Below are positions 1 through 64,000 of a stretch of DNA of 64,000 nt, piece by piece. The notes below the pieces were generated by a model, which did no database searches, was not told where the DNA came from, and saw only the letters and a program-made list of their open reading frames with translations. Where the stretch lies: the NCBI GenBank assembly GCA_017979445.1, contig CM030715.1:14533660-14597659 (forward strand), read 5' to 3'. Position numbers and translations under genes: made by a program. The stretch is from Akebia trifoliata. Its lineage: Eukaryota; Streptophyta; Magnoliopsida; Ranunculales; Lardizabalaceae. Numbering within the stretch: the stretch's first letter is position 1; each line of letters begins with the position of its first letter.

Positions 1-689
1 AATCGTTGATGTTTTCAGACATTTTAGAATTGTTTTAGTTATTTACTCTGCCTTATGATTTCAATATCTAAGCGCTTCTAGTTATATTTTGATTATTAAA
101 AAAATCACACGATTTACCAATGCCTAAAATGGTTAACCTACAACTAGGAGACTATTATTTAGAATTGTAAGATTTCTTGCTGGATAACTTCTTTATTACT
201 CACCTTACGGAACACCAATTTCAGGCTTACCTATTTTGGATTACTCTTCTTAAAAAGCCCAATTCCAACCTTCCAAGGATAAAGGCAAAATAGATAAGGA
301 GTTCAAGCTTCTAGGAGAGAAGTATAGGTATTACTGCTAAGTCATGAGACTAGAGTTAGGTTAGAAACATTTTAGAGATGTCTTTGTATATGTGGACACG
401 ATACGTGTCGCTATTGTTTATGTATATATGTCAGGTATGTGACGATGTTTGAGGACATGTGTTTGTTTTCAATTCTTTTTGGCAGTGATCAAGTATGACA
501 TATGGTTCTGTTATTTAAATTACTTTAAGTGTGTTATTTAATTATAATTGTCAGAATTTTGTGTCTTATACATGATTATCATGCCTCTAGATTCAACTTG
601 GGAATCATAGGGATTTAGGTTGAGTTTTTGGGTCATGACACATTCAGTTAAGATACTCTGTTTTAAAAGGCATTTGAGGCTTATGTCTT
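1..689. other. anonymous AT-rich DNA, no gene seen
   Basis: I see no convincing coding sequence, RNA gene or mobile-element end on either strand here. The composition resembles the flanking repeat-rich intergenic or intronic DNA. If PRMT10 continues to the left of the window, this stretch would lie in one of its introns, but nothing here proves that. Confidence 0.5.
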
Positions 690-1045
690 AAGGCTCGCAT
701 CGAAAAGAGGCCTAATCAAAATGCCTTGCACCTTATAAAAAGCTTTTAAGCTCGTCAAACATATCACTCATCTATTGAGGCTTTGATTAAGGCAATCCTA
801 ATGCCTTCAACACCTTTCTAAGCCTCACAAGGGAAGAGCATCAATTATGTGCATACAATGGTATGCACATAACTTATAAGCTTGCATCGGAAAGAGGCCT
901 AATCAAAATGCCTTGCACCTTATAAAAAGCATATAAGCTCGTGAGACGTATCACTCATCTATTGAGGCTTATCCTAATGCCTTCAACACCTTTCTAAGCC
1001 TCACAAGGGAAGGGCGTCAGTTATATGCATACGAAGGTATGGCAA
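690..1045. repeat. two-copy tandem duplication, about 187-bp period
   Basis: Two diverged direct copies of one unit lie head to tail. Landmarks such as GAGGCCTAATCAAAATGCC and TTCAACACCTTTCTAAGCC occur in each, about 187 bp apart. The first copy contains the perfect palindrome annotated separately; in the second copy that palindrome has decayed. Confidence 0.85.
847..870. repeat. perfect 10-bp inverted repeat with 4-nt loop
   Basis: ATGTGCATAC and GTATGCACAT flank AATG, which gives a perfect 10-bp stem. It lies at the end of the first unit of the tandem duplication. Function unknown. Confidence 0.8.
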
Positions 1046-1544
1046 CTGGCAACTTGTAGCATGAATGGCTCAATTTCCTTTTTTTTTATTTTTTGGTTCC
1101 CATCCTAATACTTGATCAACTAAGACAAATTACATTAAATAACATCAACAAAAGATATATCCCTTGCCCTCATATGAAGTTGATCAAAGTTTTTTTCATA
1201 TTTTTTGTCAAACTACTCTTATTTAATAAATTTATCCCATTATTAATTTTTTTTAATATTAGTAACCAATATAAAAAGGTATACTCTCATCGATGTTCCT
1301 CATCCCATGCCTTACTGTTTAAAAACATTAGGCAAAACAGGAAGCTGGCTTGAAATGTTGACTTTCACAACCATGAGAATGAATATTTCTTAGGATAAAA
1401 TGTCGATCCACCTCAACATTCATACTGTTGACCAAGCATTTGTCCCAAAAGGTTAAACCTTGTTGCTTGTGACTAGAAAACTAGCACCAACTAAATAGCT
1501 TCCTTACTTGGCTTAGTTCTCTTTAGCTGTTAATACTGCCCTTG
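1046..1544. other. anonymous AT-rich DNA
   Basis: Nothing recognisable. A short open frame at 1093-1353 is low-complexity and matches nothing I know. Confidence 0.5.
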
Positions 1545-1549
1545 TAGCA
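1545..1549. repeat. target-site duplication TAGCA (left copy)
   Basis: TAGCA precedes the TGTAAAACC LTR start and recurs at 7892-7896, right after the GCCACA end of the right LTR. A 5-bp TSD is what Ty3/gypsy integrase makes. Confidence 0.6.
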
Positions 1550-2581
1550 TGTAAAACCCCGAATTTTCAATTCGTATCTCGAGGAAAAAATAAATAGTGG
1601 AATTTTAAAAAAATCTTGAAAGTGAGACTTAGGAGTAAAACTTTAGGATGTTTCTGATCATTTTTAATGGAATCTGATCTCACCATTGAATTCAAAATGA
1701 TCGAAAAACATACTTTAGCCTGTAAGCACGCTCAAATGCGAGTCCGAATATAAAAGTTGCAAAATCCTCGATTACTGAGTCGGACCAGGCTAAAATAGTG
1801 ACTTTTAGCTAGAGCAAGAATTATTAAGATTCGATTACACCATTGGATTTGTAACGAAAAATTATTGAACGTGGACTATTTATTTGTCATTTTTGGAGAC
1901 CAGAAAGTCTAATTATCGTCAAAAATGAAAACGACATCAACTTTAGGGGTCAGCTCAGGCCAAAAATGTAAATTTTTGTTATAGATAAAATTTGTAGAAA
2001 TTGACCACACCAATAGGCGAAATACCGATTTCGTCCCAAATTTTATATAAATAAAATTTTAATAATTGTTTTACACTTCGTCTTCTCCAACCCATCCAAC
2101 AGCCAACGCGTTATATAAAAAAAATATTGTTTTTTTTTTAAACTTCCACCTCAGATCTCTCGCAAGCGGCTCGTCGTCGATGACCGACACAAAAGGGAGA
2201 AACATCCGCAGCCTCAACATCTACAAAACCCACCCGACCTTTTTTCGTTTCACTTTCTTTTTCACCCAATATCGTCAAAAATCAACCGTATTTATATACA
2301 GAGATTTCAAAACTTCGACCTCGGATTTCATCCGTTTCGAGGTCAAACCGTCCTCCGCCGCAGAAGGGAGAAAGGACGACGACATCGAGATCTTCAAAAT
2401 CACCGGGCCGATTTCGAAAATCAGCCATATCGAAGTACTAGTTACCTCGATTTCCGTGCGTTCACCTTGATTTCCGCGCATGTGTTTCAATTCCTTCGCA
2501 TAGAGATTGTAAGGAACTCTCAATTTCTATTAGTAATCGTAGATTGTGAAAATTGCATTTAGGATTTTATCGGAAAAATTT
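1550..2581 (+). repeat. 5' LTR of the chromovirus element (truncated)
   Basis: It matches the right LTR from its first base to GGAAAAATTTT and then diverges, so about 1.9 kb of its 3' part is missing, probably together with the PBS and the start of gag. Relative to the right LTR it also lacks about 88 bp near 2011. A TATA-like GTTATATAAAAAAA lies near 2109. Open frames across 2066-2523 fall in this LTR on both strands and are not genes. Confidence 0.85.
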
Positions 2582-2639
2582 TGGAAATACATAACGTATT
2601 CGTGCCATCCCGAACAGACAAGACTAGCGATTGAAAGTG

Positions 2640-3680
2640 AGAGATGGTACAAGACTTACCATGATTGCAAGGCGCACCATTAAATCCAAGAAATTATGGA
2701 GCGTTGGACTTCTTCGCAATAGACAAACACTACTCCACCTCAAGGACCACTACCACAGGTCATGCCTTAGAAGAATGAGAGAATTCCTCAGCCCAAAGGA
2801 CAGGTAAATCCAATGATGTGGTTGTAGAATTTCCAACGATTACGTCCACTGAGATTTGGGGGCTTTTCCAATCTAGTTGAAGTCAATGAGTGGATTTTAA
2901 AGACCTGAAAGGTTTTGAGTGCCATGCAGTGCCCGAGAAATCAATGGATGACAGTGACTACCTTCCAATTGGACGGGGAGGCTAGTCATAACGTTTTGAA
3001 AGGAATGTATTGAGCGATAGATCGTTTGAGTGGGTAGACCTCGAGAAGATGTTTGTTGATAGATTATATTTGAGACTGCTCAAGAATTCAAGTACTAGGA
3101 GTTTTTGAGATTAGTGCAGGGTAATCTATCACTTACAAACTATGATATGATGTTCATTAGATTGTCACGATATGCGCCCGAGCTTATTTTGACAGATTTG
3201 CAGAAGGCCTGTAGATTTTTCAGAAAACTATAACCCTACCTAAGGGCTAGGAGGTCAATGATTGAGACTACCAATTATAGAGATACGATGAATCGAGCTT
3301 AGAGGGTAGAACGACGAAAGATAGAGTTACAGACCTCTAGAGGGTAAATTAGTCGACTTTAAACTTCTTTTCCTCCCAGATAAGATTCGGGCAAGAGGTC
3401 GATGTATTCGAGGCCAATCTCCTCCAAATCAATGTATCCACAATATAGAACTCCTCCACTATCAAGTTGTACAGTTCCCCAATCGCCGAGTTATAGAGTA
3501 ATTGGAGCTCCAATGATGCCAACAGGGCCAAAGGAACCAACCAGGCAGGTTCAGAACATGTACGCTCCAATTTACCAACTGCCTACTCTAGAGAAATCTA
3601 CGAAGACAAGATCATTAACATGTACGCGTGTGGGCAGGTGGGACACATTATTTACTCCAACAGCTCAAAAAGGCTAACTA
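2640..3680 (+). pseudogene. degenerate gypsy gag
   Basis: Fragments in several frames match a Ty3/gypsy gag. Around 3060-3215 there is the pattern EF..L..G.LSL..YD...RLSRYAPEL typical of the Retrotrans_gag domain. At 3620-3665 there is a CCHC knuckle relic, YACGQVGHIIYSN, in which the first Cys reads Met and the last reads Asn. Many stops and frameshifts make it non-coding. Pol, which should follow, is absent. Confidence 0.75.
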
Positions 3681-4879
3681 CAGCTAATAGTTAATAGGTT
3701 AAAGTGCAGATAAGACAAAGAACATCTAAACAGCTCATACAGTTACTAGAATAAAATAAGAAATACTGCTTCCTAAGAGACGAGAACTCATAACTCAGGC
3801 TTATTAGCTTAGTTAGTGCATAGTATAAGTAGGCAACGTAAAGGAAAGTCGTATTGACACTAGTAGATAAGCAGGTGTTTCTTGTATATCCTTCATGTCG
3901 AGATCTACTTTCTCGAATATCAACATAGGGAGTCGCATATCTTTCTTTTCGATTGAAGATGGTTTAACTTTGGGAGGCCTAACGACTGAACTATTAGATG
4001 AAGCAGCTCTTACTTTACGACTTCTTGAATCGATTCTCCTCCTTTAAAAAGATAGATCATCCTTTTCCTTTCATCTTTCTATCATCGGTGTCGGCTCTAA
4101 CTCTTCTTTTGCCTTCTCCTTTCACGATCACCTTCCAGTAAAGGAATTCATTATTATCGTTCTCGTTACGTGATCAATGCCTTCTACAGACAAGCGCTCA
4201 ATTCAAAACTTCGATCGTGGCTCCTTTTCACTCCTCGAAACGAAAGCGCTATAAGTAAAAATTATAACTTCGTAGAAGCAACGGCTACCACCTGCTTGTG
4301 CCCACATCCATCCTAAAGAGAGAAGGTCTGCAATCAAGACATACCCTTCTTATAAGGTAAGGTCCACTTGTTTATATGAGCAATTTTTAGATGAGAAGAA
4401 AAAAAAAAACATACGCGTGGTCCGGTTAAATATTGGTTTTTCCTAGGCGAGTCATAAAAGGCCATTAGTTATACGGTAAGACTATGCATTAAGGAGTAAA
4501 ATTCATGCAAGTAGGGGTAAAACATAATAGATGGTGTAATTGGTGAGAGAAGTAAATATAAAGAATAAAGAAGATTTGAAGGAATTGTTGTTGATAGATA
4601 TTAGTAAGGAAGTGATATAAGGTGAATTGATTGTTATCTTAGGGTTGTACAAATAATGGTTTGGTTAGAGTATGAGTTTGAATTAGAGTGATTAATTAAT
4701 GAATGTGTCGGGTTGACGGAATATGGGAGACATAAGTCTACGAGTTATAAATGAGATTGACTTGGGACTAAAAATAGATGGTAATCGAAAATAGGTGTTG
4801 TTTATTATACATGTCGTGTTAGTGGAATCGCGACAAGCTCGATAAAGTATGATTTCAATTTCGAGGACGAAATTTTTAT
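3681..4879 (+). other. residual internal region of the chromovirus element
   Basis: No pol domain is readable. Shortly before the polypurine tract, TTTCGAGGACGAAATTTTT fits the end of the pol frame of Tekay/Del-type elements. The rest of this stretch is unassigned. Confidence 0.5.
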
Positions 4880-4892
4880 CAAGGAGGGAGAA
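4880..4892 (+). other. polypurine tract of the chromovirus element
   Basis: CAAGGAGGGAGAA immediately precedes the TGTAAAACCC start of the right LTR. This is the expected position for plus-strand priming. Confidence 0.8.
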
Positions 4893-7891
4893 TGTAAAAC
4901 CCTGAATTTTCAATTCGTATCTCGAGAAAAAAAATAGTGGAATTTTAAGAAAATCTTGAAAGTAAGACTTAGGGGTAAAACTTTAGGATGTTTCTGATCA
5001 TTTTTAATGGAATCTGATCTCACCATTGGATTCAAAATGATCGAAAAACATACTTTAGCCTGTAAGCACGCTCAAATGCGAGTCCGAATATAAAAATTAC
5101 AAAATCCTCGATTACCGAGTCGGACCAGGCTAAAATAGTGACTTTTAGCTAGAGCAAGAATTATTAAGATTCGATTACACCATTGGATTCGTAACGAAAA
5201 ATTATTAAACGTGGACTATTTATTTGTCATTTTTGGAGACCAGAAAGTCTAATTATCATCAAAAACGAAAACGACACCAATTTTAAGGGTCACCTCATGC
5301 CAAAAAAGTAAATTTTTGTTAGAGATAAAATTTGTAGAAATTGACCACACCATTAGATCCGGAACGAAAAATTAGGCGAAATAGAGTATTCATTCGACAT
5401 TTTTGGAGTCTGGACGGTCAAGTTATTGTCGATCAAAACAATAGGCGAAATACCGATTTCGTCCCAAATTTTATATAAATAAAATTTTAATAATTTTTTT
5501 ACACTTCGTCTTCTCCAACCATCCAACAGCCAACGCGTTATATAAAAAAAAATATTTTTTTTTAAAACTTCCACCTCAAATCTCTCGCAAACAGCTAGCC
5601 GTCGATGACCGACGCAGAAGGAAGAAACGTCCGCAGCCTCGACATCTACAAAACCCACCCAACCTTTTTTCGTTTCACTTTCTTTTTCACCCGATATCGT
5701 CAAAAATCAACTGTATTTATATACGGAGATTTCGAAACTTCGACCTCGGATTTCATCCGTTTCGGGGTCAAACCGTCCTCCGCCGCAGAAGGGAGAAAGG
5801 ACGACGACATCGAAATCTTCAAAATCACCAGGCCGGTTTCGAAAATCAGCCATATCGAAGTAAGAGTTACCTCGATTTCTGCGCCGTTCGTCTCGATTTC
5901 CGCGCACGTGTTTCAATTCCTTCGCATAGAGATTGTAAGGAACTCTCAATTTCTATTAGTAATCGTAGATTGTGAAAATTGCATTTAGGATTTTATCGGA
6001 AAAATTTTAATGTATTTCCAAAATATAATATTCTTTTGTTATTTAAAAATTCACGCCTGAAATTGCATGTTTGATATGTTTAATTGTATTTTTTAACAAA
6101 TTATACGTGGGTAGGGTATTTTAACAGGTTATTTCCATCAATTGGGTCTTGTGCACTGCTCTGACCCCGTTTTGATATAAAATTTGTATTCTTTTTCAAT
6201 ATTATTGATAAAAATAAATTCTATAGTTGGAAAATGTGATTTAATATTCAATGAACTCATATTGAGTTGATGAATATCAGAAAATGGATATTTTATTGAA
6301 GAGATTGAAAACTGTAAAAAAAATCGGAAAAAGGGGAAAAAGGGTATGAAAACTGTAAAATATCAGAATCACACACGAGGGGTGATGTTTGCATTTTACA
6401 TTGTTGTGTTGTGTGTAAGTTGGTGAACGGGTATCCAGGGATAATATTACTGGTTGCATGTTTATTTACTTTCTGTTAGCGCGAGGCGCTGTTTACTTTT
6501 CCGTTATGTTATTTATTTTAGGCCGGGTGGCCACACTTGCATGGTAGGAAACTGGATATCTATTCTCAACCTTGTATTGTTAATTTCTCTTTTGTTTTCA
6601 AATGAAAGTAATATATATATGTAGCTATTTTGTGAGCTGTTAAAGAGTGTGAATGCCTGAAGGGATAGTGCGTCATATAATCCGGAGTGGTGTACTATCC
6701 TGGGATGTACGGTAGGGGCCACCAAGCTCATACGTGGTATGGGACGCGTATGAGAGTGGAGTCACAACTGGAATCCGGGATATTCCTCTCTATTTTTACC
6801 AGTGAACTTGTAATGTAAAGGTGACGTATACGAATGGTTTGTATATTTGGGAATCACATGTACACTTGATAGGCATAGACGAAGATGATTAGTCAGTGAT
6901 CACTAACAATATATAGTAGTCGAACGTTCTGACACATCGAAAAGAGACCCATTGATTACGGTCACGTCAAACGGCCAGCCTGAGCCAGATAAATGGTCAA
7001 CCAAACGTGATAAATGCAGCGACCAGTTACAAAATCAGGAACTAAAAGCCAGAGAAGAATGGTAACATCATGTCCCGACTGGGAACGATCTAGTCGTAAA
7101 TCCCAACACTCTAATTCCAGTACTCCACCATTGTGTATTATGTATCTGTTGTCTTATTTTGATATATAAAATAAAATGGATGTTTAATGTTTCCATTTGA
7201 TCAATTAGATTTGTATAGAAAGATAATGTTATAGTGAGTAATGATGATCGATGTAATGTGAGTTCTAAAATGTTTAGTTGCTCATCCCTAGCTATATGTA
7301 CCAGTTCATCGTAATTCTTTTGTAAAATTTTACATATTTTAAAATGATTTAGTATGCTTATTCGTTCATGTTAGAAAAGGTCATTGGCAGAAATTGTGTT
7401 CTTCCTTACTGGATAACCATTGTTACTCACCCTTTCCTTCTCCATTTTTTTAGTTTCAGATTCGAAGCTTGAAGAAACAAGTGTAGAAAACGAGTGAGAA
7501 TCATCTGGTGAATCAGGTAGACAGCCAGAGTCTGTCACTTGGTGAGTATTGGGGTTATTATTCCTAGTGGTGTCGATTCGTCCAAGAGTAATATAGATTT
7601 TTGTTTTGAGCGTTAGGAATTTTGTTACAGTGAGGAGTCTCTGTATAATCCTGTATATAATTTTTCTTCTTCCACACTCTGATCTATCGTACATTATTAG
7701 ACGTATATAGGCTTCCGCTAGTATTATATTTTGTTTGTTATATGCAGGATTGTATGTCGTTTATCAGGTGCAGGTTGAACGCCTTGGAATGCTAATATAA
7801 ACAGAAGAGACCATGCCGAAATTTCGAGGTGCCACCTAGTACCTCGAGATCTGACATGGGGATTTCTGTTAGCATTTGACGGGGCGCCACA
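4893..7891 (+). repeat. 3' LTR of the chromovirus element, about 3.0 kb
   Basis: It starts TGTAAAACCC and ends GGGGCGCCACA, followed by TAGCA, the same five bases that precede the left LTR. Its first 1.1 kb aligns closely with the left LTR. A TATA-like GTTATATAAAAAAA lies near 5537. Open frames here, for example 5605-5988 plus and 5353-5703 minus, cross the LTR and are not genes. Confidence 0.7.
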
Positions 7892-8114
7892 TAGCAGCAA
7901 CTAGAGGACAATGATTGGTATAATAATTTCTTTTGTCTTTATGTACAACTAGGAACAAGACCAGATACACTTGCGAGTACTTGTTTTGGCTTAGACGCCA
8001 AAACATATATCAAGTAGATTCTCCAAATAATTAGTGGGAGCAGACAATTTGGCAAATGTTAGTAAAATCTCAGATTTCAGCTCATAATAAACTCAAGCGC
8101 CCAGCCATGCAACT
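7892..8114. other. anonymous flank
   Basis: It contains the right TSD copy (7892-7896). Nothing else is recognisable. Confidence 0.5.
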
Positions 8115-8875
8115 CAGTTTTTTTTTTTTATAACCAAAATTTTATTGAAAGAGGACAAGAAGTCCTCAAGGGAAAACACAACAACATAAGCAAACAAAGC
8201 AAAAAAAAAAAAAGCAACAAAACTACGACAAAAACAAACAAAACGCCTCCACCAACTGAGGCGTGGTCACCCTCTACAACCAAGCTCCCATCTAAACAAC
8301 AAATCCTCAAACCAGTATCCCCTGAACTCATGGAATTGCTTACACCAGTAAAACAGCAGCCCCACAATGCTAAAAAAGATCTCCAGTAAAGAATTCTCCA
8401 TCCCATCAAAAATTCACCCATTTCTTTCTTTCCACAAACCCCAACAGATGGCTGGAGGAATAAATTTCCCAAGAATCCTCTCCCTTCCAACAAAATCAAT
8501 GGATCTCCAACAGGCTAGAAAGGACCTGACCAAAAAAGGGGTACACCAAGAAAGATTGAACAAGGACAAAAAAGAATACCATTAGACTTATAAAGGGAAC
8601 AGAACTCTGCAATAACCAAACCGGCCGTTCTAAGATGGGTCAATTGTAAGAAGCTTATCCAAAGCCGCAAGTCAAAGAAAAAAGGCACCTTTCGAAGGAA
8701 AACCCGACAACCAAATCAAGGCAATGGGGAAAGGAAACTCCACACCCGTCTCAAGGAGGGCAAAGAAAGATCTAACAGAAAAGAGCCCATTGGAATTACC
8801 CACCCAAGTTCAACAATCCTCAACAGAGCATTCAAGTCGAACGAAGCGACTCAGATTTCATCATTGTATCCCAAA
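8115..8875 (-). mobile_element. LINE-A: 3' end of a 5'-truncated non-LTR retrotransposon
   Basis: On the minus strand the sequence ends in an A-tail (the T-run at 8120-8130). Frame-shifted pieces match the C-terminal part of a plant LINE ORF2. The zinc-binding zf-RVT region (SNGLFSVRSFF at about 8750-8810) is followed by the AICWGLWKERN motif at about 8390-8450. RT is absent. The sequence is close to LINE-C in this window. Confidence 0.7.
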
Positions 8876-9597
8876 AGATGTTTATTTGAAAAATGAAAAA
8901 ACAGGTGTATATTTGAAATAAAGATCCAAACCCAACAGATATTGAAAAGATCTCAAAAGCTTAAAACTGAATTGTTTTTGCAATCTGAAAAAGCAAGTCC
9001 ATTCTTTATTAATCAGCACCCTATAACCAAAACCTAGATGGGCCCCATTCCATGAAAGCTGACCCAACTAAACGTTGATGTGGAAGCTAAAACAAAGTCT
9101 GATTGTGTTGGCTTGGGTTTTATTACCAATAACATGGTGCTCAGACGGAGGATAACAAGCAAAGAAGTTGAGACCATGGTGCTTATGAAGGAGTCAAATC
9201 AGCAAAGCAATGTGTCAATCTCTTGGAGGCGAGGCACAAAAATCAATCAGTAACATACTTTTCCTATGAAGAGGACATAGCATCTTGGAAAATTCCTCCA
9301 ATTTCATAGGATATGAAACAGTTGCAGCGATCTTTTTGAAATCACAGTGCATTATGCCAAAAAGAAGGGAAGTTAATCTAGCTGCCCATATTCTGTCTGA
9401 TTGGGCAACTAGATCGAACAAACCCAAAAATGGTATGACAGACCACAAGTAACTGAAGAGTATAAACTTGGATTATGTCTTCAATATCATCCCTCAGGAA
9501 ACAATGATATAATTGAAGTTTAAGCAGTAAATTTAGAACAATTTATTCCTGTCAACGAGAAGTTTTTGTGAAGGTCTGGATTTAGAACAATTTATTC
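8876..9597. other. anonymous DNA, no gene seen
   Basis: I looked here for further PRMT10 exons on the minus strand and found none. No mobile-element termini are recognisable. Confidence 0.45.
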
Positions 9598-9700
9598 CTC
9601 ACTCACAAAAAATCAGCCCATTCCAAAACTTCTAACCCATATAGGACAAAGGCATTGGCTCCGTGTTGGCTGCCTAGCATTGGCTGCCGAATGGGACCCA
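9598..9700. repeat. partial copy of the core-hairpin MITE family (M0)
   Basis: This is only the right half: AAAAATCAGCCCATTCCAAA leads into an arm ending GGCTGCCGAATGGGACCCA, then a TA repeat. The arm sequence (GGACAAAGGCATTGGCTCC) differs from the other copies. Confidence 0.7.
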
Positions 9701-9724
9701 TATATATATATATATATATATATA
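9701..9724. repeat. (TA)n microsatellite
   Basis: Alternating TA separates partial MITE M0 from MITE M1. Confidence 0.9.
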
Positions 9725-10150
9725 GATATGGGTCAGGTTCAGTGGCCAACGTTAGGGAGCCAACACGTTTGTCCTATGTGGCTTAAAAGTTTCAGATTGG
9801 GCTGATAGATATGGGTCAGGTTCAACAGCCAACATGGAGCCAACACGTTTGTCCTATGTGGCTTAAAAGTTTCAGATTGGGCTGATTTTTGTTGAGGAGA
9901 TCCTCCTCACCAAAAATCAGCCGAATCTAAAACTTCTACGTCCATCAAAAGTGGTTTAGAATTGTGAACCGTCAAATTTTTACCGAAAATTTGTAAACCA
10001 CTTTTGATGGACTTAGAAATTTCAGATTTGGCTGATTTTTGGTGAGAATGATCTCCTCACCATAGAGATCATCCTCACAAAAAATCGGCACAATCTGAAA
10101 CTTTTAAGCCACATAGGACAAACGTGTTGACTCCCTAACGTTGGTTGCCG

Positions 10151-10153
<3 letters not shown>
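9725..10153. mobile_element. MITE M1 of the core-hairpin family
   Basis: The ends are inverted copies: GGTTCAGTGGCCAACGTTAG at the left matches, inverted, CTAACGTTGGTTGCCGAAC at the right. The arms continue through CAACACGTTTGTCCTATGTG. The left terminus is tandemly duplicated (9725-9808 and 9809-9886). Two copies of the family's hairpin core lie at about 9884-9926 and 10031-10092. TA repeats flank it, so the exact TSD cannot be read. Confidence 0.75.

Positions 10154-10193
<40 letters not shown>
10154..10193. repeat. (TA)n microsatellite
   Basis: About 20 TA units between MITEs M1 and M2. Confidence 0.95.
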
Positions 10194-10195
<2 letters not shown>

Positions 10196-10578
10196 GAGCG
10201 GTTCGGCAGCCCTAAAGTTTGCCAAGTTTGGTGCCAACATTTTTCAAAATATGGGTTAGAAACTTGGAATGAGCTGATTTTTGTGAGGATGATTTCTATG
10301 ATGAGGAGATCATCCTCACCAAAAATCAGCCTATTCCAAAACTTCTAACCCCATCAAAAGTGATTTATAAAAATTGGATGGTCCACGATTCTTCAACTTG
10401 TAAACTAAGGTTAGAAGTTTCAAAATGAGTTGATTTTTTGTGAGGATGATCTCTTCACCGTAGAGATCATCCTCACAAAAAATCAGCCTATTCCAAAACT
10501 TCTAACCCCATCAAAAGTGATTTACAAAAAATGTTTGGCACCAAACTTGGCAAACTTTAGGGCTGCCGAACCGTCCCC
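10194..10578. mobile_element. MITE M2 of the core-hairpin family
   Basis: It begins GGGAGCGGTTCGGCAGCCC and ends with the inverse, GGGCTGCCGAACCGTCCCC. The arm CTAAAGTTTGCCAAGTTTGG is present inverted at the other end. Two palindromic cores (GCTGATTTTTGTGAGGATGA...TCATCCTCACCAAAAATCAGC) lie at 10272-10331 and 10427-10488. TA repeats flank both sides, so a TA target is likely but the TSD is masked. Confidence 0.85.
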
Positions 10579-10599
10579 TATATATATATATATATATAT
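10579..10599. repeat. (TA)n microsatellite
   Basis: About ten TA units abut the right end of MITE M2. Confidence 0.9.
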
Positions 10600-10772
10600 T
10601 AGTTATGGTAGTATTCATGTATACAATAACAGAGAAGTAGGTAAAAATTCAAACAGAGAACAATCCTGATTCAACCATGTTGAAATGAGGGAACAAACAT
10701 ATTTCAGTCAATCTTAAATCCACGATGATATACACCAATGAGCTCAAAGCACTACCAAAATCTAACACTCAC
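10600..10772 (-). other. PRMT10: start of PRMT10 intron 4
   Basis: Exon 4 ends at 10773 and is followed on the minus strand by GTGAGT, a consensus donor. No acceptor or downstream exon is visible further left, so this intron runs at least to the next exon outside the part I can recognise. Confidence 0.7.
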
Positions 10773-10962
10773 CTCCAAATAGTATTTCTTCTGCTCTTCA
10801 CAGAAAGGTTTTGTCAGAACATCCATATCAACACCATAATAAGCTTTAGTCTCATCCAGAAATTTATGCCAGTCATCCATAGATGATTCATAGTCACTCA
10901 TCTTTTGATCTCCCAATCCAGACCTGATAGGTGCCACCCACATGCGGGCATGACTAGGGTAC
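10773..10962 (-). CDS. PRMT10: PRMT10 exon 4 (protein arginine methyltransferase)
   Basis: This 190-bp exon continues the PRMT10 frame from exon 3. The acceptor TTGCCAG precedes GTACCC, which completes the split Met codon (AT|G). The exon encodes YPSHARMW, the core that leads into the beta-barrel of PRMTs, then WHKFLDETKAYYGVDMDVLTKPFCEEQKKYY as a contiguous plant PRMT10-like segment. It ends at a phase-0 GAG|GTGAGT donor. Exons 1-4 give exactly 230 codons, roughly the first 60 percent of a normal PRMT10. The remaining exons (rest of the barrel and C-terminus) are not found to the left, so the gene is either split by a further very long intron or truncated. A longer open frame of 10752-11057 runs into both introns and is not the exon. 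Confidence 0.93.
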
Positions 10963-12889
10963 CTGGCAAAATCAACATTCTTTGAAAATGTCATACAATT
11001 GATTAGGTTAGGTATAGAAATACTTAAAAGATATAAAGAACCCAGGCTGCATCCCATGATATACTACTTCTATATTAAAAAAAAGATATGCTACTTGCAC
11101 TAATTAGACTGCATATTCCGTATTTTATAACTGTGTACCTGGATCAGAGAATTTGAAAGGGCAGCAAATTTAGACAAGTAAGAAAAATGCTCACTGCAGC
11201 AAAAGCATTTTTTAAAAAAAAATTAAATTTCATCAATACTTCATTGATCAGTAATGGTGAAATATATCAAGAAGGTAGAGAGCAAGAAAACTGCACAATA
11301 CAAAAAAAATTAAAAATAATAAAATAATACATAGACAAATTAACAGAACTAAGTCTGACTGACTACAATATCGAACTCTTTACCATTTCATCAATACTTC
11401 GTTGATCAGTTAATGTGACATATATCAAGGTAGAGAGCAAGAATATTGCACAATATATATAAATATAAATAAAATAATAATTAAAAAACAAAAACAAAGA
11501 CAAAGTTGGTGTGGAAAGTGTCACTAAATACATGGAGGACAAATTAAAGGACCTAACTCTAACTGAGTACAATATTGGACACTTTACCCTCAAAGACAAC
11601 TATTTTTCCCTTCCATACTGCCAAACAAAAAGCGGAAGGAATTGAGCCTCCAGAGAATTCACCGTCAAAAAGAAAAAGCATCTCTCGATGAACCTTCTAT
11701 CATTTCATACATGCTTTTAGGAACCATACATGCCATCCCGAATAACCGAAAGAAAACACCCTAAAGTTTCTTGAAAACCCAACAATGGTGCAACAAGTGG
11801 TCCACCAATTCACAATTTGATCTGCACAGAAAGCACATATTGGACATGAAAACCCCCTACCAAGTACCGATCAAATGATCCATCATAAGAATCTTATAAT
11901 ATATCACCATTCAAACTATAAAAAAAAACACATTAGAAGGAAAGGGATCCTCACACAAGCTTGAATGAACAAATGTAATCTCAAGGAAGAAACGACATGA
12001 CAAAAAAATCAAACAGTAAACCATTGGGACTTCATTTCCAGACTCCACCATCTTTCTTTGAGGTAGAGAAAGCCCACCTAGCTAACTAAGAAGGGTGGCC
12101 AACGTATTGACCTATCAATCATTGATGTTCCTCTCCAAGCCAAGGTCCCAAGAGACATTCTCACTCTCTTAACCGTACAACCTCCATCAAGAGCTCCTCC
12201 AGGGTGTTAATAGGCCAGTCTGGCTGATGGGCTCTAATGTCCAACCTGCATGGACCCAGGTTTGGACTAATATATAGGCCTGTTATATAAACGGATCAGG
12301 CTTGGGCTTAGCTTTCAATGAAAATAACTTAATTTAGCTCAAATTTAATGGATCGCCCTGATCCCAGTTCCTTGACAATCCCAAGCTCCTTTCAGTTTCT
12401 AAATGGCATAAATAAAGGAAAGCAACCCAAATGACACTACTGCGGCACGAAGAATTGTATGTGCAAACCTTAGGCAAATTACCATCACTAAAGGACTGGT
12501 AGATCAGGGACATGACTCGACGCGCCCCTATACAATAAGAAAATGAACGAATATTCTCATCCCACCAATTATGTCTGCGACCAAATAAGTTCCAAGCATT
12601 CAATGGATAATTAGCCTTCCACTTACTCAACCTTTTTTCCAATCTCTCAATCATGCCATCCCAAATTTTGGTACTATTGTAGGGTGCTCCCAGCAGTAAA
12701 GCCCAAATAGGAGGTGGGCAAGGTATCATACCCACAACCCAAAGTGGTGGCCATCAATTGAATATCATTATCCTCTCCTACCCCAAAAAATTTACTTTTC
12801 TGCAAGTTAGTATGTAATCCTGACATAGCCACGAAATAACACAATAACACCCGAAACACCCTCAATTGATCCCTCGAATGCTCCAAAAA

Positions 12890-13345
12890 AACTAGGGTGT
12901 CATCCGCAAATTGTGGTGAGAGATCAAAGGTCCGTCATTCACCCTAAACCCCGAAAGCTTACCTATATCGACCGCTTTTCTAAAAAATCTCCCTAGAGCT
13001 TCAGCTACAATAAAAAACAAAAAGAGAGATAAAGGATCCCCTTGCCTCAATCCTCTCGACCACCTAAAAAAACCGGCCGGACTCCCGTTAACAAGAATCG
13101 AGTAAGATACCGTAGTGACACATTTCATTATCCAATTTATCCACCTCGAACCAAAACCCATCCTCCCCATCATATACTCTAAGAACTCCCAGCTCACATG
13201 GTCATAAGCCTTTTGTAAATCGATTTTTCCTATCAACCCCTCTTTCTTGTTTTTTATCCTAGAATCAAGACACTCATTAGCCATCAAAACGCCATCTAAA
13301 ATTTGTCTACCCTTGATAAAAGCCCCTTGCTCATCCTTGGGAGAA
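12890..13345 (-). pseudogene. LINE-B reverse transcriptase core
   Basis: This is the best-preserved stretch of LINE-B, open from about 13345 down to 12892. It carries the palm signature RGLRQGDPLSLFLF, and the FADD motif is displaced into the neighbouring frame by an indel. The fingers sequence DLQKAYDHVSWEFL is intact. It is non-functional because it is truncated and frameshifted. Confidence 0.85.
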
Positions 13346-13431
13346 CAGTTGCTGATTTATTCAACGCATCTTAACTCGATCATAGGCATTAAGATGAGTG
13401 TCAGCAAGCCTATCTAAATCATTATGGGTCA

Positions 13432-13436
13432 TTGGA
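13432..13436. repeat. TSD TTGGA of the minus-strand gypsy element (left copy)
   Basis: TTGGA precedes the left LTR and is repeated at 19085-19089 after the right LTR. Confidence 0.8.
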
Positions 13437-13820
13437 TGTGATACTGGGGAAATAAGATGAAACACTCACACGCACACAAAGAAAGTAGAAAAGCTCACTA
13501 CCCAAGGGAAAACAGGAAAGGGATTCAAATTATCACCACAATCCAAAAGGTCCAACAAGGGATACGAAGCTTAGGAACTCACCACTCTATGGAACCAACC
13601 AAAGAGATACAGAGTTTACTGAGAGAAAATTCTCTTTGAGCTGAAATTGTATTCTTAAAAACACATTTTGTTTGACCCTTGGAAGACTAGGGACTTTTAT
13701 GCTACTAAACTTGGGACAACCCTTTAAGCACAGGTAATTCCTAAGACACCAAACTTATATTTCCAACATGATAAATTAATAAAAACTCATAACTAATTTG
13801 ACTAAGAAGCAAAGCACATT
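13437..13820 (-). repeat. left LTR (3' LTR) of the minus-strand gypsy
   Basis: It aligns with the right LTR from TGATACTGGGGAAATAAGAT to CTAAGAAGCAAAGCACA and then switches to copia-associated sequence. A (TG...CA) LTR of about 390-400 bp is implied by the intact right copy without its MITE. Confidence 0.85.
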
Positions 13821-13847
13821 CAATCGCAGAATCAAAGTCAACATAGA

Positions 13848-16800
13848 TTGAAGGTTGTTGGCATAGATGAGTGTAGCTTTTGCAATCAAAGTCAACATAA
13901 ATCGAAGGTTGCCTGGACTTGCAAAACAGTTCTAGAGGTTTGTATCTATACAACCTCTGGCTTTCACCTCTTCTTCGCCTGTAGGTCTGTCAACCTCAAC
14001 CTCCTCAGGTATACCTCGATTTACCTGGGTCTTTAACTCTTCTCACCACATGACATATGATTCCTCCTTGTTTACTTCATTATTTTCATCCTCATCTTAT
14101 GTTCCAATTATGACTGTTGACGGCATTTCTATGTCATTAGAAGGTGTTGGTTCCATTGTTTACTCACATTTGACTCTTTCAGATGTTTATTACACTCGTC
14201 AACTTACTTTGAGTGTTATTTTTGTTGGTCAATTATGTGATTCTAGATTTTCGATTCATTTCACATCTTACTTCTTGTTATGTGCACTTCACTCACAGAG
14301 GCTGATTGGGACAAGACGTAAAGAGGGAGACTTATACTTGTTCGAGGAACTTTATGTTCCAGTCGTTGATGCTTTTAGTGTTGATCTGTAGTCTTTCCGT
14401 CTTAGTTCTTCTTCTAATTTTTACCTATGGCATTCTCATCTTGGTTATATTTCTAGTTCTAGGTTGAAATATTTAGCTTCTACTAATGTATTGGGAATTT
14501 TTACTTATGGCATTCTCATCTTGGTTATATTTCTAGTTCTAGGTTAAAATATTTAGCTTTTACTGATGTATTGGGAATTTTACAAATTCACGATATTTCA
14601 GACTGTAGTGGTTGCAAACTTGCTAAGTTTTCCTATTTTACCTTTTAACAAAAGTACTTCAATTTCTCCTACTCCATTTGATTTAGTTCACTTTGATGTT
14701 TGGGGACCCGCCCCTATTGCTATTAAAGGGGGGTCCAAATATTATATTTCTTTCATTGATGATTATACTCGTTATTGTTGAATGTATCTTATGAAGAATT
14801 ATTATAATTTTATTCATATTTTTAATAATTTGCGTGTTTTTGTTAAAACATAACACACAACTACTATTAAATGCTTTAGATGTGACTTGGGAGGGGAATA
14901 CAATTCTGGTGACTTTTCTAATCTTCTTGACTCTGATGGAACAATCCACCAATCTTCTTGCAATGATACTCTCTAGCAGATAGGTGTTGTTGAATGCAAA
15001 GACAGACACATTATTGAGACTACTCGTTTTCCTTCTCTCTACCAGTGTTCCAAGTATGTTTTGGGGTGAAGCAATTCTTACCGTTGTGCACTTGACCAAT
15101 AGGATTCCTATTGCGCTCACATCTGGCATTTCTCCTTTTGAGAGCTCGTATGGTATAGTTCCCGATTACTCGTGTTTGAAAGTTTTTGTTGCACTTGTTT
15201 TGTTCTCAGACCTCATGCTGAACTTACTAAACTCTCAGCTCGATCTACTATTTGTGTCTTTCTTGGCTATGGTGAGGGTTAGAAGGGATATCATTGTTAT
15301 GATCCTATTACCCATAAGCTACATGTATCTCGTCATGTTGTGTTTTTGGAACATCTTCGCTTCTCTATTCCTAACAGTTCCCATAGTCTCACTAAATCTT
15401 ATCTTCTTTACCTTGATCATTTTCCTAACGATGATGATATGTTACCCACTGAATATTCCACTCCAACACCACCTATTTCTACACTTGTTCCTTGTGCAAA
15501 TCTTGATGGTCTTCTTCCCTCCTCGGGCTACCATGCAACTCCTGAGACTGAAGCTCCTGCCCCCTCCAAGATATCCTTAGCGTGTTTGTAAGCCTCCCCA
15601 GAAATTGGGATTCTCTAATTCTTGTTACTCTGATGCATTCTATTCTTTTTTAGTATATGTTCACAATCTTTTTGAGCCAACCTCCTATAAGGAGGTTTTT
15701 TATCCCCTTTAGCAATAACCTATAGACGAGGAACTCTCTGCTTTGCATCAGACAAGTACTTGGGATTTAGTGTCGCTTCCAGTCGGCAAGCGTACTGTTG
15801 GTTCTTGTTGGATTTACAAAATCAAGACTAAATCTAATGATTCTGTCGAAAGGTACAATGCTTGTCTAGTTGCAAAGGGCTTCACTCAACAATAGTATGG
15901 GTTTGATTATGAAAAGACATTTGCTCCAATAGCAAAAATGACCATTGTTCGTACTCTCATTGTAGTTGCATTTGTCCATTGGTGAGATCTCTCACAGCTT
16001 GATGTCAAGAATACATTTTTGAATGGGGATCTCACTGAGGAAGTTTACATGACCCCCCCTCCTGGTGTGTTCCATAATCCTGGTGCGGTATGTAAGCTCA
16101 GGAAGGCATTATATGGTCTCAAACCAGCTTCTCGAGCTTGGTTTGAGAAATTTTCTACCATTGTGGGACCTCTTGGCTTCCACTCTAGTGATCATGATTT
16201 TGCTCTATTTGTTCGTTCCTCTGCTAACCACATCCTTCTCTACGTCGATATTATCCTAACTGGTAATGTACTAATGGGATTGCTCAGTTGAAACTTAGAT
16301 GAGTCATCAGTTTGAAATGAAGGATTTGGGGCCCATTCGCTACTTTCTTGGCATCGAGATAGCCACCTCTCCTAAAGGCTATCTCCTCTCTCAATCCAAG
16401 TACATTGTTGACATCATTGAGCTCACTCACATTGTTGACATCATTGAGCTCGCTCACATGACTGATTATTGAGCTAAATACACAACATACTCCTTCTGAT
16501 GGTCCTCCTCTACTTGATCCAAGTCTCCACCGCACCATAGTTATCACTTGGTCTATCTTACCATCACTCGACCAAATATTGCATAGGTTGTCCATATTGT
16601 TAGTCAATTTATTTCATCTCTTACCTCTATTCATTAGGCATCAGTTGTTCACATTCTTCACTATCTTCGGGGGTCTCTACATTAAGATTTTATTATTTTC
16701 CTCCACATCTGCTCTAGAGCTTCGAGCTTACTCTAATGCTAACTGGGTTGCTGATCGCTCTGATCACAGGTCCACCACTGGCTTCTGTATTTTTCTAGAT

Positions 16801-17280
16801 GACTCTCTCATTTCTTGGAAGAGTAAGAAGCAGTCTGTCGTTTCTCATTCCTCCAAAGAGGCTAAGTATCGTGTTATGGCCTCCACCACTGCTGAAATGG
16901 TTTGGCTACATTAGTTGCTTTTCGATATGGGTATAACTCTCTCCGACCCCACTCCTATGTATTGTCATAACAGGAGTGCAATCCAAATTGCCCACAACTC
17001 TGTGTTTCATGAGCGCGCCAAACATATAGAAATTGACTGCCATCTCACCCGTCATCATCTTCAACATCGCACCATCACCTTGCCTTTCATTTCTTCATCC
17101 TTGCAGTTGGTCGATTTCTTTACGAAATCTCACACCATTCAACATTTTTGTTTTCTTCTTGACAAACTCTCTATGCTTCTAGACATTGTGAGTTTGAGAA
17201 GGGATGTTAAAAAAAGTATATTAGAGTTTAAGGGTATTTCTGTCTTTTCATTTCTTTTGGGTATTCTTATATAGGGATTT
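13848..17280 (+). pseudogene. copia gag-pol polyprotein pseudogene
   Basis: Domains in order: possible CCHC relic CSFCNQSQH (about 13872); protease at 14020-14390, whose active site reads WVFNSSHHMT, so the catalytic Asp is Asn and two residues are lost; GAG-pre-integrase LWHSHLGYISSSRLKYL (about 14430, partly duplicated at 14500-14560); integrase with FDVWGPAPI and FIDDYTRY (14680-14780) and GVVECKDRHI; RT with VAKGFTQQ, LDVKNTFLNGDL, KALYGLKPASRAW and a degraded YVDD reading YVDI (16240); RNase H with SNANWVADRSDHRSTTGF (16730) and SHSSKEAKYRVMA. Stops occur throughout, so it is dead. Confidence 0.85.
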
Positions 17281-17322
17281 CTAATGTAAATGAATCTCTT
17301 TTCTTTCTATTTTTGTCTAACA
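17205..17322 (+). repeat. 118-bp copia 3' LTR
   Basis: It begins TGTTA and ends TAACA, a perfect inverted terminal pair, directly after the purine run GAGAAGGGA. The short length suits small copia LTRs. ACAAT follows, but its partner at the other end is lost. Confidence 0.75.
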
Positions 17323-18275
17323 ACAATACGCCCATAGCCTTGGCACTTGAAACATCGACGAGAATTAGCATTAGAAGAATTTGGCTACTGCTTATTACCA
17401 GACCCACCATCCCCCCTTGAAGATTCCTTAGAAGTGGACTTTATAGTTGGATTGGACTTAGAAGTAGAGGCACTTCCACAACTAAAGAAGCCATCTCAAG
17501 TTAAAAATCGAAAACCACGTGCTTGTGCCTCTTTTTGTTGCTTTTCCACCTTAAGGGTAAGCTTACAAACATCATTGTAAGTCCAATAAGGCTGCAATTG
17601 CACCACATTACCAATCTCCTGCCTTAAACCCCCAAGATGTCAAGCTATAGTCTACTCTTCCGGATCAAACTCCATTGTATATTCTTCCATTGACAACTCC
17701 TTTTGTTTGAAGTTGTGAAACTTAAGAAAAACATCTTGCCAATAATTCTCCGACAAATATTTTCTCTTAAGTTCTCTTTTCATTTCTTTCCAAGTCACAA
17801 TCCTTCCCCTTCCTTCTCGATCCCATTGCTTCTTAAGATTTTCCCACCATAAAGAAGCATACTTTCTCAATTTTACAACAACAAGCTTCACCCTACGATG
17901 ATATGACACCTCCTTGTAATCGAACACCTGTTCAACTATGTGCAACCAGTCAAGAAATTAATCTGATTGCATTTTACCTTCAAACTCAGGGATGTCAATT
18001 GTAATGTCAAAATCTCGTTGGAAATCAAGATTCCTTCAAGCACAAAAATTGGAGGCATCGTCACTTGATTGATGTCCTCGATCTTGATGGAAAGGATTAA
18101 TACTCTCTTTCACTTCTGGAAACTTCATCATATGAATTATGATGTGAACCATTATGTTCTACATTCTCATTATGCATCTCAATGTCACGAAGATCACTCT
18201 CACGAGCAAGACGTTCTTGATTGTTTTGCATGCAACGACGACAACGACCAACCATGAGAACTAAAGCTCTAATAC
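17323..18275 (-). pseudogene. gypsy gag, minus strand, interrupted
   Basis: The minus-strand frame from about 18250 leads to the clear gag core at 17945-17652: HIVEQVFDYKEV, KLRKYASLWWENL, then KYLSENYWQDVFLKF and SMEEYTMEF, a typical Retrotrans_gag domain. The CCHC knuckle at about 17357-17326 reads CFKCQGYGR with the His changed to Arg, and the copia LTR begins immediately after it. Several in-frame stops lie between core and knuckle. Confidence 0.85.
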
Positions 18276-18279
18276 CAAA
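18264..18279 (-). other. primer-binding site (initiator tRNA-Met type)
   Basis: On the minus strand TGGTATTAGAGCTTTAG follows the LTR end by a few bases. It matches the TGGTATCAGAGC type with one mismatch and fixes the minus orientation of this element. Confidence 0.8.
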
Positions 18280-18282
18280 ATT

Positions 18283-19084
18283 GATACTGGGGAAATAAGA
18301 TAGAACACCCACACATACACAAAGAAAGTAGAAAAGCTAACCACCCAAGAGGAAACACCAAAGGGATTCAGATTATCACCATATGAAGGAGTCCAACAAG
18401 GGATACAGGACTTAGGAACTCGCCACTTTATGGAACCAGCCAAAGAGATACAGAGTTTAGATAGAGAAAAATCTCTTTGAACTAAAAGTATTCTCAAAAA
18501 CACACTTTGTTTGACCCTTGGAAGACTGGAGACTTTTATGCTATTAAACTTGACACAACCCACCAAGCATAGCTAATTCCTAAGACATCAAACTTATATT
18601 TTCAAGAGGGTAATTATAAAAGCACCCCCACAAATTAATAAGGGAAACCCACACCATAGCCGAATTGTTTTGTCTTTTATGGCTTCAAAGTTTCAGAATG
18701 AGCTGATTTTTGGTGAGGACGATCTCTATGATGAGGAGATCATCCTCACCAAAAATCAGCCAATTCCGAAAGTTCTAACCCCATCAAAACAAGTTCAAGG
18801 ACCGTAAATCGTCAATTTTTTTGTAAACCAATTTTGATGGGGTTGGAAGTTTCGAAATGGGCTGATTTTTGGTGGGGATCATCTCTAGATCATAGAGATT
18901 ATCCTCACCAAAAAACAGCTCATTCAGAACCTTTTAATCCATATAAAACAAAAAAAATGGCTATGGTGTGGGTTGCCCTTATTGATTCATGGGGTGCTTT
19001 TATAATGACCTTTTTCAAGATGATAAATTGATGAAAACTCATAGTTAATTTGACTAAGAAGCAAAGCACAACTCATAAGACTCA
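18283..19084 (-). repeat. right LTR (5' LTR) of the minus-strand gypsy, carrying MITE M5
   Basis: It matches the left LTR on both sides of the 404-bp MITE. Without the MITE and its 9-bp duplication it is about 389 bp. It ends GACTCA at 19084, followed by the TSD TTGGA. Confidence 0.85.
18608..19011. mobile_element. MITE M5: Mutator-like ends around the shared hairpin core
   Basis: The terminal inverted repeats are GGGTAATTATAAAAGCACCC on the left and, inverted on the right, AGGTCATTATAAAAGCACCC. A 9-bp TSD TTTTCAAGA flanks it (18599-18607 and 19012-19020). A 9-bp TSD points to the Mutator superfamily. Its arms (CAATAAGGG...CCCACACCATAGCC) are unlike M1-M4, yet it holds the same two palindromic cores at about 18698-18763 and 18858-18918. 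Confidence 0.9.
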
Positions 19085-19345
19085 TTGGATAACTCAAAAG
19101 ACACCTAGGAATTGAAAGAAGCAAGAAAATAGTACAACTAATCAATTTTCAGGTATAACAATCCAACTTAACCTCTTGTGGTAAATTGGTCATCTCTCTC
19201 TAGAAAACTCCAAATTAAGCAATGTAAAATGTGTTAGAATCTTGACTCATAGAGCTTTCCAATGACGTACGGCTGGCATAATAATTCTTCCCCAATTAAT
19301 GCAAGATTTATTTCCAAAATACCCCAAAATAAGGTTTTGTTTTTC
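19085..19345. other. anonymous intron DNA
   Basis: It contains the right TSD TTGGA (19085-19089). The LINE-B sequence does not resume here, so the gypsy sat at or beyond the 5' edge of LINE-B. No gene seen. Confidence 0.5.
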
Positions 19346-20346
19346 CTCTAATATTTTTTTATGAATAAAAGAAACTTTATTAATGGGGGCGGTCGAGGAG
19401 ACCTAAAACCCCAAAGAGAAAACAACAAAAATAAGCGAATACAAGAAACCTGACAAGAACTACTCAAACGACTACAAACCCAATTCCATCTCACCAAAAG
19501 GTCTTCAAAAAAGATCCCTTTAACTTCTGAAAATACGGAACTCACATGGAACAAAAGACCCAAAAGATCAATATGATGATCTCATAAATTTATGGTTCCT
19601 TGCCCTAAAAAACCCTAGCATTACTTTGACGCCACAGCCCCCGACAAATGGCAAAAGGGAGGAGAGTCCACAACTTTTTCTTGAAAGTTTTAAAGCCCAC
19701 ACCCCATTGGGAACAACCCTCAAAGATATTCCAAAGTGTTAACCCAAGACCCCAAACAAACTTAAGAAGTGACACCAAATCTTCGAAGCAGTGCATAGTG
19801 AAGAAGAATGTCGCACACAAATTCTTTGTCATACAAAAACATCAAAAGTTAATAAAAGTTATGCCCATCTTCATCACGTTATCCAAAGTGAGTAACTTTC
19901 CCTGCACTCCCATCCAAATAAAGAAAGTCGCCTTAGAAGGAACTTGAACCCCCCAAACTCCTTTGAAGGGGAAATTGTTGAAAGGAGTTGACAAAGCAAG
20001 ATAGAATGAACGAGTCGAGAAAAAAAACCCTCTTTTTGAGCTTCCAAAGACAAGCATCCTCCCTATCGATAATGCAAACTAGTTGAAGAGCTCCCAAAAT
20101 GGCCAAGATCTCCTCCATTTCCCAATTATTAAGTGTTTGCCTAAGACCCAAGTCCCAACTTGCCCCCCTTAAAGAATAAACAACAAAATCAGCCACAATT
20201 CCCCCTTTCTTCGTAGAAATAGAGTACAAAATAAGGAACCAATCCTTAAGGCTTATAAGACCACACCACACATCTTCCCAAAAAGGGGCCAAATAGCCAC
20301 TCCCAACTCTAAAAGAAATATTACCTTGGAAAAGAAGAAGAAAATG

Positions 20347-20354
20347 TTGAATTC
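20347..20354. repeat. 8-bp TSD TTGAATTC of the hAT MITE (left copy)
   Basis: It is repeated at 20631-20638, directly after the MITE. Confidence 0.9.
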
Positions 20355-20630
20355 CAATGTTGTCAAATGCGGTCGCATATGCTATTTCAAAAACAAAAAT
20401 CGCATATGCTACCATTGCATATCCAAAAATATGTTATTTGACAAATATGCGATGGCATACTATCCAACGGTCTTAAACTTTATTTTATTTTTGTAGCATA
20501 TGTGATGTCAAACTATCCAACGATCAGAAAGTTTTTTTTGTAGCATATACCACCACATATGCGATGAAATTGCATATGCGAACAGCACGTGTTGGTAGCA
20601 CATGGTCACATATGCTATTTAACAACATTG
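20355..20630. mobile_element. 276-bp hAT-type MITE
   Basis: The ends are CAATGTTGTCAAAT and, inverted, CAATGTTGTTAAAT. With the 8-bp TSD TTGAATTC this is the classic hAT pattern. The interior is rich in GCATATGC and CATATGCGA-like palindromes. It has no coding capacity and sits inside the RT-zf-RVT linker of LINE-C, so it is younger than LINE-C. Confidence 0.92.
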
Positions 20631-21515
20631 TTGAATTCCTTTCCAAACTCCACAACCATACGGCCCTCGGACCGTACCACTCTCCCAACCAAGAGCTTTT
20701 TCTCCATGCTTAGCCTCAATCACTTTTGTCCACAAACTTTGCCTCTCACACCTGAATCTCCATAGCCACTTCCCAAGAAGCGCCTTGTTCATGTATATGA
20801 AATTTTTTATTCCTACCCCTTATTGTTATTTGGGCAACAAATTCATTTCCAACTTACCAAATGAAACTTCCTCTTCCTCTCTTATCATGCCACAAGAAAT
20901 CCCTAAACAACTTGCCAATAGAAAATATACACTTGATCAAGGTCAACTTCCCCCTTTGGATAGATAACAAGCCTTCCAAGAAGACAACCTTCTCCCCAAT
21001 CTTTCCAAGACCAGGTCCCACGTTGATTGACAAAAATAAGGGGTACCCAAGGGCAACCGAAGATAAGAAGTAGGGAAAGGACCCACCTCACAGCCCAAAG
21101 AAGCCCCAAGGAACTTGATGTTTTCCATCTATCCCATAGCAAACACCTTGCTTTTTCTACAATTCAAAGGAATTCCAGAAAATGAATCAAACCAAAATAC
21201 CACTCAACACTACATCACTGGACTCCCTTCCGCCACCTGGAAGCCAAAAATATCTCTATTCTCCACCGCCTTTGTAACTATTCTTCCCAAAGCCTCTACC
21301 ACGATGATAAACAGAAAAGGAGAAGGGGGATTCACTTGTCTCAAATCTCTTGTGCTCAGGAAGAAACCAATCAGGGAACCGCTCACCAAAATCGAGAAAG
21401 AAGGGGTTGAGACACACTTCATCACCCAACTAATCAATTTCTGGCCAAACCTCATTCTATCTAAACTATTCATATCACACCAATCAATGCATAGCCTGAG
21501 GCATATTATCATGCC

Positions 21516-22000
21516 ATGTGGCATTATCAATATTGAATCCTATCTAACTAGGAAAGAATCTCAATATGGGAGGATTTTTCCCTTTTGGATAATTACTATA
21601 TTTGGATTATGATGGAATTGACAGTTGTAATCTAATTAGGATTAGGCCTTCTTTTCTAGGTTTAGGGTTTTTATATATTTAAAGGGTTAAAAGCCATTGT
21701 AAGGAGAGGTGGGGAAAAGAATAATTTGGGAGAATAAGAGATGGAGAATGGAAAGCCAAAGAGCTATTATACAATCATGTAATTTTCAAATATGAATTAT
21801 AGTGGAATGGCGCCTAGAACCTGTGGATGTAGGCACCTTTGTCAAACCACGTAAAAATATAACGTATTCCTTCTTTTTTTGAGTTATTTCTATGATTTGT
21901 GTATGGGATCTTGAGGTGGATGCCAAAAAAAAAAAATGCATCCACAAGTTTAAAGTGTGTTGGTTTATAAAATAAAGCCAAAAAAGGGGGTTGATCTTGT
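21516..22000 (+). repeat. possible decayed LTR (copia-like)
   Basis: TTTTTATATATTTAAAGGG (TATA-like, about 21668) is followed by a G-rich leader and GTGGAATGGCGCCTAGAACC...CCACGTAAAAATATAACG. This resembles the promoter, R and U5 of a copia LTR. I cannot define either end or a TSD, so this is a weak assignment. Confidence 0.35.
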
Positions 22001-22595
22001 CTCATTCTATCCCTCACATGGGAGCCTCACTTTCTAGTTTGCATGGAGGCCCTCCACTCTCTCTCTCTCTCTCTTCTTCCTCCCATTTGTCATTGGTCTC
22101 CTTTCAATCTTGCATTGACTCAAATCTAAATCATCTTAGTCAATTTTGTAATGTGTCAAACGAAACAAGCTCCAATTCCAAGACTTGAATTCATGCTTCC
22201 ATTATTTATGACAGTTACTACCCAACATTGAATACAATTGTTTGTTGTTTCCATTTTTCAATCTAGTGAATTTTTATTGATGAAGCCAAAAACCAAAAGT
22301 GCCATATCCAACTATTTACGAACTAGTTTTTTCCTGATAGGCAAATATTTTATATTTTGAAAAAAAAACATTAGGGTTAGAGGTCTACCTACATACAAGA
22401 AAAAATGACGAAAACCCCTACTATAAACTATAGTCGAAATGGAGGATCTTCAAAGGTTGAACTAAAATCCAAAACATCTTTCAACAAAAGAACATGAAAC
22501 CCATAATACTAATCAGAACCTCTTTGAATACTCTAGAGTTATTTCGATCCAGATCCCCAAAAACAATATAAAAGGAGTAATAGATCAAAAAATCC
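22001..22595. other. anonymous intron DNA with CT-rich patch
   Basis: A CT-rich run lies at 22056-22085. The open frame at 21991-22188 is produced by it. No feature recognised otherwise. Confidence 0.5.
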
Positions 22596-22598
22596 TCT

Positions 22599-22650
<52 letters not shown>
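22596..22650. repeat. (CT)n microsatellite
   Basis: A nearly pure CT run of about 54 bp, followed by a short TA run that leads into MITE M3. Confidence 0.95.
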
Positions 22651-22651
<1 letters not shown>

Positions 22652-22661
22652 ATATATATAT

Positions 22662-23057
22662 GGGAACGGATCAAGGGACATGAAAAAACATATGTAAAAA
22701 CAATGTAACATTAATAAATTTTCAAAATATGGGTTAGAAGTTTCGGATTGAGCTGATTTTTTGTGATGATGATCTCTATGATGGGAAGATCATCCGAAAA
22801 AAAAAATCAGTCCAATATGAAACTTCTAATCCCATTAAAAGTGATTTAGAATGTGGACCGTCAATTTTTTGCCAATTTTTGCCAATAATTTGTAAATCAC
22901 TTTTGATGGATTTAGAAGTTTCAGATTGAGCTAATTTTTTGTGAGGATGATCTTCTCATCATAGTGACCATCCTAGCAAAAAATCAGCTCAATCCAAAAT
23001 CTCTAACCCATATTTTGAAAAACCATTGTTTTTACATATGTCCCTTGAACCGCCCCC
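22662..23057. mobile_element. MITE M3 of the core-hairpin family
   Basis: It starts GGGAACGGATCAAGGGACAT and ends with the inverse, ATGTCCCTTGAACCGCCCCC. The next arm segment, ACATATGTAAAAACAATG, is mirrored at the right as GTTTTTACATATGT. Cores lie at about 22750-22809 and 22928-22989. TA repeats flank both sides. Confidence 0.85.
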
Positions 23058-23069
23058 TATATATATATA

Positions 23070-23458
23070 GGGAGCGGTTCAGCAGCCCCTTATGGTGCCA
23101 CACATGGTGCCATGCATTTTTTTTAAATTACTTTTGATGGGGTTACAAGTTTTGGAATAGGCTGATTTTTTGTGAGGATGATCTCTACGGTGAAGAGATC
23201 ATCCTCACCAAAAATCAGCTCATTTTGAAACTTCTAACCCAAGTTTACAAGTTGAAGAATCGTGGATCATCCAATTTTTGTAAATCACTTTTGATGGGGT
23301 TAGAAGTTTTGGAATAGGCTGATTTTTGGTGAGGATGATCTCCTCATCATAGAGATCATCCTCACAAAAAATCAGCTCATTCCAAAGTTTGTAACCCATG
23401 TTTTGAAAAATGTGTGGCACCATATGGGGCACCATTATGGGGCAGCTGAACCGCTCCC
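23070..23458. mobile_element. MITE M4 of the core-hairpin family, adjacent to M3
   Basis: It starts GGGAGCGGTTCAGCAGCCCC and ends GGGGCAGCTGAACCGCTCCC. The arm carries TTATGGTGCCACACATGGTG, mirrored with small changes. Cores lie at about 23158-23219 and 23318-23378. Only 12 bp of TA repeat separates it from M3. Confidence 0.88.
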
Positions 23459-23515
23459 ATATATATATATATATATATATATAACTCCCATATATATATA
23501 TATATATATATATAT
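23459..23515. repeat. two (TA)n runs split by ACTCCC
   Basis: TA repeats at 23459-23482 and about 23490-23515. The split motif ACTCCCATATA looks like a duplicated MITE end. Confidence 0.85.
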
Positions 23516-25142
23516 AGATCTTGAATTTCTAATATCGAAAGAGGGACAAAACAAACAATGAAAAACACTATGAAACACACAAAAAAAATTATAAGAAATG
23601 AGGTTTGGTTTCGCACGCAAAGGAACAACAAAAGAGTACACATGATTTGTGAATTCACCAAATTGGTCAAAATTTAACTATTGTGATGCCCCAAGCCATG
23701 ATATGTACAATGGTTAGAAATTTATTCAAAGTTGCCAAACAAATGAAAAAAGTTATTGTGTGGGCTTGTCAAACACATGACACAAACAATGCGCATCTTG
23801 ATGATTGATAATAAGGGAAGATTCAACGTGTATCTCGAAGCAAATGTTTGACATGCATCCTGAGGCATCAATTGGTATATTTTAAATTCAATGTTATCTA
23901 GATAAGAATGGAATCTTAGCCTAAAATAGAAAGTCTCTTAATTGATTGGGGAGTTCCTATATCTAGATAATCATCAATTTGATATGGAGGATTCTTGGAT
24001 TTGGGGAGGGGATTAACTGCTTTCCTTTTTGGGGTTTATATTTTTCTATTTGGGAGACTTACTATGAAAAAAGGGAGAAAAAGAGAGATTGAAGGAGAAG
24101 ATAAAGAATAGCCCTGGGGCTACTTTGTAACAAGATAATAATGCAACAATCGTTTATTAAAAAAAAAAGAATAAGAATAATAATGTAACAATAAGGTGAT
24201 AGTGGAATGGCTCTTCGGGGCCTAGGGACGAGTTCGGATTTGCGAAGAACCCCGTCAACAAATCATTTGCGTGATGTTTCTCTTTTTTTTCTTCTTTCAT
24301 ATATTTTGTATGCATTTGGGTATTCTTGTGTATGTATGAATGGAAAGTGTTTGTTGGGGGGAAATCATGAGGAATTGGCAGCATACCGGATTTTACCCCC
24401 ACTGTTACCATTGAGGGAACCTTAGGAACCTAAAATGCAGGAGCTAAAAAAGAAGATGATGAAACTAGTATAATAGATTCATAGAAGGATTTAACAGAGA
24501 ACTTTCCATCCCGATTCTCCGCCCACACTCTCTAATCCTCCTCCCTTAGGAGTATTGGAAAAATAGAGATTAGTCAATTCACTAGAGAAAAGAATAACTT
24601 CTGCATCTCTATGAGAAATATAAACAAAAACATTTGAATAGGGGATTTATTGAAACTTAAATAGTTATAAAAAAATCCAATAATGAATTCACTTTTGGCC
24701 GTATGATTTGGCACCTTCTAAGGTGTATGATTATGTCATCGAGTAGGTACTTTCTAAGGTGTATAATTATGTCATGCTCGCTTCACCCATAGAATTATAT
24801 CCAAGCATTTTATGGCCCTGCATCTATACATTGGAAGGAAATTTGAGTCTTGATTTTATAACTACAAAAAACACCAACTCCTACATGTAAAAGGAGAATC
24901 ACAATAAGGGCAATGGAAGCCCCTGAAATGATTTTTGAATACCATAGTGACAAACATTCAATAAAAAAACACAGCAAAATTCAATACAGAAATACATAAG
25001 CAGTTGGAAAACGACAAATCGGACGGGATCAGAGAGTAAATCAGGCATGTTAACATATGAAACAAAAGTGGCAGCAGGGATTTCCATTTTTGGCCAAGAG
25101 AAATGATGAAAAGCTTTTAAAAGTGTCAAAATTCCTCCCCTC
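23516..25142. other. anonymous intron DNA, LTR-like patch, small tandem duplication
   Basis: Around 23880-24240 the sequence (leader-like A/G-rich run, then GATAGTGGAATGGCTCTTCG) recalls the U5 end of the LTR-like remnant at 21516-22000 but has no definable ends. At 24714-24773 a 36-bp unit containing CTTTCTAAGGTGTAT is duplicated. No gene seen. Confidence 0.4.
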
Positions 25143-25143
25143 A

Positions 25144-25171
<28 letters not shown>
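25143..25171. repeat. (CA)n microsatellite
   Basis: About 13 CA units. Confidence 0.95.
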
Positions 25172-25174
<3 letters not shown>

Positions 25175-25800
25175 CACATACAAATTTTGGGCAACCAATT
25201 AAAGATAAAATAAAGGAAGGAACAGTACACATGTTCTACAAAAAGGATGCATGCCTTTTGGAGTCTTATATCTTTAGTTGAGAAACTCACAAGTCATGTA
25301 ATGTTTCACTTTGATAGTTTAGTCACAAACATAAATTACAAAAAAAACTTGCGTAAGAACACTTGCAATACATAAATACATTTTCTCACTCAAGACTAAC
25401 TTACTTGACAAACAATATAGAACAGGGCACCTAAACAAAATAAACTTCAGAACATGATACTAAAATTGTGTCGATGACAGTAAATGTAAAATGTACACGG
25501 TGGATTAGGACATATAGGTATTATAGATTTGCATGCACAATAGTCCCCTACGAATGCCTAAGCCATGTCAGCAGCTGATCAATGGTAGTTTTCCAGATCC
25601 TGAAATACCAGACGCTAATGCAATGTCAGGTTCGTGGAAAATCGTTCCCCTTTTTACTTTAGGGATGGCCTAAAGACCCAGACTATGATTCTCTTGGGCA
25701 GTGTGAAAATGTGGAGAAAAGACCCCTTCTTCATTATTGCTCCCACTATTTATACTTCTTTCCAGACAAAAGGAGGGAATTACCTTGTGCCACCTGTCCT
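25172..25800. other. anonymous intron DNA
   Basis: Nothing recognisable on either strand. A short open frame at 25634-26137 has no identifiable domain. Confidence 0.5.
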
Positions 25801-26470
25801 TCTCTTTTTCTTACCAGGATTTCCAATAATATCCTTAACTCCTCCAAGTAATATCTATTTACCCTCCAAGGGCCATGCCACTCCTACCTTTACCAGGGCC
25901 TTGTTTGGTCGTATCCTATTTCTCCATAGCATGAGGGCCATGCCACGTCGCCATTTTATGACCAAATCCTGTTTGACCATCCACATATTGATGGGGACAT
26001 CTCAAATCATGGACCTTTTCCATTGGATATTAGTTAAATTTTATTTTTATTTTGTTTTATGTTTAGGAGATTCTATTTTAATGATGAGGGTTGGTACTTA
26101 CTACTTAGGCTTATTTTTATGGTTTCTTAGTCTTTAGTCATAGATAAATATATTTGGGGGCAATTCAATAACTTTATCATGTCTTTCTAATGAGTTTTCA
26201 CAGACTGTATGAAAATTCAAGGAACTTAGATGGTATTTTTTTTCTTTTGTCATATTAATTGAATGACTGAAATTGGATTAGGGATTTGAGTTTTATATAA
26301 ATAGTTGTAAAGACCTTATTCCAAATTTTTAATGATCATGAGCTTTTGAATAAAAATTTACAAGTTTCTCTTAAGAGAACTCTCCATGGTGTGAAGCCAT
26401 GATTGTCTTGGTGTGAAGCCAAGAACTCAATCAACGACCTTCGGTGTGATTCCAAGGTAAGAGACCTCCT
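25801..26470 (+). repeat. possible LTR with TATA box
   Basis: TTTTATATAAATAG (26292-26305) is a good plant TATA box with no host gene downstream. It is followed by GGTGTGAAGCCA twice (26379 and 26411) and TTCGGTGTGATTCCAAGG, which resembles the R-U5 of a plant LTR. The ends are undefined, so this is inference only. Confidence 0.35.
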
Positions 26471-27619
<1,149 letters not shown>

Positions 27620-27812
27620 CTTTCTCTGGAAGGGTAATATCCTCCACAGAACCCTCAATTACTTCAACCACGTTTTCAAGGTTGTTTGCTTTGACGAGTT
27701 CGCGAGCATGTTCAGACATTTTAGTAGCTTCGACAGCATAAACCTTCTTCGCCCCCGCTTGCGCAGACCATATTGCGAGAATGCCACTCCCTGTTCCTAC
27801 ATCCAAAACAGT
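27620..27812 (-). CDS. PRMT10: PRMT10 exon 2 (SAM-binding motifs)
   Basis: A 193-bp exon encoding codons 68-131 and the first base of 132. It carries motif I VLDVGTGSG (residues 69-77), which holds S-adenosylmethionine, the post-I acid in VYAVEAT, and VEVIEGSVEDITLPEK (motif II region). The acceptor is unusual: the intron ends in a run of ten A before G, not a pyrimidine tract. An apparent ATG upstream in the intron is not the start; the protein begins in exon 1. Confidence 0.94.
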
Positions 27813-28056
27813 CTTTTTTTTTTGTGGATTCCCCAAAATCAGTTTCAACCTAATTCGTTTATTCTACCACACACACACTTACGTTTATAAATAAAAATTA
27901 CGATAAAAATGTTGGATTTACTCCTAAAAAACCCGAAAATAAACCATGAATTCGTCGATTTCTTGAAAAAAAAAAATCCAGAATTAATGTGATCCTACTA
28001 CCAGGCCTACAAGAAGGATTTTTTTTTTTTTAGAGAGAGAGAGATTTGAGGTTCAC
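27813..28056 (-). other. PRMT10: PRMT10 intron 1 (244 bp)
   Basis: Donor AAAG|GTGAAC, then a GA-rich run complementary to the CT tract at the donor side. The acceptor is preceded by AAAAAAAAAAG. Phase 0. Confidence 0.85.
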
Positions 28057-28257
28057 CTTTCCATGAAAGTGTTCTTTGTTCTGGAAGATGGAGTTGAAAT
28101 AAGCGTCCATACGGACTCGATCACAGAGCATCTCTTTCTGGTGATAGAGAAAGGAGTATGTGCAGAAATAGTTTGCGAAATCGACGCCTTTGTCGACACC
28201 ACCATTATTACTACTAGACTCGCGGCCGCCACCAACGCCATTGACAGAGCTTCCCAT
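28057..28257 (-). CDS. PRMT10: PRMT10 exon 1 with start codon
   Basis: Protein arginine methyltransferase 10 transfers methyl groups from S-adenosylmethionine to arginine side chains (histone H4R3 among known Arabidopsis substrates) and acts in flowering-time control; that is family knowledge. The 67-codon exon starts at ATG 28257. It encodes a Gly/Ser/Asn-rich head (residues 1-20), then DFANYFCTYSFLYHQKEM and DRVRMDAYFNSIFQNK, the N-terminal helices that precede the SAM domain in plant PRMT10. It splices in phase 0 to exon 2. An alternative ATG five bases upstream in another frame can be dismissed because only this frame continues. The gene runs leftwards through exon 4 at 10773. Confidence 0.94.
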
Positions 28258-28900
28258 GTCACACTTTGGTGTGGTGTGCGTACGTTAGTAGATGCTTGGA
28301 TTCTTTTTAGGGCTGACTACCACTAATGCAGGGTCTAACTACTGAGGGCGGGAGCGTGGGATTGGGAAATGGGAAGGGAGTACTTACGAAAGAGGGTGGT
28401 AATAAAGGCTCAACTTGAGTGGGCCCAACCCGAGTCTATTGTTGAACTTGGGCTCGACTTTCCTCCCTCGGCTTGTATCCATAATAAAGAGTCGAGGTTT
28501 GGAAACAATTCGGCGAGCGAAAGCTTTGGAATAAAATGGGCAAAAAGTCAATAAAATTTGGGAAAGAGACATCTACACCCACTTAGCATTTGCACCCGTA
28601 GAATTTAAAACGAATGTGTTAGCATACCAACTTGGTATATGCACTAACGAAAGAAGTTTTCATCAGTTAGACTCGTCATCTCACACACAAGCCATCCTAA
28701 TTTTTGGCTGAAACATCCTCCACTTCAACTTCCTCATCAAAGGAACTCAAAGGTAGGTTATTTTTCAATTGTTCATCCTTGTAATGCATTTGTGTTTGGT
28801 GTAAAAATCAAGGTTTTATTTTATTGTAGAGCATTTAAATCTTGAGCAAAAATTTTAGGTTTTTGTATGTTTATCATCTTCAGCATAATGTTTAGATATT
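28258..28900. other. PRMT10 5' flank, promoter region not resolved
   Basis: This lies upstream of the PRMT10 ATG on the minus strand. I see no clear TATA box at a convincing distance. Short open frames here on both strands carry no recognisable domain. Confidence 0.4.
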
Positions 28901-28934
28901 CCTTTTCTACTTTTTTATCATTATAATTCATTAA

Positions 28935-29075
28935 GGCTGTGTTTGGATTGAGGGAAGGGAAGGGAAGGGAAGGGAAGGGAAGGGAAGGGAAGTTTCTCTT
29001 CACCCTGTTTGGATTGAAAGAGAAAAGAAGAGAAAAAATCAAGTTTCTCCTGTTTGGCTAGGATTCATAAGAGAA
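28935..29075. repeat. (GGGAA)n minisatellite in a MITE-like context
   Basis: About eight GGGAA units (28951-28991) are flanked by GGCTGTGTTTGGATTGAG and CCTGTTTGGATTGAAAGAG. The repeated TGTTTGGATTGA phrase resembles termini of small DNA transposons, but no proper TIR pair or TSD is defined. Confidence 0.6.
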
Positions 29076-29220
29076 GAGAAGAGAAATTATTACTGTCAAA
29101 TGACAATTATATCCTTCATAGTCTAAAAAACAAAATTCTACTTGTACAATGAAACAAAAATAAACAACCAAATGTTCAAGATCAATTTGAAGGGTACCTT
29201 TCGTTTGAATGCGTATAAAT

Positions 29221-29295
29221 GAGAGTTTCTATTGCCACGCCCACTTTTACTAAGAACATCCTTAGCAAAAGTTGGTGTGGCAATAGAATCTCTCT
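29221..29295. repeat. 75-bp near-perfect foldback
   Basis: GAGAGTTTCTATTGCCACGC pairs with GTGTGGCAATAGAATCTCTC. The arms are about 33 bp (through CTTTTACTAAG and CTTAGCAAAAG) with a 6-nt loop AACATC and only a few mismatches. It may be a tiny foldback MITE or the footprint of an inverted duplication. Confidence 0.8.
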
Positions 29296-30656
29296 AATTT
29301 AAGGATTTTGTTAACAAGTGTCCTAAGGGAACACATAGAAATCCCTTATACTAGAGATGGATTTCTAGTTACACTTTCGAATGACTCATGAGGGAACATA
29401 TGATCCTGATCATTTAAATGTGAAATCCAACACTTAAGGTTTATAAGTATCTCACTAACACACATAACAAAGACACTTATCTTGAGGATAAATTTCAACC
29501 ATTGGATTTTATATTTAAATGGTTTTGATCATGTGTTTTTTTCATGGGTCACCAGATCCTAATCCAATTATAAAACGTTACATTCATGAATAATTGAGAT
29601 GGATTCAAATTATTGAAATAAAAATAAATAAATAAAAGTGTAACTTTCCCAATTTCTGATGACGTTCAATATAATTTGGGAAAGATTTTTATAAAAAAGA
29701 TTGCAAAAAAATGAGGATTATTAAAACGATGTTTTAAGTAATATAATAGATGCATTAACGAGTTAAATGTTTCAAGTTCAGGCAAATTTAGTCGATTAGA
29801 GTTTTTTTTTTTAAATTGATTTATCGGCAATGAATTAATAAGGTGACTCCTTATTTGCCGAAAGTTTCAAAATATTTGGAAAGGTTTGAAGAATTATGTA
29901 AGTGTTGTTAAGAAGCTTCGAATTTATGGATGGATCTCAATTAAGGTCCCTAGTCTGAAAATCTGATGATGGGCTAGTTTCCTTGACTAAAATAAACCTC
30001 GAACTCTGCTCAAACGGCCATTATTAATACATAAGATTTTCTCTTTTTTCCCCTACTATATGAAATGCTTAACAAGGTAAAAGATACAATCCAGGTGTGG
30101 GAGTTCTACAACCTTAACAGAGTATTATGATTTCTCATGGTTCATTCACTGTTCTAACAAGCTAATGAAATTAGTGAGTATAGAGAACCCACATTTGTAG
30201 CATTTCAAGCTCAACTCACAAAACAGAACCAAGAAAGCATAAAAGCCCTTGAATGCAATAGCTATGAAAAGCTTCTGTATGCCGTCCCTAACAATAGTTA
30301 TTAATAGATAGAAGAATACCTTAGTAAGATTAACGAAACTAGATCAGATTTACCTAATTGAGCAATAATGCTCAAACAATGCAAAGCATTTTTTTTTAAT
30401 AAGTAAAACTCATTTATCAAGTAAACAGAGGTCGAGATGACCAACAAGAGATACACGCTACAAGGCGCAACTCATATAATTCAGGACTCGGATACACTTA
30501 CGATTCCAAATCCATTTCACTCCTCACATCTAATGCTACAAATCCAAAGAACGATATTAAAGCTTAGCTGTACATGACACTAGTCAAACCCATAATGATT
30601 ACAACCGTAATAACAGATGTTTTAAATTAGATTGGACACGAGAAAGATGAGGTAAT
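29296..30656 (-). other. intergenic DNA; right end is the displaced 3' flank of the MGDG synthase gene
   Basis: No coding signal. Just left of 30657 lies the sequence that originally followed the MGDG synthase stop codon, because the two sides of E1 rejoin through the TSD. The original 3' UTR is therefore expected within about 30100-30656, but I cannot place its poly(A) site. Confidence 0.5.
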
Positions 30657-30661
30657 CAACG
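30657..30661. repeat. TSD CAACG of element E1 (left copy)
   Basis: CAACG directly precedes the TGTAGACACC start of the 5' LTR and recurs at 63647-63651 after the ...GTAGCTACA end of the 3' LTR. Confidence 0.95.
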
Positions 30662-32877
30662 TGTAGACACCTCGATTTGAACGGGCCCTCACTCGAAAGG
30701 GCCCAAAAATAGCAAGGCTCCAATAAAGAATTGGCAAAAGGGCCTCGATGGCCCGAATCATCGGAACATGACGTTTTTGCCAAAATCCAAAGCCTCTAAC
30801 ACCTCTCAATGGGTTAGTAGGTCCACCAAAAGGATTCGGCACACTCCCATCTACCCCACTCCATGCAAAATACCGATTTTCCAACAAAATGGGCCAATAG
30901 GTCCCTAGGGCCCAAAACATCAAAAGTGGTAACTTTGGTTAAATCAATGCTCCTAAGACCACCCCGTGGTCTCGAGGACCCACAAGAAGGGTTGTGACCC
31001 ATCCTACAGATGTTCAACATCGTCGCTTCCCGCTTACATACAAAAATCGATAAATTCCCCAATGGGCCCAAAAGCCCGATTCGCCAACACGTGGCATTTT
31101 GATTAAATCCATGAGTTCAAAAAAATCAAAAAAATCAAAAAATAAAAATGTGAGACTTGGGATGCCTACCTTTCACCCAACCTTCACTGTTCCATCTCCA
31201 AATCCGCAAACACCTTAAACCCACTCGAGGCCCACAAACCATTAACTTTTTTAAAAAATTTTCACCTTACCCCCAAGCTAAAAATCAATCCTACATCATC
31301 TAAACCCTAAAGCCAACCTACCTTATCAAAAGCCAACCAAAAACAATCCACAACCCTTCGAAACCCAAGCCCAATACAGGTAAAAGCCCATAAACCACGG
31401 CCATACGCAATTCACTATCCAACCCATAACAACCCATTACCCACATCAACCAATCAACCCCTCAACATAAAAGATGACACGTGTCATCACAACCCTTCAC
31501 CTCCTCATCCAATCACCCACTCCCATCACCATTCTCTAAACAACTCATCTAACCAATCTCACCTCTCTCCAAAATGACCTCAACCCATACCCTACCCTAA
31601 CCTAACTTATTACCATCATCTAACATCATCAACCACCCACACCTCCACCCATACCCTAATCCATCACCATTATCTAACATCATCAACCACCCACATCACC
31701 ACCCATACCTCTACCCATCATCTTCCTTAAAACACTCTAATAAAATCAACTCAACCCATACTTCATTCATCATCAATCAACTAACCCATTTCTCTCTCTC
31801 TAATCAAAATAACCCCCATCAACCAATCAACCAATCTCATTCCTCACTCTCTCATCATGATTGCCACATGGCATCATCTCTTTTATTATCCCAAAAATCA
31901 ACCAACCAATCTCTTACACTACCCATCCCTCCATCTTACCCTTTTCATCAACCTAACACTCATTCTCTAAACAACTCTCTTACACCCCCACTCCTCTCAT
32001 CAATCATCACTCATCTCATCCCACCCAACACTCTACCCAAATGGATCCAAACCATTTGGGTTAAAATACAATCCATTCTCATTTTACAAAATTACCCCTA
32101 AATTCACTTCAAATTTCATACCCCCATCTTCTAAAAATCATGTCATTCTCTATCCTCTCAACCCTTCACCCCATTATACCCCCAAACCTCCTCCAAACAC
32201 CTATAAATACCTCTCCTCTCATCCCAAAAAGGGTTACACAAAGTCTCACAAGAAAAATATTTTCTCTACTCCTCTCTATCACTCTCTCATACTATCTTCT
32301 AAAAAAGGAAATTCCATTCTCATATTACACTAAGGGTTTAAGAAGCATAGAAGAAGAAGGAAGGAAAGAAAAGAAAGGAGAACCTTGAAGCTACAAGGTG
32401 GGTCTTAAACCCCCCTCTCTCTCTCTAACCTTCTACTCTTCCCTCTTCTAACACCCCCTTCTTCTATTTTATTTTACCCCTTTTGATGATTGGACCCCAA
32501 GGCTAAGGTTCATAAGGGTCATTTTCATTAATGAAATGACCCTATGATCAAGCCAAAATTAAATCCCTACTTAGGAAATAAATGCACCCACGTGGTACAA
32601 TTTTCACTTTCTTTTAAAAATCAAAGTAGCCGAGTTGTGTAGAGGTTACCGCCACGTGGCGGGGAGAAAAGGGTGCCTAACACCTTCCCTTTTCTCCAAT
32701 CGAGCCGCTTACCCAAATCTCAAGGTTTGACCATTGTGAGTCACTAAAATGCCAAAAATACCATTTTTTGAAAAATGTACCTCGGGTGACCATTCACACC
32801 CACTTCCAACTTGAATGGTGGCGACTCCAATCTTTAATAGTTGTGGCCGTCGTAATGACGAAAATCACGTAGCTACA
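30662..32877 (+). repeat. E1 5' LTR, 2216 bp
   Basis: It starts TGTAGACACCTCGATTTGAA and ends TCACGTAGCTACA, two bases before the PBS. The middle (31200-32000) is a C-rich, CAACCCA-like low-complexity stretch. The TATA box is at 32201-32209. Short frames inside are not genes. Confidence 0.93.
32201..32209 (+). promoter_or_regulatory. E1 LTR TATA box
   Basis: CTATAAATA matches the plant TATA consensus. Transcription would begin about 30 bp downstream, near 32235, which makes most of the LTR U3. The 3' LTR has lost this segment. Confidence 0.75.
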
Positions 32878-32879
32878 GC

Positions 32880-32898
32880 TGGTGACTCCGCTGGGGAC
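32880..32898 (+). other. E1 primer-binding site
   Basis: TGGTGACTCCGCTGGGGAC begins two bases after the LTR. It is the TGGCGACTCCxCTGGGGA type used by Tat/Ogre-like elements (tRNA-Arg in the literature as I recall), with one difference from the E2 PBS besides the G/A in CCxC. Confidence 0.9.
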
Positions 32899-33621
32899 TT
32901 TGGTTCATCCCTCGTGACAAATCGGTTGTTAAAAAAAAAAAAATAGATTTTTATTTTTATTATTCACTAACATTATTTGTTGGTTGCTTATGTGTTAGTT
33001 GTTTTCTTTGCTTGATCAAGATTGTAATATCTATTTACTTTCGTTCCTTTTGTTACATATTTGTAAGGGGGTCGATGAAAAGAAATGAAAAAAGAATGCA
33101 CATGTGCACTTGCGAGCATAGCCTCACTTCCAAGCCACCCTACCCCCCATGTACATAGCCCCGATGCTTAGTAGTTCTACGGCTTGAGATCGTTATTTCA
33201 AGTGTCGGGAACGAACACATCAAACCCGATCACCAACCAACGACGTGTGTATTACGGTATGCATCGAGGTTTGAAGATCGGGTAGCCGTGAAGCCACCTA
33301 TTAAACTCATGCATATGCCCGGCTAGATGAGCTAGGACACAAAATTGTAATGTTACATCGACCCCCAAGGCAAAGTTGTACGTGTTTGATGTATTCAGGC
33401 CTCGAAGCCCAAGTTGTAAGCCCAAAGAGGCACACGTAGACCGTAGGATTTATCTTTGTTTCTTTCTCATCTCCCCTTAGGTAAAGGAGAGGGAATGCTT
33501 GTTGCATCATGTTCAAAAAAGAAAAGAAAAATAGTGAGCAAGGGACTTAAAACAGGGAGACATGGAAAAACAAGGGCAAAGAAAACAGTTCTGTGAATTT
33601 CCAGAAACTGGATTTCTTTCT
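32899..33621 (+). other. E1 leader, first part
   Basis: No coding region. On the minus strand, 33600-33490 is pyrimidine-rich beside palindrome array 1, similar to what lies beside arrays 2 and 3. A short minus frame at 33307-33516 starts in this area but shows no domain. Confidence 0.6.
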
Positions 33622-33796
33622 GGTCCGTGTCTGTGACACGGATGGACAAAAATGAGCATCATCCGTGTTGGGAACACGGTTGAAACAGTGACTACTTTAC
33701 CCGTGTTTTGAGCACGGTTGAAACTATAAATGTCTCATCCGTGCCCAAAACACGGATGACAGAACAAGAATTACATCCGTGCCACTAACACGGACC
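33622..33796. repeat. palindrome array 1: five CCGTG...CACGG dyads at 38-bp period
   Basis: Five imperfect palindromes of about 22 bp have centres near 33633, 33671, 33710, 33747 and 33785. The first begins GGTCCGTG and the last ends CACGGACC; inner ones are CATCCGTG-N7-CACGGATG or close. The spacers and loops share no sequence. The same layout recurs at 46432 and 62302. Confidence 0.9.
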
Positions 33797-34069
33797 AGAG
33801 TGAACTCGACGTTGACTCGACAGTCCATGTTCGAAGGGTCCCACTCACAATCAATCAAACGGTAATGGTACCCCTAGGAGAATCCTAGGTTTTGGGGGCA
33901 AATTAAGTAAGGTGGGTTTTATCAATTAATGTTTTCGAAAGAAAAATATACAAAGCAAAAAAAAAAAAGCAAAAAAAAAAAAAACAAAGAAAAAAGGGAA
34001 GGATAGAATTTGCGAATTTTCCAACTCAAAACAATCTTGTGAACCGGGCCCCCACTTGTACCCATTTGG

Positions 34070-34590
34070 ACCAGGGTCGACGACCCGAATCTATCCAACT
34101 GGGTTGCGACCCAGATCCAATCCAACTGGGTCCACGACCCAGATTTATCCAACTGGGTTGCGACCCAGATCCATTTTCAACTGGGTCCACGACTTAGGCC
34201 CAATCCAACTGGGTTGCGACCCAGATCCAATCCAACGGGGTCCACGACCCAGATTTATCCAACTGGTTTGTGACCCAGATCCATTTTCAACTCGGTTGCG
34301 ACCCAGATCCATTCTCAACTAGGTCCATGACCCAGACCCATTTCCAACTGGGTTCACGACCCAGATCCAATCCAACTGGGTCCATGACCCAAATCCATTG
34401 CCAACTGGGTTCACGACCCAGATCCAATCCAACTGGGTTCACGACCCAGATCCACTTTCAACTGGGTTCACAACCCAGATCCATATCCATACTAACTGGG
34501 TCCACGACCCAGATCCAAATCCTTTTCAATTAGGACCACAACCTAGATCCGTTTTGACTAGGCCTAAGACCCGGATCTAGATCCAATTTC
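34070..34590. repeat. tandem array of CTGGGT...ACCCAG hairpins, about 33-bp unit
   Basis: Some 17-18 units carry a 6-7 bp stem CTGGGT(C)/(G)ACCCAG with loops TGCG, CCACG or TCACG, separated by AGATCCAATCCAA-like spacers. Open frames across it (for example 34056-34322) are by-products of the repeat. Confidence 0.92.
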
Positions 34591-34686
34591 GAATCAAGTT
34601 CACGATCTAGCAAAGATAACAACCAATCAATCAAATCCAAGGGAATTCAAAAAAAAAAAAAACACAGATTTCAAAAGGCACCAATT

Positions 34687-34860
34687 GCAGTTCTTGATCA
34701 AAGTCGGTGCCTAGAAAGATCTTACCTTGTTGATACGAGGAGGATAGATTACGTCTATTCAGGGAACAAGGTGATTTAAGATTGCCATTGTGCGCCGCCT
34801 CTTCCTTGGAGATCTGTCTGGCCGACGGTGATTTCAGAGAACTGAATTGGAAGCTACCAA
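34687..34860 (+). other. leader block shared with element E2
   Basis: TCAAAGTCGGTGCCTAGAAA, GGATAGATTACGTCTATT, ATTGTGCGCCGCCTC and TTTCAGAGAACTGAATTG occur here in the same order as related blocks at 52428-52605 of E2, while the surrounding leader sequences do not align. Conservation between two different elements suggests a function in the RNA. Confidence 0.7.
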
Positions 34861-34894
34861 AAACATGGGTTGTTCCAACTCGATTAATCTCATA

Positions 34895-35525
34895 AATTAC
34901 TTTTCAAAATAGTTTCCCGACTCCGTGTCGATGCCAGCTCCAGGCTGATGAAATTACTTTTCAAAATGTTTTCCCGACTCCGTGTCGATGCCAGCTCCGT
35001 GCTGATGCCAGCTCCGTGTTGATGCCGACTCCGTGTCGATGCCAGCTCCGTGCTGAGATAATTTCACCTTTAATATATAATATTCCCGACTCCACGTCGA
35101 TGCCAGCTCCGTGCTGATGAAATTACTTTTTCAAAATGTCTTCCCGACTCCGTGTCGATGCCAGCTCCGTGTTGAGATAATTTCGCTTTCAAAATGTTTT
35201 CCCGACTCCGTGTCGATGCCAGCTCCGTGCTGAGGAAATTACCTTTTCAAAATATCTTCCCGACTCCGTGTCGATGCCAGCTCCGTGCTGATGAAATCGT
35301 TTTTCAAAATGTTTTTTCCGACTCCGTGTCGATGCCGGCTCCGTGCTGATGCCAACTCCGTGTTGATGCCGACTCTGTGTCGATGCCAGCTCCGCACTGA
35401 GTTAATTCCGTTAAAAAAAAAAACATGTTACCGACTCCGCGTCGATGCCAGCTCCGTGCTAATGTAATTCTTTTATAAAACATTTTACCAACTCCATGTT
35501 GATACCGGCTCTGCGCCGAGAAATT
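34895..35525. repeat. tandem array of mini-hairpins with co-varying stems (TCCGT loop)
   Basis: Units of about 60 bp contain the pair CGAC-TCCGT-GTCG and CAGC-TCCGT-GCTG separated by GATGC, then a linker such as GAAATTACTTTTCAAAATG. About eleven units are seen. Variant stems remain paired: CAAC/GTTG (35353, 35487), CGGC/GCCG (35505), CGAC-TCCAC-GTCG (35090). Confidence 0.9.
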
Positions 35526-35630
35526 ACTTTTTCGTCAAAACTCATAATAAACAACTTTACCTGATCTAATAAAACATCATGCATCCTCATTTTTGTAAAT
35601 AAGATAGTAACACTTGGTTGTCTGTACCCA

Positions 35631-35633
35631 CAG
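35631..35633 (+). promoter_or_regulatory. possible splice acceptor just before gag
   Basis: GTTGTCTGTACCCACAG lies directly ahead of the first gag codons. Together with the LTR donor CTACAAG|GTGGGT near 32397 it could remove the whole leader. No transcript evidence is available. Confidence 0.35.
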
Positions 35634-37681
35634 GTGGCCAAACGAAAGAAATACAAGCAGCCAGAAGTGCCTCCCTATTTTCTCTGGTCATCTACCGTCA
35701 CCATGAGTTCTTCCAAGCCAACACAACCTCCAATGACCGAAGCATCAGGTATCGACCCGCAGATAACAGCACTACTAAAGATAATCGAAAGACAAGAAAA
35801 AATAGTCAGTACTGTGTTAGCCAACGCCAGCATCCTATAAGCGCAAACGATACAGCAGCACGCATCCGGGTCGAATCAAGAGTTACCTGAATAACCTCCG
35901 CAGGGACCCTAGACTACCATGCCACCTGCAGTACCCGAATACCAAGGGCCCCCGCTCTATATTCCACAGAATCGACCGCCCCCAGTAGTCATTCCCGACG
36001 ATGAATGCGAATACAGAGCTACGGAAGCCAAAAGCGTAACAGACGAAAAACTGGCTCAGCAGATCGAATCTCTACAGGAAGAGATGAGGAGGATGAAGGG
36101 CCTCAACACTATGAGCGGAACCCGATTCAAGGATTTGTGCTTCTACCCTAATGCTCAACTACCGACCAAGTTCAAATGCCCGGAGTTTGAAAAATATAAC
36201 GGAGTAGGGTGTCCGCTGTCGCATCTGAAGTTGTATTGTGGTTCCATGTGCCAGTACGGCGAGGATGATAGGTTGTTGGTACAGTTGTTTCAAAGGAGCT
36301 TAACCGGACCGGCGCTCAAATGGTTTTCTGGACTAGATCACTCACTCATTAAGAACTGGCAAGACTTAGCCGAAATGTTCTGGCAAAATTACCGGTTCAA
36401 TACTGATGTAGGGCTAGATCGAAATGACATGGCCAAAATGACAAAGAAGTAGAGGGAGACAGTGAAGGAATATGCCCAGAGATGGCCAGAATCTACCTCA
36501 CAAGTAAGACCCGCAATGACAGAGCAAGAGATGAATACTACGTTCATCTCAACACTAGGGCATGCCTTCTACACTCATCTGGTGGGACACACCACAGGCA
36601 CATTCTCGAATCTAGTACAAGTGGCAGATAGGGTCGAGGACGGAATCCGAACCGGTCTGATCTTCGATTTCACGAGTCTAGGGGCAGCAACGGGAATCCC
36701 TTTCAGAGAAAGCCAGTACCTCCAGGAAAGAAGAGGGAAGAGACTCAGGTCAATAACGTACAGCCGAACCGACCCCTCTTCATTCCCTCACCGGCACCAA
36801 AACCACCAACGCCGACAACTTCATGGGCACCAGCATCGCCAACATGGAATCCTCCCCCTCAAGATCAATTCAGGGCAAACCCTCCACCCGTTGCACAGCA
36901 AGCACCACTATACGGGCAGAACCAGTAGGCACGACCCAACAGAGTGAATAGAGTGTTTACCAGGTTACCCATGACATTATCAGAACTACTGCCACTCTTA
37001 CTCAGGGGTGAGTATCTTACAAAACGCCCACCAAATCCGGAGGCTGCCAAAGGACCAGGATACAACCCCAATTTATTCTGCGAATTCCACATGGGTGCAC
37101 TAGGGCACTCTACGGACCAATGCTGGCAGCTCAAGCATCAGGTACAAAACCTAATTAATAAAAAGGCCCTCATCCTGGATGGGCCTGCCAACCTGCCCCA
37201 GCAACAAAATGTCAATCAAAACCCTCTACCCACTCACAATGGAGAAGGGAGTGGGCATAGGGTAAATGTCATCTGCGGAGAGCTCAACTTCAAACCTTCT
37301 GATCTGATAGCACCAGTAGGGGCAAAAATTAGGGTCCACTTAACCCAGGAGCCAAAGATATCGTCAGTTAACACAGTCAACCACTACACAAACAATCCAC
37401 CTCCAAATCCACAATTGCCTCTCAGAATGGCCGACCTTACCATCCATCCCACTCATCAAAACGCTGCTACTCAACCACCTCTAGCCATACCTTGCGGATC
37501 ATCCAACCATCAAAGTTCAACTCGACCTCCCCTTATTATACCATGCACACCACCATATTCTCAAGGATCAACTCGACCCCCCTTCACGTACCATACGCTC
37601 CATCCCCACGTCCACCACTTGTCATTCCATACACCACCACTGCCTCCAAACCATCACCGCCACCCCTCATCCTCAACATGA
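35634..37681 (+). pseudogene. E1 gag (capsid/nucleocapsid), stops and two frameshifts
   Basis: An N-terminal Pro/Gln-rich segment is followed by a coiled coil at about 36030-36100 (EKLAQQIESLQEEMRRMKGL). The Retrotrans_gag core spans 36170-36640 (KFKCPEFEKYNG, LVQLFQRSLTGPALKWF, EYAQRW). A knuckle-like CEFHMGALGHSTDQC lies at 37079-37125 with LKHQVQNLI following. In-frame stops are TAA 35838, TAA 35892, TAG 35910 and TAG 36450. The reading frame shifts near 36760 and again before protease. The first ATG of the segment is at 35702; the true start is unclear. Gag would form the virus-like particle in the cytoplasm. Confidence 0.9.
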
Positions 37682-37689
37682 AACCCGAT

Positions 37690-39462
37690 CCACCCCCCAT
37701 AATCATACGCTCACCTAAACCGTTCCCCTATAGCTCCAAACAGGCAGTTCCCTGGAGCTATGAGACCACTATCACCACCACCACGGGGGTCGAAACAATG
37801 AAAAAAACAGTAGTGGCAGATATCGACCATATGACAAGGGCAGGAAAATGCCAAAATTTGCCAGAAAATGGGGAAAACATCGGGACAGAAACCGAAGAGA
37901 CAAGGGAAGAGGGGACAGATGAAGAAAAAAGAAAAGCAAAGGGGAAGGGTAAGCTATATAAAGAGGAGAAGACAGAAGAAAAGGTGAAGGTCACCGACAA
38001 GGAAGCTGCAGACTTCGTTAAGCTCATCCTCAAGAGTGAGCATAATGCAGTGGACAGGTTGAACAAACAGCCAGCTCAGATTAGTATCCTGGGACTAATG
38101 CAAAAATCAGAAGAACATCAGGAGGCACTGCTGAGAGTTCTGAGAAAATCACATGTACCTTCAACCACGACACCATCACAGTTGGAACAAACAGTCGGCC
38201 AGATCATGGCCCCCAATCCTATTATTTTCACAGAGAATGAATTCACGCCTGAGGGGACGGGGCATGTCGAACCACTGAACGTCATGGTCATATGCAAGGG
38301 CATGATGGTCGCCAGAGTATTGATTGATAATGGCTCAGCGCTTAACGTCTGTCCACTTGAAACATTCCGGAAACTCAACGCTGACTGGTCATATGTGAAA
38401 CCCAATAATAAGGTTGTCCGAGGCTTCGACAGTTCGAGAAGGGATTCCCTGGGAGAGGTGGATTTACCTATCACAATAGGTCCTTGCACCTTTGAAATAA
38501 CATTTGAAGTCATGGAAATACCAACGACATTCAACCTGTTACTGGGCAGACCTTGGATCCACATTGCCGGAGCTGTACCTTCCTCGTTGCACCAAAGAGT
38601 CAAATTTATCATGGGGCAGAGGATGATATCGGTATTGGCGGAGAACCTTATTCCAGCTGGGAGAGCTCCAGATGTGCCATTCATTGATATAGAGATGACG
38701 AAGGATAAAACACTCTACCATTCGTACCAATTCGCGGCTGTCAATCACATCGAGAAGGGGAAGGAAAAGGTAAGGGCAAAGCTATCAAGAGCAAACCTTA
38801 TGGTTGGTCGGGTCATGAAAAGATCGGGATACCGACCCAAGCAAGGGTTGGGGCCGGGAGGAAGAGGAAGAGCTACACCGGTCGAAGCCAGGAAGCATAT
38901 TCCTTACTTTGGGCTAGGGTTTAGACCCACAAAGAGGGATATTGCAGAAATGAATGACAAGAAAAAAGAACTTCGGCTAGCCAGAAAGCAAAATCGTGAA
39001 CCGAACATCTGGAATCTGGGCCGAGTCCCTCACATTAGTGTCAGCTTCCCAAAGTCCCATATCAGACCTGACGACTTATCAGAACTGCCATCCTTAAAGA
39101 GGCCAAAAATGGTAAACATCGCACCACTGCACGTTCAAGAAGATTCAATCGTAGAGTCCCAATCATCCTTTGAAAAGGCATTGATGTTTTATTCAATGGG
39201 GATTCCGATGAAAGTCCATCAGAGACTGCTCCAAAACCCACTAAAGCGAAGGCCATTACCAACCAAGAGAACAACTCACCATATCCATCAGGTATCGACT
39301 GGGCATCAGTCATCATCCCACCAAGTTTGGGAGGGACTATGCCCCAATCTGACAACAATCAATCGGAGATCGGTCATCTCCGAACCACCAACCAAATCAT
39401 TCAACGAATCACTTGCTCATCTCATCCGCCCCTTCAGAGAAGGGGAGACATTGCACAACTGA
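37690..39462 (+). CDS. E1 protease domain with G-patch-like tail
   Basis: A single open frame runs to the TGA at 39460. After a Pro-rich and acidic/Lys linker comes a retropepsin: VARVLIDNGSALNVCPL at about 38310-38355 (catalytic Asp in DNGS, where D-T/S-G is usual), then the flap and FNLLLGRPWIH at 38530-38565. Downstream, RVMKRSGYRPKQGLGPGGRG at 38812-38870 resembles a G-patch, with IPYFGLGF after it. The start is not defined: the upstream part of this frame overlaps the gag frame to 37492 and is probably joined to gag in the ancestral element by the frame lost near 37680. Confidence 0.82.
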   Translation, partial: PPPIIIRSPKPFPYSSKQAVPWSYETTITTTTGVETMKKTVVADIDHMTRAGKCQNLPENGENIGTETEETREEGTDEEKRKAKGKGKLYKEEKTEEKVKVTDKEAADFVKLILKSEHNAVDRLNKQPAQISILGLMQKSEEHQEALLRVLRKSHVPSTTTPSQLEQTVGQIMAPNPIIFTENEFTPEGTGHVEPLNVMVICKGMMVARVLIDNGSALNVCPLETFRKLNADWSYVKPNNKVVRGFDSSRRDSLGEVDLPITIGPCTFEITFEVMEIPTTFNLLLGRPWIHIAGAVPSSLHQRVKFIMGQRMISVLAENLIPAGRAPDVPFIDIEMTKDKTLYHSYQFAAVNHIEKGKEKVRAKLSRANLMVGRVMKRSGYRPKQGLGPGGRGRATPVEARKHIPYFGLGFRPTKRDIAEMNDKKKELRLARKQNREPNIWNLGRVPHISVSFPKSHIRPDDLSELPSLKRPKMVNIAPLHVQEDSIVESQSSFEKALMFYSMGIPMKVHQRLLQNPLKRRPLPTKRTTHHIHQVSTGHQSSSHQVWEGLCPNLTTINRRSVISEPPTKSFNESLAHLIRPFREGETLHN

Positions 39463-39816
39463 GAAGAATTCCCATTAACTCTTGAGGCTGTCGAGGCCTA
39501 AAAAAAAATGCCATTAGGCGACATCAATTTGCCCGAGGATCATAATGAGCCCTCGTCCTCGGGTAAAAACTATTTTGGGGGCTCCCTATCTTTATTAACA
39601 AGTTTGCATGATTGTTCTTCTTATTTCAGGTATCCAGAAAATCACAAAAAAATAAATACTTCTCAAAAGGCAAAAAAATCAAAATTTTTTCAAAAATCAA
39701 AAAAATAAAAAAGCTTTCAAAATTACAAAAAAATAGATATTTTTCAAAAACCAAAAAAAGAGTTTTCAAGGGATCTGTCTCCATCAAATGAGTACTCAGA
39801 TAAAACAGAATTTGAA
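39463..39816 (+). other. protease-RT linker with stops; possible intron
   Basis: The frame of protease and RT is the same, but two or three stops (TGA 39460, TAA near 39499 and 39706) lie between them. TTCTTCTTATTTCAG at about 39615-39629 looks like a splice acceptor. Ogre elements are known to carry an intron between protease and RT, so this may be the same arrangement; decay is the alternative. Confidence 0.45.
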
Positions 39817-41766
39817 ATGGACGAGTATGATTTCGATCTTGAACTCGACTTCGACCTCATGGGGATAGAAGAAGAGTCTGAGGACGAAATGGAATACCCA
39901 CCAAAAGAAATCAAAGACTTGGTAGAACGCCACGAAAGAGGTGTTCAGCCAAACATCGAGGATACAGACTCAATTAATCTCGGTACCGAAGAGGACCCAC
40001 GAATTGTCAAGATTGGAGCTTTACTAACGTCACAACAGAAAAAAGAAATGGTCGAGTTCCTACGAAATTATCAGGACGTCTTCGCATGGTCATACAGAGA
40101 TATGCCGGGGTTAGATACAGATCTCGTTGTACACAAGCTACCCATTGCTTCCGGAAGTAAGTCGATCAAGCAAAAACTGAGAAGGCTGAAGCCTGAATGG
40201 ACCCTCAAGGTCAAGGATGAGGTCATGAAGCAATTCGAAGCAGGGTTTCTTGCAGTCTCCACATACCCGGAATGGCTAGCTAACATTGTACCAGTACCCA
40301 AGAAGGACGGAAAAGTACGCATGTGTGTCGACTATCGAGACTTGAACAAGGCCAGTCCTAAGGATGATTTTTCACTTCCACACATCGACACTCTAGTCGA
40401 TAGTACAGCAGGGCACGGCATGTTCTCATTCATGGATGGCTTCTCAGGCTATAACCAGATAAAAATGGCAGAAGAAGACCAAGAAAAGACAGCGTTCATC
40501 ACACCATGGGGTACTTTTCACTACAAAGTCATGCCGTTCGGGTTAAAGAACGCGGGGGCAACTTACCAACGGGCGATGACTGCATTATTCCATGACATGA
40601 TCCATAAAGAAATGGAGGTCTACGTAGATGACATGATCGCTAAGTCTGGCATTGAGGAAAATCATCTGATCAATTTAAAGAAGTTGTTCGACAGGCTGAG
40701 GAAGTATAGCTTAAGGCTAAATCCGGCAAAATGCGTGTTCGGGGCAACATCGGGCAAGCTACTGGGATTCGTTGTCAGCAGAAGGGGCATTGAAATAGAT
40801 TCGGCAAAGACTAAATATATCCTGGAAATGAAGGCACCCGGTACAGAAAAAGACATTCGGGGCTTTCTGGGAAGAATACAATACATTAGTCGTTTCATTG
40901 CTCAGCTCACGCCTATCTGTGAGCCAGTCTTCAAGCTATTAAGGAAAGATACGCCAAAGAAGTGGAACAAAGACTGTCAAGAAGCATTCGACAAAATCAA
41001 GCAATATCTGCTCAATCCACCAGTCTTAGTCCCCCCTACGCCAGGACGACCTCTGCTGATGTACATCTCAGTGCAAGAAACATCTATGGGGTGTGTGCTA
41101 GGGCAACATGATGAATCAGGACGGAAGGAACATGCCATCTACTATCTCAGCAAGAAATTCACTGATTACGAAGCAAAATACTCGACACTCGAAAAGACTT
41201 GCTGTGCATTGGTTTGGGCATCTCAACGACTACGTCATTTTTTGCTCAGCTACTCGACTATGCTTATCGCCAGGATGGACCCCCTAAAGTACCTATTCGA
41301 AAAACCAGCACTAACAGGCCGCACAACGAAATGGCAGTTATTGTTATCAGAATTCGACATCACCTATGTCACCCAAAAAGCCATCAAAGGGCAAGCCATC
41401 GCTGACCACCTCGCCGAGCACCCGTTGCCTGATTATGAGCCGTTAAAGACAAACTTCCCGGATGAAGCCATACTATTTGCCGAGATTGAAAACGATGATG
41501 ACGAAGAACCTGGTTGGAAAATGTACTTCGACGGAGCAGCTAATCAGAAAGGAAATGGAATAGGGGCAGTCTTGATTAAACCAGACGGGTCCCATGTACC
41601 GATCGCAATCAGATTGAAATTTCAATGCTCTAACAACGAAGCCGAATACGAAGCATGCATAGCAGGGTTAAAAGCAGCATTAGATCTCGAGGTAGACGAG
41701 ATTGATGTTTTCGGAGATTCAAGCCTGGTGGTCTATCAGACGACTGGAGAATGGAAAACTCGATAA
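39817..41766 (+). CDS. E1 reverse transcriptase, relic RNase H and second RNase H
   Basis: A 649-codon open frame. After an acidic leader come VFAWSYRDMPGLD, then the RT: WLANIVPVPKKDGKVRMCVDYRDLNKA (40265-40350), MPFGLKNAGATYQR (40533), YVDDM (40621-40635, catalytic Asp pair intact), KCVFG and LLGFVVS. The first RNase H (41050-41400) starts LLMYISVQETSMGCVL, so the usual catalytic Asp is Ser, as in Tat elements that acquired a second RNase H. That second domain follows at 41516-41766: MYFDGAANQKGNG (Asp), NNEAEYEACIAGL (Glu), VFGDSSLV (Asp). A TAA at 41764 cuts it before its last catalytic residue. It synthesises cDNA in the particle. Confidence 0.95.
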   Translation: MDEYDFDLELDFDLMGIEEESEDEMEYPPKEIKDLVERHERGVQPNIEDTDSINLGTEEDPRIVKIGALLTSQQKKEMVEFLRNYQDVFAWSYRDMPGLDTDLVVHKLPIASGSKSIKQKLRRLKPEWTLKVKDEVMKQFEAGFLAVSTYPEWLANIVPVPKKDGKVRMCVDYRDLNKASPKDDFSLPHIDTLVDSTAGHGMFSFMDGFSGYNQIKMAEEDQEKTAFITPWGTFHYKVMPFGLKNAGATYQRAMTALFHDMIHKEMEVYVDDMIAKSGIEENHLINLKKLFDRLRKYSLRLNPAKCVFGATSGKLLGFVVSRRGIEIDSAKTKYILEMKAPGTEKDIRGFLGRIQYISRFIAQLTPICEPVFKLLRKDTPKKWNKDCQEAFDKIKQYLLNPPVLVPPTPGRPLLMYISVQETSMGCVLGQHDESGRKEHAIYYLSKKFTDYEAKYSTLEKTCCALVWASQRLRHFLLSYSTMLIARMDPLKYLFEKPALTGRTTKWQLLLSEFDITYVTQKAIKGQAIADHLAEHPLPDYEPLKTNFPDEAILFAEIENDDDEEPGWKMYFDGAANQKGNGIGAVLIKPDGSHVPIAIRLKFQCSNNEAEYEACIAGLKAALDLEVDEIDVFGDSSLVVYQTTGEWKTR

Positions 41767-42381
41767 CAGAGACTGGTCCCTTACCACGAGTATCTAGAGG
41801 AACTAAGCTCACACTTCGACAGAATCTCATTCACCTACATGCCTAGAGCTAAGAACCAGTTCGCCGATGCACTAGCTACCCTTGCTTCCATGATTAGTAT
41901 TTCAGAAGATCTGGTCATCGACCCGATTGAGATTGGAATTCAGGACGAGCCAGCCTATTGTCTACTCGTCGAAGTAGAAGAACCTGAAGAAAAGTCTTGG
42001 TACTCAGACCTCAAAGCATATCTCGAAGATCGAACCCTTCCCTCAGATGCAACGCCTAACGATCGCAGAACCATTCAGAGATTGGCAGGGCAATTTTTTA
42101 TCAGCAATGGCATCCTGTACAAAAAGTCACACCACGAGGTCTTACTCCGATGCGTTGCAGAAGCCGAAGCAAAGCGATTAATCGAGACTGTACATGGTGG
42201 AGTCTGTGGACCTCACATGAATGGCCATATGCTAGCAAAGAAGATCATGCGGATGGGGTACTATTGGTCGATAATGGAAAGTGACTGTTATCAGCATGTT
42301 CGCAAATGCCATCTATGCCAAATCTACGCCAACAAAATCAATGCTCCGCCTTCAGAGCTGCATAACATGACTACGCCTTAG
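41767..42381 (+). pseudogene. E1 pol continued: end of second RNase H and integrase zinc domain
   Basis: Same frame as RT after one stop codon. RLVPYHEYLEEL and KNQFADALATLASM (final RNase H Asp) are followed by a linker and the HHCC integrase domain: VHGGVCGPHMNGH...CYQHVRKCHLCQIY at 42190-42325. The segment closes at TAG 42379, where the family has Trp in WPFSLWGMD. Confidence 0.93.
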
Positions 42382-43245
42382 CCTTTCTCCCTTTGGGGAA
42401 TGGATGTCATCGGGCCAATCTCACCAAAAGCTGCAAATGGACATCGCTTCATCCTAGTGACTATCGATTACTTCACCAAATGGGTAGAAGCTGCTTCATA
42501 CGCCAACGTCACCAAAAGCAATGTCCTGAAGTTTGTCAAGAACAACATTGTCTGCAGATATGGGCTTCCCAGCGGGTTAGTGACTGATAATGCTAAGAAC
42601 TTCAAGAACAGGGATATGGTCAAGATGTGCGAAGATTTCCAGATCACTCATCACAACTCTGTACCATACAGACCTAAAATGAACGGAGCAGTCGAGGCAG
42701 CCAACAAGAATATTAAGAAAATTATCGAGAAGATGGCAATTACATACAAAGACTGGCACGACATGTTGCCTTTTGCACTCCATGCCTATCGAACTTCGTT
42801 CAGAACCTCGATTGGGGCAACTCCATATTCATTGGTCTACAGAATGGAAGCAGTCTTACCCGTAGAAGTTAAGATTCCCTCCCTCCGAATTTTAAAAGAA
42901 GCAGAATTAGATGAAACCGAATGGATTCAAGCTCGGTTCGACCAGTTAAATCTAATCGAAGAAAAGCGGCTAGCAGCCATCTGCCATGGGCAAATTTATC
43001 AGAGACGAATAGCTCGTGCCTACAACAAGAAAATCAAGCCTAGGGATTTCTCGCCAGGAGACCTTGTATTGAAGAAGATTCTGCCGATCCAAGAGGACGC
43101 CAGAGGAAAATTCAGACCGAACTATGAGGGACCATTCATCGTGAAGAAGGTGATGACGGGAGGAGCTCTGATCCTTACGGAGATGGACGGACAAGTCTTC
43201 CCGCAACCGATCAATGCTGACACTGTCAAAAAATACTACGCCTAA
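42382..43245 (+). pseudogene. E1 integrase catalytic and C-terminal domains
   Basis: The frame continues after the TAG at 42379. D,D35E motif: Asp in LWGMDVIGPI (42400), Asp in LVTDNAKNF (42583), Glu in NGAVEAANKNIKKII (42688). HAYRTSFRTSIGATPYSLVYRMEAVLPVE and RRIARAYNKKIKPRDFSPGDLVLKK (GPY/F-like barrel, 43000-43075) follow, ending DTVKKYYA and TAA at 43243. Except for the two stops the integrase looks intact. Confidence 0.93.
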
Positions 43246-44713
43246 AAAATTGACCCTGAGATGACGAAAGGCCATCTTTGCTATTCTAAACCAACAAATC
43301 TAACCTTAGTCAACCCTTTTTGAGCCATCACGTTCATTTTCTAACTTAAGACTGGGGTAAGTCAACAACTACAAGGAAAAAAACAAAGAAAAAAAAAATC
43401 AAAAAAAAAAACAAAAACAAAAACTCCTGGCCCGCATGAGGATAAACTGTGAACGGCTAAAAATATACAAAAAAATCAAAAAAGTCAAAAAACTCGGACA
43501 CTTGATCTGAGCTCGACCCAAATCTCCAGCCTAAACAAGTTCGAGAGACGCTGGGAGGAGACGCAGATCACTTTTTCGAAACAAAAATAGACAAACCCCA
43601 TGTCTAAAACACTCTAAATCCATCCAGACCTTAATCTTTTTAACCTTCCACTACCATTAGCCTAAGCCAACGTTTCGTCCCAACAAAAGTCCTTTTTGAT
43701 CAGGGAATGTTCTAGGGCAACCCAACGACAATGGCAGCATCAATGATCTTGCGACTTGGTCCGGACCTCCAAAGTCTTATTAGTCGTTGGAAGACTCGAG
43801 AGGGGAATCCAGGTCGGATATTCGAAAAAAATAGTACCTAAAGTGTAGAGTAGCCGATCTTGCAGCTCAACTTGAGTTGCCAAACCACGAATAGTCGTCA
43901 GCAAACTCGAGAGGGGAATCCAGATCTACTACTCGAGAAAGAGTGCCACTACAAGAGTAGAATCGTCGATCTCGCAGCTCAACTTGAGTCACCAAGCCAC
44001 AGAGACACAGAGACTTCGAGCAGAATTGTAATGTAAAAATCTAAAGATACAAGCATAGTCTGAAAGGGCATAGTGAAAACCCGAAAGGGCGCTATGAGTA
44101 AAAGAATCAGACTATGGCAAGATCAAAGCCACCGGCACGATGAAAATCCCAAAAAGGACGTCGATGCGCAAAAATGTGGAAACCGGGTCTGGTGAAAATC
44201 GTAACTGGCACCGGGGGCAATAAGGGTAAACAAAAATAAAAAAAAACAAAAAATAAAAAAAAACAAAAACAAAAACTCCTGGCCCGCAAGAGTATAAACT
44301 GTGAACGGCAAAATCCATCCAAAACTCCGAGACCCCAAACGGATAACGACCTTCCGATACCAGGGCACTGGGAATGATTCTAAAGGAACCAAAAGAATAA
44401 TTGACATCTGCATCACCCGTGCTGGGCAAAAACACCAAAATCGTCACAACCAAAGATTTTACAAACTCTGAATTTATCGTACTCATTTGATAAAAACATT
44501 TCACAAAATTATATTTCAAAACTACTATTTTTGCCAATGACGACAAATCTAGGATGTATTCAACAAAACCTCGAGTTTTCAAGAACAATAGATATACCTG
44601 AGGCCAAGTAAGTAGAAAAACCTATTTTCTTTGCATTAATCCTTCAACATTTTGCATTATTCGTATAAGGAAGAGAAAAACAAAAAAAAAAAAAGCGAAT
44701 ACAACGCAGTCAA
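43246..44713 (+). other. E1 spacer between integrase and antisense gene A, with direct repeats
   Basis: A-rich runs, an approximately 70-bp direct repeat with ACTCCTGGCCCGCA (43424 and 44275), and a two-copy approximately 107-bp tandem with CTCGAGAGGGGAATCCAG (43796 and 43906). Minus-strand frames at 44107-44588 have no domain. Confidence 0.7.
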
Positions 44714-45574
44714 TCAAATGTCATGGTGAGAAATGAAAAAGGAGTCAAGGCGTTCCTCCAAAACACGGATCCGGGCAGCCTGACTCACCATCACTTTCTC
44801 GGCATCTGAAGCATCACGACTCACCAAGTATGCCGCAAAGTCCTCAAAATAAGGACACTGGGCAAGCCGATCCCTCAACTCATCAACCTCAGCTCGAAGC
44901 CTAACCACTTCATTACCATCACTACTTCCGGACTGGGCAAGGGCAGATATCAGTCGAGCAATCTTTTTCTGCATCTTCTTTTCGGATTTGAGCCAAATAG
45001 CCTGAATTCGACGATGATCAGTTTGAGACTCCTCAACTCGATCTCGGTAATCAAAGAAAGATGAAGCACCGGGGTGTGTCCGAGGAACTATGGATACCGA
45101 TGGTCTCCCAGAAACGAGCTCTCGAATCCAATGCAAGTATGCCGGGAACTGGTGTGCTGCAAAGATGGGTCGACTCAGAACCTCAACCCGACCCCATTCT
45201 TTCATGAGTCGACTCAAAAGTGCAGTCGACAACGGACCGACCAACTCACTAAAATTCTCCGGGATGAGCACGCCCTGGTCATAGCCAAATTGACGAAGAA
45301 CCCGAAGTGGTACGTAATGAGTTGCCTCGTGAAGACCAATCAAAACAAGGAAACGAGCCCCATCAAAAGCAATCACGGGGGACCCTCGAGGTTGGAAGGC
45401 ACCAACCCATCTCACTTCCTCATTATCAAGGTTGCCGACAAAAGAATACCATTCTTCTTTGCCACCTGAGATGAAGGGAGCAACTCGCTTCGACATCATG
45501 AGTACGAGATCAGCGTTAACGCAAAATGGGCGGTTAACCACTTCAGTTGAAGCCAGATGATCCATGAACCAGAG
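44714..45574 (-). CDS. antisense gene A, exon 2 (PMD-like protein, C-terminal part)
   Basis: A 287-codon open exon begins after acceptor TTATTGTAG at 45575 with LWFMDHLAST and ends at a TGA at 44714-44716. It continues gene A: LVLMMSKRVAPFISGGKEEW, HEATHYVPLRVLRQFGYDQG, then a Lys-rich segment and a heptad coiled coil (VVRLRAEVDELRDRLAQC and VMVSQAARIRVLEERLDSF). The architecture of a plant-mobile-domain (PMD, aminotransferase-like) fold followed by a coiled coil is common in PMD proteins captured by retrotransposons. The cellular role is unknown. It lies in antisense to E1. Confidence 0.8.
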   Translation of the reverse strand, partial: LWFMDHLASTEVVNRPFCVNADLVLMMSKRVAPFISGGKEEWYSFVGNLDNEEVRWVGAFQPRGSPVIAFDGARFLVLIGLHEATHYVPLRVLRQFGYDQGVLIPENFSELVGPLSTALLSRLMKEWGRVEVLSRPIFAAHQFPAYLHWIRELVSGRPSVSIVPRTHPGASSFFDYRDRVEESQTDHRRIQAIWLKSEKKMQKKIARLISALAQSGSSDGNEVVRLRAEVDELRDRLAQCPYFEDFAAYLVSRDASDAEKVMVSQAARIRVLEERLDSFFISHHDI

Positions 45575-45656
45575 CTACAATAACATGAGCATTCTAAACT
45601 TGGGAAACTAATAAATTCAAATTCAAAATTTTAATCCAAACTAAAATGGAATTTAC
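45575..45656 (-). other. intron of antisense gene A (82 bp)
   Basis: CTCCTGCAG|GTAAAT and TTATTGTAG|CTCTGG, phase 0, T-rich as plant introns are. On the E1 sense RNA these signals are reversed and would not be used, so retrotransposition does not remove the intron. Confidence 0.8.
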
Positions 45657-46312
45657 CTGCAGGAGGGGAGCACATCCTCGAAAAGTCCGATCACGGCCTG
45701 AAGAACAAGCCGTGAGGGATTGGAACATTCCGCTCAAAAGCATCGGGGCCAACCGGCGTCCCTCCCGGACTTGTTGCACAACGTGAATAAGAGAAAGATC
45801 TATGATGTCTCCGCCACCCGGGAACAAGAGTTGACTCACCACCATCAAAGTGAGAGCATTAAAATGAATCAAAGGCTTCGAGGGATCCGTGAGGCGTTCA
45901 ATCAAAAAAGACTTGGACATTGTCTTCAAAACCGATCCGCCATCCGGAATCTTCAAAAATTTGCGACTTATGCCCAAAAAATCGGAAGCCTCACTTCGGA
46001 ACCCATCACGAAAGGCGAAATCACAACGGGGCCCGATATCTCAAGACCCAACAATACTTCAAATTCCTTGATAGTGGGAGTCATTTCATGTACCCCAAAC
46101 TGGAAAAGATTAAGCTCGGGAATCCAATACCCCAACATAGCCTCAATCAAACCCCATTGCAACGGAACCATAGGCAAAGAGAGGGCGAAGCCCAACTTGT
46201 TCAAGCACCATTGAGCTCTATCATCATTATCCATGCTATCTATCCAATTACTCAAGAAAGAATCAACAATGCCATACCTTTTCAAGTTGGGAAGAGTGGA
46301 TGGCACCTCCAT
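45657..46312 (-). pseudogene. antisense gene A, exon 1 (PMD-like) with one frameshift
   Basis: It starts at ATG 46312 after a pyrimidine-rich 5' UTR. It encodes NLKRYGIVDSFLSNWIDSM, a short amphipathic region with RAQWCLNKLGFALSLPMVPLQW, and FGVHEMTPTIKEFEVLLGLEISGPVVISP. The E-MTPTI-x-EFEVLLGL phrase is the hallmark of PMD/DUF-type proteins. The frame shifts by one base near 45975 (VRLP then DFLGISRKFLKIP). The exon length, 656, is two more than a multiple of three, which agrees with one small indel. Palindrome array 2 begins 120 bp upstream. Confidence 0.8.
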
Positions 46313-46431
46313 AGAGCTTGAGAAGAAGCTTTGAGGGAAGAAGAAGAGTAAAAATCGGCCAAAAGTGAAAAAGGGAAGTAAAGGTGAAAGTGAGATGTTA
46401 GGGCAAGATGAAGGCTAAAGTAAATCATTCT
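46313..46431 (-). promoter_or_regulatory. putative 5' UTR and core promoter of antisense gene A
   Basis: On the minus strand the stretch is pyrimidine-rich (CTTCTTCTTCCCTC...), as plant 5' UTRs often are, and lies between array 2 and the gene A ATG. No TATA box is clear. Confidence 0.45.
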
Positions 46432-46606
46432 GGTCCGTGCCCAAAACACGGATGCAATCAAAGATAACTCATCTGTGCCAACAACACGGATGAAACAAGA
46501 TATGACTGATCCGTTCCTATGGCACGGATAAGACATAAAAAACCCTATCCGTGCTATTGGGACGGATAAACATTGAAAAAGCCCATCCGTGCTGAGAACA
46601 CGGACC
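46432..46606. repeat. palindrome array 2: five dyads at exactly 38-bp period
   Basis: Centres near 46443, 46481, 46519, 46557 and 46595. The caps match array 1: GGTCCGTG at the left, CACGGACCAG at the right. Individual dyads read for example CATCCGTG-CTGAGAA-CACGG. The DNA between dyads differs from arrays 1 and 3. Confidence 0.93.
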
Positions 46607-47106
46607 AGAACATTCTTCAGCCTTGGGGCCCAAGACATTGGAAATGCTGATAATTCCGGATTACATAATGTTTATCTCAGGGCTTAATCACATAAAAATG
46701 ATAGAAATTCCTACATGCTCGATAAATGTGTTCAAAACTCGCAAAATTTCTTGAGATATATATCGGGCACATAAGAACTCGTCGAAATCATATTGGGCCA
46801 GATCAGACATCGAAGGATCACGACTCACACCACTCAAGAGCACACTCGAAGGGTCCTTGGGACCCTCGTCGCACCCTTCACCCGCCCATAGACTCACTGA
46901 CACTCAAGAGGACTCGAAAACCCCAATGAACAATATCTCACCCGAGAAGTTGGAATGAATTGCACATATAGTCATGACAATGCAACAAATACAATGAACA
47001 ATGAGCACAAATGCATATGTATACCAAAGTTATAATGTCTGCATACAATATCTGAAAGTCTAATATAAGAAACATCTAATGTTTTGCAAGGTACATAAAT
47101 ACAAAA
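46607..47106. other. spacer between antisense genes B and A
   Basis: No coding region. It holds the 3' flank of gene B and the distal promoter of gene A. The minus frame 46282-46638 reads through array 2 and is not a gene. Confidence 0.55.
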
Positions 47107-47334
47107 TCAGACAGAGGGAGGAGCCTCATCCCGAGCACTCTGAGTCTGTGGGATAGTTCCAGAAGAAGATCCAGCCACTACACCCGACCCAGACACCCCG
47201 GAAGAAGGAAGGCCGTGCATCCGCAACCGTCCCTCCGAATTCGTGAAGAATAGCTCCGCGTCCAGGACAACATCTTGCTCCGTAGTACCCGCGAGATCAA
47301 CGCCGAGGACAGCAGGTCCAGTGGAGGGGGAGGC
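47107..47334 (-). CDS. antisense gene B, coding exon 6 (last)
   Basis: Acceptor TTATTTTCAG|GCCTCC at 47335; 76 codons end at TGA 47107. The product is Ser/Gly/Thr-rich with no known domain (ASPSTGPAVLGVDLAG...SSSGTIPQTQSARDEAPP). It is in phase 0 with exon 5. The minus reading before 47334 is intron. Confidence 0.75.
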   Translation of the reverse strand, partial: ASPSTGPAVLGVDLAGTTEQDVVLDAELFFTNSEGRLRMHGLPSSGVSGSGVVAGSSSGTIPQTQSARDEAPPSV

Positions 47335-47422
47335 CTGAAAATAAGAGAAACAAAGCATATCAAGCAACAATGATATACACGGCATGGGTAGAGAAATGAA
47401 CGGCTAAAATGTAAATACTTAC

Positions 47423-47482
47423 CCTAGGAGGTGTCGGAGGCCGCGCACAGGTGCTCGCTCCATCTCGGCGTCGATAGTAGTC
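47423..47482 (-). CDS. antisense gene B, coding exon 5
   Basis: A 60-bp exon (20 codons) between TTTTCAG|GACTAC and CCTAGG|GTAAGT. It encodes DYYRRRDGASTCARPPTPPR. The intron to exon 6 is 88 bp and phase 0. Confidence 0.7.
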
Positions 47483-47567
47483 CTGAAAAGATCGTATGTT
47501 GGAACCAGTCAAAATTTAATACCATGAGCTATGATCTACAAAACAGAAAATGAACGAAATGACGTAC

Positions 47568-47788
47568 CATCTCAGCTTGAAAACGAGACTCGCGCATGGC
47601 TATCTCCAACTCCAGCTCCTGGATCCGGGCTGCCTGAGTCTCGAGACGAGCCTCCTGCTCCTCCAACCGAGCAGCCTGCTCCTCCACCTCCGCCCTAGAG
47701 GCCCTCTACCTATTCTTCATCTCCACGGCCCTCGCCGCCTGAGCCTCAATCACGTCATATCCCTCCCGAGGCGACGAAGATCATCAAC
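47568..47788 (-). pseudogene. antisense gene B, coding exon 4 (coiled coil)
   Basis: Acceptor TTGTTTTTAG|GTTGAT, donor GAGATG|GTACGT. The exon encodes VDDLRRL and then, after a one-base shift, EGYDVIEAQAARAVEMKNR and a strong heptad coiled coil rich in EEQAARLEEQEARLE. TAG at 47706-47708 stands where a Trp codon would fit. Length 221 is one base short of a multiple of three, as the frameshift requires. Confidence 0.75.
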
Positions 47789-47862
47789 CTAAAAACAAGA
47801 AAATCAACCAAGTAAGAATGATAAAACGCAGAAAATTCTAAAGGCAATGACAGAGTACGTAC

Positions 47863-48252
47863 CGTCACGACATGCTCCTGAAGCAATACCCCTCCAATCT
47901 CGGTGATCCCGGCCCGGGCAGTGACAGCAGGCATAATGTACCCAATCGAGGCCTCTCGGAACCACGCCTGGAAGTCACCCCCTCTCACCAGCCCAGCAGC
48001 ATCTACGCCCCTCGCCTGGGCAAGATACTCATCCATCGTCATCGCACCCGAGATAGGCTCAGGTGGAGCGACAGGGATGCGAAGACTCCCGTCATGCTGG
48101 AAGAACAAGCGCTCTCCTAGATAAAATGTATATCTCTGCTCGTCGATGAAGTAGGGATAGCGCTGTCGTCTGGTGTTACGCCTATAGGCGTTCCTCACCT
48201 CTTGCCTCCCGCTAACGGTACGGGGAAGGTCTCGTAAAGTAACGGAGAATAT
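47863..48252 (-). CDS. antisense gene B, coding exon 3
   Basis: Exactly 130 codons between CTTGTAG|ATATTC and GTGACG|GTACGT, uninterrupted. It encodes IFSVTLRDLPRTVSGRQEVR, YFIDEQRYTFYLGERLFFQHDGS, MTMDEYLAQARGVDAAGLVRG and FREASIGYIMPAVTARAG. It follows the PMD domain. Introns on both sides are 74 and 85 bp, phase 0. Confidence 0.8.
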
Positions 48253-48337
48253 CTACAAGAGAGATAGTCAGGTGGTCAGATAACGAGTATAGATAACTTC
48301 AAAGCCAAATAAAAAGGGAAAAGGGTAGATCACTCAC

Positions 48338-48496
48338 ATCTCGAAGCCAGCACCGATCAATATGGGCCCGGGCACTCCTAGGGCTGCTCCTAATGGCCCT
48401 GGCGTCTCTCGTAGCCCAAAAGGCGCCCAATGGATAGCCCTCATCAGGGTGACGACGAGTGGGCAGGTAAAATGGAAAGAACACATGAACAAAAAT
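48338..48496 (-). CDS. antisense gene B, coding exon 2 (end of PMD)
   Basis: Exactly 53 codons between CCCTCTAG|ATTTTT and CGAGAT|GTGAGT. It encodes IFVHVFFPFYLPTRRHPDEGYPLGAFW and RCWLRD, matching the aromatic end of the plant mobile domain. Phase 0 on both sides. Confidence 0.8.
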
Positions 48497-48579
48497 CTAG
48501 AGGGAAAAGCATGAAGTGTCAGACAGTGAATGAGATGTCAATAAGAAGATTGGGAAGAATAAGACTGAGACTTATTTAC

Positions 48580-48931
48580 CTCAACAAAATGCCAGAAGAA
48601 TCAAGTGGAGATGCCAGCTGCACGAGGTGCAGTGATGCCCGCCACTACTCGATCAAGCCCAGCCAATATAGTACCATATATAAGGCTCCCCCAATCAAAA
48701 TCGCCGATGTGGTCAATGTCACGCATGACAGAGAGGAATGTGATGGAAACTGAAGAATCATCCTCTAAGAAGAAACAGCTGTCGATGAGGAGAAGGAAGC
48801 AAATACGAAAAATAATGTCAAAGTCCCTATCCCCTAACCGGGCTGCTCTCTCTCGATAAGTGTGAGGAGCTCCATCCTCTTCCTCAATCAGCAACAACCC
48901 CATCAACACCTCCGTGCTAATCCTACCCTGC
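48580..48931 (-). pseudogene. antisense gene B, coding exon 1, downstream half
   Basis: It continues exon 1 after the E2 insertion (the left TSD copy CCTGC at 48927-48931). It encodes RISTEVLMGLLLIEEEDGAP, RLGDRDFDIIFRICFLL, FDWGSLIYGTILAGLDRVV; the WGxxxY...LA.LD pattern is the PMD core. TGA at 48601-48603 interrupts the phrase T-stop-FFWHFVE where Trp is expected. Donor GTTGAG|GTAAAT. With one TSD copy, both halves together give 1125 bp, exactly 375 codons. Confidence 0.85.
48927..48931. repeat. TSD CCTGC of element E2 (left copy)
   Basis: Repeated at 59682-59686. It lies inside coding exon 1 of antisense gene B. Confidence 0.95.
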
Positions 48932-50644
48932 TGTAGACACCCCATTTTTGCACTCGCCTGATTAATCAACTCGTCAATTCGATTGCAATGATTCCCAATG
49001 ATGGATGTGTATTCCATTGCTATATTTTGTTACTAAATGTGTTTCAGAAATCCGGATGAGGTATCTCGAATTGACAAAACCTTAGAAACCACGCTACGCT
49101 AGGAAAATACGACCCCAGAAACATATAAATCATCATCTTGCAGACCAAAAAGAAACTTCACGATAAAAATCACTAAAAAAATTACCAAATTACCAAAATA
49201 CCCCTAACCTCAAAACAACCCTAGAGCCTACGTTACGCTTAAGAAAACTCTCTCGAACACATAAAATAACAAATCGGAACCAAATAAATCATTTCACAAA
49301 TTTTAACAGAATTTGACAAAATTACGAAAATGCCCCTCATAAAGTTCACAATCATTTCACATAAAATTTTCATAAATGACACAAACCAACATTCTCATTG
49401 AATTCCTTATGAAAAACCGATTCTAAAACATCCTAGAACATTAAAAAACGACTTGAAACGTGAAAAGTCCTCTCCGGGGGCAAAACGGTAATTTCATATT
49501 TTCATAATTAAAAAATTTGAAATTAATAAATAAAATATTAAATAATTAAAGTGTGAAACATTGATGAAATTAATTTAAAATTTTGAACCTAAAAAATCGA
49601 TCAATCGGACTATCGGGGTAAAATTGTTGAGGGTTCGTGGGATATTTCTTTAAGGACCCCTCTATTTGGGGGTCCAAAGAATTAAAGAAATAATGGAAGG
49701 GGGTTCTCCAAAATTTAAAGTCAATCAACAAGACTGTAGTCAAAGTATTAAAGTCAATCAAGTGAGACTAAAGTCAAAATTAAAGTCAATTAAGCAAGAC
49801 TGAAGTCAAAATATTAAAAGTCAATCAATTAAGACTAAAGTCAAAACATTAAAAGTCAGTCAAATAAGACCAAAAGTCATAATAGAATTCTAATTAAATA
49901 ATAACTCTATCTAATAGAGTTCTAACTTAAAAACAATTCTACCTAAAACAATTCTAATTAAAACACAATTCTACCTAAACCATTTTAACTAAAAACAACT
50001 ATAATTAAACACTAACTCTATCCAAATCAACCTTAAAAAAATTCTATAAATAGAGGTGCTCACACCCTATTTTCGTATCAAATCATAAACCCTAAGAGAA
50101 GTAGGTCTAGAAGCTCCCCTAGCCCCCCATAAACCCTAGTTTTGGAGCCCCAACTCCTTACCTAACATCCCTCCTTCATTTTAGTCTAAAAAACACCTAA
50201 AATCCCTCCCAAAAACACCCCCAAATCCACAACAAACTTGAAGAGTTCAGATCCAAAAACAAGGAGATACCTTGATCTAGGAGATCCGAAGTCAAATCCG
50301 GAGACAGAACGAAGCAAGGGAGTACAGTACAAGGAGCTCTTTTTGTCAGATCTGAGGGAACAAAATCCTTGCTATCGGAAAGGTATGTAATTTTTTATTT
50401 TTATCTAGGTTTTTAGCAATGTGATATATTTGGGAAGTTAGTAGAGACCGGCTTTGCCGGGCGGGTTGTGTGCCTAACACCTTCCAACCCCGTAACGTGA
50501 TCCCCGGACTCTTTTTCTCTTCGTAGATTAGTTTGCCTTTTTTAGAGTCAATTTGATTCCTAGACCTTAACAACTAGGTGGCAACTCCCAAACTTCAAGG
50601 GTCAAAAGCGGATCCGCGCATCCCGCGGATCGAGGGTGCTTTCA
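48932..50644 (+). repeat. E2 5' LTR, 1713 bp
   Basis: TGTAGACACC...GGTGCTTTCA. TATA box CTATAAATA at 50044-50052. A run of AAAGTCAATCAA-type short repeats lies at 49690-49880. A strong donor-like GAAAG|GTATGT is at about 50383, downstream of the likely transcription start. Confidence 0.95.
50044..50052 (+). promoter_or_regulatory. E2 5' LTR TATA box
   Basis: CTATAAATA followed by GAGGTGCTCACACC. It is also kept in the right LTR (59078-59086). Confidence 0.75.
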
Positions 50645-50645
50645 G

Positions 50646-50663
50646 TGGCGACTCCACTGGGGA
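50646..50663 (+). other. E2 primer-binding site
   Basis: TGGCGACTCCACTGGGGA, one base after the 5' LTR. Tat/Ogre-type PBS. Confidence 0.92.
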
Positions 50664-50892
50664 CTATTGAGGATCAAACTTGAAAATCCTAAGTATGGGA
50701 GCATTGCCAAGATGACCTAGATTTTTTTATTATTTAGTTGGATTTATTTATTTATTTTTTCTGTTTATTTATTTTTTGTCTTGATTGTAGATGATTTTGG
50801 GTATTGCATTTTTTTTTCCAATTAAGGATCACTTTTTGATGACCCCTAAATAATGAAAGATTCAAATTGACCTATGAAAATGATGGAATGAT

Positions 50893-51640
50893 GAAGGTTG
50901 GACAGAAATATTAAAACGTTTTTAGAGAATATTCTAGTGAGAATTAAGTCTGGGAGCCTGTTAATAAAAATAGATCTCGTCGAGTAGATTAATTTAGAAT
51001 CTGAGTTCACTCAATTTCGTTATCGGAAGCCTTAGATATCATCGATGCAAGTTCAATCTGTAAATCTAGAATTATATCTGAATGAAAGTTGGGATAGCAA
51101 TGTTAAAACTTTTTTAGAGAATATTCTAGTGAGAATTAAGTCTGGGAGCCTGTTAATAAAACATAGATCTCGTAGATTAATTTAGAATCTGAGTTCACTC
51201 AATTTCGTTATCGGAAGCCTTAGATATCATCGATACAAGTTCAATCTGTAAATCTGGAATTATTTCTAAATGAAAGTTGGGACAGCAATGTTAAAACTTT
51301 TTTAGAGAATATTTTATTGAGAATTAAGTCTAGGAGTCTATTAATAAAACATAGATCTCGTCGAGTAGATTAATTTAGAATCTGAGTTCACTCAATTCGT
51401 TATCGGAACCCTTAGATATCATCGATGCAAGTTCAATCTGTAAATCTGGAATTATTTCTGAATGAAAGTTGGGACAGCAACGTTAAAACGTTTTTACAGA
51501 ACATTCTGGTGAGAATAAGTCTCTGGACACCTTTAATAAAATGTAGATCTCATTGAGTAGATTAATTTAGAACTTGAGTTCACTCGATTTCGTTATCAGG
51601 AGCCTTAGATATCATCGATGCAAGTTCAGATTGTATTTTC
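50893..51640 (+). repeat. four tandem copies of an approximately 188-bp leader repeat
   Basis: Each unit contains GAATGAAAGTTGGGAC, AGAATATTCTAGTGAGAATT, GTTCACTCAATTTCGTTATC and TTAGATATCATCGATGCAAG. Units start near 50893, 51083, 51273 and 51461; the fourth is the most diverged. Confidence 0.9.
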
Positions 51641-52049
51641 CTAATTCACAGAAAATCTGAATTTATCTAATGTTGGCACAATTAATGTTCTTAAGAGTGA
51701 GCTCATCTCAACCATTGTCATTCTATCATCAATGTAACACCTATTGGAATCTCGATTTATTTTGGATCACCCAAAAGTGATAATTGATTGGACCTTAAAA
51801 ATTATAAAAATTATAAAAATTATGCTTATTGCAATGTTTTTGATCATTATCATATGCCATATTTATTGATTAATTTACCATGATCTTGCTTGAAATACAT
51901 GATTGATGTTGATCGTAATGTTAATGTGCTTATGTGATGGGAATAATGTGATCTTAATTGAATATTCATATGATTTGAATGATTTTGGTTTTTTTGATTA
52001 AATGTATGATTGGTTTGATGGATCCATGTGCCCATTTGTTTGAAAAAGG

Positions 52050-52400
52050 TCCCGGGCACACCCCACCCTGTTTTGCACACACCACATGCACGTTTAATGT
52101 TTTACTCACTTACACGTCCCATTTAGCCAACGTGACACTAGTGCGTAGCCCGGTCTCTTCGGAGATGCGACGTCATTCATGAAACTCACAACTCCAGTCA
52201 CGTACCTTAGGGTATATCAAACTGGGGGCATCAATACCATCTGATCAGGTGATTCTGAGAAGTATGTTGATGCACATATTGTAAGCCACACAGTCACATG
52301 TCCCGATTGCCAACGTAGTACTAGTACGTGGTCGGTCCCTCGTGGGATGCCAAACCATTTATGAAAGCTACAACTCTTGACTCGTACCCGTAGGTATAAA
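52050..52400 (+). repeat. two-copy tandem of an approximately 190-bp leader segment
   Basis: CACGTCCCATTTAGCCAACG...CGTAGCCCGGTC...GTATAT is followed by a diverged copy, CATGTCCCGATTGCCAACG...CGTGGTCGGTC...GTATAAA. Confidence 0.7.
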
Positions 52401-52427
52401 AGATAGTCTACGTATATCAATTGCACT

Positions 52428-52612
52428 TCTTGGTCAAAATCGGTGCCTAAGCAAGATCTTGCCCCGCTGTACCCTACTGTACGAGGGGGATAGACTACGT
52501 CTATTTTAGACGAGAGGTATTTAAGTGGGCCCTTGCTCAGCATTGTGCGCCACCTCTCAACTGGAGATCAAACTGACTGTTTTTGACTTCAGAGAAGTGA
52601 ATTGAGGTTTTA
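52428..52612 (+). other. leader block shared with element E1
   Basis: TCAAAATCGGTGCCTAAGC, GGATAGACTACGTCTATT, CATTGTGCGCCACCTCTC and CTTCAGAGAAGTGAATTG correspond in order to 34687-34860 of E1. See the finding. Confidence 0.75.
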
Positions 52613-52789
52613 GATTATCACCTATACGGTATATCAAACCAAGTCACCACGTATCGAAAGGTATATAGGTGTGCTTGGGCAAGGGTGGCCAGATAAAAAT
52701 GCATTGCACGTAGTAAGCTTAGAGTCTAGGAAACCTTTCCAGTAAGTCACGACTCGAACTTATCGTGGTGTTCCCGGGTTTGTTTATTG

Positions 52790-52920
52790 AATGAATGCAT
52801 GTGATGATGAATGTATGTAAGTGATGTGAATGATGAGATCAGAACGCATTTGAATGATGAGATCAGAATGCATGTGAATGATGAGATGAATGTATATGAA
52901 TGATGAGATCAGGAATGTGC
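52790..52920. repeat. GAATGATGAGAT minisatellite
   Basis: Short degenerate repeats of GTGAATGATGAGATCAGAAT-type units, about five copies. Confidence 0.75.
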
Positions 52921-53079
52921 GGGTTTGTCCTCAGGATAAATTTTTTGTTGTTTAACCTGATTTGAAATTACAGTATCATTGGGTACACCAACCCAATAAA
53001 AAATCTATTTTTAAACTTGACCCAGTCCATCTCGATCCAACGATCATTATGGGCCGGGCCATTTAAATCGAAATACAAA

Positions 53080-53500
53080 TCAAATTTTCAAAGAGCAAAA
53101 ATGGTTTAGGAAGGGAAAGTATTTTCCAGAAAAAGTGTTTTCCAAAAGAAGTGTGTTTTTTTTTTTTTAAATGTTTTCCAAAAAAAGTGTTATTCTCTAG
53201 AAAATAATGTTTTATAAGAAAAAGTGTTTTCCAAAAAATGTTTTCCATAAGAACAAGATTTTCCAAGAGAAAATGCTTTCCAAATAAAGAACTATTTTTT
53301 AGAGAAAAAATATTTTTCAGAAGAAAATATTTTCCGAAAGAAAAGAAAATGAAGGAAAAATGATTTACAAAAGATCTATTTTTGCATGAAAAAATTTTTG
53401 AAATGTGTTTTTCACCAAAAATCTATTTTTTTTGCATGGACTTTGTAAAATTATCAAAATATGTTTTTCTAAAAAGAAAATGACTTGCAAAAAAAAAAAA
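53080..53500. repeat. degenerate TTTTCCAAAAGAAAGTG-rich tract
   Basis: An A/T-rich series of loosely repeated GTGTTTTCCAAAAAA phrases. No coding meaning; the minus frame at 53063-53266 is a product of the repeat. Confidence 0.65.
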
Positions 53501-54439
53501 ATCAGATTTGTGTAAGTTTTATTAAATGAAAACATTATTTCCAATAATTTTCAAGAGTGCAATAAAATTATTTCCTTCTGAATAATCATTGAGCGGATGA
53601 ATTGTTTAATGGATTGGTGCACAGAATTCAATAAAATCTCAGGGTTCATTTAAAATGTTATCAAGGGGATGACACTGAAATTGGTTAAATTCACCTTCAA
53701 AGAGGTTTAAGGGTTATCATTGTACCTAAGCTCAATCATCCATCGTCTAGCTAGGGTTACTAGTCCAGTCAGTTGGAACGAACGTCAACGCCAAATCAAT
53801 CCTTTAGAATTTCTCAACATTGCCCAGTTATTCCCTGAAGATCATAGTACTTTAGTCTTGTCGGTTATAAGCAATGTCTCAATCCTCATTCCTAATCAAG
53901 CCCGTGGTGGGTAGTTGTATTGCGTTTCATGAGTTATTTGAGTTAGCTCGAGTCCAATTTTTCAATGTCATATTTTCTTTAGATCGAGTCTACTCTTTTT
54001 CTATTGAGTCGAGTTAGTTTTCGAGTCATAGAGGTTGCCTGTCGCCCCTTTTGAATTTTATGGCTAAAGGAAATATTTGAATACCTCGAGCGCATTAACG
54101 AATAACTACTAATCTGGCTTCAAGGATAGATTTCTTTCCTGAGCAAGAAGATAAGAGTCAGGTTCAACGTTAATCGAGAAAACAAAGGTTATTGACCTCA
54201 AAACAGAAAATAATTTCTAAAGAGATTCAAGTAGAAACCCTCCTATCCCTAGAGGAACACGAGGGGATAATGAATTTACTCAGAAATTTCAAAAGACTTG
54301 TTCGTGTGATCCGATGAGGATGTGTTAGGTGCAAGCTTGCGTGTTGTTCAACACGGAATAGATACTCGCTTGATGAGATGAAAATATCGATAGAGATGTT
54401 ATAAAATGTATCAACACTATCCTTACTACATCTTGAGTT
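53501..54439 (+). other. E2 internal region, unassigned
   Basis: No clear gag, protease, RT or RNase H. A short open frame at 53720-53914 is not recognisable. Integrase starts near 54440. Confidence 0.5.
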
Positions 54440-55149
54440 TCTAATCACATATTATCAGTCGATATGGGGGTACCTTTTGAACTGATCTCTGATAATGGGT
54501 TGTACTTCAAAGCATAAATCATTACTCTATGTTTAAAGTTGAAGATCTGGAAGCACAAATCATCCCCCTACCGTCCTCAGATCAATGGAACGATTGAAGC
54601 AGTTAGTAAGAGTCTCAAGACTATCATCAGGAAAATGTGTCAATCACATCGAAATTGGTCAGAAAAATTATCATTCACGCTATGGACATATCGAACTTCA
54701 ATTCGATCCTCTACTAGAGCTACTCCCTACTCCTTAGTGTATGGCATGGAAGCAGTCTTGCCAGTTGAAATGAAAATTTCGTCTCTCAGGGTCTTGTTGG
54801 AAAATCATTTGTTAGAAACAGATTGGGTTCGTCAGCAGTATGAAGAATTAAACTTGATTGAAGAAAACAAGTTAAAGCCCTGTACCATGTGCAAGCTTAT
54901 CTAAGAAGAGTCACCCGTGCATTTGACAAAAAGGTCAAAGCTCATCATTTACAAGTCAAGGATTTAACTATCAGACTTCAAAGAAAATTGAACACTCCTC
55001 CTCGACTATAGGAGAAAGTCTGAACCCAATTGGAGAAATTCATTCATTAAGGAAATACTGTCTGGAAAAGTCGTCAGACTTCAAGATCATGATGAAAGTG
55101 AACTACCAGAACCAACCAACCTTGACCAGATCAAGCGGTACTACATTTA
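54440..55149 (+). pseudogene. E2 integrase fragment
   Basis: Starting after missing RT and RNase H, it reads YGGTFELISDNGLYFKA (catalytic-core Asp in SDN) and, in a second frame, SSPYRPQINGTIEAVSKSLKTII (catalytic Glu), YRTSIRSSTRATPYSLVYGMEAVLPVEM, then LLETDWVRQQYEELNLIEE. A frameshift after NKLKPC moves the barrel to another frame (YHVQAYLRRVTRAF). The end EPTNLDQIKRYYI and a stop at 55147-55149 match the usual Tat pol end. It is defective. E1 carries a related integrase. Confidence 0.9.
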
Positions 55150-56523
55150 AGGAGGCCATCTTTGACCGAATCAATTTTCCTGTTACCCAGTTCAATATAT
55201 CTTTTCTCAACCCTTTGCAAATTTTTCAAAAGGAAATTATGCCTTTTCTTTCTTAGCCCGATCACCTAACCTAGGGGAGGGAAGATTCGAACTACGTTTT
55301 GGTCTGATCCCAAAATTCTGGGGTACGTAGGCAACCTGAGAAGTTACTTCAGGCCCGACCATATCAAAAAAATAAAAATAGATTCCCCGACAAAGAAAAA
55401 ATCTATAAAAAAAAAATTCAAAAGAAAAAAATTGTTAAAGTGGGGAAGAAAATTCAAGGAAGAAGAAAATAATTTAAAAGGAAATGTCACACAGGGGGCA
55501 TTTGGGTTTTTGAGCCTCAAAATCCCTTTCTTTTTATACCTAGTCCTAAGCTTACCCATGAAAGATCCTCCTAAGTACCGTGCGAGAAGTCAAGGAAGAT
55601 AGCAAAGCATGATCAGACAGCAACTCCAGAAGTTCAGAAGGGAGAAGAAGAAAAAAATTTGCTAAGTTGAAAATCCAAAAAGGGCGGCTTAAGCAAAAAT
55701 TAAGGTAAGCTCGCAAGGTTGAAGATGAAAGGATGACCTTGGCAACAATCAAGCAAGCAAGAAAAAAAGAAAAAAATTGTAAGCTCGCTAGATCGAAAAC
55801 CTAAAAAGGCGATCTAGGCAAAAGCTAGAGCATGCTCGCTAGATTGAAAACCTGGATAGGCAATCTAGGCAAAACTTAGAGCTATCAAAAATAAAAGAAA
55901 ATCTCCGTTGAGTTGAGAAGCTGAAAAGGTAGCCCGAGCTGAAATATCAGAAGTCCGAATGATCAAGTTTCAATACCCAGTTTGAACCAAATATAGACTC
56001 AGTGGATACAAGTATCTCGTCTATGATTGATCTGAAGAGTTTCATATCCCTAAGTGAACCAACGGGGAGAAAGAACAAATTCTATGATGAATTTCAGAAA
56101 GAAATATTTTGTTCCAATGTCTTTGAGCCTGACTCAAAATCTTCAATATAAAAAGTCAAAATTAAAAGTTAAACCTTTATTGCGCTTGCGGTAATCAAGG
56201 ATTTCAAACTTTCATAACAAGGGCACTTCCTTTTTTCTAAAGAGTACAGTTTCCCCCCTTACACTAGGTGCATTTATTTTCAAATTATATTCAATTATCC
56301 CTAGTGCAATGTTCCTTGTCAAACTAGGGGCATTTTTGTTCTGATGCCTGGTCAATTTCAACCCCAAAGGATAAGGTTAACTTTGCATTAAAGGTTACCC
56401 TCTTGATAGCAATTTTGAAAACTCCTCAGATTCAAAGAGAGTTAAAATATTTACCAGACCTTCAAAAATCCAACTTTTATAAAAAAAAAAAGTCAAATGC
56501 GAGGTTAATCCCCCGTTTGTTCC
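55150..56523 (+). other. E2 3' region before the hairpin array
   Basis: It contains two or three copies of an approximately 60-bp phrase AAAGGCGGCTTAAGCAAAA / AAAGGCGATCTAGGCAAAA / GATAGGCAATCTAGGCAAAA (55679-55870). No gene. Confidence 0.6.
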
Positions 56524-57607
56524 CTCAAAGCTTAGTTCATTATCTTGCACCCTGGGCAGGTAGAATAGAACTTCCTAAAAAAGAAAAAATTAGTTCATTA
56601 CTCTTTCACTCCGAGTAGGTAGAGTAGAACTTCGAGAAAAAATTAGTTCATTACTCTTTCACTTCGAGTAGGTAGAGTAGAACTTCCAAAAAAAAAATTA
56701 GTTCATTACTCTTTCACTCCGAGTAGGTAGAGTAGAACTTCCAAAAAAAAAATTAGTTTATTACTCTTTCACCCTGGGCAGGTAGAGTAGGACTCCAAAA
56801 TAATTAGTTCATTACTCTTTCACTCCGAGTGGTATAGAGTAGAACTTCCCAAATAATTAATTCATTACTCTTTCACCCTGGACAGGTAGAGTAGGATTCC
56901 CAAAACAATTAGTTCATTACTCTTTCACTCCGAGTAGGTAGAGTAGAACTTCCCAAAATAATTAGTTCATTACTCTTTCACCCTGGGCAGGTAGAGTAGG
57001 ACTCTCAAAAAGCTTGGTTCATTACTCTTTCACTCCGAGTAGGTAGAGTAGAACTTTCCCAAAAAAAATTAGTTCATTACTCTTTCACCCTGGGCAGGTA
57101 GAGTAGGACTCCTAAAAAATTAGTTCATTACTCTTTCACTCCGAGTAAGTAGAGTAGAACTTCCCAAAATAATTAGTTCATTACTCTTTCACCCTGGGCG
57201 AGTAGAGTAGGACTTCTAAAAAGCTTAATTCATTACTCTTTCACTCCGGGTAGGAAGAGTAGAACTTCCAAAAAAAAATTTAGTTCATTACTCTTTCACT
57301 CCGAGTAGGTAGAGTAGAGTAGAACTTTCCAAAAAAAAAAATTAGTTCATTACTCTTTCACCCTGGGCAGGTAGAGTAGGACACTTAAAAAGCTTAGTTC
57401 ATTACTCTTTCACTCCGAGTAGGTAGAGTAGAACTTCCAAAAAAAAAAAAACAAAAAAAAAAAGTTCATTACTCTTTCACTCCAGGTAGGTAGAGTAGAA
57501 CTTCCCAAAAAAAATTTAGTGCATTACTCTTTCACTCTGAGTAGGTAGAATAAGACTCTCAAAAAAATATAAATTTATTACTCTTCACCTAGAGTGGTAG
57601 AGTAGGA
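56524..57607. repeat. tandem array of about 20 nested hairpins, 53-bp unit, two alternating variants
   Basis: Each unit contains TACTCTTTC-ACTCCGAGT-AGGTAGAGTA (variant A) or TACTCTTTC-ACCCTGGGC-AGGTAGAGTA (variant B). TACTCT/AGAGTA form the outer stem; ACTC/GAGT (A) or CCC/GGG (B) form the inner one. Over much of the array A and B alternate, giving a dimeric higher-order unit of about 105 bp. It ends about 360 bp before the PPT. Confidence 0.93.
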
Positions 57608-57950
57608 CATTTAATTTCTCCCAACTTTTGCTCAGATTTGTCTCAAATATCATTCAAATTTTCTCGAGTTTTATTTTACTCAGAGTTTACTCAATTTCAC
57701 ACAGTGCACACACTTGCACTTTTTAGTCAAGGAGAATTCTCTAAAATTCAAGGATCTGACACTGTCAGTGAGAGCTCTCGCTCAAGGACCTGACAACCTT
57801 TTAGTTCGGGGAGAGCTTTACCCTCAAGGATCCGAACACCCCGACGAATTGCTAAATCAGGCTGCAAAATGAACTATCACTAGCTTTGGCATTCAAATAT
57901 CGCATTATCTACCAAAATAGATTTGCTATCTAGTTTGCTTCAACTCTCTG

Positions 57951-57965
57951 CCAAAGAGGGGCATC
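57951..57965 (+). other. E2 polypurine tract
   Basis: CCAAAGAGGGGCATC immediately before the right LTR. Confidence 0.85.
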
Positions 57966-59681
57966 TGTAGACACCCCATTTTTGCACTCGCCTGATTAAT
58001 CAACTCGTCAATCCGATTGCAATGATTCCCAATAATGGATGTGTATTCCATTGCTATATTTTGTTACCAGATGTGTTTCAGAAATCCGGATGAGGTATCT
58101 CGAATTGACAAAACCTTAGAAACCACGCTACGCTAGGAAAATACGACCCTAGAAACATAGAAATCATCATCTTGCAGACCAAATAGAAACTTCACGATAA
58201 AAAGCACTAAAAAATTACCAAATTACCAAAATACCCCTAACCTCAAAACAACCCTAGAGCCTACGTTACGCTTAAGAAAACTCTCTCGAACACATAAAAT
58301 AACAAATCGGAACCAAATAAATCATTTCACCAATTTTAACAGAATTTGACAAAATTACGAAAATGCCCCTCATAAAGTTCACAATCATTTCACATAAAAA
58401 ATTTCATAAATGACACAAACCAACATTCTCATTGAATTCCTTATGAAAAACCGATTTTGAAACATCCTAGAACATTAAAAACCGACTTGAAACGTGAAAA
58501 GTCCTCTCCGGGGGCAAAACGGTAATTTCATAATTTTCATAATTAACAAATTCGAAATTAATAAATAAAATATTAAATAATTAAAGTGAAACATTGATGA
58601 AATTAATTTAAAATTTTGAACCTAAAAAATCGATCAATCGGACTTTCGGGTAAAATTGTTGAGGGTTCGTGGGATATTTCTTTAAGGACCCCTCTATTTG
58701 GGGGTCCAAAGAATTAAAAAAATAATGGAGGGGGTTCTCCAAAATTTAAAGTCAATCAAGCAAGACTGTAGTCAAAGTATTAAAGTCAATCAAGTGAGAC
58801 TAAAGTCAAAATTAAAGTCAATTAAGCAAGACTGAAGTCAAAATATTAAAAGTCAATCAATTAAGACTAAAGTCAAAACATTAAAAGTCAATCAAATAAG
58901 ACCAAAAGTTATAATAGAATTCTAATTAAATAATAACTCTATCTAATAGAGTTCTAACTTAAAAACAATTCTACCTAAAACAATTCTAATTAAAACACAA
59001 TTCTACCTAAAACAATTTTAACTAAAACACAACTCTAATTAAACACTAACTCTATCTAAATCAACCTTAAAAAAATTCTATAAATAGAGGTGCTCACACC
59101 CTATTTTCGTATCAAATCATAAACCCTAAGAGAAGTAGGTCTAGAAGCTCCCCTAGCCCCCCATAAACCCTAGTTTTGGAGCCCCAACTCCTTACCTAAC
59201 ATCCCTCCTTCAATTTTAGTCTAGAAAACACCTAAAATCCCTCCAAAAACACCCCCAAATCCACAACAAACTTGAAGAGTTCAGATCCAAAAATAATGAG
59301 ATACCTTGATCTAGGAGATCCGAAGTCAAATCCGGAGACAGAACGAAGCAAGGGAGTACAGTACAAGGAGCACTTTTTGTCAAATCTGAGGGAACAAAAT
59401 CCTTGCTATCGGAAAGGTATGTAATTTTTTTATTTTTATCTAGGTTTTTAGCAATGTGATATATTTGGGAAGTTAGTAGAGACCAGCTTTGGCCGGGCGG
59501 AGTTGGTGCCTAACACCTTCCAACCCCGTAACGTAATCCCCGGACTCTTTTTCTCTTTCGTAGATTAGTTTGCCCTTTTTAGAGTCAGTTTGGTTCCTAG
59601 ACCTTAACAACTAGGTGGCGACTCCCAAACCTCAAGAGTCAAAAGCGGATCCGCGCACCCCGCGGATCGAGGGCGCTTTCA
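57966..59681 (+). repeat. E2 3' LTR, 1716 bp
   Basis: It aligns end to end with the left LTR. It ends GGGCGCTTTCA, then TSD CCTGC at 59682-59686. TATA at 59078-59086. Confidence 0.95.
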
Positions 59682-60459
59682 CCTGCTTCCCCACCATAGA
59701 GGCGGGTACTCTAGTAATGCCCAACAGCTCTCCCACCTCCTGGATGGATACCAGAGTCAAAGGCAGAGGCTCTGCATCCATCGCGATACCTGTAATCGCC
59801 ACAAAATCCGAAGGGCTGATGCCTATCTCCACCTCTGGCATATGGAATGAATGAGTCGTCAGAAACCACCTCTCAACCATGGCCAAGAACAAGGGTCGAT
59901 CCACCTTGAAAGACGGTATCTGCAAGAATGCGCCAAAGCCCACAGTGGCGAACTACGTCCGAATATCATCCGAGAATAGGGCAGAAGTAGAAAGAAAAGC
60001 ACTCCACCTACCCCTGAAGCTGGCTGAAGGATAGGGTGTAGGGATGTCCAAACGAACTAACATGGAGACTTGCCTCCCCAAGCCACGAAGAAGAGAGGTA
60101 TCCGGGACCTTCTCACTCTCCTCTGCAGGGATCTCAACCCTGGGAACCTCTCTGCCGACTCTACCGGCACCTACGGCCCTATCCGCCCGACCTAGGCCAC
60201 CGCGTCGACCTCTACCACCACTACCGCTCGGCGGATCCTCAACTGGACCACTGCCAGAAGAACTGGCCTTACCTGCCCTGCTGCCGGACGAAGAACCAGC
60301 TACTGACGCTGAATCGAGCCTACGTGAAGGTTGTCTCGGCCAACCATACTCTGTGGCCACACCAGACTCCAAGGCAAAGCGAGCCCAAGTCCGGGGCCTC
60401 GCCTCCTCCTCCTCATCGGATGACTGATGTACTACTCAGCTCTTCCGCTCTTTACCCAT
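59682..60459 (-). pseudogene. antisense gene B, coding exon 1, upstream half
   Basis: ATG at 60459-60457 follows a splice acceptor (ACTTGCAG|ATGGG). The exon encodes a Ser/Gly/Arg-rich head (SSGSRAGKASSSGSG, GGRGRRGGLGRADRAVGAG), then FLQIPSFKVDRPLFLAMVERWF, MPEVEIGISPSDFVAITGIAM and SIQEVGELLGITRVPASMVGKQ. The segment EIGISPSDFVAITGI matches the E+TP-DF-LTGL entry of the plant mobile domain. In-frame stops: TGA 60436-60438 near the start and TAG 59953-59955 before FATVGFG. E2 lies between GGGAAGCAGG and GTAGGATTAGC. Confidence 0.85.
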
Positions 60460-62068
60460 CTGCAAGTCACCATGTGATCAATCGACAACGCAAAAATCAC
60501 ATATCTCGATGAAGCTGCCTAGGTTAAACCTAACCAAACCGAGTCAAACCAACTTAAACCCAGTCAATCAGTGTCCTACCTAGCTAACCCATTAAACCTG
60601 GCCAACCTAAGCCAAAACTAGCCTAATTGAGTCAAACCAACCCCAACTTAGTCAACCAAAAAGTCAACTCAGTCAAACCCATCCGCCTAAGTCAAAACCC
60701 AAGGACAATCCAGTCAAAACCTAGTCTACTCAGTCAACCCAGTTAAATCCAGTCAAATCTGAGTCAAACCAACCTAGTCAAATCGGAATCATACCCGGGT
60801 GATCTGGCCAATCCCAATTAAAGTCTAACCAAACCCAATGGATTCGATCGATCCCAATCGATTCAAGTCAAAACTCAGTCAACTCAAGTCAAAACTCGAT
60901 CAACCCCGGTCAAAGTCCAGTCAAACCTACCCAACCAAAGTCAAACTTGGGACGACTCAACCTGAAACCCAGTCAACTCAGTCGAGCCTATCCAATCTGA
61001 GTCAAACCCAGTCAACTCAGTCAAACACAGTCAAAACCTAGCCCAACCAACTCGCTCAATCCAGTTAACCGAAGCTAACCTACCCTGAGTCAATCCAGTC
61101 AAACTCGGTCCAAGCCTACTCAAATCCCTCCTATCCAACCAAGCCTACGCCCATGCCAGGCAGATTAATCATTCATCATAGGAGGATACCGTTCAAAAGA
61201 GAGAAAATATGCAGATATCCGAAGCGAGTCGGAACATTCACAATCAAGCAGGCAAAGAGACAAACGCAAAGAGCATGATAAACAATAGTTATAACCAAAA
61301 AGCATGCAACGATCCAACTCAGTCCCAACAGTCCTAAAATAGTCTCGTGATTACGTCAGACATTCCCCATTTTTAGTCCCAAAGCCAATCCCTAAACCAC
61401 CCCCATCTCGCCAAATCCAACAAGCAACTTCAGCCACTTCCAAGTCCCAAACCGCTTCTCATAAATAATCTTCTACCCACCATATATCCAACCCAAAACC
61501 TCACTTACAAACCATCCTATCTCATCATCAACTATCAAACAACCCAAACCAATCCCAAAACAATTCTAGCCACCCCTAGCCCGACTCAAATAGCACCTAC
61601 ATAACCTATCTCGTCCTCACCAAAAAAATAGTACGTTCTCGCTCTTAACAGCGGCTAGACCATCCCAAAACAATCCAAAAGCCCACCAACATCATCCACG
61701 ACATCCACATCCAACCCCATCCTTCACCACCATAGAGCATGCATTTACCCTTAACCGTTAAAAAACCCATCACCACTAACATTCCATGCATTTAAAGCCG
61801 ATCAGACAAAGCGATATTAGTTAAAATAGAACAAGCAGAATGAAGAGGCAACAATCGGTAATAAAGGATAGTAAACACTACCCTCAAGACGTAATGACAT
61901 TTCAAAAAGGCAAGCATGCTCATATCAAAACATGAAAACGTCATAATGTGAAGCAAAATAAAAAGATGGTAAAAGAAGAGACTGTGTCAGGGACAAATCA
62001 AGGGTTTCATTATCATTCTAGGCAAATGAAAGCAAAAAGGAATGGAATAAAACGAGGGTAAAACTCAC
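60460..62068 (-). other. 5' UTR intron of antisense gene B, with CAGTCAA repeats
   Basis: Donor TTTGAG|GTGAGT at 62068 and acceptor ACTTGCAG at 60460. Its interior at about 60520-61110 is a degenerate minisatellite of CAGTCAAACC-type units; the open frame at 60838-61041 is a by-product of it. The rest is AT-rich with A/C-rich stretches and no gene. Confidence 0.6.
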
Positions 62069-62290
62069 CTCAAACACGTAACCCACCAAAGAACTCTTCG
62101 ATGCTTTAAGTCGCTTCCACGAACGCCCAAAATGCTCCAAATCTTCCAAAGCAATCTACCAAACGCCTAAATCAACGTAGACGAGAAGAATATGAAGAGA
62201 AGGGAGAGAAATCGCCGGAGAGTGAGAAGAAACCGAAGAAAAACGGAGAAGAAACTGAAAATGAAAGGGCGCGTAGGCTTTAACCGTTTG
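62069..62290 (-). other. putative 5' non-coding exon of antisense gene B
   Basis: Pyrimidine-rich on the minus strand (TTTCTTCTCCG...TTCTCACTCTCCGG), it ends at GTGTTTGAG|GTGAGT and splices to the ATG exon at 60459. Its upstream edge abuts palindrome array 3. The left limit is set by the donor; the start is inferred. Confidence 0.5.
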
Positions 62291-62301
62291 AAATTCGTAC
62301 T

Positions 62302-62478
62302 GGTCCGTGTCACCAGTACGGATAAGGCCTAAACAATGCCATCCGTGTCATTAGTAAGGATAAAGGAAATTTGGTTTGAACCGTTCTCAGAACACGGATA
62401 AAAAGGAATAGAGAACCATCCGTGCCTCAAACACGGATGAAGGCAAATAAAAAACTATTCGTGCCTCGAGCACGGATC
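62302..62478. repeat. palindrome array 3: five dyads at 38-bp period
   Basis: Centres near 62313, 62351, 62389, 62428 and 62466. The first dyad begins GGTCCGTG, the last ends CACGGATCAG. The second dyad reads ATCCGTG...TAAGGAT, a decayed right arm. The linkers differ from arrays 1 and 2. Confidence 0.9.
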
Positions 62479-62874
62479 AGTCAAAATAAAAAATCGAGTA
62501 AAAAACCAAATAAAAATCAAAAAAATCATAAATCATAAATAAATAAAAAAAAATCAAAAATTGAAAAAAATCAGAAAATTTTCAAAAACCTTTCGAGTTG
62601 CACCCAATTTCGATTTGTTAAAACACGACCGAGAAATACCCAAATTTCAAAATCACCAAATCTTCATCAAATCCGAGGTCTCACACGAGCTCCGCGCCAT
62701 CGAGACCAAAGAATCAATAAGGTAATTCTGTCAGACCCCGTGCTTGAGTAACCATTTCTACAAAAGTCATCGATTCAACCGATAATTCGAAGTCGTGTTT
62801 TGCAAAATTTCGTCGGGCCCGTACAAATAGGGGTTTAGTCTATTCTTTGTAGTTCTTTACACACAATTCCTACA
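62479..62874 (+). other. E1 region before the PPT
   Basis: A-rich run at 62490-62600, then unassigned sequence. No gene. Confidence 0.55.
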
Positions 62875-62886
62875 AAGAAAGGCAGC
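62875..62886 (+). other. E1 polypurine tract
   Basis: AAAGAAAGGCAGC-type purine run just before TGTAGACACC. Confidence 0.75.
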
Positions 62887-63646
62887 TGTAGACACCTCGA
62901 TTTGAACGGGCCCTCACTCGAAAGGGCCCAAAAATAGCAAGGCTCCAATAAAGAATTGGCAAAAGGGTCTCGATGGCCCGAATCATCGGAACATGACGTT
63001 TTTGCCAAAATCCAAAGCCTCTAACACCTCTCAATGGGTTAGTAGGTCCACCAAAAGGATTCGGCAATTCCATTCTCATATTACACTAAGGGTTTAAGAA
63101 GCATAGAAGAAGAAGGAAGGAAAGAAAAGAAAGGAGAACCTTGAAGATACAAGGTGGGTCTTAAACCCCTCCTCTCTCTCTCTAACCTTTTACTCTTCCC
63201 TCTTCTAACACCCCCTTCTTCTATTTTGTTTTACCCCTTTTGATGATTGGACCCCAAGACTAAGGTTCATAAGGGTCATTTTCATTAATGAAATGACCCT
63301 ATGATCAAGCCAAAATTAAATCCCTACTTAGGAAACAAATGCACCCACGTGGTACAATTTTCACTTTCTTTTAAAAATCAAAGTAGCCGAGTTGTGTAGA
63401 GGTTACCACCACGTGGCGGGGAGAAAAGGGTGCCTAACACCTTCCCTTTTCTCCAATCGAGCTGCTTACCCAAATCTCAAGGTTTGACCACCCCTTTATC
63501 CATTGTGAGTCACTAAAATGCCAAAAATACCATTTTTTGAAAAATGTACCTCGGGTGACCATTCACACCCACTTCCAACTTGAATGGTGGCGACTCCAAT
63601 CTTTAGTAGTTGTGGCCGTCGTAATGACGAAAACCACGTAGCTACA
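62887..63646 (+). repeat. E1 3' LTR, 760 bp, internally deleted
   Basis: It matches the 5' LTR at both ends, but the junction GGATTCGGCA|ATTCCATTC joins 30840 to about 32310 of the 5' LTR, a loss of roughly 1.47 kb including the TATA box. It also has a 12-bp extra segment near 63490 (ACCCCTTTATCC). It ends GTAGCTACA before TSD CAACG (63647-63651). Confidence 0.93.
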
Positions 63647-63858
63647 CAACGAATACGCGATGTTGCCAGATCATGGATGTCCTTAACAATGTTGAACACG
63701 GCATCTGGTTGTGATAGTTTAAGTGCGTTTGTGGATATTTTCTTGAGTTCTTTTGTTTTGGAGCTGAACCATTCAACAACAAGTCTTACTGTTTCCTTTG
63801 GGCTTCGAGAGAAGACACCCGCACCATTGTCTACGACATAAGGGATATTGCCAACTTC
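63647..63858 (-). CDS. MGD: MGDG synthase, last exon (interrupted at its stop codon)
   Basis: Monogalactosyldiacylglycerol synthase moves galactose from UDP-galactose to diacylglycerol in plastid envelope membranes. The exon begins at acceptor TTCCTTGCAG|GAAGTT... read on the minus strand (exon start 63858). It encodes EVGNIPYVVDNGAGVFSRSP and WFSSKTKEL, the C-terminal part of the GT28/GT-B nucleotide-binding fold, and PDAVFNIVKDIHDL. The wording is closest to type-B (MGD2/3-like) synthases, by memory. 70 codons end at RIR, after which the ancestral sequence had TGA formed by TG of the TSD plus the next A. E1 now splits that codon; the open frame instead runs into the LTR to 63496. Earlier exons lie right of the window. 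Confidence 0.9.
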
Positions 63859-64000
63859 CTGCAAGGACGCAATGAAATTTGGATTGTTTTGAAATTTGTT
63901 ACTCTGGCTAATGCAACCAAATTCAAACTATATAGCACAGAGGGATCATAACTCAAACTCGGAAACACTTGATGAATCAAGTAGAAGTTCACTTATTGAA
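63859..64000 (-). other. MGD: MGDG synthase intron (3' part)
   Basis: Sequence upstream of the acceptor at 63859. It has a T-rich tract near the acceptor as expected. No exon is seen to the window end. Confidence 0.75.

What the first reader, a model, noticed from the sequence alone, without database searches (positions are those of the whole stretch)
46432..46606. Five-dyad arrays (CCGTG...CACGG, 38-bp period) occur three times in E1
At 33622, 46432 and 62302 there are five imperfect palindromes each, with near-identical 38-bp spacing and the same end caps (GGTCCGTG left, CACGGAY...CAG right). The sequence between palindromes has diverged completely, but the arms are largely kept, which is what selection on the dyad would produce. 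Two fixed numbers (five copies, 38 bp) suggest phased binding of a dimeric protein or RNA folding. I know no named element with this layout.
Basis: seen in the sequence. Interest (0 to 1): 0.87.

Follow-up and report, generated by a model that had tools for sequence, protein, structure and literature searches.

The report
Phased palindrome arrays in plant retrotransposon
A large plant jumping gene carries three sets of five short palindromes spaced 38 bases apart, near its ends and in front of one of its genes, and selection has kept the palindromes and their spacing while the DNA between them changed freely, which points to an unidentified protein that grips the element there.

Summary
E1 is a Tat/Ogre-type Ty3/gypsy retrotransposon (30662-63646) with three arrays of five dyads: A1 in the 5' leader, A2 117 bp upstream of the ATG of an antisense plant-mobile-domain (PMD) gene, A3 about 400 bp before the 3' LTR. 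The host genome has 3021 exact CCGTG-N7-CACGG dyads against 72 for a control pattern and 801 exact dyad pairs against 0; the 50 listed pairs lie 37-40 bp apart, 40 at exactly 38. Across aligned copies arms barely change on internal branches (0.11 per site against 0.59 in spacers) but decay like spacers on terminal branches: selection while the element replicates. Spacer length is protected too. Loops read YYNNNRR without covariation of the outer pairs, fitting two DNA half-sites better than an RNA hairpin. Five is usual in this family, not universal. Best reading: operator-like arrays for a dimeric DNA-binding protein assembling in 38-bp steps. The binder is unknown; the element's PMD proteins are candidates. 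Closest known: Sirevirus palindromic boxes and VANC target arrays.

The parts
30662..63646 (+). E1, Ty3/gypsy LTR retrotransposon of the Tat/Ogre kind, with a nested element inside
   Evidence: LTRs starting TGTAGACACC and ending GTAGCTACA, TSD CAACG on both sides, PBS-like stretch after 32877; gag, RT, RNase H, second RNase H and integrase domains
30662..32877 (+). 5' LTR (carries about 1466 bp absent from the 3' LTR)
   Evidence: blastn of the two ends
62887..63646 (+). 3' LTR
33620..33798 (.). Array A1: five dyads at 38-bp period in the 5' leader, about 745 bp after the 5' LTR; caps CTGGT and ACCAG
   Evidence: kept in copies
46430..46608 (.). Array A2: five dyads at 38-bp period, 117 bp upstream of the ATG of antisense gene aPMD-1
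   Evidence: five dyads in 25 of 25 aligned copies, E1 included
62300..62480 (.). Array A3: five dyads at 38/38/39/39 bp, about 400 bp before the 3' LTR
   Evidence: five dyads in 11 of 11 aligned copies, E1 included
35913..43245 (+). gag-pro and RT-RH-aRH-INT reading frames (broken into several ORFs)
   Evidence: ORF list and Pfam
44717..46312 (-). aPMD-1, antisense plant-mobile-domain gene, broken in E1; ATG at 46312-46310
   Evidence: weak PMD/DUF7745 hits below cut-off in E1, hits above cut-off in copies L017 and L023 (PF10536, 2.3e-14 and 5.7e-14); ATG read
59956..60435 (-). Part of aPMD-2, a second antisense PMD gene, split by the nested element
   Evidence: tblastn to copies; PMD above cut-off in copies L017 3.3e-11 and L023 1.8e-13
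48931..59681 (+). Nested LTR element inserted in the aPMD-2 region (not part of the arrays)
   Evidence: LTR pair 48931-50644 / 57965-59681, TSD CCTGC
34894..35511 (+). Neighbouring direct array of small dyads CRRC-TCCGT-GYYG, sharing the octamer TCCGTGYY with the 38-bp arrays

Best explanation
The arrays are operator-like cis elements of an Ogre-type retrotransposon lineage. Each dyad is a double-stranded DNA site of two half-sites reading RTCCGTGYY inwards from each side, bound by a dimer (inferred). Successive dimers sit 38 bp apart and probably touch, so spacer length matters and spacer sequence does not; the caps CTGGT/ACCAG mark the ends of a run (inferred). One array lies in the sense leader, one upstream of an antisense PMD gene, and one between a second antisense PMD gene and the 3' LTR, so the bound protein would control sense and antisense transcription, or keep these regions free of silencing. 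Shown: positions, enrichment, spacing, selection on arms and spacer length, half-site symmetry. Inferred: protein binding, cooperativity, regulatory effect. Unknown: the protein; the element's own PMD proteins and a host transcription factor are both open.
For: Arms against spacers plus loop centres, three alignments together (A1 32 copies, A2 25, A3 11, E1 counted in each): 17 changes on 150 arm sites against 149 on 251 spacer sites on internal branches, but 117 against 172 on terminal branches; Fisher p 1.4e-12, and 1.1e-6 without CpG transitions. With a tree built only from A1 flanks: arms 1 internal and 62 terminal, spacers plus loop centres 62 and 100, p 6e-10. Indel start columns 1 of 170 in the A1 array against 41 of 354 in the flanks (p 1.1e-6). 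Spacing 38 bp in 40 of 50 listed pairs, none outside 37-40 although 23-53 was allowed. 101 dyads: loop position 1 pyrimidine in 100, position 2 in 96, position 6 purine in 100, position 7 in 99; no covariation for pairs 1-7 (p 0.52) and 2-6 (p 0.32); the arm letters of left and right half-sites have similar frequencies. A2 is 117 bp upstream of the aPMD-1 ATG, and L017 and L023 show the same layout. Arrays occur in the 5' leader of families whose gag pieces are about 55-80% identical to E1's (L016, L019).
Against: No binding, expression or methylation data. [quoted passage not shown] RNA folds are more stable than 60 Markov controls each (z -5.6, -4.6, -2.4) and pair the two caps in all three arrays. 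Loop positions 3 and 5 do covary (0 of 5000 shuffles), though copies are related. Left and right loop pyrimidines differ somewhat in C/T use. A3 lies about 2 kb from the aPMD-2 frame, not at its start. Branch counts use parsimony and treat changes as independent; the A2 and A3 trees come from the arrays themselves. In A2 the spacer is only about twice as fast as the arms on internal branches (0.29 against 0.16 per site; A2 alone p 0.008), and the 26 flank sites there are slower still (0.12). The YY/RR positions change about as often as spacers, within class.
Confidence: 0.6

Rival explanations
1. RNA structure: in the genomic RNA each array folds into five short hairpins, or one long nested hairpin closed by the caps, acting in packaging, export, splicing or as a small-RNA source.
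For: Folds are more stable than Markov controls (z -5.6, -4.6, -2.4), and the predicted folds of all three arrays pair the two caps. All three arrays would be in a full-length sense RNA (inference).
Against: Loop flanks keep pyrimidine/purine classes without covarying; one-sided arm changes such as CCGTT..CACGG and CCGTG..AACGG are shared by many A2 copies; arm sequence itself, not just complementarity, is kept across families. Pairing of loop flanks on three typed majority arrays: 0.33 Watson-Crick locally, 0.47 in the nested fold, 0.40 for all combinations, too few to decide.
Confidence: 0.17
2. The binder is a host transcription factor recruited by the element (for example a stress or developmental activator), with no element-encoded partner. 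This is a sub-case of the best explanation, opposed to the PMD reading.
For: The same half-site is kept across families of one genome, as expected for a stable host protein; the authors on Sirevirus boxes recovered mainly stress-related host factor sites when comparing them with a motif database (PMC2829016, passages).
Against: No known plant site with 38-bp phased palindromes was recognised in the listings of the searches made; a single site would often be enough for a host factor (general knowledge).
Confidence: 0.33
3. Ordinary tandem repeats: a palindromic unit was duplicated in tandem and has no function; similarity reflects recent amplification or homogenisation.
For: Tandem arrays in the UTRs of Tat-lineage elements are common (PMC11963269, sections; PMC6317226, passages), and two other arrays of E1 (34074-34517, 34894-35511) have longer counterparts in copies.
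Against: Spacers between arrays are at chance identity while arms are kept; arms are slow only on internal branches, which neither homogenisation nor low mutation explains; spacing is held.
Confidence: 0.05
4. A separate small transposable element, defined by the caps as terminal inverted repeats, inserted three times in E1.
For: Many runs have inverted caps CTGGT/ACCAG; 80 capped runs of five-dyad length genome-wide against 0 in the control.
Confidence: 0.03

Closest known systems
Sirevirus repeated motif (RM) boxes, Ty1/copia (PMC2829016, passages read)
   Same: Many copies of a palindromic, CpG-containing box in non-coding parts of a plant LTR retrotransposon, near the promoter and also upstream of an extra gene (env).
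   Different: Ty1/copia, not Ty3/gypsy; boxes lie in the LTRs upstream of the TATA box, E1's LTRs hold no exact dyad; core CGG-CCG with few bases between, here CCG-N11-CGG; the passages read describe no fixed 38-bp step, no caps and no antisense PMD gene.
VANC target motif arrays of VANDAL transposons (PMC5735166, passages read)
   Same: Short motifs clustered in tandem in non-coding regions of a transposable element that also encodes additional proteins.
   Different: VANC21 binding was shown by ChIP-seq and EMSA; here nothing is shown. The VANC motifs given are not palindromes and targets vary between related TEs; these arm cores are the same across the families seen in this genome. VANDALs are DNA transposons (recalled).
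Tandem repeats and antisense ORFs between pol and the 3' LTR of Retand and Ogre elements (PMC11963269: abstract, section 11 part 1, section 12; PMC6317226: passages)
   Same: Same broad lineage; extra ORFs, PMD in 57% of Ogre elements; tandem arrays are frequent there; a DNA-binding regulatory role was proposed for the Retand TRP28 protein.
   Different: The parts read describe family-specific tandem repeats of unknown function, not a phased palindrome with kept arms and free spacers; TRP28 is not PMD.
BII-type tandem boxes in LTR promoters of Tnt1-like elements (recalled; from no call)
   Same: Short repeated, partly palindromic activator boxes in a plant retrotransposon.
   Different: In the LTR U3, stress-factor sites, different sequence and spacing (recalled).

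Membership tests
Tat/Ogre clade of Ty3/gypsy | Additional RNase H between RH and integrase | tested here: met
   RT_RNaseH 445-549, RVT_3 607-683 continuing into the next ORF, then Integrase_H2C2 and rve; definition from PMC6317226 (passages)
Tat/Ogre clade of Ty3/gypsy | gag-pro and RT-INT in two ORFs with a short region between | tested here: met
   Frame with G-patch ends at 39462, RT frame opens at 39709; 274 bp on average for Ogre in PMC6317226; the frames are broken further by stops, and whether the gap is an intron was not tested
Tat/Ogre clade of Ty3/gypsy | Extra ORF with plant mobile domain | tested here: met
   PF10536 above cut-off in copies L017 and L023, antisense to pol; below cut-off in E1 itself
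Tat/Ogre clade of Ty3/gypsy | Place in an RT phylogeny with named Ogre elements | not tested
   No tree with named references was built; the 120 listed relatives are 57-70% identical, those with names being mostly uncharacterised plant proteins
Sirevirus RM boxes | Host element is a Ty1/copia Sirevirus | tested here: not met
   Integrase follows RNase H, the Ty3/gypsy order
Sirevirus RM boxes | Palindrome with CGG-CCG core | tested here: not met
   Core is CCG-N11-CGG
Sirevirus RM boxes | Clusters in the LTR upstream of the promoter | tested here: not met
   No exact dyad in either LTR of E1; arrays are in the leader, before the antisense gene and before the 3' LTR
VANC-type anti-silencing target arrays | Motifs clustered in non-coding regions of the element | tested here: met
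VANC-type anti-silencing target arrays | An element-encoded protein binds the motif and removes methylation | not testable with these tools
   Needs binding and methylation assays
VANC-type anti-silencing target arrays | Target motif differs between related families | tested here: not met
   CCGTG/CACGG core shared by E1, L005-type, L016 and L019 families of this genome; the outer letters differ
Plain tandem repeat or satellite | Whole unit similar between copies | tested here: not met
   Arms 0.88-0.94 identical between arrays, spacers at chance
Rfam RNA families | Match at gathering score | tested here: not met
   0 matches in 30600-63700

The most novel reading that the evidence does not exclude
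An Ogre-lineage retrotransposon carries its own regulon: its antisense plant-mobile-domain proteins bind 38-bp phased palindrome arrays as a cooperative array with defined ends, at the sense leader, upstream of their own gene and near the 3' LTR, and so set the balance of sense and antisense transcription or shield these regions from silencing. To my knowledge this would be the first DNA target of a transposon PMD protein.
Probability: 0.22. Interest if true: 0.82.

Novelty: new variant of a known kind. Interest (0 to 1): 0.63.

Why it matters
Non-coding regions of the giant Tat/Ogre retrotransposons are easily taken for fast-evolving filler, and I know of no established role for their antisense PMD genes. 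A module kept by selection in both sequence and spacing, repeated at three places of one element, gives a concrete handle: a probe to fish out the protein and a motif to look for in other plants. If the binder is the PMD protein, it would also bear on how the host PMD proteins MAIN and MAIL1 act in transposon silencing. The internal-versus-terminal-branch contrast is a reusable test for cis elements inside transposon families.

Tried and rejected
Chance: rejected. Separate small transposon with terminal inverted repeats: no target-site duplication seen at the caps and corresponding positions in copies. Passive tandem repeat: rejected by the arm/spacer contrast. Rfam: no match. Search for the array in viral contigs: 0; RT-based search there: 0 relatives. 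In the prokaryote collection (257 Gb by the tool's description) the dyad pair with gap 20-22 occurs in 13 stretches, so the motif is not a general sequence habit; those 13 were not examined. Protein searches with an aPMD-1 piece and with an aPMD-2 frame found nothing at E <= 0.001, so no structure was predicted; no solved structure matches the aPMD-1 piece at E <= 10. Three single dyads (L010, L012, L020) were set aside: they lie in another repeat with different flanks. Four of 36 A1 copies (L009, L013, L014 with six dyads, L022 with four) were left out of the A1 alignment, which favours few indels. A1 copies: 30 of the 40 main places were fetched, one being E1 itself. Counts of capped runs with three, four or six dyads were asked for and never answered, so the 80 capped five-dyad-length runs against 0 in the control (41 of the 50 listed are exactly 179 bp) have no comparison. 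NAC/VOZ, CAMTA and BZR1 half-sites were considered from memory only; the recalled VOZ site GCGT-N7-ACGC has a spacing 2 bp shorter.

Full report
What is there. The window comes from a plant genome held as G000 (652,546,730 bases; window at C12:14533660-14597659; that it is a plant is inferred from the retrotransposon relatives). E1 spans 30662-63646: LTRs begin TGTAGACACC and end GTAGCTACA, with CAACG duplicated at both outer ends and a primer-binding-like stretch after 32877. Pfam finds gag (below cut-off), G-patch, reverse transcriptase, RNase H, a second RNase H and integrase in Tat/Ogre order (clade features from passages of PMC6317226). Antisense to pol lie frames that match the plant mobile domain, below cut-off in E1 and above it in copies L017 and L023: aPMD-1 and, split in E1 by a nested LTR element (48931-59681, TSD CCTGC), aPMD-2.

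The arrays. A1 (33620-33798), A2 (46430-46608) and A3 (62300-62480) each hold five dyads, CCGTG-N7-CACGG with AT usually outside, capped CTGGT and ACCAG (ATCAG in A3). A1 lies about 745 bp after the 5' LTR. A2 lies 117 bp upstream of the ATG of aPMD-1 (46312-46310 on the minus strand), with a pyrimidine-rich leader between; L017 and L023 show the same layout. A3 lies about 400 bp before the 3' LTR and about 2 kb upstream of the aPMD-2 frame in L023 and L017. Neither LTR of E1 holds an exact dyad.

More than chance. The window has 8 exact dyads; forty Markov sequences gave none. In the whole genome the exact dyad occurs 3021 times against 72 for the pattern read backwards. Two exact dyads with centre spacing left free from 23 to 53 bp occur 801 times against 0; of the 50 places listed, 40 have 38 bp, 8 have 39, one 37 and one 40. 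Capped runs of five-dyad length occur 80 times against 0; other lengths could not be counted. In the prokaryote collection the pair pattern with gap 20-22 was found in 13 stretches.

Where the copies are. Twenty regions of 8-10 kb were taken around the first places listed on contig 1. Seventeen hold arrays (in L021 only weakly) and three hold a lone dyad in another repeat. All 17 have E1-related protein or DNA in the same region (part of its DNA table was cut): arrays lie before gag, or at the A2 and A3 places. Families whose gag pieces are about 55-80% identical (L016, L019) still have an array in the leader, with three dyads. The L005 group has several runs of two or three with cap-like ends. 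L021, with antisense protein pieces 36-69% identical, has dyads 76 bp apart, two steps of 38, with a decayed middle.

Selection. Thirty-two A1 copies with five dyads, E1 included, were aligned (of 36 examined): diversity 0.076 in arm cores, 0.109 at YY/RR, 0.184 in spacers, 0.183 in loop centres, 0.143 and 0.194 in the flanks, although arms contain CpG. Parsimony on a tree splits changes into internal branches, when elements were still copying, and terminal branches, mostly after insertion. A1: arms 4 internal and 59 terminal; spacers alone 44 and 74. A2, 25 copies: arms 8 and 40; spacers plus loop centres 27 and 41, p 0.008. A3, 11 copies: 5 and 18; 70 and 43, p 0.0005. Together arms run at 0.113 per site on internal branches against 0.594 for spacers plus loop centres, but 0.780 against 0.685 on terminal branches, p 1.4e-12; without CpG transitions p 1.1e-6. 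To avoid circularity, a tree from A1 flanks alone gives arms 1 and 62, spacers plus loop centres 62 and 100, p 6e-10. A mutation cold spot or gene conversion would not spare only internal branches. Spacer length is also kept: one indel start column in 170 in the A1 array against 22 in 182 and 19 in 172 in the flanks (p 1.1e-6); choosing five-dyad copies favours this. The effect is weakest in A2, whose spacers (0.29 per site internal) and short flanks (0.12, 26 sites) are also slow. The p-values treat changes as independent.

DNA or RNA. In 101 dyads from these 20 regions and the window, the seven loop bases read YYNNNRR (100, 96, 100 and 99 of 101 at positions 1, 2, 6, 7), yet positions 1-7 and 2-6 show no covariation (p 0.52, 0.32); positions 3-5 do. 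Arm letters have similar frequencies on both sides, the loop pyrimidines less so. In A2, one-sided arm changes are shared by many copies. This is what two-fold symmetric reading of double-stranded DNA predicts: a half-site RTCCGTGYY, each half choosing its pyrimidines on its own. RNA folding of the arrays is strong and pairs the caps in all three, so RNA is not excluded.

Mechanism. I take the arrays to be operator-like: a dimer per dyad, neighbouring dimers 38 bp apart (about 3.6 helical turns), probably touching, with capped ends. Their places suggest control of the sense leader and of antisense transcription. No binding was tested. The element's PMD proteins are candidates because one array lies right before a PMD gene and Retand antisense proteins have been proposed as regulators (PMC11963269: abstract, section 11 part 1, section 12). 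Against this, direct DNA contact by PMD proteins is unproven, and the DOWN motif linked to MAIN/MAIL1 is different (PMC7156037 and PMC9899485, passages). A host factor is at least as likely.

Known or new. Sirevirus RM boxes (PMC2829016, passages) are the nearest description and VANC target arrays (PMC5735166, passages) the nearest tested mechanism; membership in either fails on tested features. Searches for a described Ogre palindrome array or a similar phased element listed none that I recognised from titles and abstract starts; the library holds open-licence papers only. I rate it a new variant of a known kind.

Limits. One genome, unnamed; no other plant genome could be searched. A2 and A3 samples are small and chosen by similarity. 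Trees for A2 and A3 come from the arrays themselves.

Noticed in passing
window 34894-35511 and copies in L005-L054: Direct array of small dyads CRRC-TCCGT-GYYG with compensating stem types (CGAC/GTCG, CAGC/GCTG, CAAC/GTTG) around TCCGT; 389 of 559 clustered TCCGT units in L005-L054 and the window (overlapping copies and some units of other arrays included) have all four flanking pairs, GU allowed. It contains the octamer TCCGTGYY, the half-site of the 38-bp arrays. This one looks more like an RNA hairpin array than the 38-bp arrays do.
   Followed up: partly
window 34074-34517: 28-bp tandem array whose unit holds the dyad CTGGGTCACGACCCAG; some copies have a longer counterpart.
   Followed up: no
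window 48931-59681: Nested LTR element with 1.7-kb LTRs (97% identical) and internal 192-bp and 52/105-bp tandem repeats; only one frame of 120 aa or more lies wholly between its LTRs, and it was not scanned for domains. It split aPMD-2.
   Followed up: partly
window 30842-32307: About 1466 bp in the 5' LTR of E1 absent from the 3' LTR; copies such as L013, L015 and L017 match much of this stretch, so the 3' LTR probably lost it.
   Followed up: partly
L010 4065, L012 3954, L020 4082: Lone CCGTG-N7-CACGG dyads inside another repeat, with flanks such as GAGGATAC before or GCATCCTC after.
   Followed up: no
window 9660-10600, 18670-18970, 22700-23520: A family of sequences repeated many times in direct and inverted orientation, around AT-rich repeats.
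   Followed up: no
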